Assembly: GCA_023374045.1 (NCBI GenBank)
Contig: CM041783.1
Span: 99,916,357 to 99,980,356 of the forward strand
Direction: 5' to 3'
DNA from: Limonium bicolor
Lineage: Eukaryota > Streptophyta > Magnoliopsida > Caryophyllales > Plumbaginaceae
DNA length: 64,000 nucleotides
In this document: in pieces, positions 1 through 64,000 of the stretch
Numbering within the stretch: the first letter of the stretch is position 1
Layout of the letters: the number at the start of each line of letters is the position of its first letter
Made by a program: the position numbers and the translations under genes
Notes under the pieces: generated by a model
Told to the model about the DNA's origin: nothing
Seen by the model: the letters and a program-made list of their open reading frames with translations, nothing else
Databases searched by the model: none

Positions 1-2973
1 CTAGCCATTTAAATACTTGTAGCTATTTTTAATACTCCCAAAATTTATAATATAAGTTAATACACTTATATATTTCGAAAATCACCATATGGTTCATTAT
101 GCTCTCGGCTTTAATTTCAGCTTACTATATAGTTTTCAAAACTTGACTTAAACCTTATAATAAATACATATAAATGTATATAAGCCATATAACACTTCTA
201 AAAATTATACTAATGGCTTAGAGTGATTATAAACTTAAAATAGAACATTTCACTCTTAGATGTTTCGGTTTAAATATATGTGTATCCTATTTAATTTTTG
301 TGACACATATTTATACCTTAAGGTAATAATCTTACCTTATATGTTATAATTTATTTTCTTGACCATATAACCCAAAGTAATTCGGCCTTAATTTTATTTA
401 GAGGTTATACATAATTTTTATACCAAAGTTTGACTCTTAAATCAAACTTAAACTTAGTAACCTTAATTATATAAACTTACTCATTAAATCAAGACAATTC
501 TTGTACTTGATTTCTCCTTGGATTCCAAGCTCTCAAATGCTATCTTGATGAAGAACTTTCGGCTCCTTATATATATTTAGAAGATCCATTTGTTAGACTT
601 CTAACAAAGATTTATAAGTAATATTTGGAGTAGTTTTATGAGAGTTTACCTTAGGAATTTAACAAGGTATTTTCGGTACACCTTGGGATGATTGTAGATC
701 CAAGTTTCCTTCATGAAATAATGAAGAGAATATGGATTTAGAAGCTCTTAATTTTCAAAAATTGATTAAGGTAATTTACTAGGATTTTCAACATAAAAAT
801 ATACCTTAACTTGATCTTGTTGTTCCTTGTGTTGTTGTTGAATCAAGACACCTTCTTGGAGTCTTAAGCTTGGCGAAAATAGCAAGGATTGCTACGATGA
901 TTTTTCTTCCTTCAAGACTTAGTAGAATTAACTAGGAAAATACATAAAATGGTGTTAGAACTTAGAACACCATTAATGGAGCTTTAAAGCTCTAAGGAAT
1001 AATTTAGAAAATGAAGAAGAAAAGAGAGGAGAAAAGAGACTTACACCTTCGGTTGAATGAGGGGCAAGGGATGAATGAAGTCTCACGTAGGGTATTAAGG
1101 CAAGAATGAAAGGAATCAAATTGGAAATAATTGACATGTCACATGACATTATTTTATGACTTGTTTTTGATTATTTTGACTTCATTATTTGGCTCCAAAG
1201 TCTCTTAATTGGACTAGGCTTTCGGCTGATTGGCAAGGAAATAATGGAGGCTTAGTTTGACAATTTGAAAGAAGAAGATAAGACAAGGTAGGTACATGTC
1301 CTCTTTTAATTTTTCTAAGGCAATTAACATGTTATAGTTGTCTTGTTTTCCTTGTAAAAATCGGCAACATGGACAGAACATAGGCATTGGATTCTTGCAG
1401 ATTGAAGGCATTAGGACATGGCTAGATAGGTAGGTATTTTAGCTTGATTTTAATAAGGCACATACACCTTCTTTTCTTTGTTGAAATCGGCCACCATGTG
1501 CCATAGGAGACAAGTTGATTTTTGTTTGTTTTGAACAAGAGATCATGCTTGTTAGGTTTATGTTTGTTGACTAATTAATGAGGCAATCAATCCCCTTATT
1601 ATTGCAAGAAATCGGCAGCACATGAGGTAGAACATGGGTGTTTCATTTGTTTATAGCCTAGTACAAAAGAGCTACATCTAGTGTTTACTTTTGGCATACT
1701 TAATTCCCATGATTTTTGTTAAACTAATCCCTTCTTGTCTTATTGCAGGGAAATCAGTAATGAAGCTCCATTTGACTGATTTAATTTGACATATTATCAC
1801 ATGGTACATGCTAAGGTGAGTCATTATTCCATAAGGCAATTTTTGAAGCAAAATCTAGTCAAAATAGACCCTAAATGGCGCCTACAATATAGACCAGGTG
1901 GGATTGATTTTTGATTTAATTCCTGTCTCATTATATTGTACTAAGACCATACTAATTTGTGTAATAGGTTCCAGCTTTTAATTGGTACATTTACATCATG
2001 GTAAAAGGTGAAAGTTTTAAGGTAAAAATGCTGATTTTAGGTACCTTTTTGATCCAAAAATCGCCCCCACTTGTACTATGAATTTAGTACTGGCATTAAT
2101 TGATATAGATGGTCAATTTATTCCCTTTTAAGGTTATCAACTCGTGGCTCCTCAAAAACTTCAAGGCAATTGCGTAGAACGCGTTTTTGTGACACCCGAA
2201 GGTGTGTTTTTGTGCTTTAAGAATTTTATGGAAAATAATTAGTCTCTATGAGTTCCAAGTGTTTATTGACATTGTTTATAGTCAATAATAATATGTTAAG
2301 GTTTTACATTGAGTCGTGTGCGGTTATATCAACTCATAACTCAATTTCTGGGCTACCGGAACACTCCCGGGGCAAAAAGGAGCGTTATGAAATTCGTCCG
2401 AGCACTTTGTTTATTTTTGAGAAAGTAGCTCGAGATTCCTCTTTGGAATGATGAATATTAGTGATAGGAACTCTAAGAATGATTTATATTGGAGTTTGTG
2501 CCACTTCGGTACTTCTCAGGGCACTTCCGGGGGTTTATGGGGCCCTCAACGGGAACCTCCGAGAACTTTGTCTTTAACTGAGAATTTATCTTGAGAACTT
2601 CATCTTAAATCTTCATTAAAGTGTTATTGTGTATTTAGAATGAAGTGTAATGCTTTACTTTATTTAATAAAGTATTTCCGGGACTTTCGGGCCTTAAGGG
2701 GCCCTTAAGGAAACTCCCGGGCATATTGTATTTTTACTCAGTTCTAACTGAGAACTTGTGTTTTAAAGGTCATAAAATGATCCTTGATTAAACTCATATG
2801 GGTTTTATAGCTTATATAACTTGTTTAGCTTAAGGTCGGGCTTTAACGCTCGTTTTTGACCTTAAGGATTTTGTGTGTTTTAAACGCCTAAGTGTTTATA
2901 TACTTTCTTTAGGGTTTAATCCCCTAAATAATATTTATTACCATTATTTAATTATTTTGTTAGGGGTATTTCA
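1..2973 (-). repeat. E1 3' LTR (right part only)
   Basis: Matches 14708-17688 nearly base for base and ends ...GGGGTATTTCA, which on the minus strand is the LTR start TGAAATACCCC. The remaining ~2.3 kb of this LTR lies before the window. It is AT-rich with a GC-rich patch at about 2350-2720 that repeats CCCGGG-like hexamers. No gene is visible in it. Confidence 0.95.
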
Positions 2974-2990
2974 GTCTACCCCCCTTAAAA
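2974..2990 (-). promoter_or_regulatory. E1 polypurine tract
   Basis: On the minus strand this reads TTTTAAGGGGGGTAGAC directly before the LTR start TGAAATACCCC. This is the expected plus-strand priming site of an LTR retrotransposon. The same tract is found at 34166 (EA) and 51736 (E2). Confidence 0.85.
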
Positions 2991-3420
2991 GGACTTCGTC
3001 CCGAAGTCATAACTTATACTTGTTCATCCTATGGAATCAAGTTCCTCATATCATTCCTTGTGATACATTCATTCCAGGGTGCTAATACTATACTGACACT
3101 TCTACATTCCATATGTAATCCAAGTGTAATGAATTCATACACACATATTCTTACTCATGATAATCAATGTAATCACAACATAATAACTTGATAAATACTG
3201 TAAAAATAAGTGTACTTTTTAACCATTCAAGTGTTACATAGAACACACCAATAACCATTCACTTAATACCAAGTGTTACATAGAACACCATCCGTAACTA
3301 TAACCATCCAACCAATTGCACACATGCGCAACAATCAAACACAACAAACAACCAAACACAAACCAAGATAGACTACAGATATGCAGGTCACATGTGGTGC
3401 TCTCACCCCCTTAAAAAGGG
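2991..3420. other. E1 3' untranslated region, no gene seen
   Basis: AT-rich sequence between the polypurine tract and the end of the chromodomain. It has loosely repeated phrases of the type AAGTGTTACATAGAACACC (about 3230-3290) but no reading frame worth reporting. Confidence 0.6.
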
Positions 3421-3972
3421 TTACGCCCACGTACCCCCACAAGTATACACAAAACTAGAGAAAAGTGCTGGATACTTGTCTCGCATGGAGTCTTCTAACT
3501 CCCATGTCGCCTCCTCGATGTCGTGGTTTGACCATAGAACCTTAACCATTCTAATGGTCTTGTTCCTGGTCTCCCTAGTCTTGGAGTCTAAAATGCGAAC
3601 TGGGGTCTCCTCATATCTAAGTGTAGGATCTAGCTCGAGTGTCTCGGGCTCTAAGATATGCGGTGGGTGAGGTACATACTGCTTTAGCTGTGAAATGTGA
3701 AACACGTTGTGCACTCTCCCAAGCTCAATAGGTAAATCTAACCTGTAAGCTAATGGGCCCACTCGCTCGGTAATGAGGTACGGTCCTACATACTTTGGGC
3801 TAAGCTTGCCCTTCTGCCCAAATCTGAAAACTCCCTTCATAGGTGAAACTCTAAGGAAGACTCGATCGCCTACTGCGAACTCGAGGTCTCTCCTACGGAC
3901 ATCAGCATAAGACTTCTGTCTGTCCTGGGCTATCTTCATGTTTTTGCGTATTTGTACAATATCTTCCTTCAT
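3421..3972 (-). pseudogene. pol: E1 integrase C-terminal domain and chromodomain
   Basis: This 183-residue open stretch is the end of Pol. About residues 40-110 hold the GPY/F-type module of Ty3 integrases (KYVGPYLI, then GPLAYRLDLP and NVFHISQLKQYVPH). Residues ~125-170 form a chromodomain (PVRILDSKTRETRN, then VKVLWSNHDIEEATWELE), which in this lineage directs integration to methylated-histone chromatin. The frame is intact and ends in a stop at 3421, but it is cut off from the catalytic core by a frameshift near 3980. Typical length for this end of a Tekay-like Pol. Confidence 0.93.
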
Positions 3973-4770
3973 CTGGTCTAGGTACTTGGCCCTAATATGA
4001 TGTTCTCACTGGCCTCATCCCAACATAGTGGTGTCCTGCATGGTCTGCCGTACAATGCCTGGAATGGTGGCATCTGGATGGATGCATGATAGCTGTTGTT
4101 TGTACGCAAACTCGATCAAATGTAGTCGATCTATCCAGCTTTCCTGGAAAATCCAAGGCACAAGCTCTAAGCATGTCCTTTAACGTTTGAATTGTTCTCT
4201 CACTCTGTCCATCTGTCTGTGGATGAAAGGCTGTACTTAGCTTCAGCTTCGTACCCAATGCCTCCTGAACTTGCTGCCAGAATCTGGAAACAAACCTTGA
4301 ATCTCTGACACTATAGACTTAGGTACACCGTGGTGTCTAATGATCTCTCTCTGGAAAAATCCACCAGTTGGGAACTTTCATGTGTCCTGATAGGAATGAA
4401 CTTAGCTACCTTTGTCAGTCTGTCGACGATGACCCATATCATGTTAGCACCTCCTCTAGTCGGTGGAAGACCTACTACGAAATCCATGGTATATCCTCGA
4501 ACTTCCAGTATGGAATGGGCATCGGCTTGTACTAAAACCGCCCGGTCTCCGTGTGCTCAAACTTCACTTTCTGACACGTCATACATTGCCACAAACTCTA
4601 CAACATCTTTCTTCATACCATTTCCCCAGAAATGTAATTTCAGATCCTTGTACATCTTCGTGACCCTGGGTGTACTGATAAGGATGAGCAATGAGCTTCC
4701 TGTAAAATCTTTTCCTTCACGTCGGGGTTGGACTCTGGGATGCAAAACGGCCATTCAGTCTGATTAACCC
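3973..4770 (-). pseudogene. pol: E1 integrase zinc finger and catalytic core, frameshifted
   Basis: Read across several frames, the minus strand gives the zinc-finger end CMTCQKVKFEH (~4570), the first catalytic aspartate in [13 protein letters not shown] (~4470), the second in [12 protein letters not shown] (~4300) and the glutamate in DGQSERTIQ (~4210). The D,D,E residues are therefore all present, but single-base indels near 4300, 4150 and 3980 break the frame. The role was to cut and join element cDNA to the host chromosome. This copy cannot make the enzyme. Confidence 0.85.
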
Positions 4771-5290
4771 GTCTTCACTGAGTAGAAAATCATATTTTGC
4801 CTCTCAAAGATACCGTCAGTCAACTACTATCTGATAGTCTTCATGTACTGGTCATTTTCCTGAGCACAACGTACCTCCGATGAGGCCGTTGTCTCCTGTC
4901 ATGGCAAATAAAGAATGAGCTCTACGGCTCAGGCGTCAACAACTACATTTGCCTTGCCCTCCTTGTATCTGAGGTCGATGTCGTAGTCCTTCAGGAACTC
5001 GACCCATCGCCTCTGCCTCATTTAAGCTCCGTCTGTGTAAATAAATGTTGAAGGCTCTTATGATCTGAATAGACTATCACTGTAACTCCATATAAGTAGT
5101 GGCGCCAGATCTTCAGTGCAAAACAACTGCTCCTAATTCCAAGTCATGAGTCGGGTAATTCTCTTCATTTTCTTCAACTATCGTGATGCATAAGCAACAA
5201 CCTTTCCATTCTGCATAAGTACACACCCTATCCCTGTGCCTGAGGCATCGCATATACTTCAAATCCGCGGTCCCCTGGAATGGTGAGTAT
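4771..5290 (-). pseudogene. pol: E1 RNase H and Pol linker, degraded
   Basis: Fragments such as GKVVAYASR (~5190), LRQRRWVEFL (near 5000) and YKEGKANVV (near 4960) mark the Ty3 RNase H domain, which removes the RNA strand during reverse transcription. Stops and frameshifts occur throughout, for example after AYASR. The better-preserved homologue is at 53500-54000 in E2. Confidence 0.75.
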
Positions 5291-6103
5291 TGGTGCCGAC
5301 GTTAGTAGTCGTTCAGTGTCTGAAAGGAACGCTCACAATCCGTTGCCCATACAAATGGAGAATCTTTCTTCATCAAATTCGTCATTGGTTTCGCCAGTTT
5401 GGAGAAGTCTTGCACAAATCTGCGATAATAACCAGCTAGTCCCAAGAAACTACGGATATCTATCACTGTCTTCGGTCTCGGCCAAGTCTTAACTGCCTCA
5501 ATCTTCAGGGTCTATAGATATACCGCTGGCTGATATTACATGCCCAAGAAAAGATACACTGTTCTAACCAGAAATTACATTTTGAAAGCTTGGCATACAA
5601 TTGATTCTCCCTCATAGTCTGCAAAACTTGCCTCAGATGCACCTCGTGCTCGTCCTTGGTCTTAGAATAAACTAGAATGTTGTCGATGAATACAACCACT
5701 GATGTGTCTAATTGCTCTCTGAACAATCGGTTCATAAGATCCATGAATATTGTTGGGGCGTTCGACAAGCCAAATGGCATCACTGTGAACTCGTAGTGCC
5801 CGTAGCGCATTCGAAAAGCTGTCTTCTCTATGTCTTCATCAGCTATCCGTATCTGGTGGTATCCTGATCTCAGATCAATCTTCGAGAAAACTGTAGTGCC
5901 TCTTAACTAATCAAATAGATCGTCAATCCGTGGTAGCGGGTACTTGTTCTTCACCGTGACTGCGTTAAGCTCCCTGTAGTCAATGCATAGTCGCATGCTA
6001 CCATCCTTCTTCTTCACGAACAAAACTGGTGCTCCCCAAGGTGATGCACTCGGTCTGATATAACCTTTATCAAGTAGATCTTCTAACTAGATCTTCAGCT
6101 CCT
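5291..6103 (-). pseudogene. pol: E1 reverse transcriptase with altered active site
   Basis: The minus strand holds the Ty3 RT core: [15 protein letters not shown] (~5990), [14 protein letters not shown] (~5860), [19 protein letters not shown] (5810 on) and [13 protein letters not shown] (~5685). The catalytic box is normally FIDD/YVDD; here it reads FIDN, a GAC-to-AAC change that removes a metal-binding aspartate. A stop interrupts the frame near 5910 and the frame is lost again after 5505. The enzyme would be dead even without the frame breaks. Confidence 0.88.
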
Positions 6104-6796
6104 TCATCTCTGCTGGGCCATTCTGTAAGGTGCTTTAGCAATAGGTCCTGTGCTGTATAAGTCGATGGAGAACTCCACATCTCTCTTGGGTGGCATCCCT
6201 GGTAACTCTTCTGGAAATAAATCTGGAAAATCTGAAACGACTGGTATACTTGACTGAGTCTTCTCCTCCTGTCTCATGTCCTGAACATAGCATAAATAGA
6301 CTGGCTGTCCCTTCTTCACCTTCTTCATCAATGTGATAGCAGATACTAGCTTGAAAGTAGGCTCCTTTAGAATACTGAGATATGAAACTGTCTTGCCCTT
6401 CGGGCTCTTCAGTAGTAATCTATGCTCTGCGCAATGTAGTCGTCCTTGTACTTCTGTAGCCAATCCATGCCCATGATGATGTCAATCCTAAATTATCCAT
6501 TTCAATCAAGTCCGCTTGAAACTCTTCATCCATGATGTTAATCTGAACTCCCGTGTAGTTTTTGTGCACCTCACTCTCTCCTTCGTCGGTAATGTGACTA
6601 GGAAATCTGAGAGAGGCTCAGTGGTCTCTAACTTCCTTACTAATGTAGAAGATATAAAGGAATGAGACGCTCCTGAATCGAATAGTATCGATGCACTCCG
6701 CCATGTACAGTAAAGGTTCCCTGATAACATTCCCCTTATCCTTGGCTGCGGTCTTGTCCAATACATTCAACACTGCTCCTCCATTAGACTCGCGAC
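6104..6796 (-). pseudogene. pol: E1 aspartic protease and protease-RT linker
   Basis: SILFDSGASHSFISS (~6680) is the retroviral-type aspartic protease active site (DSG), which would cut the polyprotein. The linker to RT contains DLFPEELPGMPPKRDVEFSID (~6170-6230), typical of Ty3 Pol. The protease frame is separated from the upstream open phase-1 frame (6796 to about 6720) by a small frameshift. The segment begins at a likely 3' splice site, AACCCCAG followed by GTCGCGAGTC, which matches in position and phase a site in E2 at 55632. The solo LTR landed 11 bp upstream of it. Confidence 0.85.
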
Positions 6797-6903
6797 CTGG
6801 GGTTAACTGTAATGCCCCGGGTTTCCACCACCATTTACTTAGCCATTTTTTTTATTTCTTAAAGACATACCATAACTGAAGTAGTACAGTAAAACGTTAG
6901 TTA

Positions 6904-7132
6904 TACTACCTCCGTCCCGTCATAAGTGTCTCATTTGCTTTTTGACACGCTTTTCCTCTTCAATTAAATATATAAGATAAAATAATTTTAAAAATAATTT
7001 TTAGTATATAGTTTTTCACATAAGGATTCCATTATAAAATATAGATTTATAAAAATAGATTATTTTAATGTTAATATTGAAGTCAAACGACAAGCTCAAA
7101 TAAAGTGGACAATGGGGTTGGGACGAGGAGTA
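6904..7132. mobile_element. Stowaway-like MITE
   Basis: A ~225-bp AT-rich block with inverted ends CTACCTCCGTCCC at the left and GGGACGAGGAG at the right, matching the Stowaway terminal consensus (CTCCCTCCGTCCC). It is flanked by TA on both sides (6904-6905, 7131-7132), the Tc1/mariner target duplication. It has no coding capacity and sits inside solo LTR 1. Confidence 0.88.
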
Positions 7133-9079
7133 TTATACATGCGTCAGTTTACAGATGGTCCCCTATTACTATTCCCGGGGGTTACCGCCACACTTACTAA
7201 AGACTAGTAAGTGTAAGGCTATTACCACCACCACCACCCCTACATTAGCTATTTTACTTGCTTTCCTACTACCAAAAGAGTGACACAACCAACCCGTCAC
7301 TTTACACCTTAGTACCAAAAGGCCCCTTCCAGCCAACTACTATGTTAGCTCCTACTCCTATTTTACACCAAAAGTAAGGGGTATCAAAAGACTATTATAA
7401 CTAGTATCTAACTAGGGACCACTTGCATATACTCGTACTATTGGAAACATCATGAGTGATAGACTGACTGCTACCATTCTCCCTGCCTAAAACCTTGTAT
7501 CTTCTTGTCCACTCCTCATACACTATCTCGGTGACCCCAGGCTGAATACTTCTACGATAGTGACAAACATAAAAATATAGAAAGTATCGGAGGACTCGTC
7601 CTCAGTGCAGAGAAGGTGACCATCCCAGTTACCCTGAACACACAAAGTTCATATACACAGGAAAACACAAACAAATAAAATCAGTAAAAAACTGAGTAAC
7701 ACTACCACACCCCGTAAAACTTATTTTCTCTTTAAAACCTTGTGTTTCCAACAAATATTAACAATATAGCAAATCAGAATATATCACACACCATTTACCT
7801 GTACTAAGAATTATCAAGAGATATTAATATCATATACAAGATATTTCCAAATGAATCAAACCACCACACCACCACCACCCCCCTATGTCCTTAAGTGTGC
7901 ACACCCCCCTATTGAAACGTCTGCCCAATAGGAGTAGATCATAGTGGCAGCTCCAATTCATTAGTAGGACTTATATTGTTGCCGGAACGTCGGCTTGACC
8001 TTAAAGGCACTCACATGAGGCATAGCCTTAGGATAACCATGTTATCAACATCACACAATACTTTCCACCACCACCACCATAAGAGGTATCCTTAAACACA
8101 TTTACAAACCATAAGTAAGATATCATAACCAAGCTTTACACAAGTGGTAATTCACACATAAAGCTCACCACTTGTAAAATAACCTCAATAACATCATACA
8201 AAATACCATTCAAGCTCCAATAAATCAGAGAATCAAACAGTTTCCAAGAAACCACCTTAGAAAGCTTAAAAACTCATTTTTGACCAAAATCACTATTCAC
8301 CAACTTAAATAACTTCCCAAATGAGTCTCGGCCTAAATATTTAACCATCATCCAATATCAACAACACAGTATATCCCCAAAATTTCAGCTCAATATCAAT
8401 TCAGAAACCCATTCAACCACTCAGAAAGGCTTAAAGCACATTTTCTCATTTTTAGCTTCTTTACCTTGTCTAACCGACTTAAATTTCTCCATTCGACTTG
8501 ATTTTTCAACAATAACCTATATTCACTATTAATACTACCCTCAAAATTTTAGCTCAAACCCATGTCGGAAACCCATCCAAAAATTCCTAAAGCTTAAGCT
8601 CATTTTTCTCATTTTCAAAGTTCTTTATAGTTTTCCTACTTCCAAACCTTATTTCGACTTGATGTTCTAGGATAATCACTAAATATTCATCCCTATATTA
8701 CTGTAAAATTTTAAGATATAGGAGATAGGATTCGTAGGTAACCAAAAAATGCTTAAGAAGGAAATAAGCTTTAAAGGTGAAAATGATGTTCATAGATGTT
8801 ACCTGTCCCTCCAGCCATTTTGGAGCTTTTCTACCTTTATTATAGGTTTATTGAACTCAAAATCTCCACCAACCAATTCGCCCACCTTGGAGTTTGGCTT
8901 CCACTCCTTAAACTTGCCTTTTTTTCTTGATTTTAGCTTAATTACTACCTTAAAACTTGTGTTTCTAATGAGGAGTATTGTTGCCTAAGCTCCAATGGTG
9001 TTTTCTAGCTTAGGGAAAGCAAGGTAGATGAAGAAGAATGGCCACCTTGCTCACCTACCATGGGCCGACCTCCACCCCC

Positions 9080-9090
9080 CTTTTTATACT
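9080..9090 (-). promoter_or_regulatory. Candidate TATA box of solo LTR 1
   Basis: The minus strand reads AGTATAAAAAGGGG, a good TATA box. If it is used, transcription would run leftward, in line with the minus orientation of the LTR ends. Confidence 0.5.
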
Positions 9091-9866
9091 AAATTTCATC
9101 CTTATCCTTTAACTTATAATCATTACTTCTAGAATTGTCCATAGCCATTGATTTGTTCCAAGTCTCCAAAACCAATCCTCACCATTGGTATGTAAACCGC
9201 CCTTGAATGGATAAGGAGGGAGCAAGTTTGGTTTTGTAATCATTGGCAATAGTAAGGAGGTGTGAATAGTAACCGAGATATTTTCTCTCCTTTCCTTGAT
9301 ATTTTCGGCCACCATCTTAGGCCATGCTTGGCTTGAGCTTTTCATGGGTATTAAGACTATATGTAGGTATGTTAATCTAGTATGGGTTATCAAGTTTCAG
9401 GATTTCCTCGGGTCACTTCTGAGCTCTTCCGAAGCCTCGTTTGCCCAGAACCACTAAATACTGAAAAATGTAACTGGATTGTCTTATATTAAAAGAAAAA
9501 GATATGATTTTTCTTCCCTCAAAACACTCTCAAAATTATCTAACACTCTTCCTAAGGTTGATAACCACTCTTAGTTCCTAAGGAATTTAGTAATTTTCGG
9601 AAATTTCAGGAATCCTGCGAAACTAAGGTTTACCGGTGATACTTGGGAACTAAGGTTCCTAATGTTCACCAAGCCCTCCAACTAATTATAACCTTCTTCA
9701 TCTTTAGAAATTAGGGTTTCCTAAGGTTTACAGTTAAGTAAGGCCCAATCACAATTTAGAAATTTGGGGTATTACATTAACAATTCGTAGAGAGTGCATG
9801 TCTCAAAGGTATTTAAAATGCCATTCATTAATCCAATGATTCTCACATACAAACTTCATAATTACA

Positions 9867-10604
9867 TCAATTTTGTCTAAACGTCAAATTTAACCGTCCA
9901 GGTTTCAAATGGGTAGTATTTACTAGATTGATGGGGCTGTATTCAACTTAATGCTCTTAATCCCATGGTACACTAATCTAGATTCTCCACCAAATATCAA
10001 TACATCTCCTGACTTCAAAATAATCTTTCTCGCCTTGTCCATCCTCTTCTGATCACCGTACAAAAACTCCCGCATCATCTCCAATGGAGAATGATACAAC
10101 TGGTATCCCTCTGATAATTGACTCAGATGTCTCATCTCGGTCCTGGTGTAATCCAAGTTTTCCCCCTCTTTCATAGAAGTTTGCTATGAAAATGTCGCTT
10201 CCATATCCGGTATGGGGTTGGTTTCTAGTTGTTATGCAATCTTGACCCGCTTCTGTCACCAACTTTTGGAAAGTTGGGTATCCTAGGAACTCGTGTTCCA
10301 TCTATTTTTCTAGCTACTTGATACAACCTAGTTTGTGGATCCCAATCTTTACCCATACACATCATATATAATTTATGTTTTGAACCACTACCATATCCTG
10401 GAGTGTAAAACCCTCCAAGGCCTATTCCCAAAGTTCTACATTCATTTACAATAGCTATTTGTTCATCTAGAGTTAAATATTGCTTGAGTAGGATCATGCC
10501 GGGTCGAAGTACTTGGCATTCTCTCTCTGGATATTCCCGACCTTCGCTCATAGGCTCAGGCGATCTCGGTCTCACAGGTATGGGAAAATAAATGTCGAAG
10601 TACC
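9867..10604 (-). pseudogene. E1 AlkB-type 2OG-Fe(II) dioxygenase exon (Gag fusion), frameshifted
   Basis: AlkB enzymes oxidise alkyl groups off nucleic acids using Fe(II) and 2-oxoglutarate. In order: link peptide YFDIYFPIPV, LRPGMILLKQYLTLDEQIAI, GGFYTPGYG, MMCMGKDWDPQTRLY, then NFYERGGKLGLHQDRDE (iron ligands H and D), PVVSFSIGDDA, SGDVLIFGGESRLVYHG (third ligand H), and RLNLTFR (2OG-binding arginine) followed by a stop. Frameshifts near 10275, 10065 and 9925 break the frame, yet every hallmark residue survives. The exon opens right after a 3' splice site (10605) and is in phase 1 with the zinc-knuckle exon. The overall pattern looks most like plant ALKBH1-type proteins (from memory). It is not a host gene: it has no promoter or start of its own and lies between gag and protease. 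Confidence 0.92.
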
Positions 10605-10739
10605 CTATTAGGTGAGAGGTTTCCTAAGTTAGGCCTCTCTAAATTTTATTTCACACAAAACACATACAAGTCTTATCTACTGAGTAACTGTAAACACACA
10701 TACATAACATCATGCTTTTGATTTAAGTCCTAGGCTTAC
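10605..10739 (-). other. E1 gag intron 3 (zinc knuckle to AlkB)
   Basis: The donor is ACCG|GTAAGCC and the acceptor CTAATAG|GGTACTTC, 135 bp, phase 1. Joining the exons keeps one open frame from the knuckle exon into AlkB; without splicing the frame stops a few codons past the donor. E2 has an intron at the same place (56511-56663). Confidence 0.82.
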
Positions 10740-11097
10740 CGGTTTCGCGCTGAGCGCTAGCCTCAGCGCCTGAAGTTCCCACAGAGTACAAAGTGTTTCT
10801 ACTTGGAACTATCTCCTTCCCCTTCTGACTCCCGGATGAGGATGGCTGTCCTCCCAGTCCCCTAGTATAGGTGTTAACCTGTGGTGCCTGACCTCCTCTG
10901 GGTCCTCCAGTCTCTGTAGTTGGTGGCCTCTGTGAACCCCTAGCTCCCTTGTATACTCGGCTTGCTGGGTTGGAAAAACACTCATACTCCCTATGGCATT
11001 CTTTCTTGCAATACCGACACTCCACCTTCCTTCCTACGCAGTCTACGCCTGGATGATCATTTCCACAACGCTTACAGTAGTAGTGGCGCTGGGTTGG
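10740..11097 (-). pseudogene. gag: E1 Gag zinc-knuckle exon
   Basis: Contains two CCHC knuckles in tandem, CKRCGNDHPGVDC (~11055-11085) and CRYCKKECHREYEC (~10978-11019), which bind the packaged RNA. A low-complexity Gly/Ser/Pro/Gln tail follows up to the splice donor at 10739. Two adjacent knuckles of the same spacing occur in E2. The exon starts after a 3' splice site at 11098; its phase is one base off from the upstream exon, which I read as a later indel. Confidence 0.88.
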
Positions 11098-11182
11098 CTT
11101 ATTGCCTATTGTTTATACAACATGGTTTAGTAAAAGTATGGCTAATAAATATCTTGGTTAAGGAAAAGGTAGGTATCCATAC
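11098..11182 (-). other. E1 gag intron 2
   Basis: 85 bp; donor CCTAAGA|GTATGG and acceptor GCAATAAG|CCAACC. The donor context CCACCTAAG matches E2 intron 2 (57009-57091) exactly in position, so the two introns are homologous. Confidence 0.75.
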
Positions 11183-11304
11183 TCTTAGGTGGTGCCGATC
11201 TAAGTGGCTGTGCATCAATGGCTGGGCCGGTCAGACAAGGAATCTGCTCCTTCGTCTTCTGACCATGGAAATCCTTCCGCCCCTTCTTCTTATCAAAGAA
11301 TCTC
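11183..11304 (-). pseudogene. gag: E1 Gag middle exon
   Basis: Short basic exon beginning RFFDKKKGRKDF and ending PLRSAPPK at the donor. It is aligned with SWKKKRRNFFQQ...PLRSYPPK of E2. It links the capsid-like part of Gag to the zinc knuckles. Confidence 0.75.
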
Positions 11305-11382
11305 CTGTTGAAGGTTTAGGTTAGTAACCAAACTAAGTGTAGGTAATATATAGGTACTCCTTCTCAAGTAAAGGTTTCTTAC
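11305..11382 (-). other. E1 gag intron 1, not shared with E2
   Basis: 78 bp; donor GGGGAA|GTAAGAAACC and acceptor TTCAACAG|GAGATTC. Splicing gives a continuous frame (GGG AAG AGA TTC). At the matching place E2 is intronless, while E2 has an intron further upstream that E1 lacks. Confidence 0.75.
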
Positions 11383-12155
11383 TTCCCCTTTTTGTAGTAA
11401 CCGCCAGAGGTTGCTCCACCATCATCTCCTTCAGTACTCTTCCTCTTCTTTCCCTGCGCCTCTTCTCTAGACTGAAGTATTAACTCTGTTGCTGATGCGG
11501 CGTCATAGCACTCTTGAATAGTAGTAAAACGTATTGCTCCCATGGCACTTTGGATGCGAAATTGTAAACCTCCCCTGAATTTCTGAATCTTCACAGTGTC
11601 AGAGTAGTCGACCCCTGGTATGTAATCAAGCAGGCTGATAAATTGCGTGTAGTACTGGTCAACTGTTTGACTCCCCTGGATTAAGGTCTCAAACTCTTGC
11701 CTTTTTCTTTGCTTTAAATGTTAGGGGTAGTATTTCTCTCGCAGCACCTCCACAAACGCTGTCCATCCAAAGTTTGGTGTAGCTCTATGGTGGCCCTCCA
11801 CAGACCGCCACCAAATATAAGCTGCGTCCTTCAGGTTGTACGCGGTGATATCGACCTTCTGGTTCTCTGGTACTCTCACAGCTCTGAAGGCCTTCTGATG
11901 CTCTACAATGAACTTCTCAAGTGCGGCGGGGTCTGGTTCGGCTGAGTAAGTCGGTACCCTAGCGTCTGCAACGCTCTTCAACCAGTTGGTTTCCCTGGGC
12001 TGCGGCGGGTGGGGTATGGCTCCCGTAAGTTGAGCTCCTAGCTGCTGCGTGAAGGCTGCCATGGCTGCTGCTAGGTCTGGTACTTCTGGGACATCTGCTG
12101 GTGCTGCTCTACCTCGTCATCTGCCGCCTCCACGTGGTCTTCCAACTCCAGACAT
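11383..12155 (-). pseudogene. gag: E1 Gag N-terminal exon (matrix/capsid-like)
   Basis: Starts MSGVGRPRGGGR at 12155, the same N-terminus as E2 Gag (MSG-x-GRPRGGG). It includes the Ty3 Gag core: FIVEHQKAFRAV (~11900), DITAYNLKDAAYIWWRSV (~11830), FVEVLREKYYP (~11740) and IQECYDAAS (~11510). Two nonsense codons interrupt it: TGA at 12117-12119, where E2-like sequence would have Arg, and TAA at 11721-11723 just after KYYP. Both fit single-base changes in an otherwise open frame. It would build the virus-like particle. Confidence 0.87.
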
Positions 12156-12356
12156 CTATAGTATAATACACTATTATTACTACTCGGTGCTACACCGTAT
12201 TACACACACAATCATAAACATGTAATAAAACTAACTATTAGCAATAAAAATATACCCTAGGGTTTTTCTTTCTAGCTCACGAATCCTCACAGACGTTTCC
12301 CGTATCCCAATATTCCTATGCTCATGTTCTTGACTCAGTATCCTTCATCAGAGTGG

Positions 12357-12374
12357 TACTCCACTCTGATACCA
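12357..12374 (-). promoter_or_regulatory. E1 primer-binding site (initiator tRNA-Met)
   Basis: On the minus strand TGGTATCAGAGTGGAGTA follows the LTR end TGTTACA by five bases. The first 11 bases TGGTATCAGAG are the standard plant initiator-Met PBS. Confidence 0.9.
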
Positions 12375-12379
12375 CTTTT

Positions 12380-15300
12380 TGTAACACCCCTAATCCTAAC
12401 CTGTTAAAACGTCGCAAGTCGTAGCAAAATAAATAACGTCGCAGCGGAAAGTAAAAACTATCTAACCTTGGTGTTACACGCCGTTACTCACCCTTGTGAG
12501 TAACAAGGCATTCTTACTCCATCCAACAACCTACCTCCCCACGCTGTGATGAACAGATACTGAGCACTCTAATTATTATAGACCAAATCCAAACCAAATG
12601 AGCAGCTAACTGAATACAATAAACTCTTTATTACAATACCAAATAAAACTTAAGAGTGTTTTTTAGAACACAGCAGCTACCCTGTTCCCCGCACTCTGGC
12701 TTGTGTCTTCTTCAGTAACCTGAAATGTTTTGCCCATTGAAGGGCTCAGCAATCGAAATGCTGGTATGCTAAATGTAGTCCTAAGTCATCTAGATTCCTT
12801 AAGTCGTTTTAGCCATCTTGATATTAGATTATTTACAAGATATACCGGTTTACAATAATAACAGAAATAACTGTAATATCAAACATTCACACAATAGTCC
12901 ACCTGCAAACATCGGTGCATAATAATAACCACAACCAGTATTCAAATACCAACAATTCATAACAGAAATCAATAAGATACGCGTATTAAACTACACTTGT
13001 TAGTTGGCCTCCTGGCCCTTGTCCTTTAACCAACCACTTAAACTTTTCCAATTAATTTCCACCTCAGGCGTCATGTCAAGACAACCCTTAAAACTTATTA
13101 ATGGACAGTAGTCCCCTGGGTTCCAATGGAACAGTTACCAGCTGACCTTATGGCCCTGGATAATATATTGACCGATCCGGTCGAACCTGTGCACCAACGG
13201 CAGTGCCCTCCGCCATCGTCGAGTGTGGACAATGGATTCCCTTGAGTGACTCCCCATTGAAGTCTCTCGTAGTGATCACGATGCGCAACCAGAATGTTGA
13301 AACAGTCTGGATTCCTCTCTTTATAAGTTAGCCCTTTAGTCAATGATACAATATCCAATCCTTGAGTTAAGACTATAATAGTTGACCATCAGTTAGGTTT
13401 AATAATACCTAAAGGTCAGTTAGTCTCTTTTTTTTTCAGTTTAGATGTATAAACTTCCAGTCATAAGACGTTCGCGTAAAGTAAAACGCAACAGTGTTGA
13501 GCAATACATTATACAAAATAATATACATAAAATCACAGATATCGCTCTTAACAATTTAAACATACAACGTCTGGACCTCAGGAAAATCCTTAGGACATTC
13601 AGACCACACAATTAACATACCGTTATTTATACATGCAATAACGGGTAATATTAATACACTGTTCACTAAATGTTACAGTACTGTCACTGTAGAACTAATA
13701 CTTGAAATATACTAATCATGTATGTTCTTTATTTCCCCCTATTATTTTACAGTGACTCTAGGTAGTTCAACAGTTCGTTATTTTATGTGACATTCACATG
13801 TGATAATGATTTTCTACCCTTTAGTATATTTTCTATTTCATAAATCATATACTCATAATTATTTCCACTTATTCTTTATATTATACCATTTGGTTATTCT
13901 TATTATAACCACCTTTATTTTATAAACTTCATATCATATTCCGCAATATAGCATATTACATAGTTTTAATTCCTTTCTTTATTAAATTGCAAAACCAACC
14001 TTAATAAATCGGTATTTATATTTTGTACCCAACAACTTTTATTAATTACCAAATAACCTTATAACTTTTATAATTTACTAAGTACCCATATTAATTTTCG
14101 GTAATTACAATCTTTTTATACTAACTTTTATAAATTACAATTAAATCCCTTAAACTTTCGGTTTCCACTTATATTTTTCTATATTTACATTTTAACCCCA
14201 AACTTTATATAAGTTACATATTAACTTATAAACTATAGTTTTAATATTTAATTTCTTTAAATACCGAAAAGGCCCTTATAATTTTATTAATTATGAATTC
14301 GCCCCTTAATCCTTTCGGTTTTTATAACTAAACTTTCATAAATTATTTAATCACCCCAAAACTTTTATAAACTTAATATTTTATGTCATAAATCATTTTA
14401 ACCCAAAGTTTTTGGTCAAAACTTTGACCAAGACTTAATTTCATAATTAATACTTTAATATACCCATAAATTCACTTGTAATTTGGCTATACTCCTAAAC
14501 TTACCAATAATTACAAAATAGCCCCAAAACTTTATAAATTGTTATTTTAACACTTAAACGCTTATTTAAATTCACCAAAATTCACAATATTAATTCCTAC
14601 CTTATATTATATCATAATTATGCCAAATAACCCCTTATGTTCTCGGCAATTATTATTTGTACACTAAACTTTTCAAAATTTACATTTTAGCCACATAACC
14701 TATTAAACTAGCCATTTAAATACTTGTAGCTATTTTTAATATTCCCAAAATTTATAATATAAGTTAATACACTTATATATTTTGAAAATCACCATATGGT
14801 TCATTATGCTCTCGGCTTTAATTTCAGCTTACTATATAGTTTGCAAAACTTGATTTAAACCTTATAATAAATACATATAAATGTATATAAGCCATATAAC
14901 ACTTCTAAAAATTATACTAATGACTTAGAGTGATTATAAACTTAAAATAGAACATTTCACTCTTAGATGTTTCGGTTTAAATATATGTGTATCCTATTTA
15001 ATTTTTGTGACACATATTTATACCTTAAGGTAATAATCTTACCTTATATGTTATAATTTATTTTCTTGACCATATAACCCAAAGTAATTCGGCCTTAATT
15101 TTATTTAGAGGCTATACACAATTTTTATACCAAAGTTTGAAGCTTAAATCAAACTTAAACTTAGTAACCTTAATTATATAAACTTACTCCTTAAATCAAG
15201 ACAATTCTTGTACTTGTTTTCTCCTTGGATTCCAAGCTCTCCAAATGCTATCTTGATGAAGAAATTTCGGCTCCTTATATATATTTAGAAGATCCATTTG

Positions 15301-17688
15301 TTAGACTTCTAACAAAGATTTATAAGTAATATTTGGAGTAGTTTTACAAGAGTTTACCTTAGGAATTTAACAAGGTATTTTCGGTACACCTTGGGATGAT
15401 TGTAGATCCAAGTTTCCTTCATGAAATAATGAAGAGAATATGGATTTAGAAGCTCTTAATTTTCGAAAATTGATTAAGGTAATTTACTAGGATTTTCAAC
15501 ATAAAAATATACCTTAACTTGATCTTGTTGTTCCTTGTGTTGTTGTTGAATCAAGACACCTTCTTGGAGTCTTAAGCTTGGCGAAAATAGCAAGGATTGC
15601 TACGATGATTTTTCTTGCTTCAAGACTTAGTAGAATTAACTAGGAAAATACATAAAATGGTGTTAGAACTTAGAACACCATTAATGGAGCTTTAAAGCTC
15701 TAAGGAATAATTTAGAAAATGAAGAAGAAAAGAGAGGGGAAGAGAGACTTACACCTTCGGTTGAATGAGGGGCAAGGGATGAATGAAGTCTCACGTAGGG
15801 TATTAAGGCAAGAATGAAAGGAATCAAATTGGAAATAATTGACATGTCACATGACATTATTTTATGACTTGTTTTTGATTATTTTGACTTCATTATTTGG
15901 CTCCAAAGTCTCTTAATTAGACTAGGCTTTCGGCTGATTGGCAAGGAAATAATGGAGGCTTAGTTTGACAATTTGAAAGAAGAAGATAAGACAAGGTAGG
16001 TACATGTCCTCTTTTGATTTTTCTAAGGCAATTAACAGTTATAGTTGTCTTGTTTTCCTTGTAAAAATCGGCAACATGGACAAACATAGGCATTGGATTC
16101 TTGCTGATTGAAGGCATTAGGACATGGCTAGATCGGTAGGTATTTTAGCTTGATTTTAATAAGGCACATACACCTTCTTTTCTTTGTTGAAATCGGCCAC
16201 CATGTGCCATAGGAGACAAGTTGATTTTTGTTTGTTTTGAACAAGAGATCATGCTTGTTAGGTTTATGTTTGTTGACTAATTAATGAGGCAATCAATCCC
16301 CTTATTATTGCAAGAAATCGGCAGCACATGAGGTAGAACATGGGTGTTTCATTTGTTTATAGCCTAATACAAAAGAGCTAGATCTAGTATTTACTTTTGG
16401 CATATTTAATTCCCATGATTTTTGTTAAACTAATCCCTTCTTGTCTTATTGCAGGGAATTCGGTAATGAAGCTCCATTTGACAGATTTAATTTGACATAT
16501 TATCACATGGTACATGCAAAGGTGAGTCACCATTCCATAAGGCAATTTTTGAAGCAAAATCTAGTCAAAATAGACCCTAAATGGCGCCTACAATATGGAC
16601 CAGGTGGGATTGATTTTTGATTTAATTCCTGTCTCATTATATTGTAATAAGACCATACTAATTTGTGTAATATGTTCCAGATTTTAATTGGTACATTTAC
16701 ATCATGGTAAAAGGTGAAAGTTTTAAGGTAAAAATGCTGATTTTAGGTACCTTTTTGATCCAAAAATCGCCCCCACTTGTACTATGAATTTAGTACTGGA
16801 ATTAATTGATTTAGATGGTCAATTTATTCCCTTTTAAGTTTATCAACTCGTGGCTCCTCAAAAACTTCAAGGCAATTGCGTAGAACGCGTTTTTGTGACA
16901 CCCAGAGGTGTGTTTTTGTGCTTTAAGAATTTTCTGGAAAATAATTAGTCGCTATGAGTTCCAAGTGTTTATTGACATTTTTTGTAGTCAATAATAATAT
17001 TTTAAGGTGTTACATTGAGTCGTGTGGGGTTATATTAACTCATAACTCAATTTCCGGGCTACTGGAACACTCCCGGGGCAAAAAGGAGCGTTAAGCAATT
17101 CGTCCGAGCACTTTGTTTATTTTTGAGAAAGTATCTCGAGATTCCTCTTTTGAATGATGAATATTAGTGATAGGAACTCTTAGAATGATTTATATTGGAG
17201 TTTGTGCCACTTCGGTACTTCTCCGGGGCACTCCTAGGGGTTTAAGGGGCCCTCAACGGGAACCTCCGAGAACTTTGTCTTTAACTGAGAATTTATCTTG
17301 AGAACTTCATCTTAAATGTTAATTAAAGTGTTATTGTGTATTTAGAATGAAGTGTAATGCTTTACTTTATTTAATAAAGTATTTCCGGGACTTTCGGGCC
17401 TTAAGGGGCCCTTAAGGGAACTCCCGGGCATATTGTATTTTTACTCAGTTCTAACTGAGAACTTGTGTTTTAAAGGTCATAAAATGATCCTTGATTAACC
17501 TCATATGGGTTTTATAGCTTATATAACTTGTTTAGCTTAAGGTCGGGCTTTAACACTCGTTTTTGACCTTAAGGAGTTTTGGTGCGTTTTAATGCCTAAG
17601 TGTTTATATACTTTCTTTAGGGTTTAATAATCCCCTAAATAATATTTATTTACCATTATTTAATTATTTAAATGTTAGGGGTATTTCA
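12380..17688 (-). repeat. E1 5' LTR, 5309 bp
   Basis: Complete LTR: TGTAACACCCC at 12380 to GGGGTATTTCA at 17688 (TG...CA on either strand). Its right 2981 bp repeat the left copy at 1-2973. AT-rich, with the same CCCGGG-rich patch at ~17050-17430. No host or element gene is visible; the short open frames are chance. Unusually long for a Ty3 LTR but in the range seen in Tekay/Del-like elements. Confidence 0.95.
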
Positions 17689-20600
17689 CTAACCTACACA
17701 TACTAAATCCATAAATCGAAAGCGTAGAACAGTGAGCATCTAAAACATTCCCAATACTTACGTCGGAGTATATAATACAAATTAAAAGTTGACGAGTACG
17801 GAAACTAAAAGACGACGAGGACTACCCAACAGTCCCGCACTCCGTCTTCGTAGCTCGATCAAGTCCTGTAATGTGAGGCCATAAAGGCTCAGCCAATTGA
17901 TGGTATGGTAAATGTGATCCTAGACCCTTTAGGCCACTTAAGTCAATTAGTCATCTTGACCTAAGATTGATTACATGCTGGTCCATTTTACAGTTTATAG
18001 TGAAAGCAGTAAATGGCATGAGTAAACACATAACAGTTCACCGATATAACAACACATTTCACAACACACATCACACGACATACATTATTCATCGTACGAT
18101 AACAAGTATGGTAGAAATGCGTATTCGTTTTCAGCGAAGGTATTCGTAATCAGCCTTCAAGGCCTGTTACTCATCTTTTAGTTTACTCGTATCATCAGTT
18201 GGGTGTCATGTTAGGACAACCCGTAGTTAGTTCTCACTGGACAGTCGTCCCACGTACACATAAAGGTGCTCATTGCCAAGGATCAGTAGATCCCGAGACT
18301 TCCACTTGCCTAATAAAGGCATCCATGAAAGGCCGAACCTAGGTACCAACGGTAGTACACTCCGAGCAACGATCTGTTTGGGCTCGTTGGAATTTAACAA
18401 GAGTAAGCCGAATCCGGGTGTTATACTCTAGTGATCACTATGCGCAACCAGTAGTCGAAGACTAAACTGGATTTCCATCTCATACACCAACTCTCCATTA
18501 TGTGATTAAATCTTTAATCAATTACCTAAAGTATAATCTTAGGTTATGGAGAATTCATTTTCTATACAGCTGCCTTCGAGGTCTTACACAAATACCTAGA
18601 AGTAGTCTAGGTTATATTCATGTTCGAGATCCAAGCTCTATAGACCGGTAAGACCAAGTCTCGTCCCTAAGTATTTTACTTAGGTTAATTATGATCATAG
18701 TATTCGTCATACTTAGTGAGTAACGACTTCTCCCATTAGTTTCCCATATGTACATGTATAGGTCGAACGATAGTTGATATCACATAAGTCCGAAGGACAT
18801 TCACGCACAACTAAACACCGCAAGAACATGAGCAAGTAAAACATATTATTTCATGCACACATATAAACACACAAATCGCTCTTAGGCAATTAAACACATA
18901 ATGTCTGAACCCAAGGAAACCCTCAGGATGTTCAGACCACACATTCACATACCGTACACCGTAATAATCGCTAGCGTGAAGATTCACGCTCGCCCGGTAC
19001 TCCTCGTAGCTCGTCCTCTAGTGCATGTCCTCTAATGCCCTCAACTCTGGAATACGAGACTACATATTAGCTCTCTGAAACACGGACTAATTCGGCATCT
19101 CAACTAGTCACTAATCCCTCTAGTAATTACCCTGTGATTGTTCAACGTTTATCATTCGAATTTAAACAGTTTGGGATTAGTTAAATCATACTCTAACTAT
19201 ATTGTAATTAACATGTAGTATTTATTTACTACTTAGGATTTAATCCAAATAACCTATCGCATTTATTCATAGGTTTGTTATTTATATATAATACACACAT
19301 CCATATAGTTTGTTACTATATGTTAATTATATCCTTGATTTATAAACCTTTATTTCTCCTTTCAAGTTATGAGTTGGTCAATTAAGTTGACTAGGCTAAT
19401 TATGTTGACTTGGTTAGTTTATCCAAGTACATAAGTTTATATAATCCATATTATAACCCTTGTATTATATAATTCACTCATCATTTAATATGTTATACTT
19501 TAACATAAGAACATTATATCTAATGTGTTATAAATTATCTTCCCACTTTATAACATTTTTTTAATATTATATGGTTCCCTACCATGTCATATAACCATTC
19601 ACTTCATATACTCATATATATATAAGAATTATAAAACTCATTTATTAAGTGGTATATCTTATCATTTTATGTAAGGTAATTAACCACACTTAGTTGTGTT
19701 ATTTTACACAAACCCATATTAGGATTATATTCCTAAGGTTATGTAACATTATATAGTACATTACTAAACTTCTAAAGTCTATTTAATACTCCACGTTATT
19801 TTATAACCATACTATCTCATCACCTGCATTAGTTTCATTAATGACATTAATACTTTATGATTGTTATATCATTCATAATATTATAAACCATAGTCTAAAA
19901 TCCAATCCTAATCTTCATATTGTACTTACAATACATAATTTTTATTAATTGCTAATGTCCTTAATGGCGTTACATTATATAGCCATGTAACTCCCAATCT
20001 TATAACTCGAACCCAATTATACTATATCTTATAAGCTAATCCCTCTACCATACATATATATATATAAACCTCAAACTTCTCGTACTTAATATCAACTCAA
20101 TACTCATAACTTAGCACCGATTTTATAAAACAATCCCTTAATTATTTTAGCCCATCAATTGATCATTTAATAAAATCCTTTATTCTCTTTTACAACTTAC
20201 CAATTTAATACCTAATATTCAAAGTTGACCCAACTTAAACATTGGTGTTTCCATTCACCTCTAACTTGGATTAAGCCAAATTCAGTTCACTTATATTTGC
20301 GGGATTTCAATTTTGGGTTGGCCCACTTCTTAGTTAATTAGCCCATATTTCAAAATAAGCCCATTCAATTTACTCAATTAGGTTTGCCATATAATAAAGC
20401 AATTATAACATGCATAATTAACAAGGTAATACTAACTTAAACATATAACATAATACATGAATAACTCAATATAAATCACAATCATCCTAACTTCAAAATT
20501 ACCACAAACCCCAAATAACTTTTATCTTCGAATCTTCTTATTCATTTATTATTATTAATTTAATAGAACTCTAATCCGAGTTGACCAAATTCCTAATCAT

Positions 20601-21985
20601 TGTCCAACCTTAATTTTGACCTAAATAACAATCTTGACCAGATTTCCAATTTGACCAAATTGAGTTTCCCTAACTCCGAAACAAAATCCAATTTGAAACC
20701 TTAACTTCGTCAAAACCCCTAATTTAACTTTAATTCCAATTTTACCACCAAATCTCAATTTTGACTTGGTCAAAATCCCTAATTCAATTTGACCACCTAA
20801 TTCCAAGTTTGACTATCCAATTTCAATTTTGACTTGGTCAAAATCCCTAATTTGATTTTGACCAATAATTCCAATTTTAACTCTTCAATTTCTAAATTGC
20901 GCTTTAACCCCTTAACTTTCCAGAAATTGCAAAACTGCCCCAAACTCCTCATATTCACGTTTTTTACCCCAATTTTCTGAAATTGCCTTCTCGTCCATAA
21001 ATTCCTCCTAATTACCATTTCACCCCAAAGTTTCAAATATTATAATTTTACCCGAATTTTCCAAAACCCCTAATTTTACAGATTTAGGGTTCATCAATTT
21101 AGGTTCATCAATTTGCAACGCATAACTACACCATATGTTAACCCAAACTTTCAAATGCATCAAAACACAAAATAAACCCTAATTTTTAACTAAGCATAAT
21201 CAATAAGCAATTCAACAATACACTAGTTTCCGAATACATAATAGTCACAAAACTCTAAGTCTTGGCACCATCAAAGTCCATCCCTGAACAAAATTTTCTG
21301 TCGATTAAACCCCCAATGCAACTCTAATTTCGTATTCAACAAAACACACAAAACAAACCCTAAATTTTTGGTTCTACACAACCCTCACGCTCACACAAGA
21401 TTCAAGTAGAAAATTTACAAAGTTTTCATAAGGAATTCGGGCTACTAAGCACCGAATAACAGAGAAGAAAAAAGGGACGATTTCAGTCCTAGTTCCACTT
21501 TGAATATAACCAAAAATAGGACTACGACTAACGAAAACAAAACGTAGAGAGTGGACTACCTCCCTGACGATTTGATGGGGAATTCGGCCTCCTTTCAGTT
21601 CCAATCGAGACTCAATCTGGCTCCTCCTTCACAGTTTGTTGTGGTTTCCTCCGATTCGGTCCAGGGGACGGAGTTTTTGGCAGTACCGTATTTGAACTGA
21701 GGAGAAAAGATGAGAGGGGAAGTAAGTTAAAGGCTCGGAAATTGAATTCAAAACCAAACTAGAGGAGTAACCATTCTTACCTCATAAAAACGCAGAAAGG
21801 CATAAAGTATGTTCCTTGTCTCAGTCAGGGTTGCGAATTATCGGAGGTGAAGGAAGATGAATAAAGACAGGCGCTAGGGTTCGAATGACCGTGTGAGAAG
21901 AAGGAAGAAGATCGTAGAAGAAGAAGGAATGAAGAGAGGCACAACTCCTTGTTTGTCGCCAGTCAAGGTTGTGATTAGTGAGGTA

Positions 21986-23775
21986 TGAGCCATGATTTTT
22001 GAACCCTATCCTATGTTGATTAGATTGATTAGGATCTGATCGGGTTCTTGGTCCACTTATAACCTAAGATTAATAACTATGTCATATAACACTAATTATT
22101 AAATCCTAATTTAGCTCACTGGAACCTATTATGAGTCGCCACCTAATTTTGACCTAGATTAAATTAGAAAAGGAGAGTTTAGGTTCGGGGGCTTGGTATA
22201 TGACTTATTTAGGGTTAATTACTTTCATTACACCTCCTAGGTCAATTTTCCCCTACTTAGTTTATTTACGGCTTATTATGAAGTCATTTTAACCTAAGTG
22301 CGCAAGTTTATGATTTTTTAGTGTTTTTGATATTCTTTGATAGAAAATTAAAGTTGGAATGAAATTACCTAAACTAGGGTTTCGGAGGCAGAATTAGGTC
22401 AAATTTTATTTCTATCCGTAGCCATGGACCTAATGTCCGAACCCACGGATCCTAGTTAACCTAGTTATGCAGAAAAGTCGAATTGAAAGGAAAACAAAAA
22501 TTTGAAAAGTTAGGGGCCACGGACAGGATGTCCGTGGGCCCAGACATGAATTGAAAAACCCTAAAACATTTTAAAATATAAAATCCCGCAGCCGTCCGTG
22601 GGTGTCCGTGGCCACGGACAACCCGTCCGTGGTCCCAGTCCATAGGTCCGAGGTCATGGATCACCCACGGGCGGTGGGTTTTTGGTGGTTCCCGACAGTG
22701 TTTTCAGCTAAACAAATATGGCTAGGTAGCCTGAAAGATTCTAAGTACGTTAGTAATCAAAAGTTTTCAAATTGAAGTCGAATTAATGTCGAAACTTAGT
22801 AAGCAAGTTATTAACTAAGTTATTAAGCAGAAACGAAAAGAAACGACGATTCAGAAGCCATAATAAGTCGGTTCGCACCCAAAATTCAACAGAATACTTT
22901 TCAAGATGTGAGTTAAGAAATCAAGTTTCCAACCTTATTTACCTTCGGGACTGAATTGAAACTTCACAACGGGATACTTCGAGAGCTCGGTCGGGACTAG
23001 TTTCAGCTTGGGTTCGAAACCAGCTTCTGACTATTGGTTATTGGTGATGTTCTTCACATTTTGGTGCTGTTTTGTTGAAGGTTTGATGATGGATGATGTT
23101 GTGGAAGTTGGAAAAAGTGTTTTGGTGTTGATTTTGTGAAATTTCGATGGAATTTCGGGGCTCGGATGTGTAAAAACGTGGGAGCTTGGAGACGGCTAGG
23201 TTTTCTGATTGTATATGGCTCTTGGAGTTATGGTTTGATCAAGAGTTAAGGTCCCTTATATAGGCTTCCTTAAAGATACAAAAATTCGGTAAAAACCGAG
23301 ATTTACTAATGTTTTAGCTCAAGGGCTTCCAAAAGGGATTTGACTATGAAATTTGAACCATATCTAAAGGAAGATATTTCTGATTTTTCCAAGGTGGAAT
23401 CTACTTTTTTGGATATTGGAATATTTTTAAATTCAATTTCGTCAGATTCAATCAGAAATTGCTAGAAAATTATTAGAAACTCGAAAAATCAAAATTCCAA
23501 CGCCATTACGCCTAAAATGTCATCCTCTATCGTGGTCGAAAATCTAAAAGCATTTTAAGTCAATTTGAGCCCTTTAAGGAGGAGAGAGAAAGCCTACTGG
23601 AGATCCTAGGGGCCTCGAAAATTACGAAAATACCCCTGAAGATGACTAAGCTGTCCCTAGCACTCCAGAATGAGCCGATCGAATTGGGAATCCTCATTTC
23701 TTGATCAAAGTGTCTCTCATAACGCTAAAGTCTTATAATCCCTATACCGGGGGTTAAAATTTTGGGTATAATAGA
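21986..23775 (-). repeat. E3 3' LTR
   Basis: Begins TGAGCCATGATTTTTG and ends at the polypurine tract. At 22410-22680 it carries a cluster of GTCCGTGG/CCACGGAC inverted motifs. A minus-strand TATA box (CCTATATAAGGG) lies at 23254-23265. Confidence 0.9.
23254..23265 (-). promoter_or_regulatory. TATA box in E3 3' LTR
   Basis: Minus strand CCTATATAAGGG, conserved in the other LTR at 32697-32708. A strong TATA match in the element's direction. Confidence 0.65.
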
Positions 23776-23790
23776 TTGCCCCCCGTCAAC
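23776..23790 (-). promoter_or_regulatory. E3 polypurine tract
   Basis: Minus strand GTTGACGGGGGGCAA abuts the LTR start. Similar purine runs (ATACTGGGGGCAAT) recur inside E3 and E5. Confidence 0.75.
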
Positions 23791-23889
23791 TAGACTTTGT
23801 AATGGATATAAAGAGTCTAGTTGATGCTTGAGTGGTACCCCAAAATTTTGGATCTTAAAAGACCCTGTATGCCGTTTGAAAACTGACAA

Positions 23890-24384
23890 ATTGTGTCGAG
23901 CTGTTCTAAGGCGCCGACTACCTATGAGTAAGGTGAAAGGATGTCGAGCGATTCTAAGGCATCAACCACCTAAAGGTAAAAATGATGTAATGCCGGACTA
24001 TTCTAAGGCGTCGACCACTTGTAAGAGTGAAATGATGTCAAGCTATTCTAAGGCGTTGACTACTTATAATGAATGAGATGATATCAAGCTATTCTAAGGC
24101 TTTGACTACCTATAATGAATGAAAAGATGTCAAGCTATTCTAAGGCGTTGACTACCTATAATCAATGAAATGATGTCAAGCTATTCTTAGGCGTTGACCA
24201 CCTATAATGAATGAAATGATGTCAAGCTATTCTAAGGCGTTGACTACCTATAATGAATGAGAAGAAGTCAAGCTATTATAAGGCGTTGACTACCTATAAT
24301 GAATGAAATGATGTCGAGCTATTCTAAGGTGTTGACTACCTATAAGCAAAAATGAAGTAATCTCGAGCTATTCTAAGGCGTCTA
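23890..24384. repeat. 46-bp tandem array in E3
   Basis: About ten copies of a unit containing AAGCTATTCTAAGGCGTTGA and CTACCTATAATGAATGA. Successive AGCTATTC positions (24041, 24087, 24133, 24179, 24225, 24271, 24317) are exactly 46 bp apart. The left copies are more diverged. No spacers, so not a CRISPR. Confidence 0.92.
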
Positions 24385-25000
24385 TGTTGATATGCTAACG
24401 ATGTTGATGGTGCTGATGATGTTGATGATGCTCGGATGCTTCTAGGGACCAAACCCGTGCCTATTCTCCTGGCTAGACCCAATGTGGACTTATTGCCATT
24501 GCTCCCCAAGCCGGTGTGCAGGGATAACTCCTGGTAAAAAGCCTGGGGACTTACTGCCATCGTCCACCAGTCGTTGATCCTAAATTAAGTTGACATAACA
24601 CAAGAGGTTTTATTGCCTTCACCTCGCCAACTTTTCTATCGCCAGGTCTTGTGACGCGCCTGAATAATGCAGATGGATGGTATGAAGATGATGCAAATGT
24701 AGATGATATGAAAGTGATGAAAATCTAGATGATATGGATGATATGAAAATGATGCAAATATAGATGATATGAATGATATGAAAATGATGCTCGGATGCTT
24801 ATAGGGACTGAAACCCGTTCCAATGCTCCTTGCTGGTATACTATGGGGACTTATTGCCTCTGCCCACCAACTGGGGTGCTGAGAAAACTTCTAGATCACC
24901 AAGGGGACTTATTGCCACTGCCCACTAGTTGTTTCTCCCTTAAAGTTGACATGAAGATGGGGACTTATTGCGTCTGCCCCGTCAACTTGGATCACGCACT
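24385..25000. repeat. GAT-rich and GGGGACTTATTGCC-type repeats in E3
   Basis: 24395-24430 is a GATGTTGATG-like simple repeat. 24668-24792 is a minisatellite of GATGATATGAAAATGATGCA-type units. The phrase GCTCGGATGCTT...AGGGAC...AAACCCGT occurs at 24430 and again at 24790 (~360 bp apart), and GGGGACTTATTGCC or close variants occur at about 24448, 24545, 24845, 24903 and 24960. No gene. Confidence 0.75.
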
Positions 25001-25044
25001 ATCTTGTACTTGTCTCGCACTGATGTTGATACTTGGTCTCGTAC

Positions 25045-25172
25045 TTGTCTCGCACTGAATAAAGATGAGGTCTCGCACTGAATGAAGATAAGGTCTCGCA
25101 CTAAATAAAGATGAGGTCTCGCACTGAATGAAGATGAGGTCTCGCACGGAATGAAGATGAGGTCTCGCATTG
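25045..25172. repeat. 24-bp tandem array in E3
   Basis: Five to six copies of AAGATGAGGTCTCGCACTGAATGA with few changes. Translation gives repetitive, non-biological peptides in several frames. Confidence 0.9.
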
Positions 25173-25273
25173 AATTTGGGTTGGATTCTCACACATGAGA
25201 TGATCCAATGATAATGATCTCGTACAAATGATTATGATAAGAGCCAATTGTGAAGTGCCAAACGTGCAATTAT

Positions 25274-25450
25274 GAGGTGTGAAAATTGTCCAAAGCAAGA
25301 AATTGCTGGAAAACATGCCAAACATGGCAATGAAAAAGTTTTTTCAAAACAAGAAAGTACTGAAAATGGGCCAAACGTGGCAATGCTTGAGAATTGAAAA
25401 TCGTTCAAAGCAAGAAATTGTTGAAAACGCGCCAAACGTGGCAATGCTTG
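25274..25450. repeat. ~60-bp degenerate tandem repeat in E3
   Basis: Three diverged copies built around CAAGAAATTGCTGGAAAAC followed by a GCCAAACGTGGCAATG-type phrase. No gene. Confidence 0.75.
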
Positions 25451-28388
25451 GGAAAAACTCTACTGAAAAAGAAAAGTGAAATAATCATTTCCTGACTAAG
25501 AATTTTAGATTTGCATTTTGTTTCTTAGAAGATGAATATGCCACTGGTGGAGTGTGGTGTTTGTTTATGGTGCTAAAGGCTTTTGCTAGTGTTCAAGATA
25601 TATGATAAACCTGGGATTGGGTTGTGATTTTGGATGGTGGTCAGGGTTATGACGGGCCTGACATTTTTGTGGACGTAAGGCTAATGACGGGGTTGAGAGT
25701 GTGTGTGTGTGGAGGTTAGGGCTTATGTGTGCCTGAGGTGTTTGATGTAGAGGTAAGAGCTTATAAGTGCCTGTGGTGGGATGGTGGTGCTCAAGCTTTG
25801 GGTTTCAATTGGTGTTGTCATGGCAATTGTTGAAACCAACAATGGCCCCCAATATTTATCCTTAGGACAATATGAACCAGAGTTCATGGCAATCGATCGT
25901 TCCGATCGATTGCCCCCAGTATTTTATTTGATCAAACGTGCGAACGAGTCTCGTCCTCACAGGGTCAAGGCTTATGTTTTGATGTGGTGCTTTCTAACCT
26001 ACACTTGACGTGTTTGGTGTTTGCACTCATTTCTCGCTTACGGTCACAACTTCTAGACCATTAAATTTGATATTTGATGGATTTACACATTCGATCTGTT
26101 ACTTTCACATGATTAGATACACAATTACCAAGTCGGAAGTCTTTAAAGCTTATAACGTGGCCATGGGGTGTGATGAAAGACAATGGGACCATGGAGGGAT
26201 ATTTGAGCTATGTGGAGTTAAAAGGGGTGACCAAAGCTGCACCTTGCGTCTTCTCTCGGATTCATCTTCCTTGTCTTGAAGTTATCTAGCTGCTTTGTGT
26301 TGATGTTTTTTTCGAGCTTCTGGACTTGGACTTTTGAAGTTGTCCTTTACACAATTTCTCTTCTTTTTGTCATTTGGATTTCTTCGTGGCACTTCGGGTT
26401 TGCCTTTTTGTTTTATCCTTTCTTGACTTCACCTTTGGGGTTCTTGTGTCTCCCGGTTTTTGAGTTTCGAGAGCTGTTTTTATGTGAGCTCTTTGGATCC
26501 TGTGTCACTCTTGGACCATTTACGGATCTTTTCGTCTGGTGATAGCGGCATTGCTTCTTTGAACTGATGAGAACGTTATCTGAGAGTTGGGCTCCTCGAT
26601 TCCTTTGGTCACCGGGTCGGACATTCATCATTGGCTGGGTTATTTTGTGGAGTTCATAATATCGAAAAGGGATATATGAAAGGCTCAACGGGGGTGCCTA
26701 GGGTTTAATGACAGGGTTTAAAAGCTTTCGGCTATGTGGTGCTGTACCTAGGTGCTTCGTCACTCCTGATAGTTGTGTATCCGTTCTTTGTTACTTTTCG
26801 CAGGTCTAAGAGTAAATTTACAAAGTATCTCTTTTGGTCGGAGTTATGTCATTTACCTTACCTTTGGATGTGGTCTCACCGGAGTTGTGTAAAAATGACA
26901 CGCTTGTTCACTCATGGTTTTTCCGCTCAAGATACTCTCGCGAATATTTCTCACAAAGACTTTTTCATACATTTAAATGAAAGATTAAAGACGACGAATC
27001 TAAACTTAGATTGCCCCCAGTATTGATTTGGGGTTTATGACAACAATTTTCGCAAGTGTGTACTTGGAACCATTTTGTGAGTTGCTTGAATGTTCTGTGG
27101 TAAGCTATCGTGTTGGAACGGACGTGTTCACCCTTTTAGAAACAAAAGACAAGTCGTTCTGTTCCGTTGTCAGAAAATGACTATTTTGTGATCCCTTTTT
27201 TTGACAAGACGTGAGTGTTCATCATTTTTTTGTTTTTTGGTTTTTTTTAATGCACAAAAATTATGAAAATGAAACTATGCTCTTATCCATGAATGAAAAT
27301 ATAACTTTGGAAATTACAAACTCATAAAAAATACCAAAAACTGATTAAGGATATCAACTATTACCAAAGTTGAAAGATAACTAATCAAGAAAAGAAACTT
27401 AATTGAGAGAATAAGATAGCAATCTGTAATCATGCTGAATTGTCTGGTGCCAACACATTGTAGACTCGTGCTCTCAAACGTCGGGACGCCATTGAGATGA
27501 CCGTGATCGTCTTCCTTTTGAACCTGGAGTGGGCTTCGTAAAACATCTGAACTAGGAATGCCTATGAGTTATGTATGAGGTGCTTGGGCCAGAATCTTTC
27601 CCCAAACTAAGAGTGAGGTGGATGGGCTAGAGTGATTCCTAGACTACAATGGATATGTGGGCCTGAGTACCCTTAATTTGGAAGTGAAGCAAACTGGTGA
27701 AGGGAGCCACATGGGTTGCGAATGGGCCACTGGGCCGAGAGAGAGAAACTTTGAAGTCTGAGATTTACTTGATGTTCCTATTGGCCCTTAAGGCCAGAAC
27801 CTAGAATGAATGGGTACGCAAACTATCTTGGATTTGAATGGGCCAAAACCTAAACAAACGGTTCTGACTGGGCCTAAAGACATGAGACCTAGACGTAGGA
27901 TTTTGGGTCATAGCCCGAATGAAAAGTTTGCCTAAACTGGAATGGGCCTTGGGCCGAAATGTTTGAGAATTTTACACCTGGGCCGGAATGTGTGTAGGCT
28001 TAGAAATAAGGCGCATGGGTCGGAATGATTTCTAATGCACGTTCTAGATGTGAATTGAAATTTAGGCTGACATTTAAGCGAATGATTCTGATTGGGCCTG
28101 AAAGATGATTCCTAGATTTTGGATTTTGGGCCAAAGCCCGAGTGAAAAGTCTTTTTAGACTAGAATGGGCCTTGAAGTTGAAATGCCTGATGGATTTTCA
28201 TGTCTCATGGATTACTTTTGGTGGATTTGTTTTTCATGGGCCTAGAACTAAACTAAGAATTTAGATTGGGCCGAAAGAGAGAAATCACCTAAGTCAAGAT
28301 TTTCGGGCCGAAGCCCAAATGACTCACATATTAAACCAAACAGGGCCTTTGGGCCTCAAACAATAAAGCTGCCAATTCGGGTTGGGCT
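25451..28388. other. E3 internal non-coding block shared with E5
   Basis: 25780-28388 is collinear with about 37080-39390 in E5 (for example TGGCAATTGTTGAAACCAAC against TTGCAATTGTTGGAACCAAC). Neither strand gives a conserved reading frame between the two copies; the longest open frames do not align as protein. 27570-28388 is rich in TGGGCC-GAA phrases, which in E5 have expanded into a tandem array. Purine-run motifs lie at 25838, 25908 and 27011. I see no protein domain. Confidence 0.7.
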
Positions 28389-30843
28389 GAGTTTGTAACG
28401 ACCCAAAACCACCCTAGGAGTTAGGGACGTTACACGCCGCGTATCTATTACCTAATAACGCAAGGCTCTAACAAACGAAACCCAAAACTGAAACAAAGTA
28501 CACTATTATTAACTGAAAACAGATTACAAGGTCTATCTGACATTATATGCGAAAGCCCCACTTCATTACATAACAATCAAATTACAAAGGGCCTTAAGCC
28601 ACAACCACAATTACAAAGTGAACAACGAAGCAGAAAGCAGAGCGGAGTCTTCAAAGGAAACTTAAACCTGCAAATCAGACGGAAATAGGGGTGAGCCAAA
28701 CTATAGCTCAGCAGGTGATAAACTTCATCAGCTGAGCATGCTCAAAACATATACTGAACATAATCATATACTAATACATAAGCTTAGCAAATCAGACTGG
28801 AAGTTGTAACATAAATCAGATAGAGAATGAAGCTTTCTCAAATCAGAGGAGTGACAAGCCAGAACCGAAATAGAAGTTTGTCAAATCAGAGCAAAGAAGC
28901 AGGAACTGAGCAACCGAACAGAAGTCTTAAATCAGAACAAAGCAAACCACAAACTCAGAAGTTCATAACAGAAGCTCAATCAAAACAGAGGTGGGACACT
29001 AGACACCAGCTGACACATCAGAAGGACTCACATAACGTCCTATGGATCCGAAGATCCCACAACAGAAGCCGTAGAGACAGCTATGGACCCGTCGGTCACT
29101 AAACATCCAAGGGACCCTGAGAGATAGAACAGAAGGGAACCCAAGGGAATAACAGAAGGAATTCCTGCGCAGCATGCTACGGGACAGCCAGACCCGACTA
29201 TCCAAGGCTCAGAAGCTAAACATCTAGGTCCCAAAACAGAAGCTTTACAAAACGAAACAGAAGCCTTTAATAGAACAGAGCGGAGGGACGAAGCACATCA
29301 AACGGATCATAATCCTTATCAAAACAAAGGTCACATACTGACTAGCAAACACGAAAACTAAACAGAAGCGTAGAAGCTCAAACACTCTTCTAGAGCAAAT
29401 CAAAGTTCCAAGGCTTGTTGAGAAATTTCAAATTAAGGTACAGATATACATGTGCTAAAACATATCAGAACAGATAGTACTCGGGAAAAGAAATCCAACG
29501 CCGCAAACGGCACTCAAAACGGAGCTCAAACGAAGGAGTTATGCCAAAAACAGAGGCATGTCCGAACTTGCGTCCGACCTTGCAAGTTCGGACAGACGCC
29601 GAGAACAAATACCGCAGAGAAATCACAGTGTCCGAACATCGAAGTTCGGACTGATGTTCGGACGGTTTTTCGGAAAGAGTTACGCGGGACGTCCGAGCTT
29701 CGAAGCTCGGAGATTTTAGAAAAACGGGGTGTCCGAACTTCAAAGTTCGGACTGAAGTTCGGACACACCCCGAATGCGAAAATACAGAAGCTCAAAACAT
29801 GCTGTCCGAACTTCGAAGTTAGGACAGAAGTTCGGACAGCACAAAATCAGCAGAACAGAGCTACGAACCGATCAGAAACATTACCAAAACTTCACAAGTC
29901 TATACCAAAGTATTACCCACACCAAATCAGACATAAACATAGAGAAACCATGGGGTTTCAGCCACTCAAAACGCAATTACAATGCATTAAAACTCACACA
30001 CAAATCAATGAACAATCTTTATAAAACCCAAATCAGCGGCATTCAGAATTCACAAAACAGAAGGAGATTTACAGTTGTAAATTCACCATTGTCAAAGCAA
30101 TACTTACATAACCAAAATATACGAATCAAAATACTACCCACGGGGTTTTAACACATTAAAAACGCAAATCAGAAATCACCCAAATCACCACAAATCAGAG
30201 AGTCAAATAAACATATACGGAAACATTTCTCGAAACCCCCGTGGGTGAACACACACAACCGAATCCATCTACCACCTACCTCACATCCGACGCAAAGCCA
30301 TCTCTGCGGACCCTAACCAACAGACTCCTCGAATCTCCACTTGCAACAACGAACCCTCAGACCGAACAATTCCAGAATTCTAGAGTTAGAATCAGAAAAG
30401 AAAGAGGGGAAAACTTAATGGAGAATAGAACCGGAACTAACAAACCAAACCCGACAGACGATGGATATAAGAACGGAATTCCACAAGCAGATCTCTAGAA
30501 ATCAGTAATTGAGAGGAAATTGAAGAAGAGAAAGAGGAGCAAAGGGAGAAGAACTTGGACGCGTAGAGGATGACCAGAGAACCGTCAATGAGAGAGTGGA
30601 GAAATTATTTGATCGTGAATTAGGATGAGAGAGAAGAGGGAAATAAAATAGTTTAATAACCCACTCTCTTAAGAAAATAATAAATAACAAAAGGAAGAAG
30701 ACAAATGTAACCCTCCTTCCTCAAGCTGACATATTAACATTAAAAGAATGTCATAGGCTATTTAATATAAGATTACAAAATAGCACAAACTCCCTTTGCG
30801 AATCAAAAAGAAAATAAAAAAAAATCTGGGGCATAACAGAGTT
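28389..30843 (-). mobile_element. Solo LTR 2 (28394-30838) with TSD GAGTT
   Basis: A 2445-bp block, TGTAACGACCC to GGGGCATAACA, flanked by GAGTT at 28389-28393 and 30839-30843. No internal region, so a solo LTR. On the minus strand the ends (TGTTATGCCCC...GGGTCGTTACA) resemble chromovirus LTRs; the orientation is inferred from that. Positions 29550-29850 hold an array of GTCCGAAC/GTTCGGAC hairpins. The long open frame across 29452-30024 on the plus strand is a by-product of that array and repeats CPN-x-EVRT-like peptides; I do not call it a gene. Confidence 0.92.
29550..29850. repeat. GTCCGAACTTC palindrome array in solo LTR 2
   Basis: Five units of about 55-70 bp. Most contain GTCCGAACTTCGAAGTTCGGAC-type inverted arms followed by a further TGAAGTTCGGAC or AGAAGTTCGGAC arm. 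Arms are 9-11 bp and can form stable hairpins. The arrangement is one forward and two reverse arms per unit. Confidence 0.88.
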
Positions 30844-31417
30844 TATATAGGAAAGTTCCTATCAATTTCTAAGCTTGGTAGTGGGACGGTCATACAAGCA
30901 AACAAGGCTCACACAAGTTCAACATGTCCTTACTTGACGCTTATCCAATTCGGGTATGGATCGATCCGGAGAGGTGCTTGGGGCATGGGCCCAGGTCACC
31001 ACAAAGGAATATGGCTTGCACACTTTTCTCTTTGGGCTTCCCCGCTTTTCTCATATCACCATGAGGTGTGCGTCTACGGTCGGGTCTTTGAATGACCAAA
31101 CAAGGCTAGGTAAGGGCACTGCCAGGAAAATGCTTGGGGCTAAAGCCCAGGAATCAAGGGGATGTGGTTAGATGACATCCTCCTCTTTTCCCCCACTTAT
31201 TCACATCACCTAGAAAGGTGTGAGTTCCTGACAGGGGACCCTAAGGCGGGTCCCGGGGTGAAATCAGCTTACGTGGACCCTCGCTCTCACATGATGCAAA
31301 GGTGCAAAAAATTAAATTGCGCACGAAAGTGAACAAACAATGTAATAAAAGCCGTAATAAACAATTTCAAGTTAAGCCGTCTTTCTTAAAATTAAACAAG
31401 TTAAAATTAAGAAGTTG
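30844..31417. other. E3 leader region
   Basis: Continues E3 after the solo LTR and is collinear with 39396-39947 in E5 (TAGGAAAGTTCC, GGTATGGATCGATCCG, GGCCCAGGTCACC). In element sense this is the region just after the PBS. No reading frame is conserved. Confidence 0.65.
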
Positions 31418-31435
31418 TCCCCAACAGAGTCGCCA
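31418..31435 (-). promoter_or_regulatory. E3 primer-binding site (Arg-type)
   Basis: Minus strand TGGCGACTCTGTTGGGGA, five bases after the LTR end. This form of PBS is typical of Tat-lineage Ty3 elements that use a tRNA-Arg primer (from memory of the family). E5 has TGGTGACTCTGTTGGGGA at 39948-39965. Confidence 0.8.
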
Positions 31436-31440
31436 TTATA

Positions 31441-33200
31441 TGAGCCACGTTTTTTGAACCCTATCCTATATTGATTAGATTGATTAGGATCTGATCGGGT
31501 TCTAGGTCCACTTATAACCTAAGATTAATAACTATTGCATATAACACTAATGATTAAATCCTAAGTTAGATCACTAGAACCTATTATGAGTCGCCACCTA
31601 ATTTTGACCTAGATTAAATTAGGAAAGGAGAGTTCGGGTTCGAGGCTTGGTATGCGACTTATTAAGGGTTCAATTACTCTCATTACCCCTCAAAGGTCGT
31701 TTTTCCTCTACTTAGTTTATTTACGGCTTATTACGAAGTCGTTTTAACCTAATTGCGCAAGTTTATGATTTTTTAGTGTTTTTGATATTTTTTTGACAGA
31801 AAGTTAAAACTGGAATTGAAATTACCTAAACTAGGGTTTTGAAGGCAGAATTATGTCAAATTTTGTTTCTGTCCGTAGCCATGGATCTAATATCCGAACC
31901 CACGGACCCTTGTTAACCTATTTACACAGAAAAGTCGAATTGAAAAGAAAATGAAAATTTGAAAAGTCCGGGGCCACAGACAGGATGTCCGTGGGCCCGG
32001 ACATGAATTGAAAAACCCTAAAACATTTTAAAAATAAAATCCCACCGCCGTCCGTGGTTGTCCGTGACCACGGACAACCCGTCCGTGGTCCCAGTCCATA
32101 GGTCCAAGGTCACGGATCACCCACGGACGGTGGGTTTTTGGTGGTTCCTGACGGTATTTTCAGCTAAAACAATATGGCTAGGTAGCCTGAAAGATTCTAA
32201 ACACGTTAGTAATCAAAAGTTTTCAATTTGAAGTCGAATTAATGTCAAAACTTAGCAAGCAATTTATTAAGCAGAAATGAAAAGAAACGACGATTCAGGA
32301 GCCGTAATAAGTCGGTTCGCACCCAAAATTCAACAGAATACTTATGAAGTCGATGTGAGTTAAGAAATCAAGTTTCTAACCTTATTTACCTTCGGGACTG
32401 AAATGAAACTTCACAACGGGATACTTCGAGAGCTCGGTCGGGACTGGTTTCGGCTTGGGTTCGAAAGCAGCTTCTGACTATTGGTTATTGGTGATGCTCT
32501 TCACGTTTTGTTGTTTTAGTGAAGGTTTGATGATGGATGATGTTGTGGGAGTTGGAAAAAGTGTTTTGGTGTTGATTTTGTGAGATTATGATGAAATTTC
32601 AGGGCTCGTATGTGTAAAAACGTGGGAGCTTGGAGATGACTAGGTTTTCTGATTGTATATGGCTCTTGGAGTTCTGGTTTGATCAAGAGTTAAGGTCCCT
32701 TATATAGGCTTCCTTAAAGATAGAAAAAACCGGTAAAAACCGAGATTTTCTGATGTTTAAGCTCAAGAGCTTCCAAAAGGGAATTGACTATGAAATTTGA
32801 ACCATGCGTAGAGGATAATATTTCTGATTTTTCCAAGGTGGAATTGATTTTTTTTGCTATTGGAATATTTTTAAATTCAATTTCTCGTCAGATTCAATCA
32901 GAAATTGCTAGAAAATTATTGAAAACTCGAAAAATCAAAATTCCAACGCCATTACGCCTAAAATGTCATTCTCTGTCATGGGTCAAAATCTCAATGCATT
33001 TCAAGTCAATTTTAGCCCTTTTCGGAGGAGAGAGAAAGCCTACTGTAGATCCTTGGGGCCTCGAAAATTACGAAAATACCGCCAAAGATGACCAAGCTGT
33101 CCCTAGCACTCCAGAATGTGCCGATCGATCTGGGAATCCTTGTTTCTTAATCAAAGTGTGTGTGTGGGGGGGGGGGGGGGTTAAAATTGTGTGTAAAACA
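31441..33200 (-). repeat. E3 5' LTR
   Basis: TGAGCCACG at 31441 to ...GTAAAACA at 33200, collinear with 21986-23775 except that the last ~60 bp are replaced or shrunk around a (GT)n-G17 run at 33158-33180. The minus-strand TATA box is at 32697-32708. Contains the same GTCCGTGG/CCACGGAC cluster at 31870-32130. Confidence 0.9.
32697..32708 (-). promoter_or_regulatory. E3 promoter TATA box
   Basis: Minus strand CCTATATAAGGG in the 5' LTR; transcription would run left through the PBS into the element. Conserved in the other LTR. Confidence 0.65.
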
Positions 33201-34165
33201 CGAGGAGAAGAGAAATCGAGTGAGAAGGATGAGTTAGGGTTGGCGCCGATCGAGAGGGAAGTTGAGTGAGGCGTGAGCATGTATCTTCCTCAATGCCAGA
33301 TTAGGGTTCAAAAATTAGCGTGAGTCGAGAATGAAGAGAAGCACTGATGTTCCTTGTTAGGGTTGTAAAACCACCGTGACTACAGAGAAATGAAAAAGGT
33401 TATTGGCTGGGTTTTTTTTGTTTTGGTTTAGGGCTGGTATTACTGGCAGTTAAAGCGAAAGGCTGGGCCGGCCCAGTCATGTTGGGCGGGTCGGCCAATA
33501 CGTCATATATATATCTTTTTTGCTTTTAAAGTGTTACACATTTAATGTCTTTTTTGACTCGTTTTATGCTTGTTTTCCGTGCCGTTCATGACACGTTGTC
33601 CCGTTTAACGAGATGGACCTTTTTATGTCTCCGAATTTATAGTTTTAAACAATAATCATTATTGTTATTTATAAATTTGATTAATTAGCATTTAATATCT
33701 ATTTGGCTTGCATTTCACCATTTTAGGCGAAAACGTGACGTCTTTATCCTGACTGTCTAACCAATTTTCCAATGCCTTCAAAATTACCTAAATAATCTTA
33801 TAAGGTGTCTTACACCTCGTTTCCACTTCTAAAATATTTATGACACATTTTTTGATGTAAAACGGTTAATTATATTTTTGTTTATATTTCTTGTTCATAT
33901 AATAATGTGTAACATGATAAATCAACTTGTGAGTTGATTTCCTCCTTTATAATGCTTCACTTGTGTCCTTATGTAAGGTTTAACAACCTTCATGGACTTT
34001 ACTTCCATGGTATAATATAAGGTTTAATAACCTTCATGGAATGTATGTATTTATTTATACAAGTGTGCTAGGAGTTTTCATGGTTATAATTCATTAAGGC
34101 TTATTAGCCTTTATAATTACATGATTTATCTTTTAATTAGGTTTATAAACCGTTGGGGTATTTCA

Positions 34166-34182
34166 GTCTATCCCCCTTAAAA
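34166..34182 (-). promoter_or_regulatory. EA polypurine tract
   Basis: Minus strand TTTTAAGGGGGATAGAC before TGAAATACCCC; one change from the E1 tract. Confidence 0.8.
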
Positions 34183-35477
34183 AGGCTTCATCCCGAAGTC
34201 CTTACTCACAATCGGTTCTTCCTAAGGAATCAAGTTTCACTAGGTCACACAAGAAGCCTCAACACTAGGTATCATGTCCCACTAGGTCCAAACCTAGTTT
34301 GCATATATCATAATCGATACAGCACTACCTTTCCTTTCACGTAGCCATGAGTAATGGCACAAATCATTTCACATTTAATCCACACATAGTACTTGACAAG
34401 GTACTTTACAAAAGGATACTAAAGGTATCTCATTTCATATATATAACTTTCCACTTTTCACAAACATATATGTATGTATATATCTAGCTAGTATCTCAAA
34501 GGATACTCACACATCACCTCCAAGTGCATATATGCACATATAATTAAACGTCTATAGCTACCCGTATGACAGTGGTCTTAACAACGAAGGACTTCTACAG
34601 TCCAAGGCCCCTTGGTTAGTGTCACCAAATCTCCACAATATCTAAGCTCATCATCTACACATATCTGTGTCCACTTGTAGGGAGATTCAAGAATTATCCA
34701 ACTCTGATGTAGTTAGCGTTAGTGTTGAACTATCTTTCCACCCCAATTTGTGTTTAGCCTCCCTTGATCTGACTAGGACCAAGTTTGACCTCCCACGTCA
34801 ATTTCATCCAACCAATTTATTTAACCAGTTCTAGTCTTATACTCTATTAGTCTTGTCACATTGTGTTCAGTCGATACACACGTCTAACTCGTATAATTAA
34901 TTAGTCATAGGTATGAGGATTGTATAAATCCTAAGTCATGGAACTAAGTTCCTTTAGTTCACCACTTATCCATTTACTAGAAGGTTTAACCTCCTTTAGG
35001 CTACCAAACGGTTCCATACCGATATTACTGGAGTTTATACTCCCCCTTAGTAGCATTCCCACATCGGAGTTAACAATTTTGGCATTTTTATGTCAAGTAT
35101 ATAAGTATACATATCGTAGTACCATACAAGTATCACATAGGATACATCATAAGCAAGTGTATAAGCACATGCGACCAAGTATCTCATATGATACTTAACA
35201 CACATACGAGTGCACAAATGCACATACAACAACTAACTAAGTATGCCCCGCATACGCACATATACAAACAAAAATAGTTTAGGTATGCCTCGCATACACA
35301 CACATACAAACAAGCACAGTTTAAGTATACCTCATACACACTCATACAACAAGCACAGTTTAAGTATGCCCCGCATACACACATACCCAAAATATAGTGT
35401 ACACATGTGTACTGCCAAGAGGCTCTACCCCCCTTAAAAAGGGTTACGCCCCATGCCCCACAAGTATACCACATTCG
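34183..35477. other. EA 3' untranslated region with small repeats
   Basis: AT-rich, no gene. 35241-35400 holds four ~40-bp units of the form AGTATGCCCCGCATACACAC plus a CAAACAAGCACAGTTT tail. Before that lie repeated AAGTATCTCATATGATAC-like phrases (35110-35210). Confidence 0.65.
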
Positions 35478-36990
35478 CTAAGCAAAGAGCGCTGAATACT
35501 TGGCTCTCATAGGGTCCTGCAACTCCCATATGGCCTCTTCCACCTCATGGTTCGACCAAGGGACTTTTACCTTTTTAATGGTCTTGTTCCCAGTCTCCCT
35601 CACTTTCGTATCGAAACTTCGGAGTGGAGTCTCCTCATCTTTGAAAGACGGGTCTAACTCTAGCCACTCGGGCTATAAAATATGTGAAGGGTGAGGCACG
35701 TACTTCCTCAACTGAAAAGCATTAAATACTTTGTGCGCTCTCCCAAACACATTCTAATGGGCCCACTCGCTCCATAATGAGGTGCAGACCCACGAACATA
35801 AGGCTCAGTTTGCCCCTTTTATTCTTATCGATATGTTGTTGATTGTTTATTAGCAGCAAGTTATTGCTGACCCCGTTCCAGTGTGACGGTGCTATACATG
35901 GTCTTTCATACTTTTGGAAACAGAGGTATCTTAATCGGTCGGTATCGTAATTGTACGCACGCACAATTAGATCTAAGTTTTATATCCTGATGTTCTGGAT
36001 TATTAGCGCACCAGCGCGTCATGTATTCTTAAGTGTTCTTGTCTTCACTCACTTGTTTTCAGTTGAGGTGATATATGACATTGGCTATCCTTGGTACTTA
36101 GTGCTCTTTACACTTCAGCAATCCTGAGACGTACCAGCCTATATGTCCACGGATATAATCCATGTCATTCCGTGTCTCCAGGTTGTTTTGTTCCAGAGTA
36201 ATATGTTTGTTGTAGTATTTACTACACACTTCATGTTGATGTATATCACATTCTTCGTATGTCGGTCTAGCAACAATATTCGTATGGTTCACCCTGCTTT
36301 CTACCAGGGGAAGTCCATTTATTGTGCTCATATTTGTGCTCTGCATCTTTCGGCATCTGATATGGGTATGCTTTTGGAAGTTGAGGCATTTGCCCCTAGG
36401 TTTATTTTGTCTCATTTTCCTTGTTGATTCACCAGGAATGTACTTGTACATTTTGTGTCTCTGTGTGGGTGTATAATGTTGAATGTTGTATACATTTTGG
36501 AGTGTCTCCTTGAATGGTCTAGACTATCGTATAATCTTCCTTTAATTTTGTTTCTCATCGTTGGGTCCTATTCGAGTTTCACTTGTCTATTTTTTGCGAA
36601 CGTATTTGTTTCTAATGATTGTCCATGATGATCGCTTCTACGCACACCATATTCTAGTCAATTCGATGGTTATTAGTTATCATGACGTTTGCTTTCTAGC
36701 TTAGGGCATCCGCTAGTATTCTAGCACTGCCTTTCTTTAATTGCATAGTTGTGTGTTTATGTTCAGCCCTATTTGGGTGGAAACGTTCTAATGCTCTTGT
36801 GATTTGAGCTTATGGCGATTGTCACATCATATGATATTGTGTTATATGTTTAGCGCGGAGAATATTACTCTTTACGCCCCTTTCTCGGTTGCATGTTCAC
36901 ATCATTCAGTAGGTTTCTTCGGGATCGCAAGAATTGTGCTAATATAAGCAACCTCTTGATCATTATGAGAGTTTCACATATTTACTCGCC
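35478..36990 (-). pseudogene. pol: EA integrase/chromodomain and decayed RNase H region
   Basis: 35480-35660 on the minus strand still reads as a chromodomain (ETPLRSFDTKVRETGNK, then VKVPWSNHEVEEAIWELQD). 35735-35830 keeps the GPY/F region (GPLE). From 35860 on the match to E1 4020-5200 is only at DNA level: ACATGGTCTTTCATAC against GCATGGTCTGCCGTAC, GCTTAGGGCATCCGCTAG against the RNase H end, and ATAAGCAACCTCTTG against ATAAGCAACAACCTT. Many C-to-T changes; no frame survives. The element stops near 36990, where E5 begins. The oldest coding relic in the window. Confidence 0.75.
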
Positions 36991-38607
36991 CATTTAATGG
37001 GTTTTCATGCCTTTGTTTGATGTGTAGGTTTTTCAAGTTCATGAGAGGGTTTGAACTTTTGGCTTTATGCTCTCAGGCTTTGAGCTCTTGGGCTTTCAAT
37101 CAATGTTGTTATTGCAATTGTTGGAACCAACAATTGCCCCCAGTATTTTTCCTTAAGGCAATCCAAGCTTTTTAGAGTTCCGATCGATTGGCCCTAGTAT
37201 TTTCTTTGATTAACCGCGTGAAATGAATCTCACTCTCATAGGGTCAGGATTTATTTGCTATGGTCCTTTCTATTCTACACTCGATGTGTCTAGCATTTGC
37301 ACTCATCCTTTTCCTTTCAGTCATAATGTCTTGATCATTGAATTTGATATTTGTTTGACTTACGCCTTCGAACTGTTACTTTCACTTGATTGGATACACA
37401 ACTACTAAGTTAGAAGTCTTTAAAGCTTATAACGTGGCCTTGGGATGTGATGAATGACAATGGGACCATGGAGGAATGTTTGGAATATGTGGAGCTGTAA
37501 GGGTGACCAAAGCTGCAACTTACTCCTTCCTTCAGATTCGCCTCTTCTTATTTGAGGTTGTTTGGCCACTTCGTGGTGACTTTGCCGGTGAGCTTTGGAC
37601 TTTGGACTTTGGAGTTGCCCTTTGCATCATTGTCTCCTTTTTTGGTGTTTGGACTTCTTTCAGGCATTTTAGATTTGCATTGTGTCCTTTTTCATTTTGA
37701 GGTTCTTGTGGTTCCCGTTTTGAATGCTTAGAGCTGTTTTTGATGTGAGCTCTTTGGATCCTGTGTCACTTTGGGACCATTTGTGGATCATTTCATCATG
37801 CCGGTGGTTGTCTTACTTCTTTGGACTTGTGAAGTTGCTATCTGGAAGTCGGGCTCCTTGCTTCCTTTGGTCACTAAGTCGGTTATCCATCACTGGTTGG
37901 CTCGTTTTGTGGAGCTTTTAAGTGTATTAATAGGGGAAATGTATGAAAAGCTCAACGGTGGTGCCTAGGGTATAATGTCAGGGTTCACAAGCTTTTGGCT
38001 ATGTTGTGCTGAACCTAGGTGCTTCGTCATCCCTAATAGTTGTGTATCGTTCTTTGCTACTTTTCATAGGTCTGAGAGTAAATTTACAAGTAATCTCCTT
38101 CGATCGGAGATGCCGTTTGCCTTACTTTTGAATGTAGTCTCACTGGAGTCGTGTAAAAATGACACACTCATTCTCTCTTGGTTTTACCGCTCAAGACACT
38201 CTCGTGAAATGTTCACTCAGAGACTTGTTCACGCGTTTAAACAAAAGAAATAAACATTATCGCTCCCAGTATCGGATCGCCCCCAGTATTGTTTTGGGGT
38301 TTATTTAACAAACCTTTTGAATGCCCTTTTCCTTGTGATGGTGAAATTTTCTGTAGGGAGGTGATTATGTGTGGTGTTAAATGAAGATGGGGTGATTTTG
38401 TGAGGAGGTGTGTGGTGATGGGTTGAAATGGTTTCATGAATGAGGATAGGCACTCGGGCTTGGATACTCCAAAGATGTGGCATTGGGCCGGAATTTTCTA
38501 AGAATGAGACCGTTGGGCTAAGACGATTTCTGGACTGTGACTTGGCGCTTGGACCAAAATCTTATTTGAATTATGGATAGGTGCTCGGACTTGAATGTTT
38601 GGGGCAG

Positions 38608-38815
38608 TAAGTGTGACACTTGGGCCAAAATGTGCTGAGAACGTGACACTTGGGCCGGAGTGTTGTGAGAATGTGGCACTTGGGCCGGAGTGATGTGAGA
38701 ATGTGACACTTGGGACGGAGTGATGTGAGAATGTGGCACTTGGGCTGAAGTTATGTGAGAATGTGGCACTTGGGCCAGAACGTCTTGAAAGTGTGGCACT
38801 TGGGCCGGAAAGTGT
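38608..38815. repeat. 30-bp tandem array in E5
   Basis: About seven copies of GTGGCACTTGGGCCGGAGTG plus ATGTGAGAAT. E3 has only scattered TGGGCC-GAA phrases in the matching place, so the array grew in this copy or was lost in the other. Confidence 0.88.
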
Positions 38816-39947
38816 TTGGGCTAGAAATGAGGCACATGGGTCAGAGTGATTCCTAGACTAGAATGGATGTGTAGGCCTGAAAACTGTAAATATGGAAGTA
38901 AGGCACACGGACCGAAGGAAGTTGTGTGAAGTATGAATGGGCCACTGGGCCGTGGGAGAAAAATCCAGGATTCGTTGGGAGTTCTTGTTGGGCCTTCGGG
39001 CCTGAAACTAGAATGAATGAGTTATGCAAATTATCTTGAATTCAAATGGGCCGAAACCTAAATAAATGGTTCTGATTGGGCCTAAAAGATATGACACCTG
39101 GATGTAGGATCTTGAGCTAGAGCCCGAATAAAAAGTTATCCTTGACTGGAATGGGCCTTGGGCCGAAATGAAAAGGCCAGATTGATTTTTCATGTCTTAT
39201 AAATTACATGAAGTTTGGGTGGATTTCTTTTTAATGGGCCTAGAACTAAATGGATAAATCAAATTGGGCCGAAAGAGAAACCGCCTAGATCTAAGGTTTA
39301 GGCCAAAGCCCGAACAAATTACTCATATATTTAAACCAAGCAAGGCCTTTGGGCCACAAACAATAAAGCCGCAAATTCAGTTTGGACCGAGTTGATGTAG
39401 GAAAGTTCCAATCATATTCAAGGCTGGTAGTGGGTCGATCACACAAGTTCCACATGTCCTCACTAGACAAATTGAACCAACGGGTATGGATCGATCCGAA
39501 GAGATGCTTGGGGCGTGGGCCCAGGTCACCGCAAAGTAATAAGGCTTGCACCCTATTCTCTTGGGGCTTCTCCACTCTTTTCACATCACCTAAAGGCATG
39601 CGTCTACGGTCGGTCTTTAAATGACCAAACATGGGCTAGGTAAGGGTACTGCCAGGAAAATGCTTGGGGCTAAAGCCCAGGTATTAAGGGGATGTTGTTA
39701 GACGACATCCTTGTCTTTCACCCACTTATTCACATCACCTTAAAAGGTGTGACTCCCTGAAAAGGGACGCCAAAGGCGGGTCCCGGGGAGAAATCGGCTT
39801 GCGTGGACCCTCGCTCTCAAATGATGCATATGTACAGAAATTTAGGTTACGCACGAAAGTAAACAGACAATGTAATAAAAGCCATAAATAAACAATTTTC
39901 GAGTTAAGCCCTCTTTCTTAAAATTAAACAAGTTAATATTAAGAGTG

Positions 39948-39965
39948 TCCCCAACAGAGTCACCA
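39948..39965 (-). promoter_or_regulatory. E5 primer-binding site
   Basis: Minus strand TGGTGACTCTGTTGGGGA, one base different from E3's PBS, five bases from the LTR end. Confidence 0.75.
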
Positions 39966-40684
39966 TTCTGTGAGCCTCGATTTTTGAACCTCTACCCTTT
40001 GTCGGTTTGAGTTGATTACGGCCTGGTCGGGTTCTAGGTCCACTTATAACCTAAGCTTAATAACTATGTCATAAAAACATTATTTACTAAGTCCTAAGTT
40101 AGTTAACTAGAACCTAATTAGAGTCGCCACCTAATTTTAACCTAGATTAAATTAGGAAAGGAGAGTTTGGGTTTAGGGGCTTAGTATTCGACTTATTTAG
40201 GGTTCAAATTACTTTTATTACCCCTCATAGGTCGTTTTTCCTCTACTTATGTCGTTTACAGCTTATTACGGGGTCGATTGAACCTAAGTGCACAACTTTC
40301 TCATTTTCTTTTGTGTTTTTAGCATTTTTTGACGGAAATTAAAAGTGAAAATTGAAATTACCTAAACTAGGGTTTTGGAGACAAAATTAGGTCAAATTTT
40401 GATTCCGTCTGTGGCCACAGTGAAAAAGGTAAGAATGTACCCTCCCTCCTGTTGCTCGGTCAATCTTGCTGCGTACCTGATCCTAAAACCGATTACGCAG
40501 GGAGAGAGCTTTACGAAGAGAGAAGACGTATGTATTGTGCCAAGGTGTCAAGCCTGTCCCTCTTATGAGGGTGTCCTCTTATTTATAATGTTTACATTGT
40601 TAGATCGGGAGTTGCCAGCCTGTCTCTCTCTTTTGGTTTCCAGGCTGGCATTTGTACATAAATGAGATATTCGACTGCCTATTT

Positions 40685-40704
40685 GGCCGGAACGCGTTCC
40701 GGCC
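40685..40704. promoter_or_regulatory. 20-bp perfect palindrome
   Basis: GGCCGGAACGCGTTCCGGCC reads the same on both strands. It lies in E4's left terminal region, presumably LTR. Could be a dimeric protein site; no known factor is assigned. Confidence 0.7.
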
Positions 40705-40794
40705 TGACGATACCTAGGGTATTCCTTCCAGTCCCAGGAGACCGGATGTCTTTCTTACTTTACTCTTGTACTTTTCCCTCTTCATCAGTCCCAC

Positions 40795-40834
40795 AAGTTC
40801 TACTTTTGATTCCCTGAATGTAAAAGTAGAACTT
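40795..40834. terminator. 13-bp perfect inverted repeat (hairpin)
   Basis: Arms AAGTTCTACTTTT (40795-40807) and AAAAGTAGAACTT (40822-40834) with a 14-base loop. In the terminal region of E4; could be an RNA structure in the transcript end. Terminator is the nearest type offered, not a demonstrated role. Confidence 0.45.
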
Positions 40835-41248
40835 TTCTTCTTTGACATGCTTTTGAGAAAAATCCTTGCCTGTCTTTAGTTTTTTGTGATCTTCCGGATT
40901 GACTTTCTTCTTTCCTCAGTAGTCCCACAAGTTTTCCTTGCTTTTTTCCTATTCCTCCTTTTTTTTTAAAAAAAGAAAGAAAACTTGCCCGTGCCTCGCG
41001 CCTTTTCAATGTAGAATTTTCGAAGGCGCTTTATGTCAGTGTCCCTTTTCTAGGAAGGTGCAGAGTCCTTATTTTATCTTTTTATTAGCCGAGCGGGAAC
41101 CGTTTTCTTCAAAACTCCAGGTTTTATCTTTGATACCTTCTCTCTCCTTTACCCACTTCAGACTTCGCCGCTATTTCCTTACGCTTCGTTTCCGAACCTC
41201 CTCTTTATCTTCCTTGTTTCACTATTTTTCCTCCGCTCATCCTCCCCA

Positions 41249-41932
41249 ATGGCCTCTTCTAGCTCGAAGAAAAACAAGGCAGCAACAAATTTTGCTCCTG
41301 CAAAAGAGGCGATTCAAGGTACCTTTTTGTCCCAGGGGTTTCGCCCTTCCTATTTGAAATCTACCGCATCCTTTTCTGCCGATCGGGAGCCTTCTCCATC
41401 CTCCCTGGACACCTCCTCCCTTCTTTCCTGATTAAAGGATGTCGAAGTCCCACAGGGTACTCGCATCTATCTTCCTTCTTCCGATTCACATCCCCACGAC
41501 GATTTTGGGCTCGGATATGCCGTTTATGCGGACTTTTTCTCTCGTGGCCTGACTGTGCCCCCTCACCCATTCGTTTTGGGCTTCCTAATTTGGCGTTGCT
41601 GCGTGCTTGCTCACCTACACCCAAAGGCAATTTCTTACCTCCACGCCTATGTCCTCCTTTGTGAGGAGAACAAAATTCGGGTGGAAGCAACCGAGTTCGC
41701 CCAATTCTACTCCACAAGGGACGATCCTGATAGCCTGACGATCAAGGCGAAGGCCGGCTTTTCTCTTTTCGATTACAAGAAAGCGTCTTCCGGGTGGAAC
41801 TCCCGATGGTTTGTCATTGTCCCACCACCAGGCCGATTTTTGGGAGTTCCTTACTGCTCCTCGATCCCGAAAGGCCAATTTAGCTGCCCCCTTCCCCGGC
41901 AAGAAATGCCCATCTCGAAAATCCTGAAGATG
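41249..41932 (+). pseudogene. Antisense gene exon 1: gypsy-type 'transposase' domain
   Basis: Starts MASSSSKKNKAATNF. After a TGA at 41429-41431 the same frame continues through GTRIYLPSSD, YAVYADFFSRGLTVPPHPF, SYLHAYVLLCEENKIRVE, LFDYKKASSGWNSRWFVIV and VPPPGRFLGVPY. This pattern (hydrophobic, FF-x-GL-x-PPHPF, then W-x-SRWFV) resembles the plant domain annotated as putative gypsy type transposon, found in Tat-element extra ORFs and host derivatives. The donor ATG|GTAAGC at 41933 is strong. An unspliced reading would stop at 41992. Confidence 0.72.
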
Positions 41933-42080
41933 GTAAGCAACAAGCAGCCTACGGTTTCCCAATTTTTTACTCCGGCGCGCTGGACTCATTGAAGAAATAT
42001 CATAGTAAGTTTTATTTAGCCAGTTTTACCTAAATCTTTTACCTTTTACCATCTTCTTACTTTTTGCGTCGCTCGGGTAG

Positions 42081-43196
42081 ATTTCTTTTCTAGGGGAGAT
42101 AAGGTGGGGCCCTTCAACAGTTGGAATTTTGTTAACTTCAAAATGGGTGACGAGCAAGTTGATTATTATGCGTCTGTTGATGCGGCTGTCGATGCGGCCA
42201 CAAGACTCCTTGAGGATGCTTCTTCTTCTAAGAAGAGACAAAGAGGCGACAACGACAAGGATCGATCCGGACAGAAGAAAAAGAGAATTACTAAGTCCCC
42301 AGCCCGATCGTGCGGTGATTTGCCAGGTACTTGGCACGTGAGTCCAGGGTCTGGGCATCGCGTCTTTCTCCCTCTTACTCCTGATTCAGGCCTGGGGTCT
42401 GTCTCTCACCCAGGGCAGGGGTCTGGTCATCCAACTCCTATTTGTGAATTGTTTCCTGACTTGGCAGGATATTTTTCTTCCGATCCGGCCCACGGTGCTG
42501 TCTTGGAAGAGACCGACCTACGTATTGCTCTTTCTTATTTGAAGGAAACTTTTGCCTTCCCCTTTTGTATATTCTTTCCTGACCCTTCCTTTCTTAGGCT
42601 CTTAAGGCGCACCCATAACCGTTACTGACAACGAGGTTGCTTGCGGCCCGGCCCTCCCCACTGCTGCTGTTCTGGCTTCTGGTACTCAAGGATTCCGGAA
42701 GAAAACTGTATCAAAGCCGAAGGCTGTCTTAACAGAGGTCCTTGAAGCTGAAGGGGACAGTGAGGCTCTTGGCACCTCAACCCCATGTGATGTTCCTGGG
42801 GCCAAGGAATCAGTACACGAGAAAGTGAAAGAATATCGACCAGTGCCCGAGAACCCAGAGCTCCGAAGCAAGCAAAGGGAGGACATTACTGCCTCTTCCT
42901 CCTCTCCACCCCCTCCTGTTCAGGGGAGTTTCACCGGCCCTTCCCAGAAGGAGGGATGGTTCTACTATCTTGGGCAACCTCTGCGCAAGATCTCTTTGGC
43001 TACTGCTTGATACACCGACTCTTGGAAGGAAGCGATAAAGCTGTCTGATCATCCGGACGAGATCTTTGCTCCTTCGTCCATCGTTACTGCCACCAAGGAG
43101 AAACTGAGGGCCGGGAGCGGAGGAGCCGATGCTATCATGCGTCACTCCCTTCCCATGGGGGAGGTCTTCAACCTAATGTGGCAGGGCATTTTTCGG
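42081..43196 (+). pseudogene. Antisense gene exons 2-3: basic and Pro/Ser-rich middle
   Basis: Exon 2 (to 42326) reads MGDEQVDYYASVDAAVDAAT and a basic patch KKRQRGDNDK...GQKKKRITK that could act as a nuclear signal. Its donor is CCAG|GTACTT; the acceptor TTAAG|GCGCACCC at 42606/42607 keeps phase 1. Exon 3 reads APITVTDNEVACGPALPTAA onward, is Ser/Pro/Glu-rich, and after a TGA at 43009-43011 continues YTDSWKEAIKLSDHPDEIFA to MPMGEV-like residues and the donor CGG|GTTAGT at 43197. Confidence 0.65.
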
Positions 43197-43271
43197 GTTA
43201 GTGCAATCTTCCTCCCATTCTCCTATACCCTGTTGGTGCCCCCTAAACTTTTTAAGTTTTGCTTCCTTTAG

Positions 43272-44691
43272 GTTATGTCAATGGCCTAAAGTGCTGAAGT
43301 ACAAACCCGGGACCTCCAATCTGATCTGCAACATGAGAAAAATCGGGCCAACAATATTGAAGCTGAGTTGAGGCAGACCCGCTCTTCCCACGATAGTTAC
43401 ATTGATCTTGTAAATTACGAGATTGACCGCAAGGTGAAAGAATGGACGAACACTCTAAACAAAGAATTACGGTCATCTCGCCATGAGTGTGTCTGCCTTC
43501 GAGATGAGTACGAATTGAAGTTAAAGAATTTGCGGGAAGAGATGTTTGCTTTGAGAAACCAGAATCTCCGAACCGAGAGTATCCTAAAACAGGTACACAA
43601 CCAAGCTTCCGGCGAAAAGGATGTCATGATACCGCCGCATGCTTTGTCTGACTTGGAAGTTTTGTTGCGGCAGGTACAAGCTGCTCACAAAAGGGAGGTG
43701 GATTCCCTTGCTTCAGATAAGGTTTACTTTGCGGACCTGAAGGCTGCTCTTGAGAAAGAGACTGAGTCCCTTGAGATGGACAAAAAGGATTTGACCAGAC
43801 AGAATGAGGGTTTAGTGGAAGACAAAGCCAAACTCATTCATGAGCTTACCAGATTGGCCGAGGAAAGGGACGCCCTGGACGAGCAGACTCGGACCGCCTT
43901 TGATCAAGAGAAGCAGTCCCTGATGGAAGAAAACACGGCTCTTTCCGCCGGTAAAGCTGCTCTTGCGGCCGAGAAGGTCTCTTTGGAGGAAAAAGTGAAG
44001 GCTTTAGAGGAAGCCACGGCCTTCCTTCAATCCGAGAACGCTAAGGTCCCGGCCAAGGGTAAGTTTTATTGGTCTCTTTCCGGCCGTCTTCTATCCTTAT
44101 GTTTTATTCTTACCGATCCTACTCTTCTTCCTTTTTCAACCAGATTCTGAAAATCTTGTAAGACATGTCGAGAAACTCAGCAATCGTATTGACAAGCTGA
44201 ATGAGGAACTTTCTGCCACGGGTTCTGACCGTGATCTTTACCGAGCTCAGGTCCTACAGCTCGAGGAAGATGTTGCTAAGCATACAGCCTATGCCCGTCG
44301 GGCCCAAGAGGAGCTGAAGAAGCAAGGAACCATCATTGCCCACTTGAAGAAGGCTTTTGGCTCTCAGAGCCGGAAGATTACTAATGTTTGTCGCCAGACC
44401 ATCTCCAAGTACTTTCTGAAGAGGGGGGAAGTTTTGGATGACGATTTGTATAGTGAGCTGGAGTTTGACAATGTTGCTCAGAAGAGCAACTTCCTTGAGG
44501 ATTTTGAGAAGTTCGGTCGTCTCCCTGGTGAGACGGTCTTTGGGCCTAGTCAGGCTTCCTTCCTTCCTCCCAACAGTGGTATGCGCCAGGGGGTTTCCGG
44601 CTCTCATCAGGCCGTTGGAAAATCTAACTCTCAGGAGAGCGTGTCTTATCCGGTCGAAGGGTCTGCTGCAAAGAAGCCTGGTAAAGAATAG
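43272..44691 (+). pseudogene. Antisense gene exons 4-5: long coiled coil
   Basis: Exon 4 (43272-44058), after an early TAA at 43287, reads as an unbroken ~255-residue heptad-rich coil: LQSDLQHEKNRANNIEAEL, then ELKLKNLREEMFALRNQNL, HALSDLEVLLRQVQAAHKRE and KDLTRQNEGLVEDKAKLIHE. An 85-bp intron (GGTAAGTTTT...CAACCAG) joins it in phase 1 to exon 5 (44144-44691), which continues the coil (LVRHVEKLSNRIDKLNEEL) and then LKKAFGSQSRKITNVCRQTI and a low-complexity tail ending KKPGKE. Likely dimerising; partner unknown. Confidence 0.78.
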
Positions 44692-44966
44692 ATGCTTTTT
44701 AGAAAGAACGATTTCTTAGTGTAGGGATCTTGTATAGTTGTATTTTGGGTTACTACTTTGGTAATGTTTTAGCATTTTCGCTCATGACACTACTTTTGTA
44801 TCTCTTAATTGATTTAAGTTACTTTTTATGGGTTGGCTTTATATATCACTCATTTGGCTTTATCCGGAGCGACCGGACTTCCAAATGCTTTATAAGCCCC
44901 TTTTATTTACACCAAAGGTCCTTATACTTTCACTCAGTTTTATTTTCAAGAAAATTCCTAGACATT

Positions 44967-45345
44967 ATAGGCACGCTGGCCAGCTGATACATTTCAAGGC
45001 ATGATAGCCTGTAGGCACGCTGGCCAGATGGTACATTTCAAGGCATGATAGCCTGTAGGCACGCTGGCCGGATGGTACATTTCAAGGCATGATAGCCTGT
45101 AGGCATGCTGGCCGGATGGTACATTTCAAGGCATGATAGCCTGTAGGCACGCTGGCCGGATGGTACATTTCAAGGCATGATAGCCTGTAGGCACGCTGGC
45201 CAGATGGTACATTTCAAGGCATGATAGCCTGTAGGCACGCTGGCCGGATGGTACATTTCAAGGCATGATAGCCCGTAGGCACGCTGGCCGGATGGTACAT
45301 TTCAAGGCATGATAGCCTGTAGGCACGCTGGCCGGATGGTGCATT
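44967..45345. repeat. 44-bp tandem array between convergent E4 genes
   Basis: About 8.6 copies of a unit holding TAGGCACGCTGGCCGGATGG and TACATTTCAAGGCATGATAGCCTG, nearly identical (a few A/G, C/T changes such as GGCCAGATGG). It starts ~280 bp after the antisense gene's stop and ends ~60 bp before pol's stop. Tat elements are known for tandem repeats in a hypervariable 3' region that can seed satellites. No spacers, so not a CRISPR. Confidence 0.95.
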
Positions 45346-45401
45346 TCAAAAACTTTGTTTCAATAGAATACCTCATTTTATTGCTCTTGTGAAAAATATT
45401 T

Positions 45402-46319
45402 TTATACATAAAACTTTTTAAGGCATTCAGCATGCCAAGAGTGAGGCAATTCGTATCCTTCACTGTTTTTCAGGCGATATGAGGCTTGCCCTGTTCGCCG
45501 TTGTATTATAAATGGTCCCTCCCACTGGGGCTCTAACTTCTTTGGCTGCTTTACCTCCCGAAGGACCAGTTCGCCCGGAACGAAACTTCTTTCCCTTGTC
45601 CTTTGGTTAAAGTATCTCTCCACATTTGCCTTATCCCTTTCCATCCGAACTTGAGCCATGATCCTAGTTTCTACAAGTAAATCCAGGCTGTCTTTTACCC
45701 CTTCTCCGTTATTTTCCTCGTCATAGGATTCCCATCTAGCTGATGGGACTATAATCTCAGCCGGAACAATTGCTTCCATACCATAGGTTAATCTATATGG
45801 TGTTTCTCCAGTTGGCCCTTTTTCGGTCATTCTGTAGGACCAAAGGACCTGAGGCAGCAATTCCGCCCATCGTCCTTTCTTGCTGTCCAACCTCTTTTTT
45901 ATAGCTTTGACGATTTGCCAATTTGCGTTTTCCACCTGACCGTTTGCTTGCGGATGAGCGACCGATGCGAACCTCAAATCGATCTTCCACTCCTCACAGA
46001 ATGCCCGAAAGCTACCGCAATTGAACTGGGCTCCATTATTTGTCACTATTACCTTTGGGATTTCAAACCTGCAGACCACATATTTCCAAATAAAGTCCTG
46101 CGACTTTCTCGCGGTAATAGATATTGTTGGCATGGCTTCTACCCATTTGGTGAAGTAATCAATGGCCACATAGATGAACCTGTACCTTTCGGGAGATGCT
46201 TCCGGGAAAGGTCCAACAATATCTAACCTCCACATGGCGAATGGGACCGGGGATAATATAGCTTTTTGTGTGGCTGGGGGATTATGTATCTTGTGCCCGT
46301 GTTCTGGCATTTTATGCAT
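45402..46319 (-). pseudogene. pol: E4 integrase core and C-terminal domain, lost Asp
   Basis: An open 305-residue stretch: MWRLDIVGPFPEA (first catalytic Asp), YVAIDYFTKWVEA, PKVIVTNNGAQFNC, then HPQANGQVENANWQIVKAI (Glu present), WAELLPQVLWSYR, TGETPYRLTYGMEA, and the C-terminal FVPGELVLRE and WEGPFIIQRR. The second catalytic position, normally TDNG, reads TNNG: GAT-to-AAT removes the aspartate. There is no chromodomain, as expected for Tat. A one-base indel near 46310 splits it from the zinc finger. It would be inactive. Confidence 0.93.
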
Positions 46320-46600
46320 TTCTGTATGTACTCTTTAGAATGCTCTTTCATTTCCGGCCAATAGTATCCCAGCCTTAGGATTTTGTGAACTATTGCCCTT
46401 TTTCCCTGGTGGTTTCCGCAGGTTCCCTCGTGTAGCTCCTTCATGAGCCTTGCTCCCTCCTCTATGGTGACATACTTAAGCGCTGGTCTTGCGAATGACC
46501 TTTTGTAGAGTTGTCCGTGCTCTATGAAGAAAGATGCAGCTCTTCGCTTTATCTTTGTTGCTTCTTTCTCGTCTTGTGGCAATCTTCCGCTTTGTATGTA
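46223..46600 (-). pseudogene. pol: E4 integrase zinc-binding domain
   Basis: Contains YVTIEEGARLMKELHEGTCG, then NHQGKRAIVHKI, LGYYWPEMKEHSKEY and CIKCQ: the H-H-C-C zinc ligands of retroviral integrases with typical spacing. In frame with the second RNase H upstream; the frame shifts just after CIKCQ. Confidence 0.88.
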
Positions 46601-46917
46601 TTCAATGATGGGTGTCATCCAAGAGTTGGCTACTGTGTCCGATTCAATGGTGCACACTCGGACCTCTTCCAAACTTGATTTCGCCTTTATTTCCATCCAG
46701 ACTTTACTAGGCATTCTTTCGGCTATACTGGCCAATTTGGCCAACGCATCGGCCTCTATATTTTCCGCTCGGGGAAGATGCCTTAAATCGCACTTCTGAA
46801 AGTTCGCCTTTGTCTCTTGGACTTTGGCCAAGTACTTCCCGAGTTTCTCCTCTTTGACCTCGTAAATATTGTCGTTTTGTCGTGCCACCAACATTGAGTC
46901 TGAGTATATTTCCAATT
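46601..46917 (-). pseudogene. pol: E4 archaeal-type RNase H, second exon
   Basis: Begins after the intron with LEIYSDSMLVARQ (third catalytic residue, Asp) and includes CDLRHLPRAENIEADALAKL (fourth, Asp). Together with 47027-47260 it restores the full D-E-D-D set of a type I RNase H, so this domain's chemistry looks intact apart from neighbouring damage. Confidence 0.85.
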
Positions 46918-47026
46918 CTGCACAAGGAATTTAAAGAGGTAAGCTCCATTTCCCCCCTTTTGGAGGTACGTGACAAGTTTATAAGGACACAAATGGAAGC
47001 TACTGTCTCATTATAAGAAAAAAAAC
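46918..47026 (-). other. 109-bp intron inside E4 second RNase H
   Basis: Minus strand donor CAACAG|GTTTTTTTTC and acceptor CTTGTGCAG|AATTGG. Splicing joins ...LGATE to LEIYSDSM in frame, restoring a canonical RNase H sequence; without splicing the reading frame continues into unrelated residues and loses the third catalytic Asp. Confidence 0.78.
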
Positions 47027-47260
47027 CTGTTGCCCCTAAGGCAGTGGCGATTTCCGAACCCTGTATGAGAGCCTCATACTCTGCTTCATTATTTGTTACC
47101 TCAAATTCCAACCGGAACGCAAAGTTAAGAGTTCTCCCATCTGGTGTTTGGACCACTATTCCGGCTCCCGCTCCAGTCTTACATCGAGCTCCATCAACTA
47201 AGATGACATGTGGGTTTGCGGGCTCTCTTTGCCTTTGGGCAAAGGTCGTCTCGGTTATAA
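47027..47260 (-). pseudogene. pol: E4 archaeal-type RNase H, first exon
   Basis: Reads HVILVDGARCKTGAGAGIVV (first catalytic Asp) and LEFEVTNNEAEYEALIQG (catalytic Glu). This second RNase H, in addition to the one inherited by all Ty3 elements, is a hallmark of the Tat clade (established knowledge). Open frame continuous with the upstream RNase H. Confidence 0.9.
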
Positions 47261-47885
47261 AGTCTGCCAAAGCCTGTGCTTTTATAGCTGTTCGAGGGAG
47301 GAAGTGAATTTCGTACTGGGTGAGTTCGGCAGTCCAACTAACCATTCGTCCAGATGCATTCGGGTTGTTTGCTATCTGCTTTAGAGGCCAATTTGTCCTA
47401 ACAAATATCCGGTGTGACTGAAAATAAGGTCGAAGCTTTCGGGACGCAACGACTAATGTAAACAATATTTTTTCGATGTTGGTGTACCGACTTTCTGCTG
47501 GGGTTAGGATTTTTCCAGTGTAATATACTGGTATCTCTTTTTTCTCTTCCTCCATTATTAGCACGGCCGCCACCGCCCAATCTGTGGCAGACAGATAGAG
47601 GTATAAGTCTTGACCAGGCGCCGGAACACCCAATTTTGGCAATTCTCTGAGCATTTCCTTGATCCTTTCAAAGGCTTCTATACATTCATGACTCCACTTG
47701 AATCTCTTATTTTTTCTTAGAATGTTGAAGAATGGGATTGACTTCTCTTGGAGTTTTGAACAGAATCTTCCTAAGGCCGTGAATCTTCCATTTAATGCTT
47801 GCACATCTTTAATGTTCATTGGTGGCGATAGATCGAGGATTGCCTGGGTTTTTTCGGGATCTACCTCAATCCCTCTTTGCCCGAC
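47261..47885 (-). pseudogene. pol: E4 RT thumb/connection and first RNase H (left of E2)
   Basis: Continues RT after the E2 insertion: RGIEVDPEKTQAIL, LNGRFTALGRFCSKLQEKSI and FNILRKNKRFKWSHEC. Then the Ty3 RNase H: LYLYLSATDWAVAAVLI, YYTGKILTPAESRYTNIEK, VRTNWPLKQIANNP and TAIKAQALADFI. The strongest RNase H acidic residues read T-N-W where D-x-x-L is usual, so this first RNase H may be weakened, which fits a handover to the second. The E2 target site (CCGAC) is at 47881-47885. Confidence 0.85.
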
Positions 47886-50800
47886 TGTAACACCCCAACC
47901 GCTAATCCTATGCTTACCGTCTAATCGTCCTATTAATCCTACGAGTTCGCAGCGGAATTATTACATACTTACTACGGCGGGTGAAACAATGCCGCTAACC
48001 GCCCATACGGCTAGCTAGGCTACTAATACTTTACAGTCACGGTCTGATGAACATAGTGTACCGAGCTACTAATATAATGCATACTGAATACAAATAACCT
48101 ACTTACATTCTTGGATCACCGAGTATTTAAAGTATTACATTACATCCTTTACCGCACTTCCCAAAAGAATGAGTTTCTACCTATTACTCATCTATACCAA
48201 TTCCCTTCCATCAATATCCAAAAAGGTGTACCCCATGGTACACCGGCTATTCAAAAACTACAGCCATGTACTACTCAGTACACCAATCATAACCCAGTGT
48301 TTACATTCCAAAAAGAAGATAAAAGAAATGAAACTAAGTCTTCACATCTTCATCCCTCGCGGGTACCTGCGTGTAGTAAAAATGGTGCCCCAAGGGGCTC
48401 AGCAAACGCTGCGTATAAACTCCGCATATACCGCGTGCTAGCTAGGGCACGCCGACTATTTGACGTCCACTAAACATGCTTTTCATTTATTTCATACATA
48501 CATGCTTTTCATACAACATACATGCTATACAATTCATTACACAATTCAAGGCAACAATATCATAGCATATATCTCACTTACCTTCACAAGGTTAGCCAAA
48601 TTATGCATCCGGGTTAATCGGAATGCTTTTACTCTTTTACTCATTACTTACTTTTTCTTACTTACAATTACTTACTTTCATTTACTTTACTTACTCATTC
48701 TTACTTACTTACTTATACTCAAGTTAAGTCGTCGGGACCTCCGGCCCTAGGGACTACGCCGTCCCACCTCCGGGATTTACTTGACTCACCAATCCGGGAT
48801 GCTACCCACTTAAGGGATTTGGGCCGCGGACCAGTTTAAGAGTCAGGAATTGGAGCCAACCTCTCGTGACTCCGCATCCTCACGTGGCCGAAACTATATC
48901 GGACTTCTACTCATTCCAATTTAATTACCAATTTAAGTTAGGATGGTTAGCTTGTTAGGAATAAGTTAGAAGTCCAAACACATCACAATCGGTCACAATA
49001 TAATACATCTTACATACACACATTCATATTCATCCAAACATTTCATGAATTATACAAACTAAAATTTAAGAAAATATTCACAACATACAACACTACATAT
49101 TCACAAGTATGCATATTAACTCCGATTCGTGCATTTATCTTATTTGGTGATCAATTAGCACACAACACACAAATCAGAGTAACCAAGATAGCATACGGGG
49201 CATGAGGAATCCATACCGTTCACCGTCGTACGTGTTCCCAAACGTCCTTCCGGTGTCACAAATCAAATCCTATGATATGCATACAATTGAGTGATTAATC
49301 TACCATTATTAATCTTAACTCAACTACTTTTATGTTTACTAATCCATATTCACTAAGCCTTTACATTCCTTACACTTATATTTCATTTTACTTACTTTCC
49401 ATTACTTGTCCATAATTTACATACACATATATATACATATGTATAGGTGGGTATACATATATATATGTATGTATACTAGTTATAAGCTTACTGTTTTTTT
49501 TTTGTAAGTATAGGCCGTCCGACCCACCGTCCGACCCAAGCCCTGGGTCGGACCATTCCAGTAAGATTCGTTCCCAGAAAATTACCCTGTCCGACCCAGC
49601 ACTATTCCGTCCGACCCATACTCTCTGGGTCGGACCATTCCAGAAGGTTTTGGTCCTGTCGTCCAAGCTATGTCCGACCCACGTCCGACCCAACGTCTGG
49701 GTCGGACGAAGTCAGAAACTTCGACGGCGGAAAAATTTAGCCTGTCCGACCCACGTCCGATCCACGACTCTGGGTCGAACCATTCCAGAAAGTTTACATC
49801 TCGTTGTTTAAGCCCTGTCCGACCCACGTCCGATCCAGACTCTGGGTCGGACGGTTCCAGAACCTTGTTACAGATTTTGTTTTTCCTTCCCAATTTCACC
49901 CATTGTTTCCCCAATCTTCCTACATGCATCCTAACATGTTTTAGTACAATTTAAACACCCTAAATCATGCTAATTCATTTCCTAATTCATTACACAACTC
50001 TATACTAACTTATATACACAATTCTCTTAATTTCAACTCAACACTTACACAGTTTTCTTCCTTAATGCATTTTGCTACAGATTTTGATACTAATATTCCC
50101 CTTCTACATCTCCCTCTTCTAGTGTCATTTCTAACACTCCTAATGCATCTAGAATCCATTAACTATCTCTCTCAACTTCCCCTCTGTTTATTTCGATCAA
50201 AATCTGTTACAACCTATATCATTCACCTAGTTTTCAATTCACTAAGTGTTCTATTCCTAGGTAAATTTTGACATAACCTCCCCTATATTTCTACACTCTC
50301 ACCACATTTTCTAGTTCACAATTCGACACTCTTTTCACCTGTTTCAACAATTAAAAATTATACAAGCTCCCATATACAAATACCAATATTTAAACCACAC
50401 TAAATTTCCTGCACATCACTTCCCATCCCCAATTTGTTTTCAATAAGTTTTACACATCTTTTAAAGCTTCAAAATACTTATATTCTCCTATACATTACAC
50501 TACTACTACATTACCATTCCATTACTCATTTCAAACTTCCAAAAACTGTTACATACATATATATACCAAGTTATACAAAAGAGTATTCTTACCTTGTTTT
50601 TCTTCTAGATTTTCTTTGTTCTTCTTGTTTCTTCCTCTTCTCTCTCTCTACCGGTTTTAGTAACTCAATCCACTAACACTACAACCATTCACACACACAT
50701 ACTTCAATACTAAAGCTAACTCTACACATTATTTAGCTCCTAATGCAAGTTCTAGGGTTTGGAGATTTCATTACCTTGTAAGGGTTTATGAAATACTTGG

Positions 50801-51735
50801 AGCAGCTCAAGAATGGTCTTTCCACCCCTTTCAAAATGCCAAAACCGGCTGGGCACAAGAGGAGCAAGCAAGGGTTTAGTTCACATTTTCGTTTTGCCCT
50901 TTAGGCTAGAAAAAGATGAAGTTTTTGAGAATGTTTTTACCTTAAAAGAACAAGGAGAAGGAGGGCCTTCTAATGGTGGTGTTGAAGCTCCAAATGGGAC
51001 ACACCCATAAAAACGAAAGTTGTTGTTTTTGGATTTTGGAAAGATGGAAATGTAGCCCTTGATGAGAGGATTACAATGGTGGTATTTTTATAATTTTTGG
51101 AAGAGTTTGGAGAGAGTTACAAAGGAGAGAAGTAGGAGTTTGTGTGGGTTTCTCTATTTCTCCATGGCCATCGGCTGGAGGTAGAAGAAGAGGAAAAGAG
51201 AGAGTGAGGGAGGAGGGTGCATGCGTGAGAGAAGAGAATGAGAGGAGGAGAGAGAATAAAGTGAGGTAGTATAGGGTGAGTGGAGTTGTTTAATTATTTT
51301 TGTCTTTTGTAAATAGAGGGGAGTGTGAGGGGAGGGTCCAATCGGACACACACACACATATATAACACTTTTACTTTTTATTTTCAAAGTGGACACATAA
51401 CTCTTGGTTATTTATGTTTCTACCCCACAACTTCCTATTTTTGACAGTTTTTACTAATCTCTCGTTTTATTGATTTTATTGGCTCTAAAGCTTCGCTAAT
51501 ATTTATTAATGATTATTTAGTTGACCAAAATTGTTACGAGTCTATTTGACCCGCTTAAAGTCACGTTTTCCCGGTTACCTCGAAAAACGCGCTTTAAGGT
51601 TCGTTGGTGTTTTTAATCCATTTTAAGGATCCGTTTTCTTCGGGATTTGTTCCCTAATATTTATTTATACATAATTAAGCCTCTAAATTACTTATTAGCC
51701 TAATTAATCACTATTTTTAATTACGGGGTATTTCA
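47886..51735 (-). repeat. E2 3' LTR, 3850 bp
   Basis: TGTAACACCCC to GGGGTATTTCA. Holds a GTCCGACCCA hairpin array (49511-49860), a TA-rich palindromic stretch (49425-49485), TTAC-rich runs (48640-48720) and GA-rich sequence near 51180-51260. No gene. The left TSD CCGAC precedes it. Confidence 0.97.
49511..49860. repeat. GTCCGACCCA hairpin array (left LTR copy)
   Basis: Five units of about 70 bp, each with GTCCGACCCA (or close variant) twice and TGGGTCGGAC once, for example CCGTCCGACCCAAGCCCTGGG. The 10-bp arms are perfect in most units. A second copy is at 60012-60360 in the other LTR. Confidence 0.9.
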
Positions 51736-51753
51736 ATCTACCCCCCTTAAGAA
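51736..51753 (-). promoter_or_regulatory. E2 polypurine tract
   Basis: Minus strand TTCTTAAGGGGGGTAGAT next to TGAAATACCCC. Confidence 0.85.
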
Positions 51754-52139
51754 CCTTTGCGCCTCAAAGTTGCTCAAGGTTAGTGGTTTTATAATTCTAC
51801 TCATTATGCATACCAATTGTCATAATGTGTCTTACTACACCTATGGGGTGTTTACTTTCATTCCACATTGCAAGCATACCCATTTCAGCATCATCATACA
51901 ATTCACATACACAATACATCATTTCCATTCATACCATACCACAATACACAATCAATACACCATTACCATTCACAATGCACATTAACCATTAACCATTACA
52001 CACATACATTGCACATACACATCATTCATTACACATTACACACATACATACACGTCCATACTAATTCACTTGCACTACATGGTCCATACAAATCTATTAC
52101 AATACCTACCCACTAAGCAATGCAAAAGCAAAAGGGTCT
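51754..52139. other. E2 3' untranslated region
   Basis: AT- and CA-rich (CATTACACACATACAT-type) spacer between the chromodomain end and the polypurine tract. No gene seen. Confidence 0.6.
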
Positions 52140-52760
52140 ACTACCCCCCCCTTAAAAGGGGTACGACCCTACCCCTATTTCTAATACTAGACTCTCTAGT
52201 CTAAGAATAACCGCGGGGTATTTAGCCTTCATGGCATCTTCCAGCTCCCATGTCGCTTCTTCTATCATTCCCATGGTTTGACCATAGGACCTTCACCATT
52301 CGTATAGACTTATGGCGAGTGTCTTTGGTCTTCCTATCAAGGATTCTCACGGGTTTTCCACATATCTCATGGTTGTTCGATGGATAATCTCTCGGGCTCT
52401 AGCACATGAGAAGGATCAGCAATGTACTTCTTAAGTTGTGACACATGAAATACATCATGGACACGTCCCAAGTCCTCAGGTAGTGCCAACCTGTAGGCTA
52501 CGGATCCAACTCTTTCGTGATAGTGTACGGCCCTACAACTTTGGGCTTAGCTTGCCCTTCTGACCAAATCTGAAGACACCCTTCATAGGTGAAACTCGAA
52601 GAACACTTGGTCGCCCACGGCGAACTCAAGGTCGCGTCGTCTCACATCCGCATAGGATTTCTATCTATCTTGGGCTGCCTTCATGTTAGCTCGGATTTGT
52701 TGCACTTCGGCTTGTACTTGCTCAAGATACTCCAGTCCTATTATGACCGCTTCACTTGAC
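52140..52760 (-). pseudogene. pol: E2 integrase C-terminus and chromodomain
   Basis: The minus strand gives PVRILDRKTKDTRHKSIRMV and VKVLWSNH for the chromodomain (~52260-52370), preceded by GPY/F-type residues and the phrase KGVFRFGQKGKLSPK (~52550-52590 in shifted frames). Equivalent to 3421-3972 in E1. Several one-base indels break the frame. Confidence 0.82.
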
Positions 52761-53499
52761 TCATCCCAACACAAGGTTGTACGGCAAGGTCTACCCTATA
52801 GAGCTTGGAAAGGCGACATCTTAATCGAGGCGTGATAACTATTATTATACGAGAACTCGATAAGATGAAGCTTATCTAACAACCAACTCCCCTGAAAGTC
52901 CAAGGCACATGCCTGAAGCATGTCCTCCAGTGTCTGGATGGTCCTTTCTGTCTGACCGTCGGTCTGAGATGGAAGGTGGTACTCAACTTCAGTTCTGTAC
53001 CCAACGCTTCCCTTGTAGCTCTCCAGTATCTCGAAAGAAACCTGGTGTCGCGGTCAGATACTATAGATCTCTAGGGTCTGGACTGTCTCCTGGTGTCTGA
53101 TATCTCCTTATCAAAAAGCTCAGCTAGCTTTACTACCTTGCAGGTGTCCTTCAATCGGTATGAATCTTGGCAACCTTGGTAAGGCGATCTACTACAACCC
53201 AGATCATGTTGATCCCCCCCTAGCAGGTGGGAGTCCTACAACAAAATCCATGGAGATATCATGAAATTTCCACTCCGGAACTGGCATAGATTTTACCATT
53301 CCCCTGGTCTACTAGGGTGTTCAAATTTTACCTTCTGGCATGTTAAGCATCTCAATACAAATTCCGTCACATCTGACTTCATTCCGGACCACCAGAAGTA
53401 CCTCTTCATGTCTCCTGTACATCTTGGAGGCTCCCAGAATGGACTGATAATGTAACAGTGTGACTCTCGCAGGATGCAATCCCTTAGCTCAGCATTGCT
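52761..53499 (-). pseudogene. pol: E2 integrase zinc finger and core, frameshifted
   Basis: Zinc end RCLTCQKVKFEH (~53335), MDFV (~53250, first Asp), SDRDTRFLSRYW (~53060, second Asp) and QTDGQTERTIQTLEDM (~52930, Glu). All three catalytic residues are encoded but in different frames. Confidence 0.83.
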
Positions 53500-54000
53500 T
53501 CAGGGAACGCATAGCCTGCCATTCAACCGAATCAAACCATCTTCATGTAGCTTAAAATCATACTTTTTCTTCTCAAATGTACCATTCTCGATCTTGTGTC
53601 TGATTTCGGTTAGGTAAGGGTCGCTCAGCTGAGCGTCTCGCACCTCGTCAACCAAGCTAGAAGAAGCGAGTAGCGAATGGAGCGAGTGTGCTCGACGGCT
53701 CAGGGCGTCGGCTACAATGTTTGCCTTCCCTTCCTTATACTGCAGGTTGATGTCGTAGTTTGAGAGAAACTCCATCCACCTTCTCTGCCTCAAGTTGAGT
53801 TCTTTCTGAGTGAATACATACTGTAAGCTCTTATGGTCGGAGTAGATGGTGATGCTTACCCCATAGAGATAGTGTCGCCATATCTTCAAGGCGAAGACAA
53901 TGGCTCCTAACTCTAAGTCGTGAGTCGGGTAATTCTCCTCATGCTTTTTCAGCTGGCGGGAGGCATAAGCAACAACCTTGCCATGCTGCATGAGTACCAT
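53500..54000 (-). pseudogene. pol: E2 RNase H and Pol linker
   Basis: The best-preserved Pol stretch: [80 protein letters not shown] and [11 protein letters not shown], with the RNase H acidic residues in place. It runs on into the linker before integrase. Open over 166 residues; the frame is lost on the RT side near 54000. Confidence 0.9.
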
Positions 54001-54900
54001 CCCATTCCTTTGCCTGATGCATCACAGTACACCCTCAAATCCCTCTGTGCCCTCTGGAAGAGTAAGGACGGGCGCTGAGGTCAATGAGTCTTTCAGTTTC
54101 TGAAATGATAGCTCGCACTCGTGTGTCCATACAAACGGTGCATATTTCTTCATTAGTGTCGTCATGGGCTTAGTGACTTTCGAGAAGTCCCTTACAAATC
54201 TCCGGTAGTAACCGGCTAGACCAAGAAAGCCCTAATGTCGGTAACAGTCTTGGGTCTAGGCCATGATCGTACAGCTTCTACCTTAGAAGGGTCAACTGAG
54301 ATACCTGCGCTCGAGATGACATGTCCAAGGAATGATACCTGATCAAGCCAAACTCGCATTTGGAATTTCGCATAAAGCTGGTTCTCGCGCGGTTAGCGCA
54401 GTGTCTCCAGCACTTTCCTCAAGTGGGTTTCATATTCCTCTGGTATATTAGATTATACAGGAGTCATGTCGATGAAGACCACAACCGAAGTTCAACTGCT
54501 CACTGAATAAACGGTTCATGAGGTCCATGAATTTAGCGGTGCATTTGACAAACTGAATGGCATCACTGTGAATTCGTAGTGGCCATATCTGGTGCGGAAT
54601 GCCGTTTTCTCAATGTCTTGCTCTTTGATTGCAATCTGATGATACCCTGAATGGAGGTCGATCTTGGAGAAGACTGAGGCTCCTTTCAACTGGTCGAATA
54701 GGTCGTCGATACGCGGTAGTGGGTATTTATTTTTGACTGTGACCCATTCAGCTCTTGCGGTAGTCAATGCATAGACGGAGACTACCGTCCTTCTTCTTCT
54801 TCACGAAGAGGACCGGTGCTCCCCAGGGTGATACGCTCGGGCGTATAAACCCTTTGTCTAGAGGTCTCTTAACTGTTCATTCAATTCGGTCATCTCTGCT
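54001..54900 (-). pseudogene. pol: E2 reverse transcriptase, damaged
   Basis: [57 protein letters not shown] and SLSNAP mark the fingers and palm (54516-54767). The catalytic box at ~54470 reads FID followed by a frame break where FIDDILVYS is expected. [16 protein letters not shown] residues precede at ~54780. The E1 homologue is at 5291-6103. Confidence 0.85.
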
Positions 54901-55632
54901 GGTGCCATGCGGTACGGTGCCCTGGCAATGGGACCGGTACCCTGGCAATAGATCAATTTCGAATTCCATTGCTCTCGGTGGTGGCATGCCGGGTAGCTCC
55001 TTAGGGAATACTTTGGGAATTCGGATCTATGGGTACAATCGTCACTGAACTCTGGATCTCTCTCCAGATCTTGCACATAACACAGATACACTTCTTGGCC
55101 CTTTCTGAGCTCCCCGGTACATAGCCATGGCATATATTGCACTTCGATGGCAAGATACAGGTCTGGCGTCTGATCTCTCGATCTCTCGTATAGGCATCCG
55201 AGACCGCTCTGGAGCGGCAAACGATCTCGTGCGCAGAGGATTCTACCCTCTCCTTGGCGTCTCCAACCAATTACATCCGATAGATTCCAATCATTCCGAT
55301 AATTACGTCGAATCCCAATCCATTGAATTCGATGAAGGAAATGGGAAACGATTCGCCTTTAATTTGGATTGTGGCTGATTGATAGTATTTGGTGCACTTT
55401 ACTCCTCTCGCTCCTTCGATGGAGAGTAACCATGAAGTTCGGTAGCTCATCCGCATCTAGCTTCAACCTCTTCACAAGGATGGTGATACGAAAGTGTGAG
55501 AGGCGCCGGAGTTGAATAACACATTGGCATCAATGCCATTTACTGGGAAGGTTCCCGTTAGAATGGTGCCGCTTCTGCCGGCTTGTGCTTCGGTGAGGAT
55601 GCTCAGGTTACCTTCGGTACCGAGTCGACAAC
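54901..55632 (-). pseudogene. pol: E2 protease and linker; candidate pol exon start
   Basis: VNGIDANVLFNSGASHTFVS (~55500-55540) is the aspartic protease active site, but the catalytic triad DSG reads NSG: the Asp is replaced (GAT-to-AAT). The frame upstream is open (LGTEGNLSILTEAQAGRSGT). At 55633/55632 the minus strand reads CCAATAG|GTTGTCGACTC, a 3' splice site in phase 1, the phase of the zinc-knuckle donor. The linker toward RT (54860-55270) is frameshifted. Confidence 0.82.
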
Positions 55633-55772
55633 CTATTGGATTCACAATTGGATAAGTATTGATGGTGGACACAAGTGGAATTAAATCAACACTGCTCTTT
55701 ATTGATAAACCAACCATCATACATACCGTGTCTCTAATACACGTTACTAATAGGTTACATGATACTAGGAAT

Positions 55773-56510
55773 TTAATACTTTCTAAAGGTAAGGTTCAGG
55801 CGTCCTGGTTTAATGTGTGTGGCATTGATTATTGCCGGCGGTGCCGTATTCAACTTGATCTTGTTGATCCCGTGATACAGCATCCTAGAGTTTCCACCCA
55901 TGATTAGGACATCTCCTGATCTCAATAACAGTTTCTGTGCGAGTCGAGCTCTCTTCTGCTCGCTATACAGGAATACGGCGTCATCACCAATGGACCAAGA
56001 CACTATGGGCACTCCTTGTTCAAGAGATTCCGCTGTCTCGTCCTTGTCTTGGTGTAACCCAAGTCGTCCTTCTTTCTCGTAGAAGTTGACGATACAGAGA
56101 TCCGCTTCAAGTGCGGGGATCGGTTCAGGTTCACATTGTTGTGCAAGTTCTACTGCTTGTGTGATGAGTGTCTGAAATTCTGGAGGTATTGTCGGTGGCG
56201 TTGCTCCATCTTGTGTTCGTGTCTCCTGGTATGTCTTGGTATAAGGATTCCAATCCTTTCCCAAGCACATCATTTTCAGCTTCATCTTCGCTCCACCGGG
56301 AATTCGGGTGTGTAAAATCCACCTTGACCCGTTCCTAGCTCATTGCATCGTCGAATAATTGAGATTTGTGCTTCGGGTGTCAGGTATCCCTTTAATAAGA
56401 TCATACTGGTCGGATGACCTGACACTGTTTGTTGGTGTAGTCGTGGTTGGTGATGTCGATCTCTTCTTGATTCAAGTTTACCGGTATCGGGTAACAGATA
56501 CTAAAGCTTC
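55773..56510 (-). CDS. E2 AlkB-type 2OG-Fe(II) dioxygenase exon (Gag fusion)
   Basis: Open from 56285 to the stop at 55773-55775: KMMCLGKDWNPYTKTY, ADLCIVNFYEKEGRLGLHQD (Fe ligands H and D), PIVSWSIGDDAVFLY, LLLRSGDVLIMGGNSRMLYH (third Fe ligand H), then KPGRLNLTFRKY and stop. RLNLTFR carries the AlkB R-x-N-x-T-x-R motif that holds 2-oxoglutarate. Upstream the exon reads SFSICYPIPV, MILLKGYLTPEAQISIIRR and GTGQGGFYTPEF, with two 1-base gaps (about 56405 and 56297). It is ~245 residues in all, the size of a full AlkB catalytic domain. It follows a 3' splice site in phase with the zinc-knuckle exon. Likely substrate is RNA or ssDNA in or near the particle (inference). The stop excludes simple read-through into protease, whose frame is +1. 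Confidence 0.93.
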
Positions 56511-56663
56511 CTATGGTTACAAATTTCATCTACGGTGAGTATTAGTTTCAACTACTTCATTTCATGCTTAATATACACTTCATTTATTTACTCATGCATT
56601 CACTCATACAGTTACTCAATTACTAGGCATGCTATTTCAAGGATTAAAGGTTCAGATGATTAC
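56511..56663 (-). other. E2 gag intron 3 (zinc knuckle to AlkB)
   Basis: 153 bp; donor GGCCCAG|GTAATCATC, acceptor AACCATAG|GAAGCTTT, phase 1. Same position and phase as E1 10605-10739; both are followed by an F-x-I-x-x-PIPV peptide. Confidence 0.82.
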
Positions 56664-57008
56664 CTGGGCCGGATTTCGAACCGGACCCATCACGGTCAAT
56701 AACATGGAGAACAGGCTGCCTCTGAGGTGCGCCCCTCTGAGGGCCCCGGGATCCCTGTCCCTGAGGTGCCTGTTGGGCCGGTGCATCGCCAGATGCCACC
56801 TCCTTGCCCTCTCTCTGCTTGTAGCTTTGGAAGGTTCCCTTCGGCTTTCCATTCTCTGGGCACTTGTTAGCTGTGTGTCCCAGCTTATGGCAATTATAGC
56901 ATTTGATTTCTCTCCCGTAACAGTCCTTACCAGGATGGTCCTGGTTGCACTTTCTGCACACATAGGTGCGGCCATCGGAGAAGGTTTTGGCGACACCGGA
57001 GCTAGAAC
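56664..57008 (-). CDS. gag: E2 Gag zinc-knuckle exon
   Basis: Opens GSSSGVAKTFSDGRTYV, then two CCHC knuckles CRKCNQDHPGKDC and CYNCHKLGHTANKC, then a Gln/Gly/Pro-rich tail to the donor. Intact frame. Binds genomic RNA in the particle. The knuckle spacing is identical to E1. Confidence 0.9.
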
Positions 57009-57091
57009 CTGAGGTTAGAGGGTTAGCACATGTGTGCGTGGATATACTAGATATGATACTTATACGAATACAAATTGGATTAGGAATTTAC
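57009..57091 (-). other. E2 gag intron 2
   Basis: 83 bp; donor CCTAAGG|GTAAATTCC, acceptor TCTAACCTCAG|GTTCTAGC, phase 1. Homologous to E1 intron 2. Confidence 0.85.
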
Positions 57092-57372
57092 CCTTAGGTG
57101 GGTATGATCTCAGTGGCTTGGCTGCCACCGGTGCAAAATAACCAAGCTGAAGAAGCTCAGCTGGTTTGCCCTGCTCAGCATGGGCACCGCTCTCACCCTG
57201 AGATTTCTTTTGGGATTGCTGAAAGAAATTCCTCTTCTTTCTTTTTCCAGCTCTTCCCCTGGTTCTGCTCCTCAGTGCTGGTGTTTTTGTTGTTAGCTTT
57301 GCGCTTCAGCGCGGTCTCTTCATCCCTTAATTGGCAAGTGATCTCAACGCGAGAAGCCGCGTGATAACACTC
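57092..57372 (-). CDS. gag: E2 Gag middle exon
   Basis: Reads ECYHAASRVEITCQLRDEET, then a Lys/Gln-rich stretch (KKRNFFQQSQKKSQGES) and PLRSYPPK at the donor. One small frameshift near 57240. In E1 ECYDAAS is on the first exon, so the exon limits differ. Confidence 0.78.
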
Positions 57373-57485
57373 CTGAAATCTCAGGTATTAGCCGGGATTC
57401 TCATTTAAGGAGGAATAAAGAAAGATTCAAAGAATTCAAGGAATTTAAGGAATTGAAATGATTCTAAGGGTTAGCCGTTATTTAC
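57373..57485 (-). other. E2 gag intron 1, not shared with E1
   Basis: 113 bp; donor CCCTTCAG|GTAAATAACGG, acceptor CTGAGATTTCAG|GAGTG. It splits the peptide FTSLQ-ECYHAAS, continuous in E1 as FTTIQECYDAAS. Confidence 0.83.
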
Positions 57486-58148
57486 CTGAAGGGAGGTAAA
57501 TCTGGTGTAGCCCATACCGTACCGATGGCGATGGCTCAGACCGCCATAGAAGCGATCGACCAACACCTGGCCGGTGTATCCTAGATCAGGGAGGAGACGA
57601 AGAATGGAGGTAAAGGTGCGGTAGTACTCGTCGACAGTCATCTTCTCTGTCATTTTCAAGGCGTCTAGCTCTAGCCTTTTCTTTGTTTTCACGTGCTCAG
57701 GTAGTATTTTGAACGGAGGAGAGATGCAAAGAATCCAGTCGAATGTGGGGTCACTGGCGTGCTCGTGCTTAACCAGCTTCCACCAATCCATGGCTGCATC
57801 CTTCAGATAGTAGGCTGCAACTCTGACTCAAACTCCAGCAGGAGCTTCGAGTGTTTCGAAAGCCGTCTCCATCTCGGAGATGTAGGCCTCGAGCTTAGCC
57901 GGATCACTCTCGCCCCTAAAGCAGGGAGGGCGGAGCTCCGCTACAGATTTTACCCAGTTTGCTTCTCTGGGTGGCGGGGGAGGGATTGGTCCCGCTTGAG
58001 TTTGTTGGTTTTGCTGAGATTGTTGTACAGCTTGGATTACTTGTGGTAGCATCTGCGCTACCGTGGCGGCGACGATCTCAGCTATCGTCTGCGCGCCGGG
58101 TCCGTCATTGCCCCCTCCTCTGGGGCGACCTGGACCTCTGCCTGACAT
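57486..58148 (-). pseudogene. gag: E2 Gag N-terminal exon
   Basis: Starts MSGRGPGRPRGGGNDGP. Proline-rich PIPPPPPREANWVKSVAEL, capsid-like PAKLEAYISEMETAFETLEA, VRVAAYYLKDAAMDWWKLV, LDALKMTEKMTVDEYYRTFT and LVDRFYGGLSHRHRYG follow. A single TGA at 57828-57830 interrupts it, where CGA (Arg) would restore the frame, as in a C-to-T change at a CpG. Otherwise open from 58148 to the donor at 57485. Confidence 0.88.
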
Positions 58149-58351
58149 CTGAATATTTAACAGTTACATTAGGCTCGCAAGATATGACTCAAAGGTCTTG
58201 GAATTTAAGCAAGGTATCGTTCCTAAGAACGTCAAGGGTATCCGTTGTTAACAACGGTAGTTCCTAGTTAGGTTTCTAAGTATCCGTCTTAAGACGGTTG
58301 AAATCCTACCTCGGTAATCCCCTATGCTCGGTACTATGGACATCAGAGCGT

Positions 58352-58369
58352 AACTACGCTCTGATACCA
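58352..58369 (-). promoter_or_regulatory. E2 primer-binding site (initiator tRNA-Met)
   Basis: Minus strand TGGTATCAGAGCGTAGTT, five bases after the LTR end TGTTACA. TGGTATCAGAGC is the exact 12-base plant initiator-Met PBS. Confidence 0.93.
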
Positions 58370-60011
58370 CTTTTTGTAACACCCCAACCGCTAATCCTAT
58401 GCTTACCGTCTAATCGTCCTATTAATCCTACGAGTTCGCAGCGGAATTATTACATACTTACTACGGCGGTGAACAATGCCGTTAACCGCCCATACGGCTA
58501 GCTAGGCTACTAATACTTTACAGTCACGGTCTGATGAACATAGTGTACCGCGCTACTAATATAATGCATACTGAATACAAATAACCTACTTACATTCTTG
58601 GATCACCGAGTATTTAAAGTATTACATTACATCCTTTACCGCACCGCACTTCCCAAAAGAATGAGTCTCTACCTATTACTCATCTATACCAATTCCCTTC
58701 CATCAATATCCAAAAAGGTGTACCCCATGGTACACCGGCTATTCAAAAACTACAGCAGCCATGTACTACTCAGTAAACCAATCATAACCCAGTGTTTACA
58801 TTCCAAAAAGAAGATAAAAGAAATGAAACTAAGTCTTCACATCTTCATCCCTCGCGGGTACCTGCGTGTAGTAAAAATGGTGCCCCAAGGGGCTCAGCAA
58901 ACGCTGCGTATAAACTCCGCATATACCGCGTGCTAGCTAGGGCACGCCGACTATTTGACGTCCACTAAACATGCTTTTCATTTATTTCATACATACATGC
59001 TTTTCATACAACATACATGCTATACAATTCATTACACAATTCAAGGCAACAATATCATAGCATATATCTCACTTACCTTCACAAGGTTAGCCAAATTATG
59101 CATCCGGGTTAATCGGAATGCTTTTACTCTTTTACTCATTACTTACTTTTTCTTACTTACAATTACTTACTTTCATTTACTTTACTTACTCATTCTTACT
59201 TACTTACTTATACTCAAGTTAAGTCGTCGGGACCTCCGGCCCTGGGGACTACGCCGTCCCACCTCCGGGATTTACTCGACTCACCAATCCGGGATGCTAC
59301 CCACTTAAGGGATTTGGGCCGCGGACCAGTTTAAGAGTCAGGAATTGGAGCCAACCTCTCGTGACTCCGCATCCTCACGCGTGGCCGAAACTATATCGGA
59401 CTTCTACTCATTCCAATTTAATTACCAATTTAAGTTAGGATGGTTAGCTTGTTAGGAATAAGTTAGAAGTCCAAACACATCACAATCGGTCACAATATAA
59501 TACATCTTACATACACACATTCATATTCATCCAAACATTTCATGAATTATACAAACTAAAATTTAAGAAAATATTCACAACATACAACACTACATATTCA
59601 CAAGTATGCATATTAACTCCGATTCGTGCATTTATCTTATTTGGTGATCAATTAGCACACACACACAAATCAGAGTAACCAAGATAGCATATGGGGCATG
59701 AGGAATCCATACCGTTCACCGTCGTACGTGTTCCCAAACGTCCTTCCGGTGTCACAAATCAAATCCTATGATATGCATACAATTGAGTGATTAATCTACC
59801 ATTATTAATCTTAACTCAACTACTTTTATGTTTACTAATCCATATTCACTAAGCCTTTACATTCCTTACACTTATATTTCATTTTACTTACTTTCCATTA
59901 CTTGTCCATAATTTACATACACATATATATACATATGTATAGGTGGGTATACATATATATATATATGTATGTATACTAGTTATAAGCTTACTGTTTTTTT
60001 TTTTTGTAAGT

Positions 60012-60360
60012 ATAGGGCCGTCCGACCCACCGTCCGACCCAAGCCCTGGGTCGGACCATTCCAGTAAGATTCGTGCCCAGAAAATTACCCTGTCCGACCC
60101 AGCACTATTCCGTCCGACCCATACTCTCTGGGTCGGACCATTCCAGAAGGTTTTGGTCCTGTCGTCCAAGCTATGTCCGACCCACGTCCGACCCAACGTC
60201 TGGGTCGGACGAAGTAAACTTCGACGACGGAAAAATTTAGCCTGTCCGACCCACGTCCGATCCACGGCTCTGGGTCGGACCATTCCAGAAAGTTTACATC
60301 TCGTTGTTTAAGCCCTGTCCGACCCACGTCCGATCCAGACTCTGGGTCGGACGGTTCCAG
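60012..60360. repeat. GTCCGACCCA hairpin array (right LTR copy)
   Basis: Second copy of the array at 49511-49860, same five-unit layout with a few small changes. Confidence 0.9.
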
Positions 60361-61825
60361 AACCTTGTTACAGATTTTGTTTTTCTTCCCAATTTCACCC
60401 ATTGTTTCCCCAATCTTCCTACATGCATCCTAACATTTTTAGTACAATTTAAACACCCTAAATCATGCTAATTCATTTCCTAATTCATTACACAAACTCT
60501 ATACTAACTTATATACACAATTCTCTTAATTTCAAACTCACACTTACACAGTTTTCTTCCTTAATGCATTTTGCTACAGATTTTGATACTAATATTCCCC
60601 TTCTACATCTCCCTCTTCTAGTGTCATTTCTAACACTCCTAATGCATCTAGAATCCATTAACTATCTCTCTCAACTTCCCCTCTGTTTATTTCGATCAAA
60701 ATCTGTTACAACCTATATCATTCACCTAGTTTTCAATTCACTAAGTGTTCTATTCCTAGGTAAATTTTGACATAACCTCCCCTATATTTCTACACTCTCA
60801 CCACATTTTCTAGTTCACAATTCGACACTCTTTTCACACCTGTTTCAACAATTAAAAATTATACAAGCTCCCATATACAAATACCAATATTTAAACCACA
60901 CTAAATTTCCTGCACATCACTTCCCATTCCCAATTTGTTTTTCAATAAGTTTTACACATCTTTTAAAGCTTCAAAATACTTATATTCTTCTATACATTAC
61001 ACTACTACTACATTACCATTCCATTACTCATTTCAAACTTCCAAAAACTGTTACATACATATATATAAAAGTTATACAAAAGAGTATTTTTACCTTGTTT
61101 TTCTTCTAGATTTTCTTTGTTCTTCTTGTTTCTTCTTCTTCTCTCTCTCTCTCTACCTCTCTCTCTCTCTACCGGTTTTAGTAACTCAATCACTAACACT
61201 ACAACCATTCACACACACATACTTCAATACTAAAGCTAACTCTACACATTATTTAGCTCCTAATGCAAGTTCTAGGGTTTGGAGATTTCATTACCTTGTA
61301 AGGGTTTATGAAATACTTGGAGCAGCTCAAGAATGGTCTTTCCACCCCTTTCAAAATGCCAAAACCGGCTGGGCACAAGAGGAGCAAGCAAGGGTTTAGT
61401 TCACATTTTCGTTTTGCCCTTTAGGCTAGAAAAAGATGAAGTTTTTGAGAATGTTTTTACCTTAAAAGAACAAGGAGAAGAAGGGCCTTCTAATGGTGGT
61501 GTTGAAGCTCCAAATGGGACACACCCATAAAAACGAAAGTTGTTGTTTTTGGATTTTGGAAAGATGGAAATGTAGCCCTTGATTGAGGATTACAATGGTG
61601 GTATTTTTATAATTTTTGGAAGAGTTTGGAGAGAGTTACAAAGGAGAGAAGTAGGAGTTTGTGTGGGTTTCTCTATTTCTCCATGGCCATCGGCTGGAGG
61701 TAGAAGAAGAGGAAAAGAGAGAGTGAGGGAGGAGGGTGCATGCGTGAGAGAAGAGAATGAGAGGAGGAGAGAGATAAAGTGAGGTAGTATAGGGTGAGTG
61801 GAGTTGTTTAATTATTTTTGTCTTT

Positions 61826-61838
61826 TTAAATAGAGGGG
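61826..61838 (-). promoter_or_regulatory. Candidate E2 TATA box
   Basis: Minus strand TCTATTTAAAAAG, ~35-40 bp before CCACTCACCCTATACTACC, a plausible start region. The other LTR has TCTATTTACAAAAG, a weaker match. Confidence 0.35.
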
Positions 61839-62264
61839 AGTGTGAGGGGAGGGTCCAATCGGACACACACACACACATATAACACTTTTACTTTTTATTT
61901 TCAAAGTGGACACATAACTCTTGCTGGTTATTTATGTTTCTACTACCCACAACAACTTCCTATTTTTGACAGTTTTTACTAATCTCTCGTTTTTTTGATT
62001 TTATTGGCTCTAAAGCTTCGCTAATATTTATTAATGATTATTTAGTTGACCAAAATTGTTACGAGTCTATTTGACCCGCTTAAAGCACGTTTCCCGGTTA
62101 CCATCGAAAAACGCGCTTTAAGGTTCGTTGGTGTTTTTAATCCATTTTAAGGATCCGTTTTCTTCGGGATTTGTTCCCTAATATTTATTTATACATAATT
62201 AAGCCTCTAAATTACTTATTAGCCTAATTAATCACTATTTTTAATTACGGGGTATTTCACCGAC

Positions 62265-62834
62265 GATAAAGCCTAAGAACTTCCCCTTTGTAACTCCAAA
62301 TACACATTTTTCCCGATTTAGCTTGATTGGAATCTGTCCTGAGTGTCAAAAGTTTCCTTCAGGTCTTCCATGTGCTGTGTCCAAGAATTGCTTCTCACCA
62401 CAATATCATCACGTATGCCTCCACACGTTTCGGGCTAATTGTTGTTTGAATACTTTGTCTATCATTCTTTGGAATGTTGCTCCCGCATTTTTTAATCCAA
62501 AAGGCATTACTTTGTAGCAAAAGGTTCCGGCCGAGGTAATAAAGGATGTTTTTTCTGAATCTTCTTCATTCATCCTTATTTGATTGTATCCCGAGAATGC
62601 GTCCAAGAAACTTAAGACAGAACTTTGAGCCGTTGAGACGACCAATCTATCTATTGATGGTAATGGGTAGAAGTCTTTAGGACATGCTTTATTTAGGTCC
62701 GTGAAATCTACACACATTCTCCATTTGCCATTTGACTTTTTAACCATTACAACGTTTGGCCAGCCACTTGGGATAAGACACTTCTCTGATGAACCCGGCC
62801 TTGAGCAGTTTTTGCACCTCAGCGCGTGCCGCAA
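62265..62834 (-). pseudogene. pol: E4 reverse transcriptase, right of E2
   Basis: NVVMVKKSNGKWRMCVDFTD, LNKACPKDFYPLPSIDRLV, LSFLDAFSGYNQIRMNEED, TSFITSAGTFCYKVMPFGLK and NAGATFQRMIDKVFKQQL are the RT fingers and palm. The catalytic box follows at ~62425: the DNA reads TACGTGATGATATTG where YVDD needs one more G, so a single-base deletion destroys YVDD and shifts the frame. E2's insertion follows downstream in the conserved GF(I/L)V region. Confidence 0.92.
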
Positions 62835-63306
62835 GGTCCCTTTCTTCTCCTATTATTCTTCTTCTTTACCGGATGGCTGGGTGCTTCGGATCTACACGTA
62901 GGTCATGCCGGATAACGCTTAGGTCTATTCCGGGCATGTCGTCCGTACTCCAGGCGAAAGTTGTCCTTCTTTTTTCCAGGAATCTCATCAGGTGAGTTTG
63001 CTCTCCATAGCCAAATGCATTCCCTATTTTAAAAAAATTAGAAGGGTCAGTTTTTAAGTGTACCTCTCTTGGTGAGTCTTTAGAAGTTCCACAGCCTTCT
63101 GTATTTTGATCCGGCTCCGGTGGGAGAGGTAGTTTTCCCTTGAATTCCTTGTCTGACCCCACCATTTTAACCATTCCTTCTTCCGGCATACCCTCCATGA
63201 TGCGGACTTCACAGATTCGAGCCATCTGTTGACTTCCTTTTATGGTTACCACCTTTCCATTCCAGCCTTGGTTAAATACTTCATTTTTAGGTGGTGAGAG
63301 CTGCAT
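62835..63306 (-). pseudogene. pol: E4 protease-RT linker
   Basis: Reads CEVRIMEGMPEEGMVKMVGS, HLKTDPSNFFKIGNAFGYGE and then TTFAWSTDDMPGIDLSVIRH and LRVDPKHPAIR, the phrase preceding RT in Tat-lineage Pol. Open over 146 residues, with a break before RT near 62860. Confidence 0.85.
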
Positions 63307-63760
63307 ATTGCTTTGAAGGCATTAATCCCCATCGGTCGACCGAGATACATATTGTATCCAGAAAGTCCCGGCACGATGAAAGCTGTAAGTCTTTCAGTTC
63401 TTCGCTCGTCTCCTAGTCCCAATGTTATGGTGAAGTCTATGCTTCCTGAGGATCTGGTGGAAACGCCCCCAACAAAGCCTCCGAGGACCGCTGAGTATGG
63501 CTTGACTTTACTCTCTGGGATTTCACAGCTTTTTAACTAACTGCCTCGGCCGATATGACATTCGCTCCAGCTCCGCTATCTATCAAGATTCCTTCCATCA
63601 TCATGTCATTTACTTGCGCCCGAATGACAAGTGGATCGTTGTGGGGATATACCACCCCTTCTTCGTCTTCATCTGTAAAAAAATCTGGGGAAGACTTTCT
63701 CGTTTGGCGATTTTTCTTTCCGGGAGCTCTTGATGTACTGCATGAATATGTCTTTTCCTT
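63307..63760 (-). pseudogene. pol: E4 aspartic protease
   Basis: MMMEGILIDSGAGANVISAE (~63550-63605) is the protease active site DSGA, preceded by DPLVIRAQVNDM. A serine/lysine-rich spacer lies upstream. Frame interruptions are present; the end toward RT is not resolved in one frame. Confidence 0.8.
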
Positions 63761-64000
63761 TCGTTTGGGGTCAACGGTCCTACTTCTGAAAAGAGACCTG
63801 AGAATTTTCTTAAAGAAAAAGTTTATTAGACTTCTATTCTTTCGGGAAGTGATTTACCGGAAGGTTTGTTTTTACAATGTATGCCTTTCCTGAGAAAAAA
63901 GAAATCAATTACACCCATTTTCGCCTGCTACCTAACCGGTATGACCGGACCTATCTAATGTTTAAAGAAATAAAAAAACGTCTTCACCTTCTTACAGACC
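63761..64000. other. E4 Gag-Pol spacer at window end
   Basis: Continues E4 toward gag. Lys/Arg-rich short frames only; no zinc knuckle reached before the window stops. Confidence 0.5.

What the first reader, a model, noticed from the sequence alone, without database searches (positions are those of the whole stretch)
55773..56510. E2 carries a captured AlkB dioxygenase between Gag zinc knuckles and protease
All hallmarks are readable: NFY-x8-LHQD with two Fe ligands, YHG with the third, and RLNLTFR for 2-oxoglutarate. An RNA/DNA demethylase domain is not part of any standard Ty3 element. It could erase m6A, m1A or similar marks from the element's own RNA, or repair its cDNA. The ~740-bp domain has no introns of its own, consistent with capture from an mRNA (inference). 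The pattern resembles plant ALKBH1-type proteins.
Basis: partly seen in the sequence, partly recalled or inferred. Interest (0 to 1): 0.95.

Follow-up and report, generated by a model that had tools for sequence, protein, structure and literature searches.

The report
Retrotransposon splices AlkB onto its Gag
A plant jumping gene present in thousands of copies carries an exon copied from a host AlkB (ALKBH1) gene and splices it in frame onto its own coat-protein message, so the predicted enzyme would likely ride in the element's particle and strip methyl marks from its own RNA or DNA.

Summary
The AlkB exon is real (PF13532, E=4e-40) at exactly 55773-56510, minus strand, in a young Ty3 LTR element (E2, 47886-62259). 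It is family-wide: 19,211 exact hits to two patterns for its iron-ligand motif in the 2.92 Gb genome; of 20 copies read, 20 have Gag capsid and zinc knuckle before it and 19 have protease after it; 69 of 81 protease-anchored places carry it. It is ALKBH1-type, lacks two introns that the host gene has inside the domain (so it was copied from spliced mRNA), and evolves at dN/dS about 0.12. New: one donor after the zinc knuckle fits two acceptors, AlkB and protease, and the AlkB exon ends in its own stop. Copies of spliced RNA written into the genome show both joins (11 of 13 and 6 of 7 places checked). So inclusion should give Gag-AlkB and skipping Gag-Pol. An orchid Ty3 element with AlkB is published (ALKBH5-type, separate ORF, Ogre/Tat); this is another capture with another layout. 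Protein, packaging and substrate are untested; own RNA or single-stranded cDNA is likely. The window copy itself is frame-broken.

The parts
58375..62259 (-). 5' LTR of E2 (TG...CA); TSD GTCGG at 62260-62264 and 47881-47885
   Evidence: self-BLAST, edges and TSD read directly
58358..58369 (-). primer binding site TGGTATCAGAGC (initiator-Met tRNA type, recalled)
57486..58148 (-). Gag exon 1 (start MSGRG, capsid); one in-frame stop in this copy
   Evidence: PF03732 E=1.2e-9, frames, donor context
57373..57485 (-). Gag intron 1 (GT...AG)
   Evidence: donor GT 19 of 21 with 2 gaps, acceptor AG 21 of 21; 94 places match the joined exons, flanks of these not checked
57092..57372 (-). Gag exon 2 (frame-broken in this copy)
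   Evidence: frames, open in kin copies
57009..57091 (-). Gag intron 2
   Evidence: donor GT 20 of 21 (1 gap); acceptor AG in only 10 of 21 in one column, 10 gaps and 1 '-G', the site being shifted in part of the copies; absent from L091
56664..57008 (-). Gag exon 3 with the CCHC zinc knuckle (56845-56970); ends in a phase-1 donor
   Evidence: PF00098 E=2.5e-4
56511..56663 (-). intron 3, donor of Gag exon 3 to AlkB acceptor, 153 nt
   Evidence: GT 21 of 21, AG 21 of 21; 11 of 13 checked junction copies
55773..56510 (-). AlkB (ALKBH1-type) exon with its own stop codon; frame-broken near its start in this copy
55633..55772 (-). stretch after the AlkB stop up to the protease acceptor; with intron 3 and the AlkB exon (56663-55633) it is removed when AlkB is skipped
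   Evidence: acceptor AG 20 of 21, 1 gap; 6 of 7 checked junction copies
52210..55632 (-). protease and pol (RT, RNase H, integrase, chromodomain-like end), broken in this copy; low end approximate
   Evidence: chromodomain seen in kin piece L089
51741..51748 (-). polypurine tract AAGGGGGG
47886..51735 (-). 3' LTR of E2
9873..10503 (-). decayed AlkB of the second element E1, with zinc knuckle 10966-11088 and capsid 11514-11984 upstream and protease remnant 6380-6730 downstream

Best explanation
E2 belongs to a Ty3 LTR-retrotransposon family that carries an ALKBH1-type AlkB exon between the Gag zinc knuckle and protease and whose RNA is spliced from one Gag donor either in frame to that exon or past it in frame to protease-Pol, so that the predicted enzyme is likely made as a Gag-AlkB fusion that would be built into the particle and would strip methyl groups from the element's own packaged RNA or single-stranded cDNA. 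Shown: domain identity, ALKBH1 type, capture from spliced mRNA, family-wide retention, purifying selection, and both splice joins (from spliced copies written back into the genome). Inferred from sequence: reading on unspliced stops soon after the donor and would give Gag alone, inclusion Gag-AlkB, skipping Gag-Pol. Inferred only: translation, packaging, catalysis and substrate.
For: PF13532 and OsALKBH1 as best relatives by sequence and by predicted fold. 16,627 + 2,584 exact motif hits, reversed controls 0. Of 20 copies read, 20 have capsid and zinc knuckle before AlkB and 19 protease after it; 69 of 81 protease-anchored places have the motif 420-473 nt upstream. Host introns missing from the exon. 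dN/dS 0.122 and 0.120 in the two least saturated pairs, 0.148 within subfamily A. Donor GT 21 of 21, AlkB acceptor AG 21 of 21, protease acceptor AG 20 of 21. Genomic copies of spliced RNA: 11 of 13 checked Gag-AlkB junctions and 6 of 7 checked Gag-protease junctions are true. L091, of E2's subfamily, has Gag exon 2, zinc knuckle and the first part of AlkB in one open frame of 282 codons. [quoted passage not shown]
Against: No RNA or protein data. The window copy is frame-broken, and only 7 of 20 copies read have an AlkB frame open over the whole query. Three of the 20 junction-like places checked are not junctions, and some true ones are near-duplicates (L069/L070, L068/L074, L075/L076). AlkB joins were seen in subfamilies A and C only, not F. 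Retrocopies show that splicing happens, not how often or that the fusion is translated. No Gag-AlkB protein was found in the protein database. Substrate is by analogy.
Confidence: 0.6

Rival explanations
1. The Gag-AlkB fusion is made, but its job is to repair alkylation damage (m1A, m3C) or to remove 6mA from cDNA or chromatin, not to erase marks on the RNA genome.
For: Closest folds are OsALKBH1 and E. coli AlkB; rice ALKBH1 acts on 6mA in single-stranded or unpaired DNA and R-loops (PMC10469495, passages); nearest named proteins are called DNA N(6)-methyladenine demethylase ALKBH1C/D-like.
Against: Nothing here separates the substrates; the orchid case acts on m6A in RNA in vitro (PMC9289625), but with an ALKBH5-type domain.
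Confidence: 0.3
2. The AlkB exon serves mainly as a stop-carrying exon that sets the ratio of Gag to Gag-Pol; the enzyme is secondary.
For: It ends in its own stop and competes with the protease exon for one donor; splicing that yields Gag-only RNA is known from BARE1 (PMC3735527, passages).
Against: dN/dS about 0.12 and the catalytic set in 42 of 43 open copies: a mere stop needs neither.
Confidence: 0.06
3. AlkB works as a free protein, released from the fusion by protease or made by internal initiation, and acts on host RNA or chromatin.
For: The orchid AlkB is a separate ORF (PMC9289625); methionine codons lie near the start of the conserved domain.
Against: Both genomic junctions keep the Gag frame; the methionine before the domain is not invariant (GLILL in L001).
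Confidence: 0.15
4. A one-off insertion or a host gene fragment in a dead element.
For: The window copy is frame-broken.
Against: 19,211 motif hits, conserved order, several diverged subfamilies, one clade with 100/100 support apart from the host gene, purifying selection.
Confidence: 0.01

Closest known systems
Gypsy_Pa_2799 of Phalaenopsis orchids with paALKBH5-like ORF2 (PMC9289625; parts 1-5 of 7 read)
   Same: A plant Ty3/Gypsy LTR element with a captured PF13532 AlkB domain, cofactor residues kept, multi-copy
   Different: There ALKBH5-like, a separate ORF2 apart from a single Gag-Pol ORF1, Ogre/Tat lineage, tRNA-Arg PBS, about 25 kb, m6A activity shown; here ALKBH1-like, between zinc knuckle and protease, alternatively spliced onto Gag, initiator-Met-type PBS, chromodomain in a kin copy, activity untested
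Rice OsALKBH1 and plant ALKBH1C/D (PDB 5xeg/5xoi)
   Same: Best sequence and fold match; same C-terminus and FDIC region
   Different: Element exon lacks the host introns, has a shortened linker, about 50% identity, and forms its own clade
BARE1, EVADE and Ogre: plant LTR elements that splice (PMC3735527, PMC12786077; passages)
   Same: Splicing of the element's RNA near the Gag-Pol border changes which products are made
   Different: Those splice to Gag only or join ORFs; here one donor chooses between a captured enzyme exon and protease-Pol, and Gag has two further introns
AlkB domains of plant RNA viruses (Alphaflexiviridae, Betaflexiviridae, Closteroviridae; as stated in PMC9289625)
   Same: A parasite genome carries an AlkB dioxygenase
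   Different: RNA viruses there, a reverse-transcribing element with Gag here; not compared by sequence in my calls

Membership tests
AlkB / ALKBH1-type 2OG-Fe(II) dioxygenase | PF13532 over the curated cut-off | tested here: met
   138.4 bits for E2's open core, 152.7 for L047, cut-off 31.2
AlkB / ALKBH1-type 2OG-Fe(II) dioxygenase | Fe(II) triad HxD...H and RxxxxxR | tested here: met
   catalytic set in 42 of 43 open copies
AlkB / ALKBH1-type 2OG-Fe(II) dioxygenase | closer to ALKBH1 than to ALKBH5 | tested here: met
   5xoi E=8.5e-29, target TM 0.91; human ALKBH1 6imc E=1.9e-11, target TM 0.47 (longer chain); human ALKBH5 7v4g E=6.4e-8, target TM 0.59
AlkB / ALKBH1-type 2OG-Fe(II) dioxygenase | demethylase activity | not testable with these tools
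   no biochemistry here
Ty3 LTR retrotransposon (chromovirus) | two LTRs, TSD, PBS, PPT, Gag, PR, RT in Ty3 order | tested here: met
Ty3 LTR retrotransposon (chromovirus) | C-terminal chromodomain | tested here: inconclusive
   L089: PF00385 25.3 bits, cut-off 25.1; the other two pieces fetched, L087 and L088, gave no such frame; not tested in E2 itself, and no RT tree was made
Orchid AlkB Gypsy family (Gypsy_Pa_2799) | ALKBH5-like domain | tested here: not met
Orchid AlkB Gypsy family (Gypsy_Pa_2799) | AlkB in a separate ORF apart from one Gag-Pol ORF | tested here: not met
   lies between zinc knuckle and protease and is spliced to Gag
Orchid AlkB Gypsy family (Gypsy_Pa_2799) | PBS antisense to tRNA-Arg, Ogre/Tat lineage | tested here: not met
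   PBS TGGTATCAGAGC (tRNA type recalled); lineage by RT tree not tested
Alternatively spliced LTR retrotransposon | spliced RNA species exist | tested here: met
   indirectly, from genomic copies with exact junctions; no RNA data

The most novel reading that the evidence does not exclude
A retrotransposon that packages its own eraser: alternative splicing turns a captured host ALKBH1 into a Gag-AlkB fusion that is assembled into the particle and cleans methyl marks or lesions off the RNA genome or nascent cDNA before integration, a counter-defence that helped the family reach about twenty thousand copies.
Probability: 0.45. Interest if true: 0.95.

Novelty: new variant of a known kind. Interest (0 to 1): 0.85.

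Why it matters
It is an AlkB capture by a plant LTR retrotransposon of another AlkB class (ALKBH1) than the published orchid case and with another layout, so AlkB-type erasure looks like a repeated gain for retroelements. The Gag fusion predicts where the enzyme should act, inside the particle, which makes it directly testable whether methyl marks on retroelement RNA or cDNA restrain transposition. The two-acceptor exon would also be a compact way to make Gag, Gag-enzyme and Gag-Pol from one RNA.

Tried and rejected
One-off insertion or host gene: rejected by copy number, order and tree. ALKBH5 type as in orchids: rejected. Viral relatives: a scan of viral contigs with the AlkB exon confirmed none (4 stretches matched a pattern). 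Gag-AlkB proteins in the protein database: none at E<=1e-8 with the natural fused frame of L091 (315 candidates); that search reaches only proteins of 0.55-1.75 times the query's length. Four database proteins (P0002-P0005) fall in the element clade, but their sources are unnamed, so the host range is unknown (120 of 543 and 120 of 1150 hits were listed). NbALKBH1L (PMC12736721, passages) is called an ALKBH9B homologue there, so it is no guide to substrate. dN/dS is saturated at silent sites for most deep pairs; I rest on the two least saturated pairs and on the within-A mean, and all rows were chosen for open frames. Chromodomain: found in one of three downstream pieces fetched. Intron 2's acceptor did not line up in one alignment column in about half of the copies. 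The plant species was not identified. An intended second set of 20 copies was not fetched, so the sample of 20 covers only the first 5.3 Mb of contig C1.

Full report
WHAT IS THERE. The finding is right about the sequence. On the minus strand, 55773-56339 is an open frame with PF13532 at E=4.3e-40 and rice ALKBH1 as best solved relative, E=2e-53. It lies in an LTR retrotransposon, E2: LTRs 58375-62259 and 47886-51735, TSD GTCGG, PBS TGGTATCAGAGC, polypurine tract. The LTRs differ by 34 substitutions over 3,836 compared sites, K2P 0.0089, about 0.34 My at 1.3e-8 substitutions per site per year (rate recalled). Capsid, zinc knuckle, AlkB, protease and RT follow one another on the same strand. 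The window copy is broken: a stop in Gag exon 1 and frame changes in Gag, AlkB and pol. Other copies with an unbroken AlkB frame exist.

NOT A ONE-OFF. The window lies in a 2.92 Gb plant genome (a plant by its content, name not given). A degenerate pattern for the Fe-ligand motif GLHQDKDE/D has 16,627 exact hits, a form with R or S for K 2,584 more, reversed-pattern controls 0. These are motif hits, not each read. I read 20 of the listed places, all in C1:0.3-5.3 Mb and chosen by the AlkB motif: capsid and zinc knuckle lie upstream in 20 of 20, protease downstream in 19 of 20 (not L048), RT in 18 of 20. In the deeper subfamily D the same order is seen (for example L031, L039, L041, L045, L046). 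Starting instead from a protease-exon anchor that does not look at AlkB (13,304 hits), 69 of 81 listed places below C1:11.43 Mb have the exact AlkB motif 420-473 nt upstream; the other 12 were not fetched and may hold altered motifs. Of 65 element loci and window copies, 43 have a stop-free AlkB frame of at least 200 aa, but the loci were picked by score; among the 20 motif-picked copies 7 are open over the whole query.

WHERE IT CAME FROM. The host's own ALKBH1 gene (L035, L038; L037 a damaged-looking copy) has introns inside the domain, after ISVPEQ and after GLHQ; the element's exon has neither (introns inferred from the alignment, no RNA). So it was copied from spliced mRNA. The exon keeps the host's FDIC region, a shortened linker and the host's C-terminus. 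In a tree of 56 proteins, 18 element sequences and four database proteins of unnamed source form one group (100/100) apart from this plant's own gene and 33 database homologues, 31 of them with plant names (midpoint root, so the age of the capture is open; the database four lie among the element rows). Of the pairs compared, the two least saturated give dN/dS 0.122 (A1-A2, dS 0.62) and 0.120 (F1-F2, dS 0.39); protease in F1-F2 gives 0.113 and RT 0.061; 12 open copies of subfamily A average 0.148. The AlphaFold model of the L047 exon (best model pLDDT 85.5, pTM 0.85; the five models range from 51.9 to 85.5) matches OsALKBH1 best (5xoi, E=8.5e-29, target TM 0.91), then E. coli AlkB; human ALKBH1 (6imc, E=1.9e-11) and ALKBH5 (7v4g, E=6.4e-8) follow.

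HOW IT IS EXPRESSED. The exon ends in its own stop, so it is not a simple insert in a Gag-Pol frame. Across the 20 copies and E2 the zinc-knuckle donor GT is kept in 21 of 21, the AlkB acceptor AG in 21 of 21 and the protease acceptor AG in 20 of 21 with one gap. The donor is phase 1 and both acceptors fit that phase. In the 14 of 21 copies in which a script could place donor and acceptor, the intron before AlkB is 127-153 nt, 67% A+T against 54% in the exon, and reading on unspliced meets a stop before AlkB in all 14, 3-27 codons on. The strongest test is in the genome itself: exact exon-exon junctions, left where spliced RNA was reverse transcribed. Patterns for the Gag-AlkB join hit 13 places, the Gag-protease join 35, the first Gag intron 94, reversed controls 0. 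Flanks of all 13 and of 7 of the 35 were fetched: 11 of 13 and 6 of 7 are true junctions. They read SSRPG|TFNICYPIP (subfamily A) or KSGPG|SFSICYPIP (C) into AlkB, and SSRPG|CALGTGG (A), KSGPG|CGLGTEG (C) or SSRPG|YGLGTEG (F) into protease. L067, L072 and L084 still carry intron sequence and are not junctions; L069/L070, L068/L074 and L075/L076 look like duplicates. None of the 68 sequences in hand before matched either junction pattern. L091, of E2's own subfamily, lacks introns 2 and 3 and has one open frame of 282 codons from Gag exon 2 through the zinc knuckle into AlkB; it keeps intron 1, and AlkB then meets a stop. L090 (A) lacks only intron 3.

MECHANISM. Best reading: RNA unspliced at the last Gag intron gives Gag alone; joining to AlkB gives Gag-AlkB; skipping AlkB gives Gag-Pol. 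AlkB would then be packaged with the RNA and cDNA by its Gag part. Shown: the exon, its conservation and both joins. Inferred: protein, packaging, activity, substrate. [quoted passage not shown] m6A restrains the ONSEN element and ALKBH9B relieves it, as reported in PMC9289625; I did not read the original. Own RNA or single-stranded cDNA is therefore the likely target, and repair is the chief rival.

WHAT IS KNOWN. PMC9289625 (parts 1-5 of 7 read) reports an ALKBH5-like ORF2 in Phalaenopsis Ogre/Tat elements, active on m6A in vitro, and no such domain in LTR elements of the other genomes among 121 angiosperm assemblies. Ours differs in AlkB class, PBS, position and expression, so membership in that family is not met. 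Lineage: one kin piece has a chromodomain just over Pfam's cut-off (L089), two others fetched did not show it; no RT tree was made, and Tekay is only my recalled guess. Splicing as such is known from BARE1 (PMC3735527, outline and passages) and from EVADE and Ogre (PMC12786077, passages). My searches for AlkB or ALKBH1 in plant retrotransposons and for spliced Ty3 Gag (listings only) brought up the orchid paper and a review that cites it (PMC12786077), and no other title that names such an element; most subscription journals and bioRxiv are not in that library.

VERDICT. A true, very abundant, selected AlkB exon in a plant Ty3 element, with a splicing layout that I found described nowhere in those searches: new variant of a known kind.

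Noticed in passing
window 1-17688, AlkB remnant 9873-10503 (-): The second Ty3 element E1 also carries the AlkB exon, decayed, nearest to subfamily D; 3.1 kb lie between it and the protease remnant (6380-6730), with no match among the loci in hand.
   Followed up: partly
window 47886-51735 versus 58375-62259, and 53001-58200: E2's LTRs differ by more gap openings (29) than mismatches (20) in BLAST, and its inside has 48 indels against L047 (43 not multiples of three); some frame breaks of the window copy may be sequence errors rather than decay.
   Followed up: partly
G000 C1:1430340-1461739 and C1:7387134-7418992: AlkB motifs repeat about every 10.5 kb in the same orientation, as in tandem arrays of elements that share LTRs.
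   Followed up: no
window 57009-57091 and 57373-57485: Gag itself has two more intron-like gaps; 94 genomic places match the joined exons of the first.
   Followed up: partly
window 60016-60350 and 49513-49850: The LTRs hold repeated GTCCGACCCA / TGGGTCGGAC motifs in both orientations.
   Followed up: no
L068 and L074: Two near-identical Gag-AlkB junction copies on different contigs (C1, C3) run into unrelated sequence soon after the start of AlkB, as if from one rearranged source.
   Followed up: no
L048 (C1:326663-332685): No protease or RT follows AlkB in the fetched stretch of this copy; its downstream sequence resembles the LTR reading frames of E2.
   Followed up: no
window 44924-45407 and 23979-24395: Tandem repeats with 44-nt and 46-nt units.
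   Followed up: no
window 62409-63853: RT frames (PF00078, E=2e-19) and an aspartic-protease-like frame of another retroelement begin just beyond E2's 5' LTR, so E2 may be inserted next to or into it.
   Followed up: no
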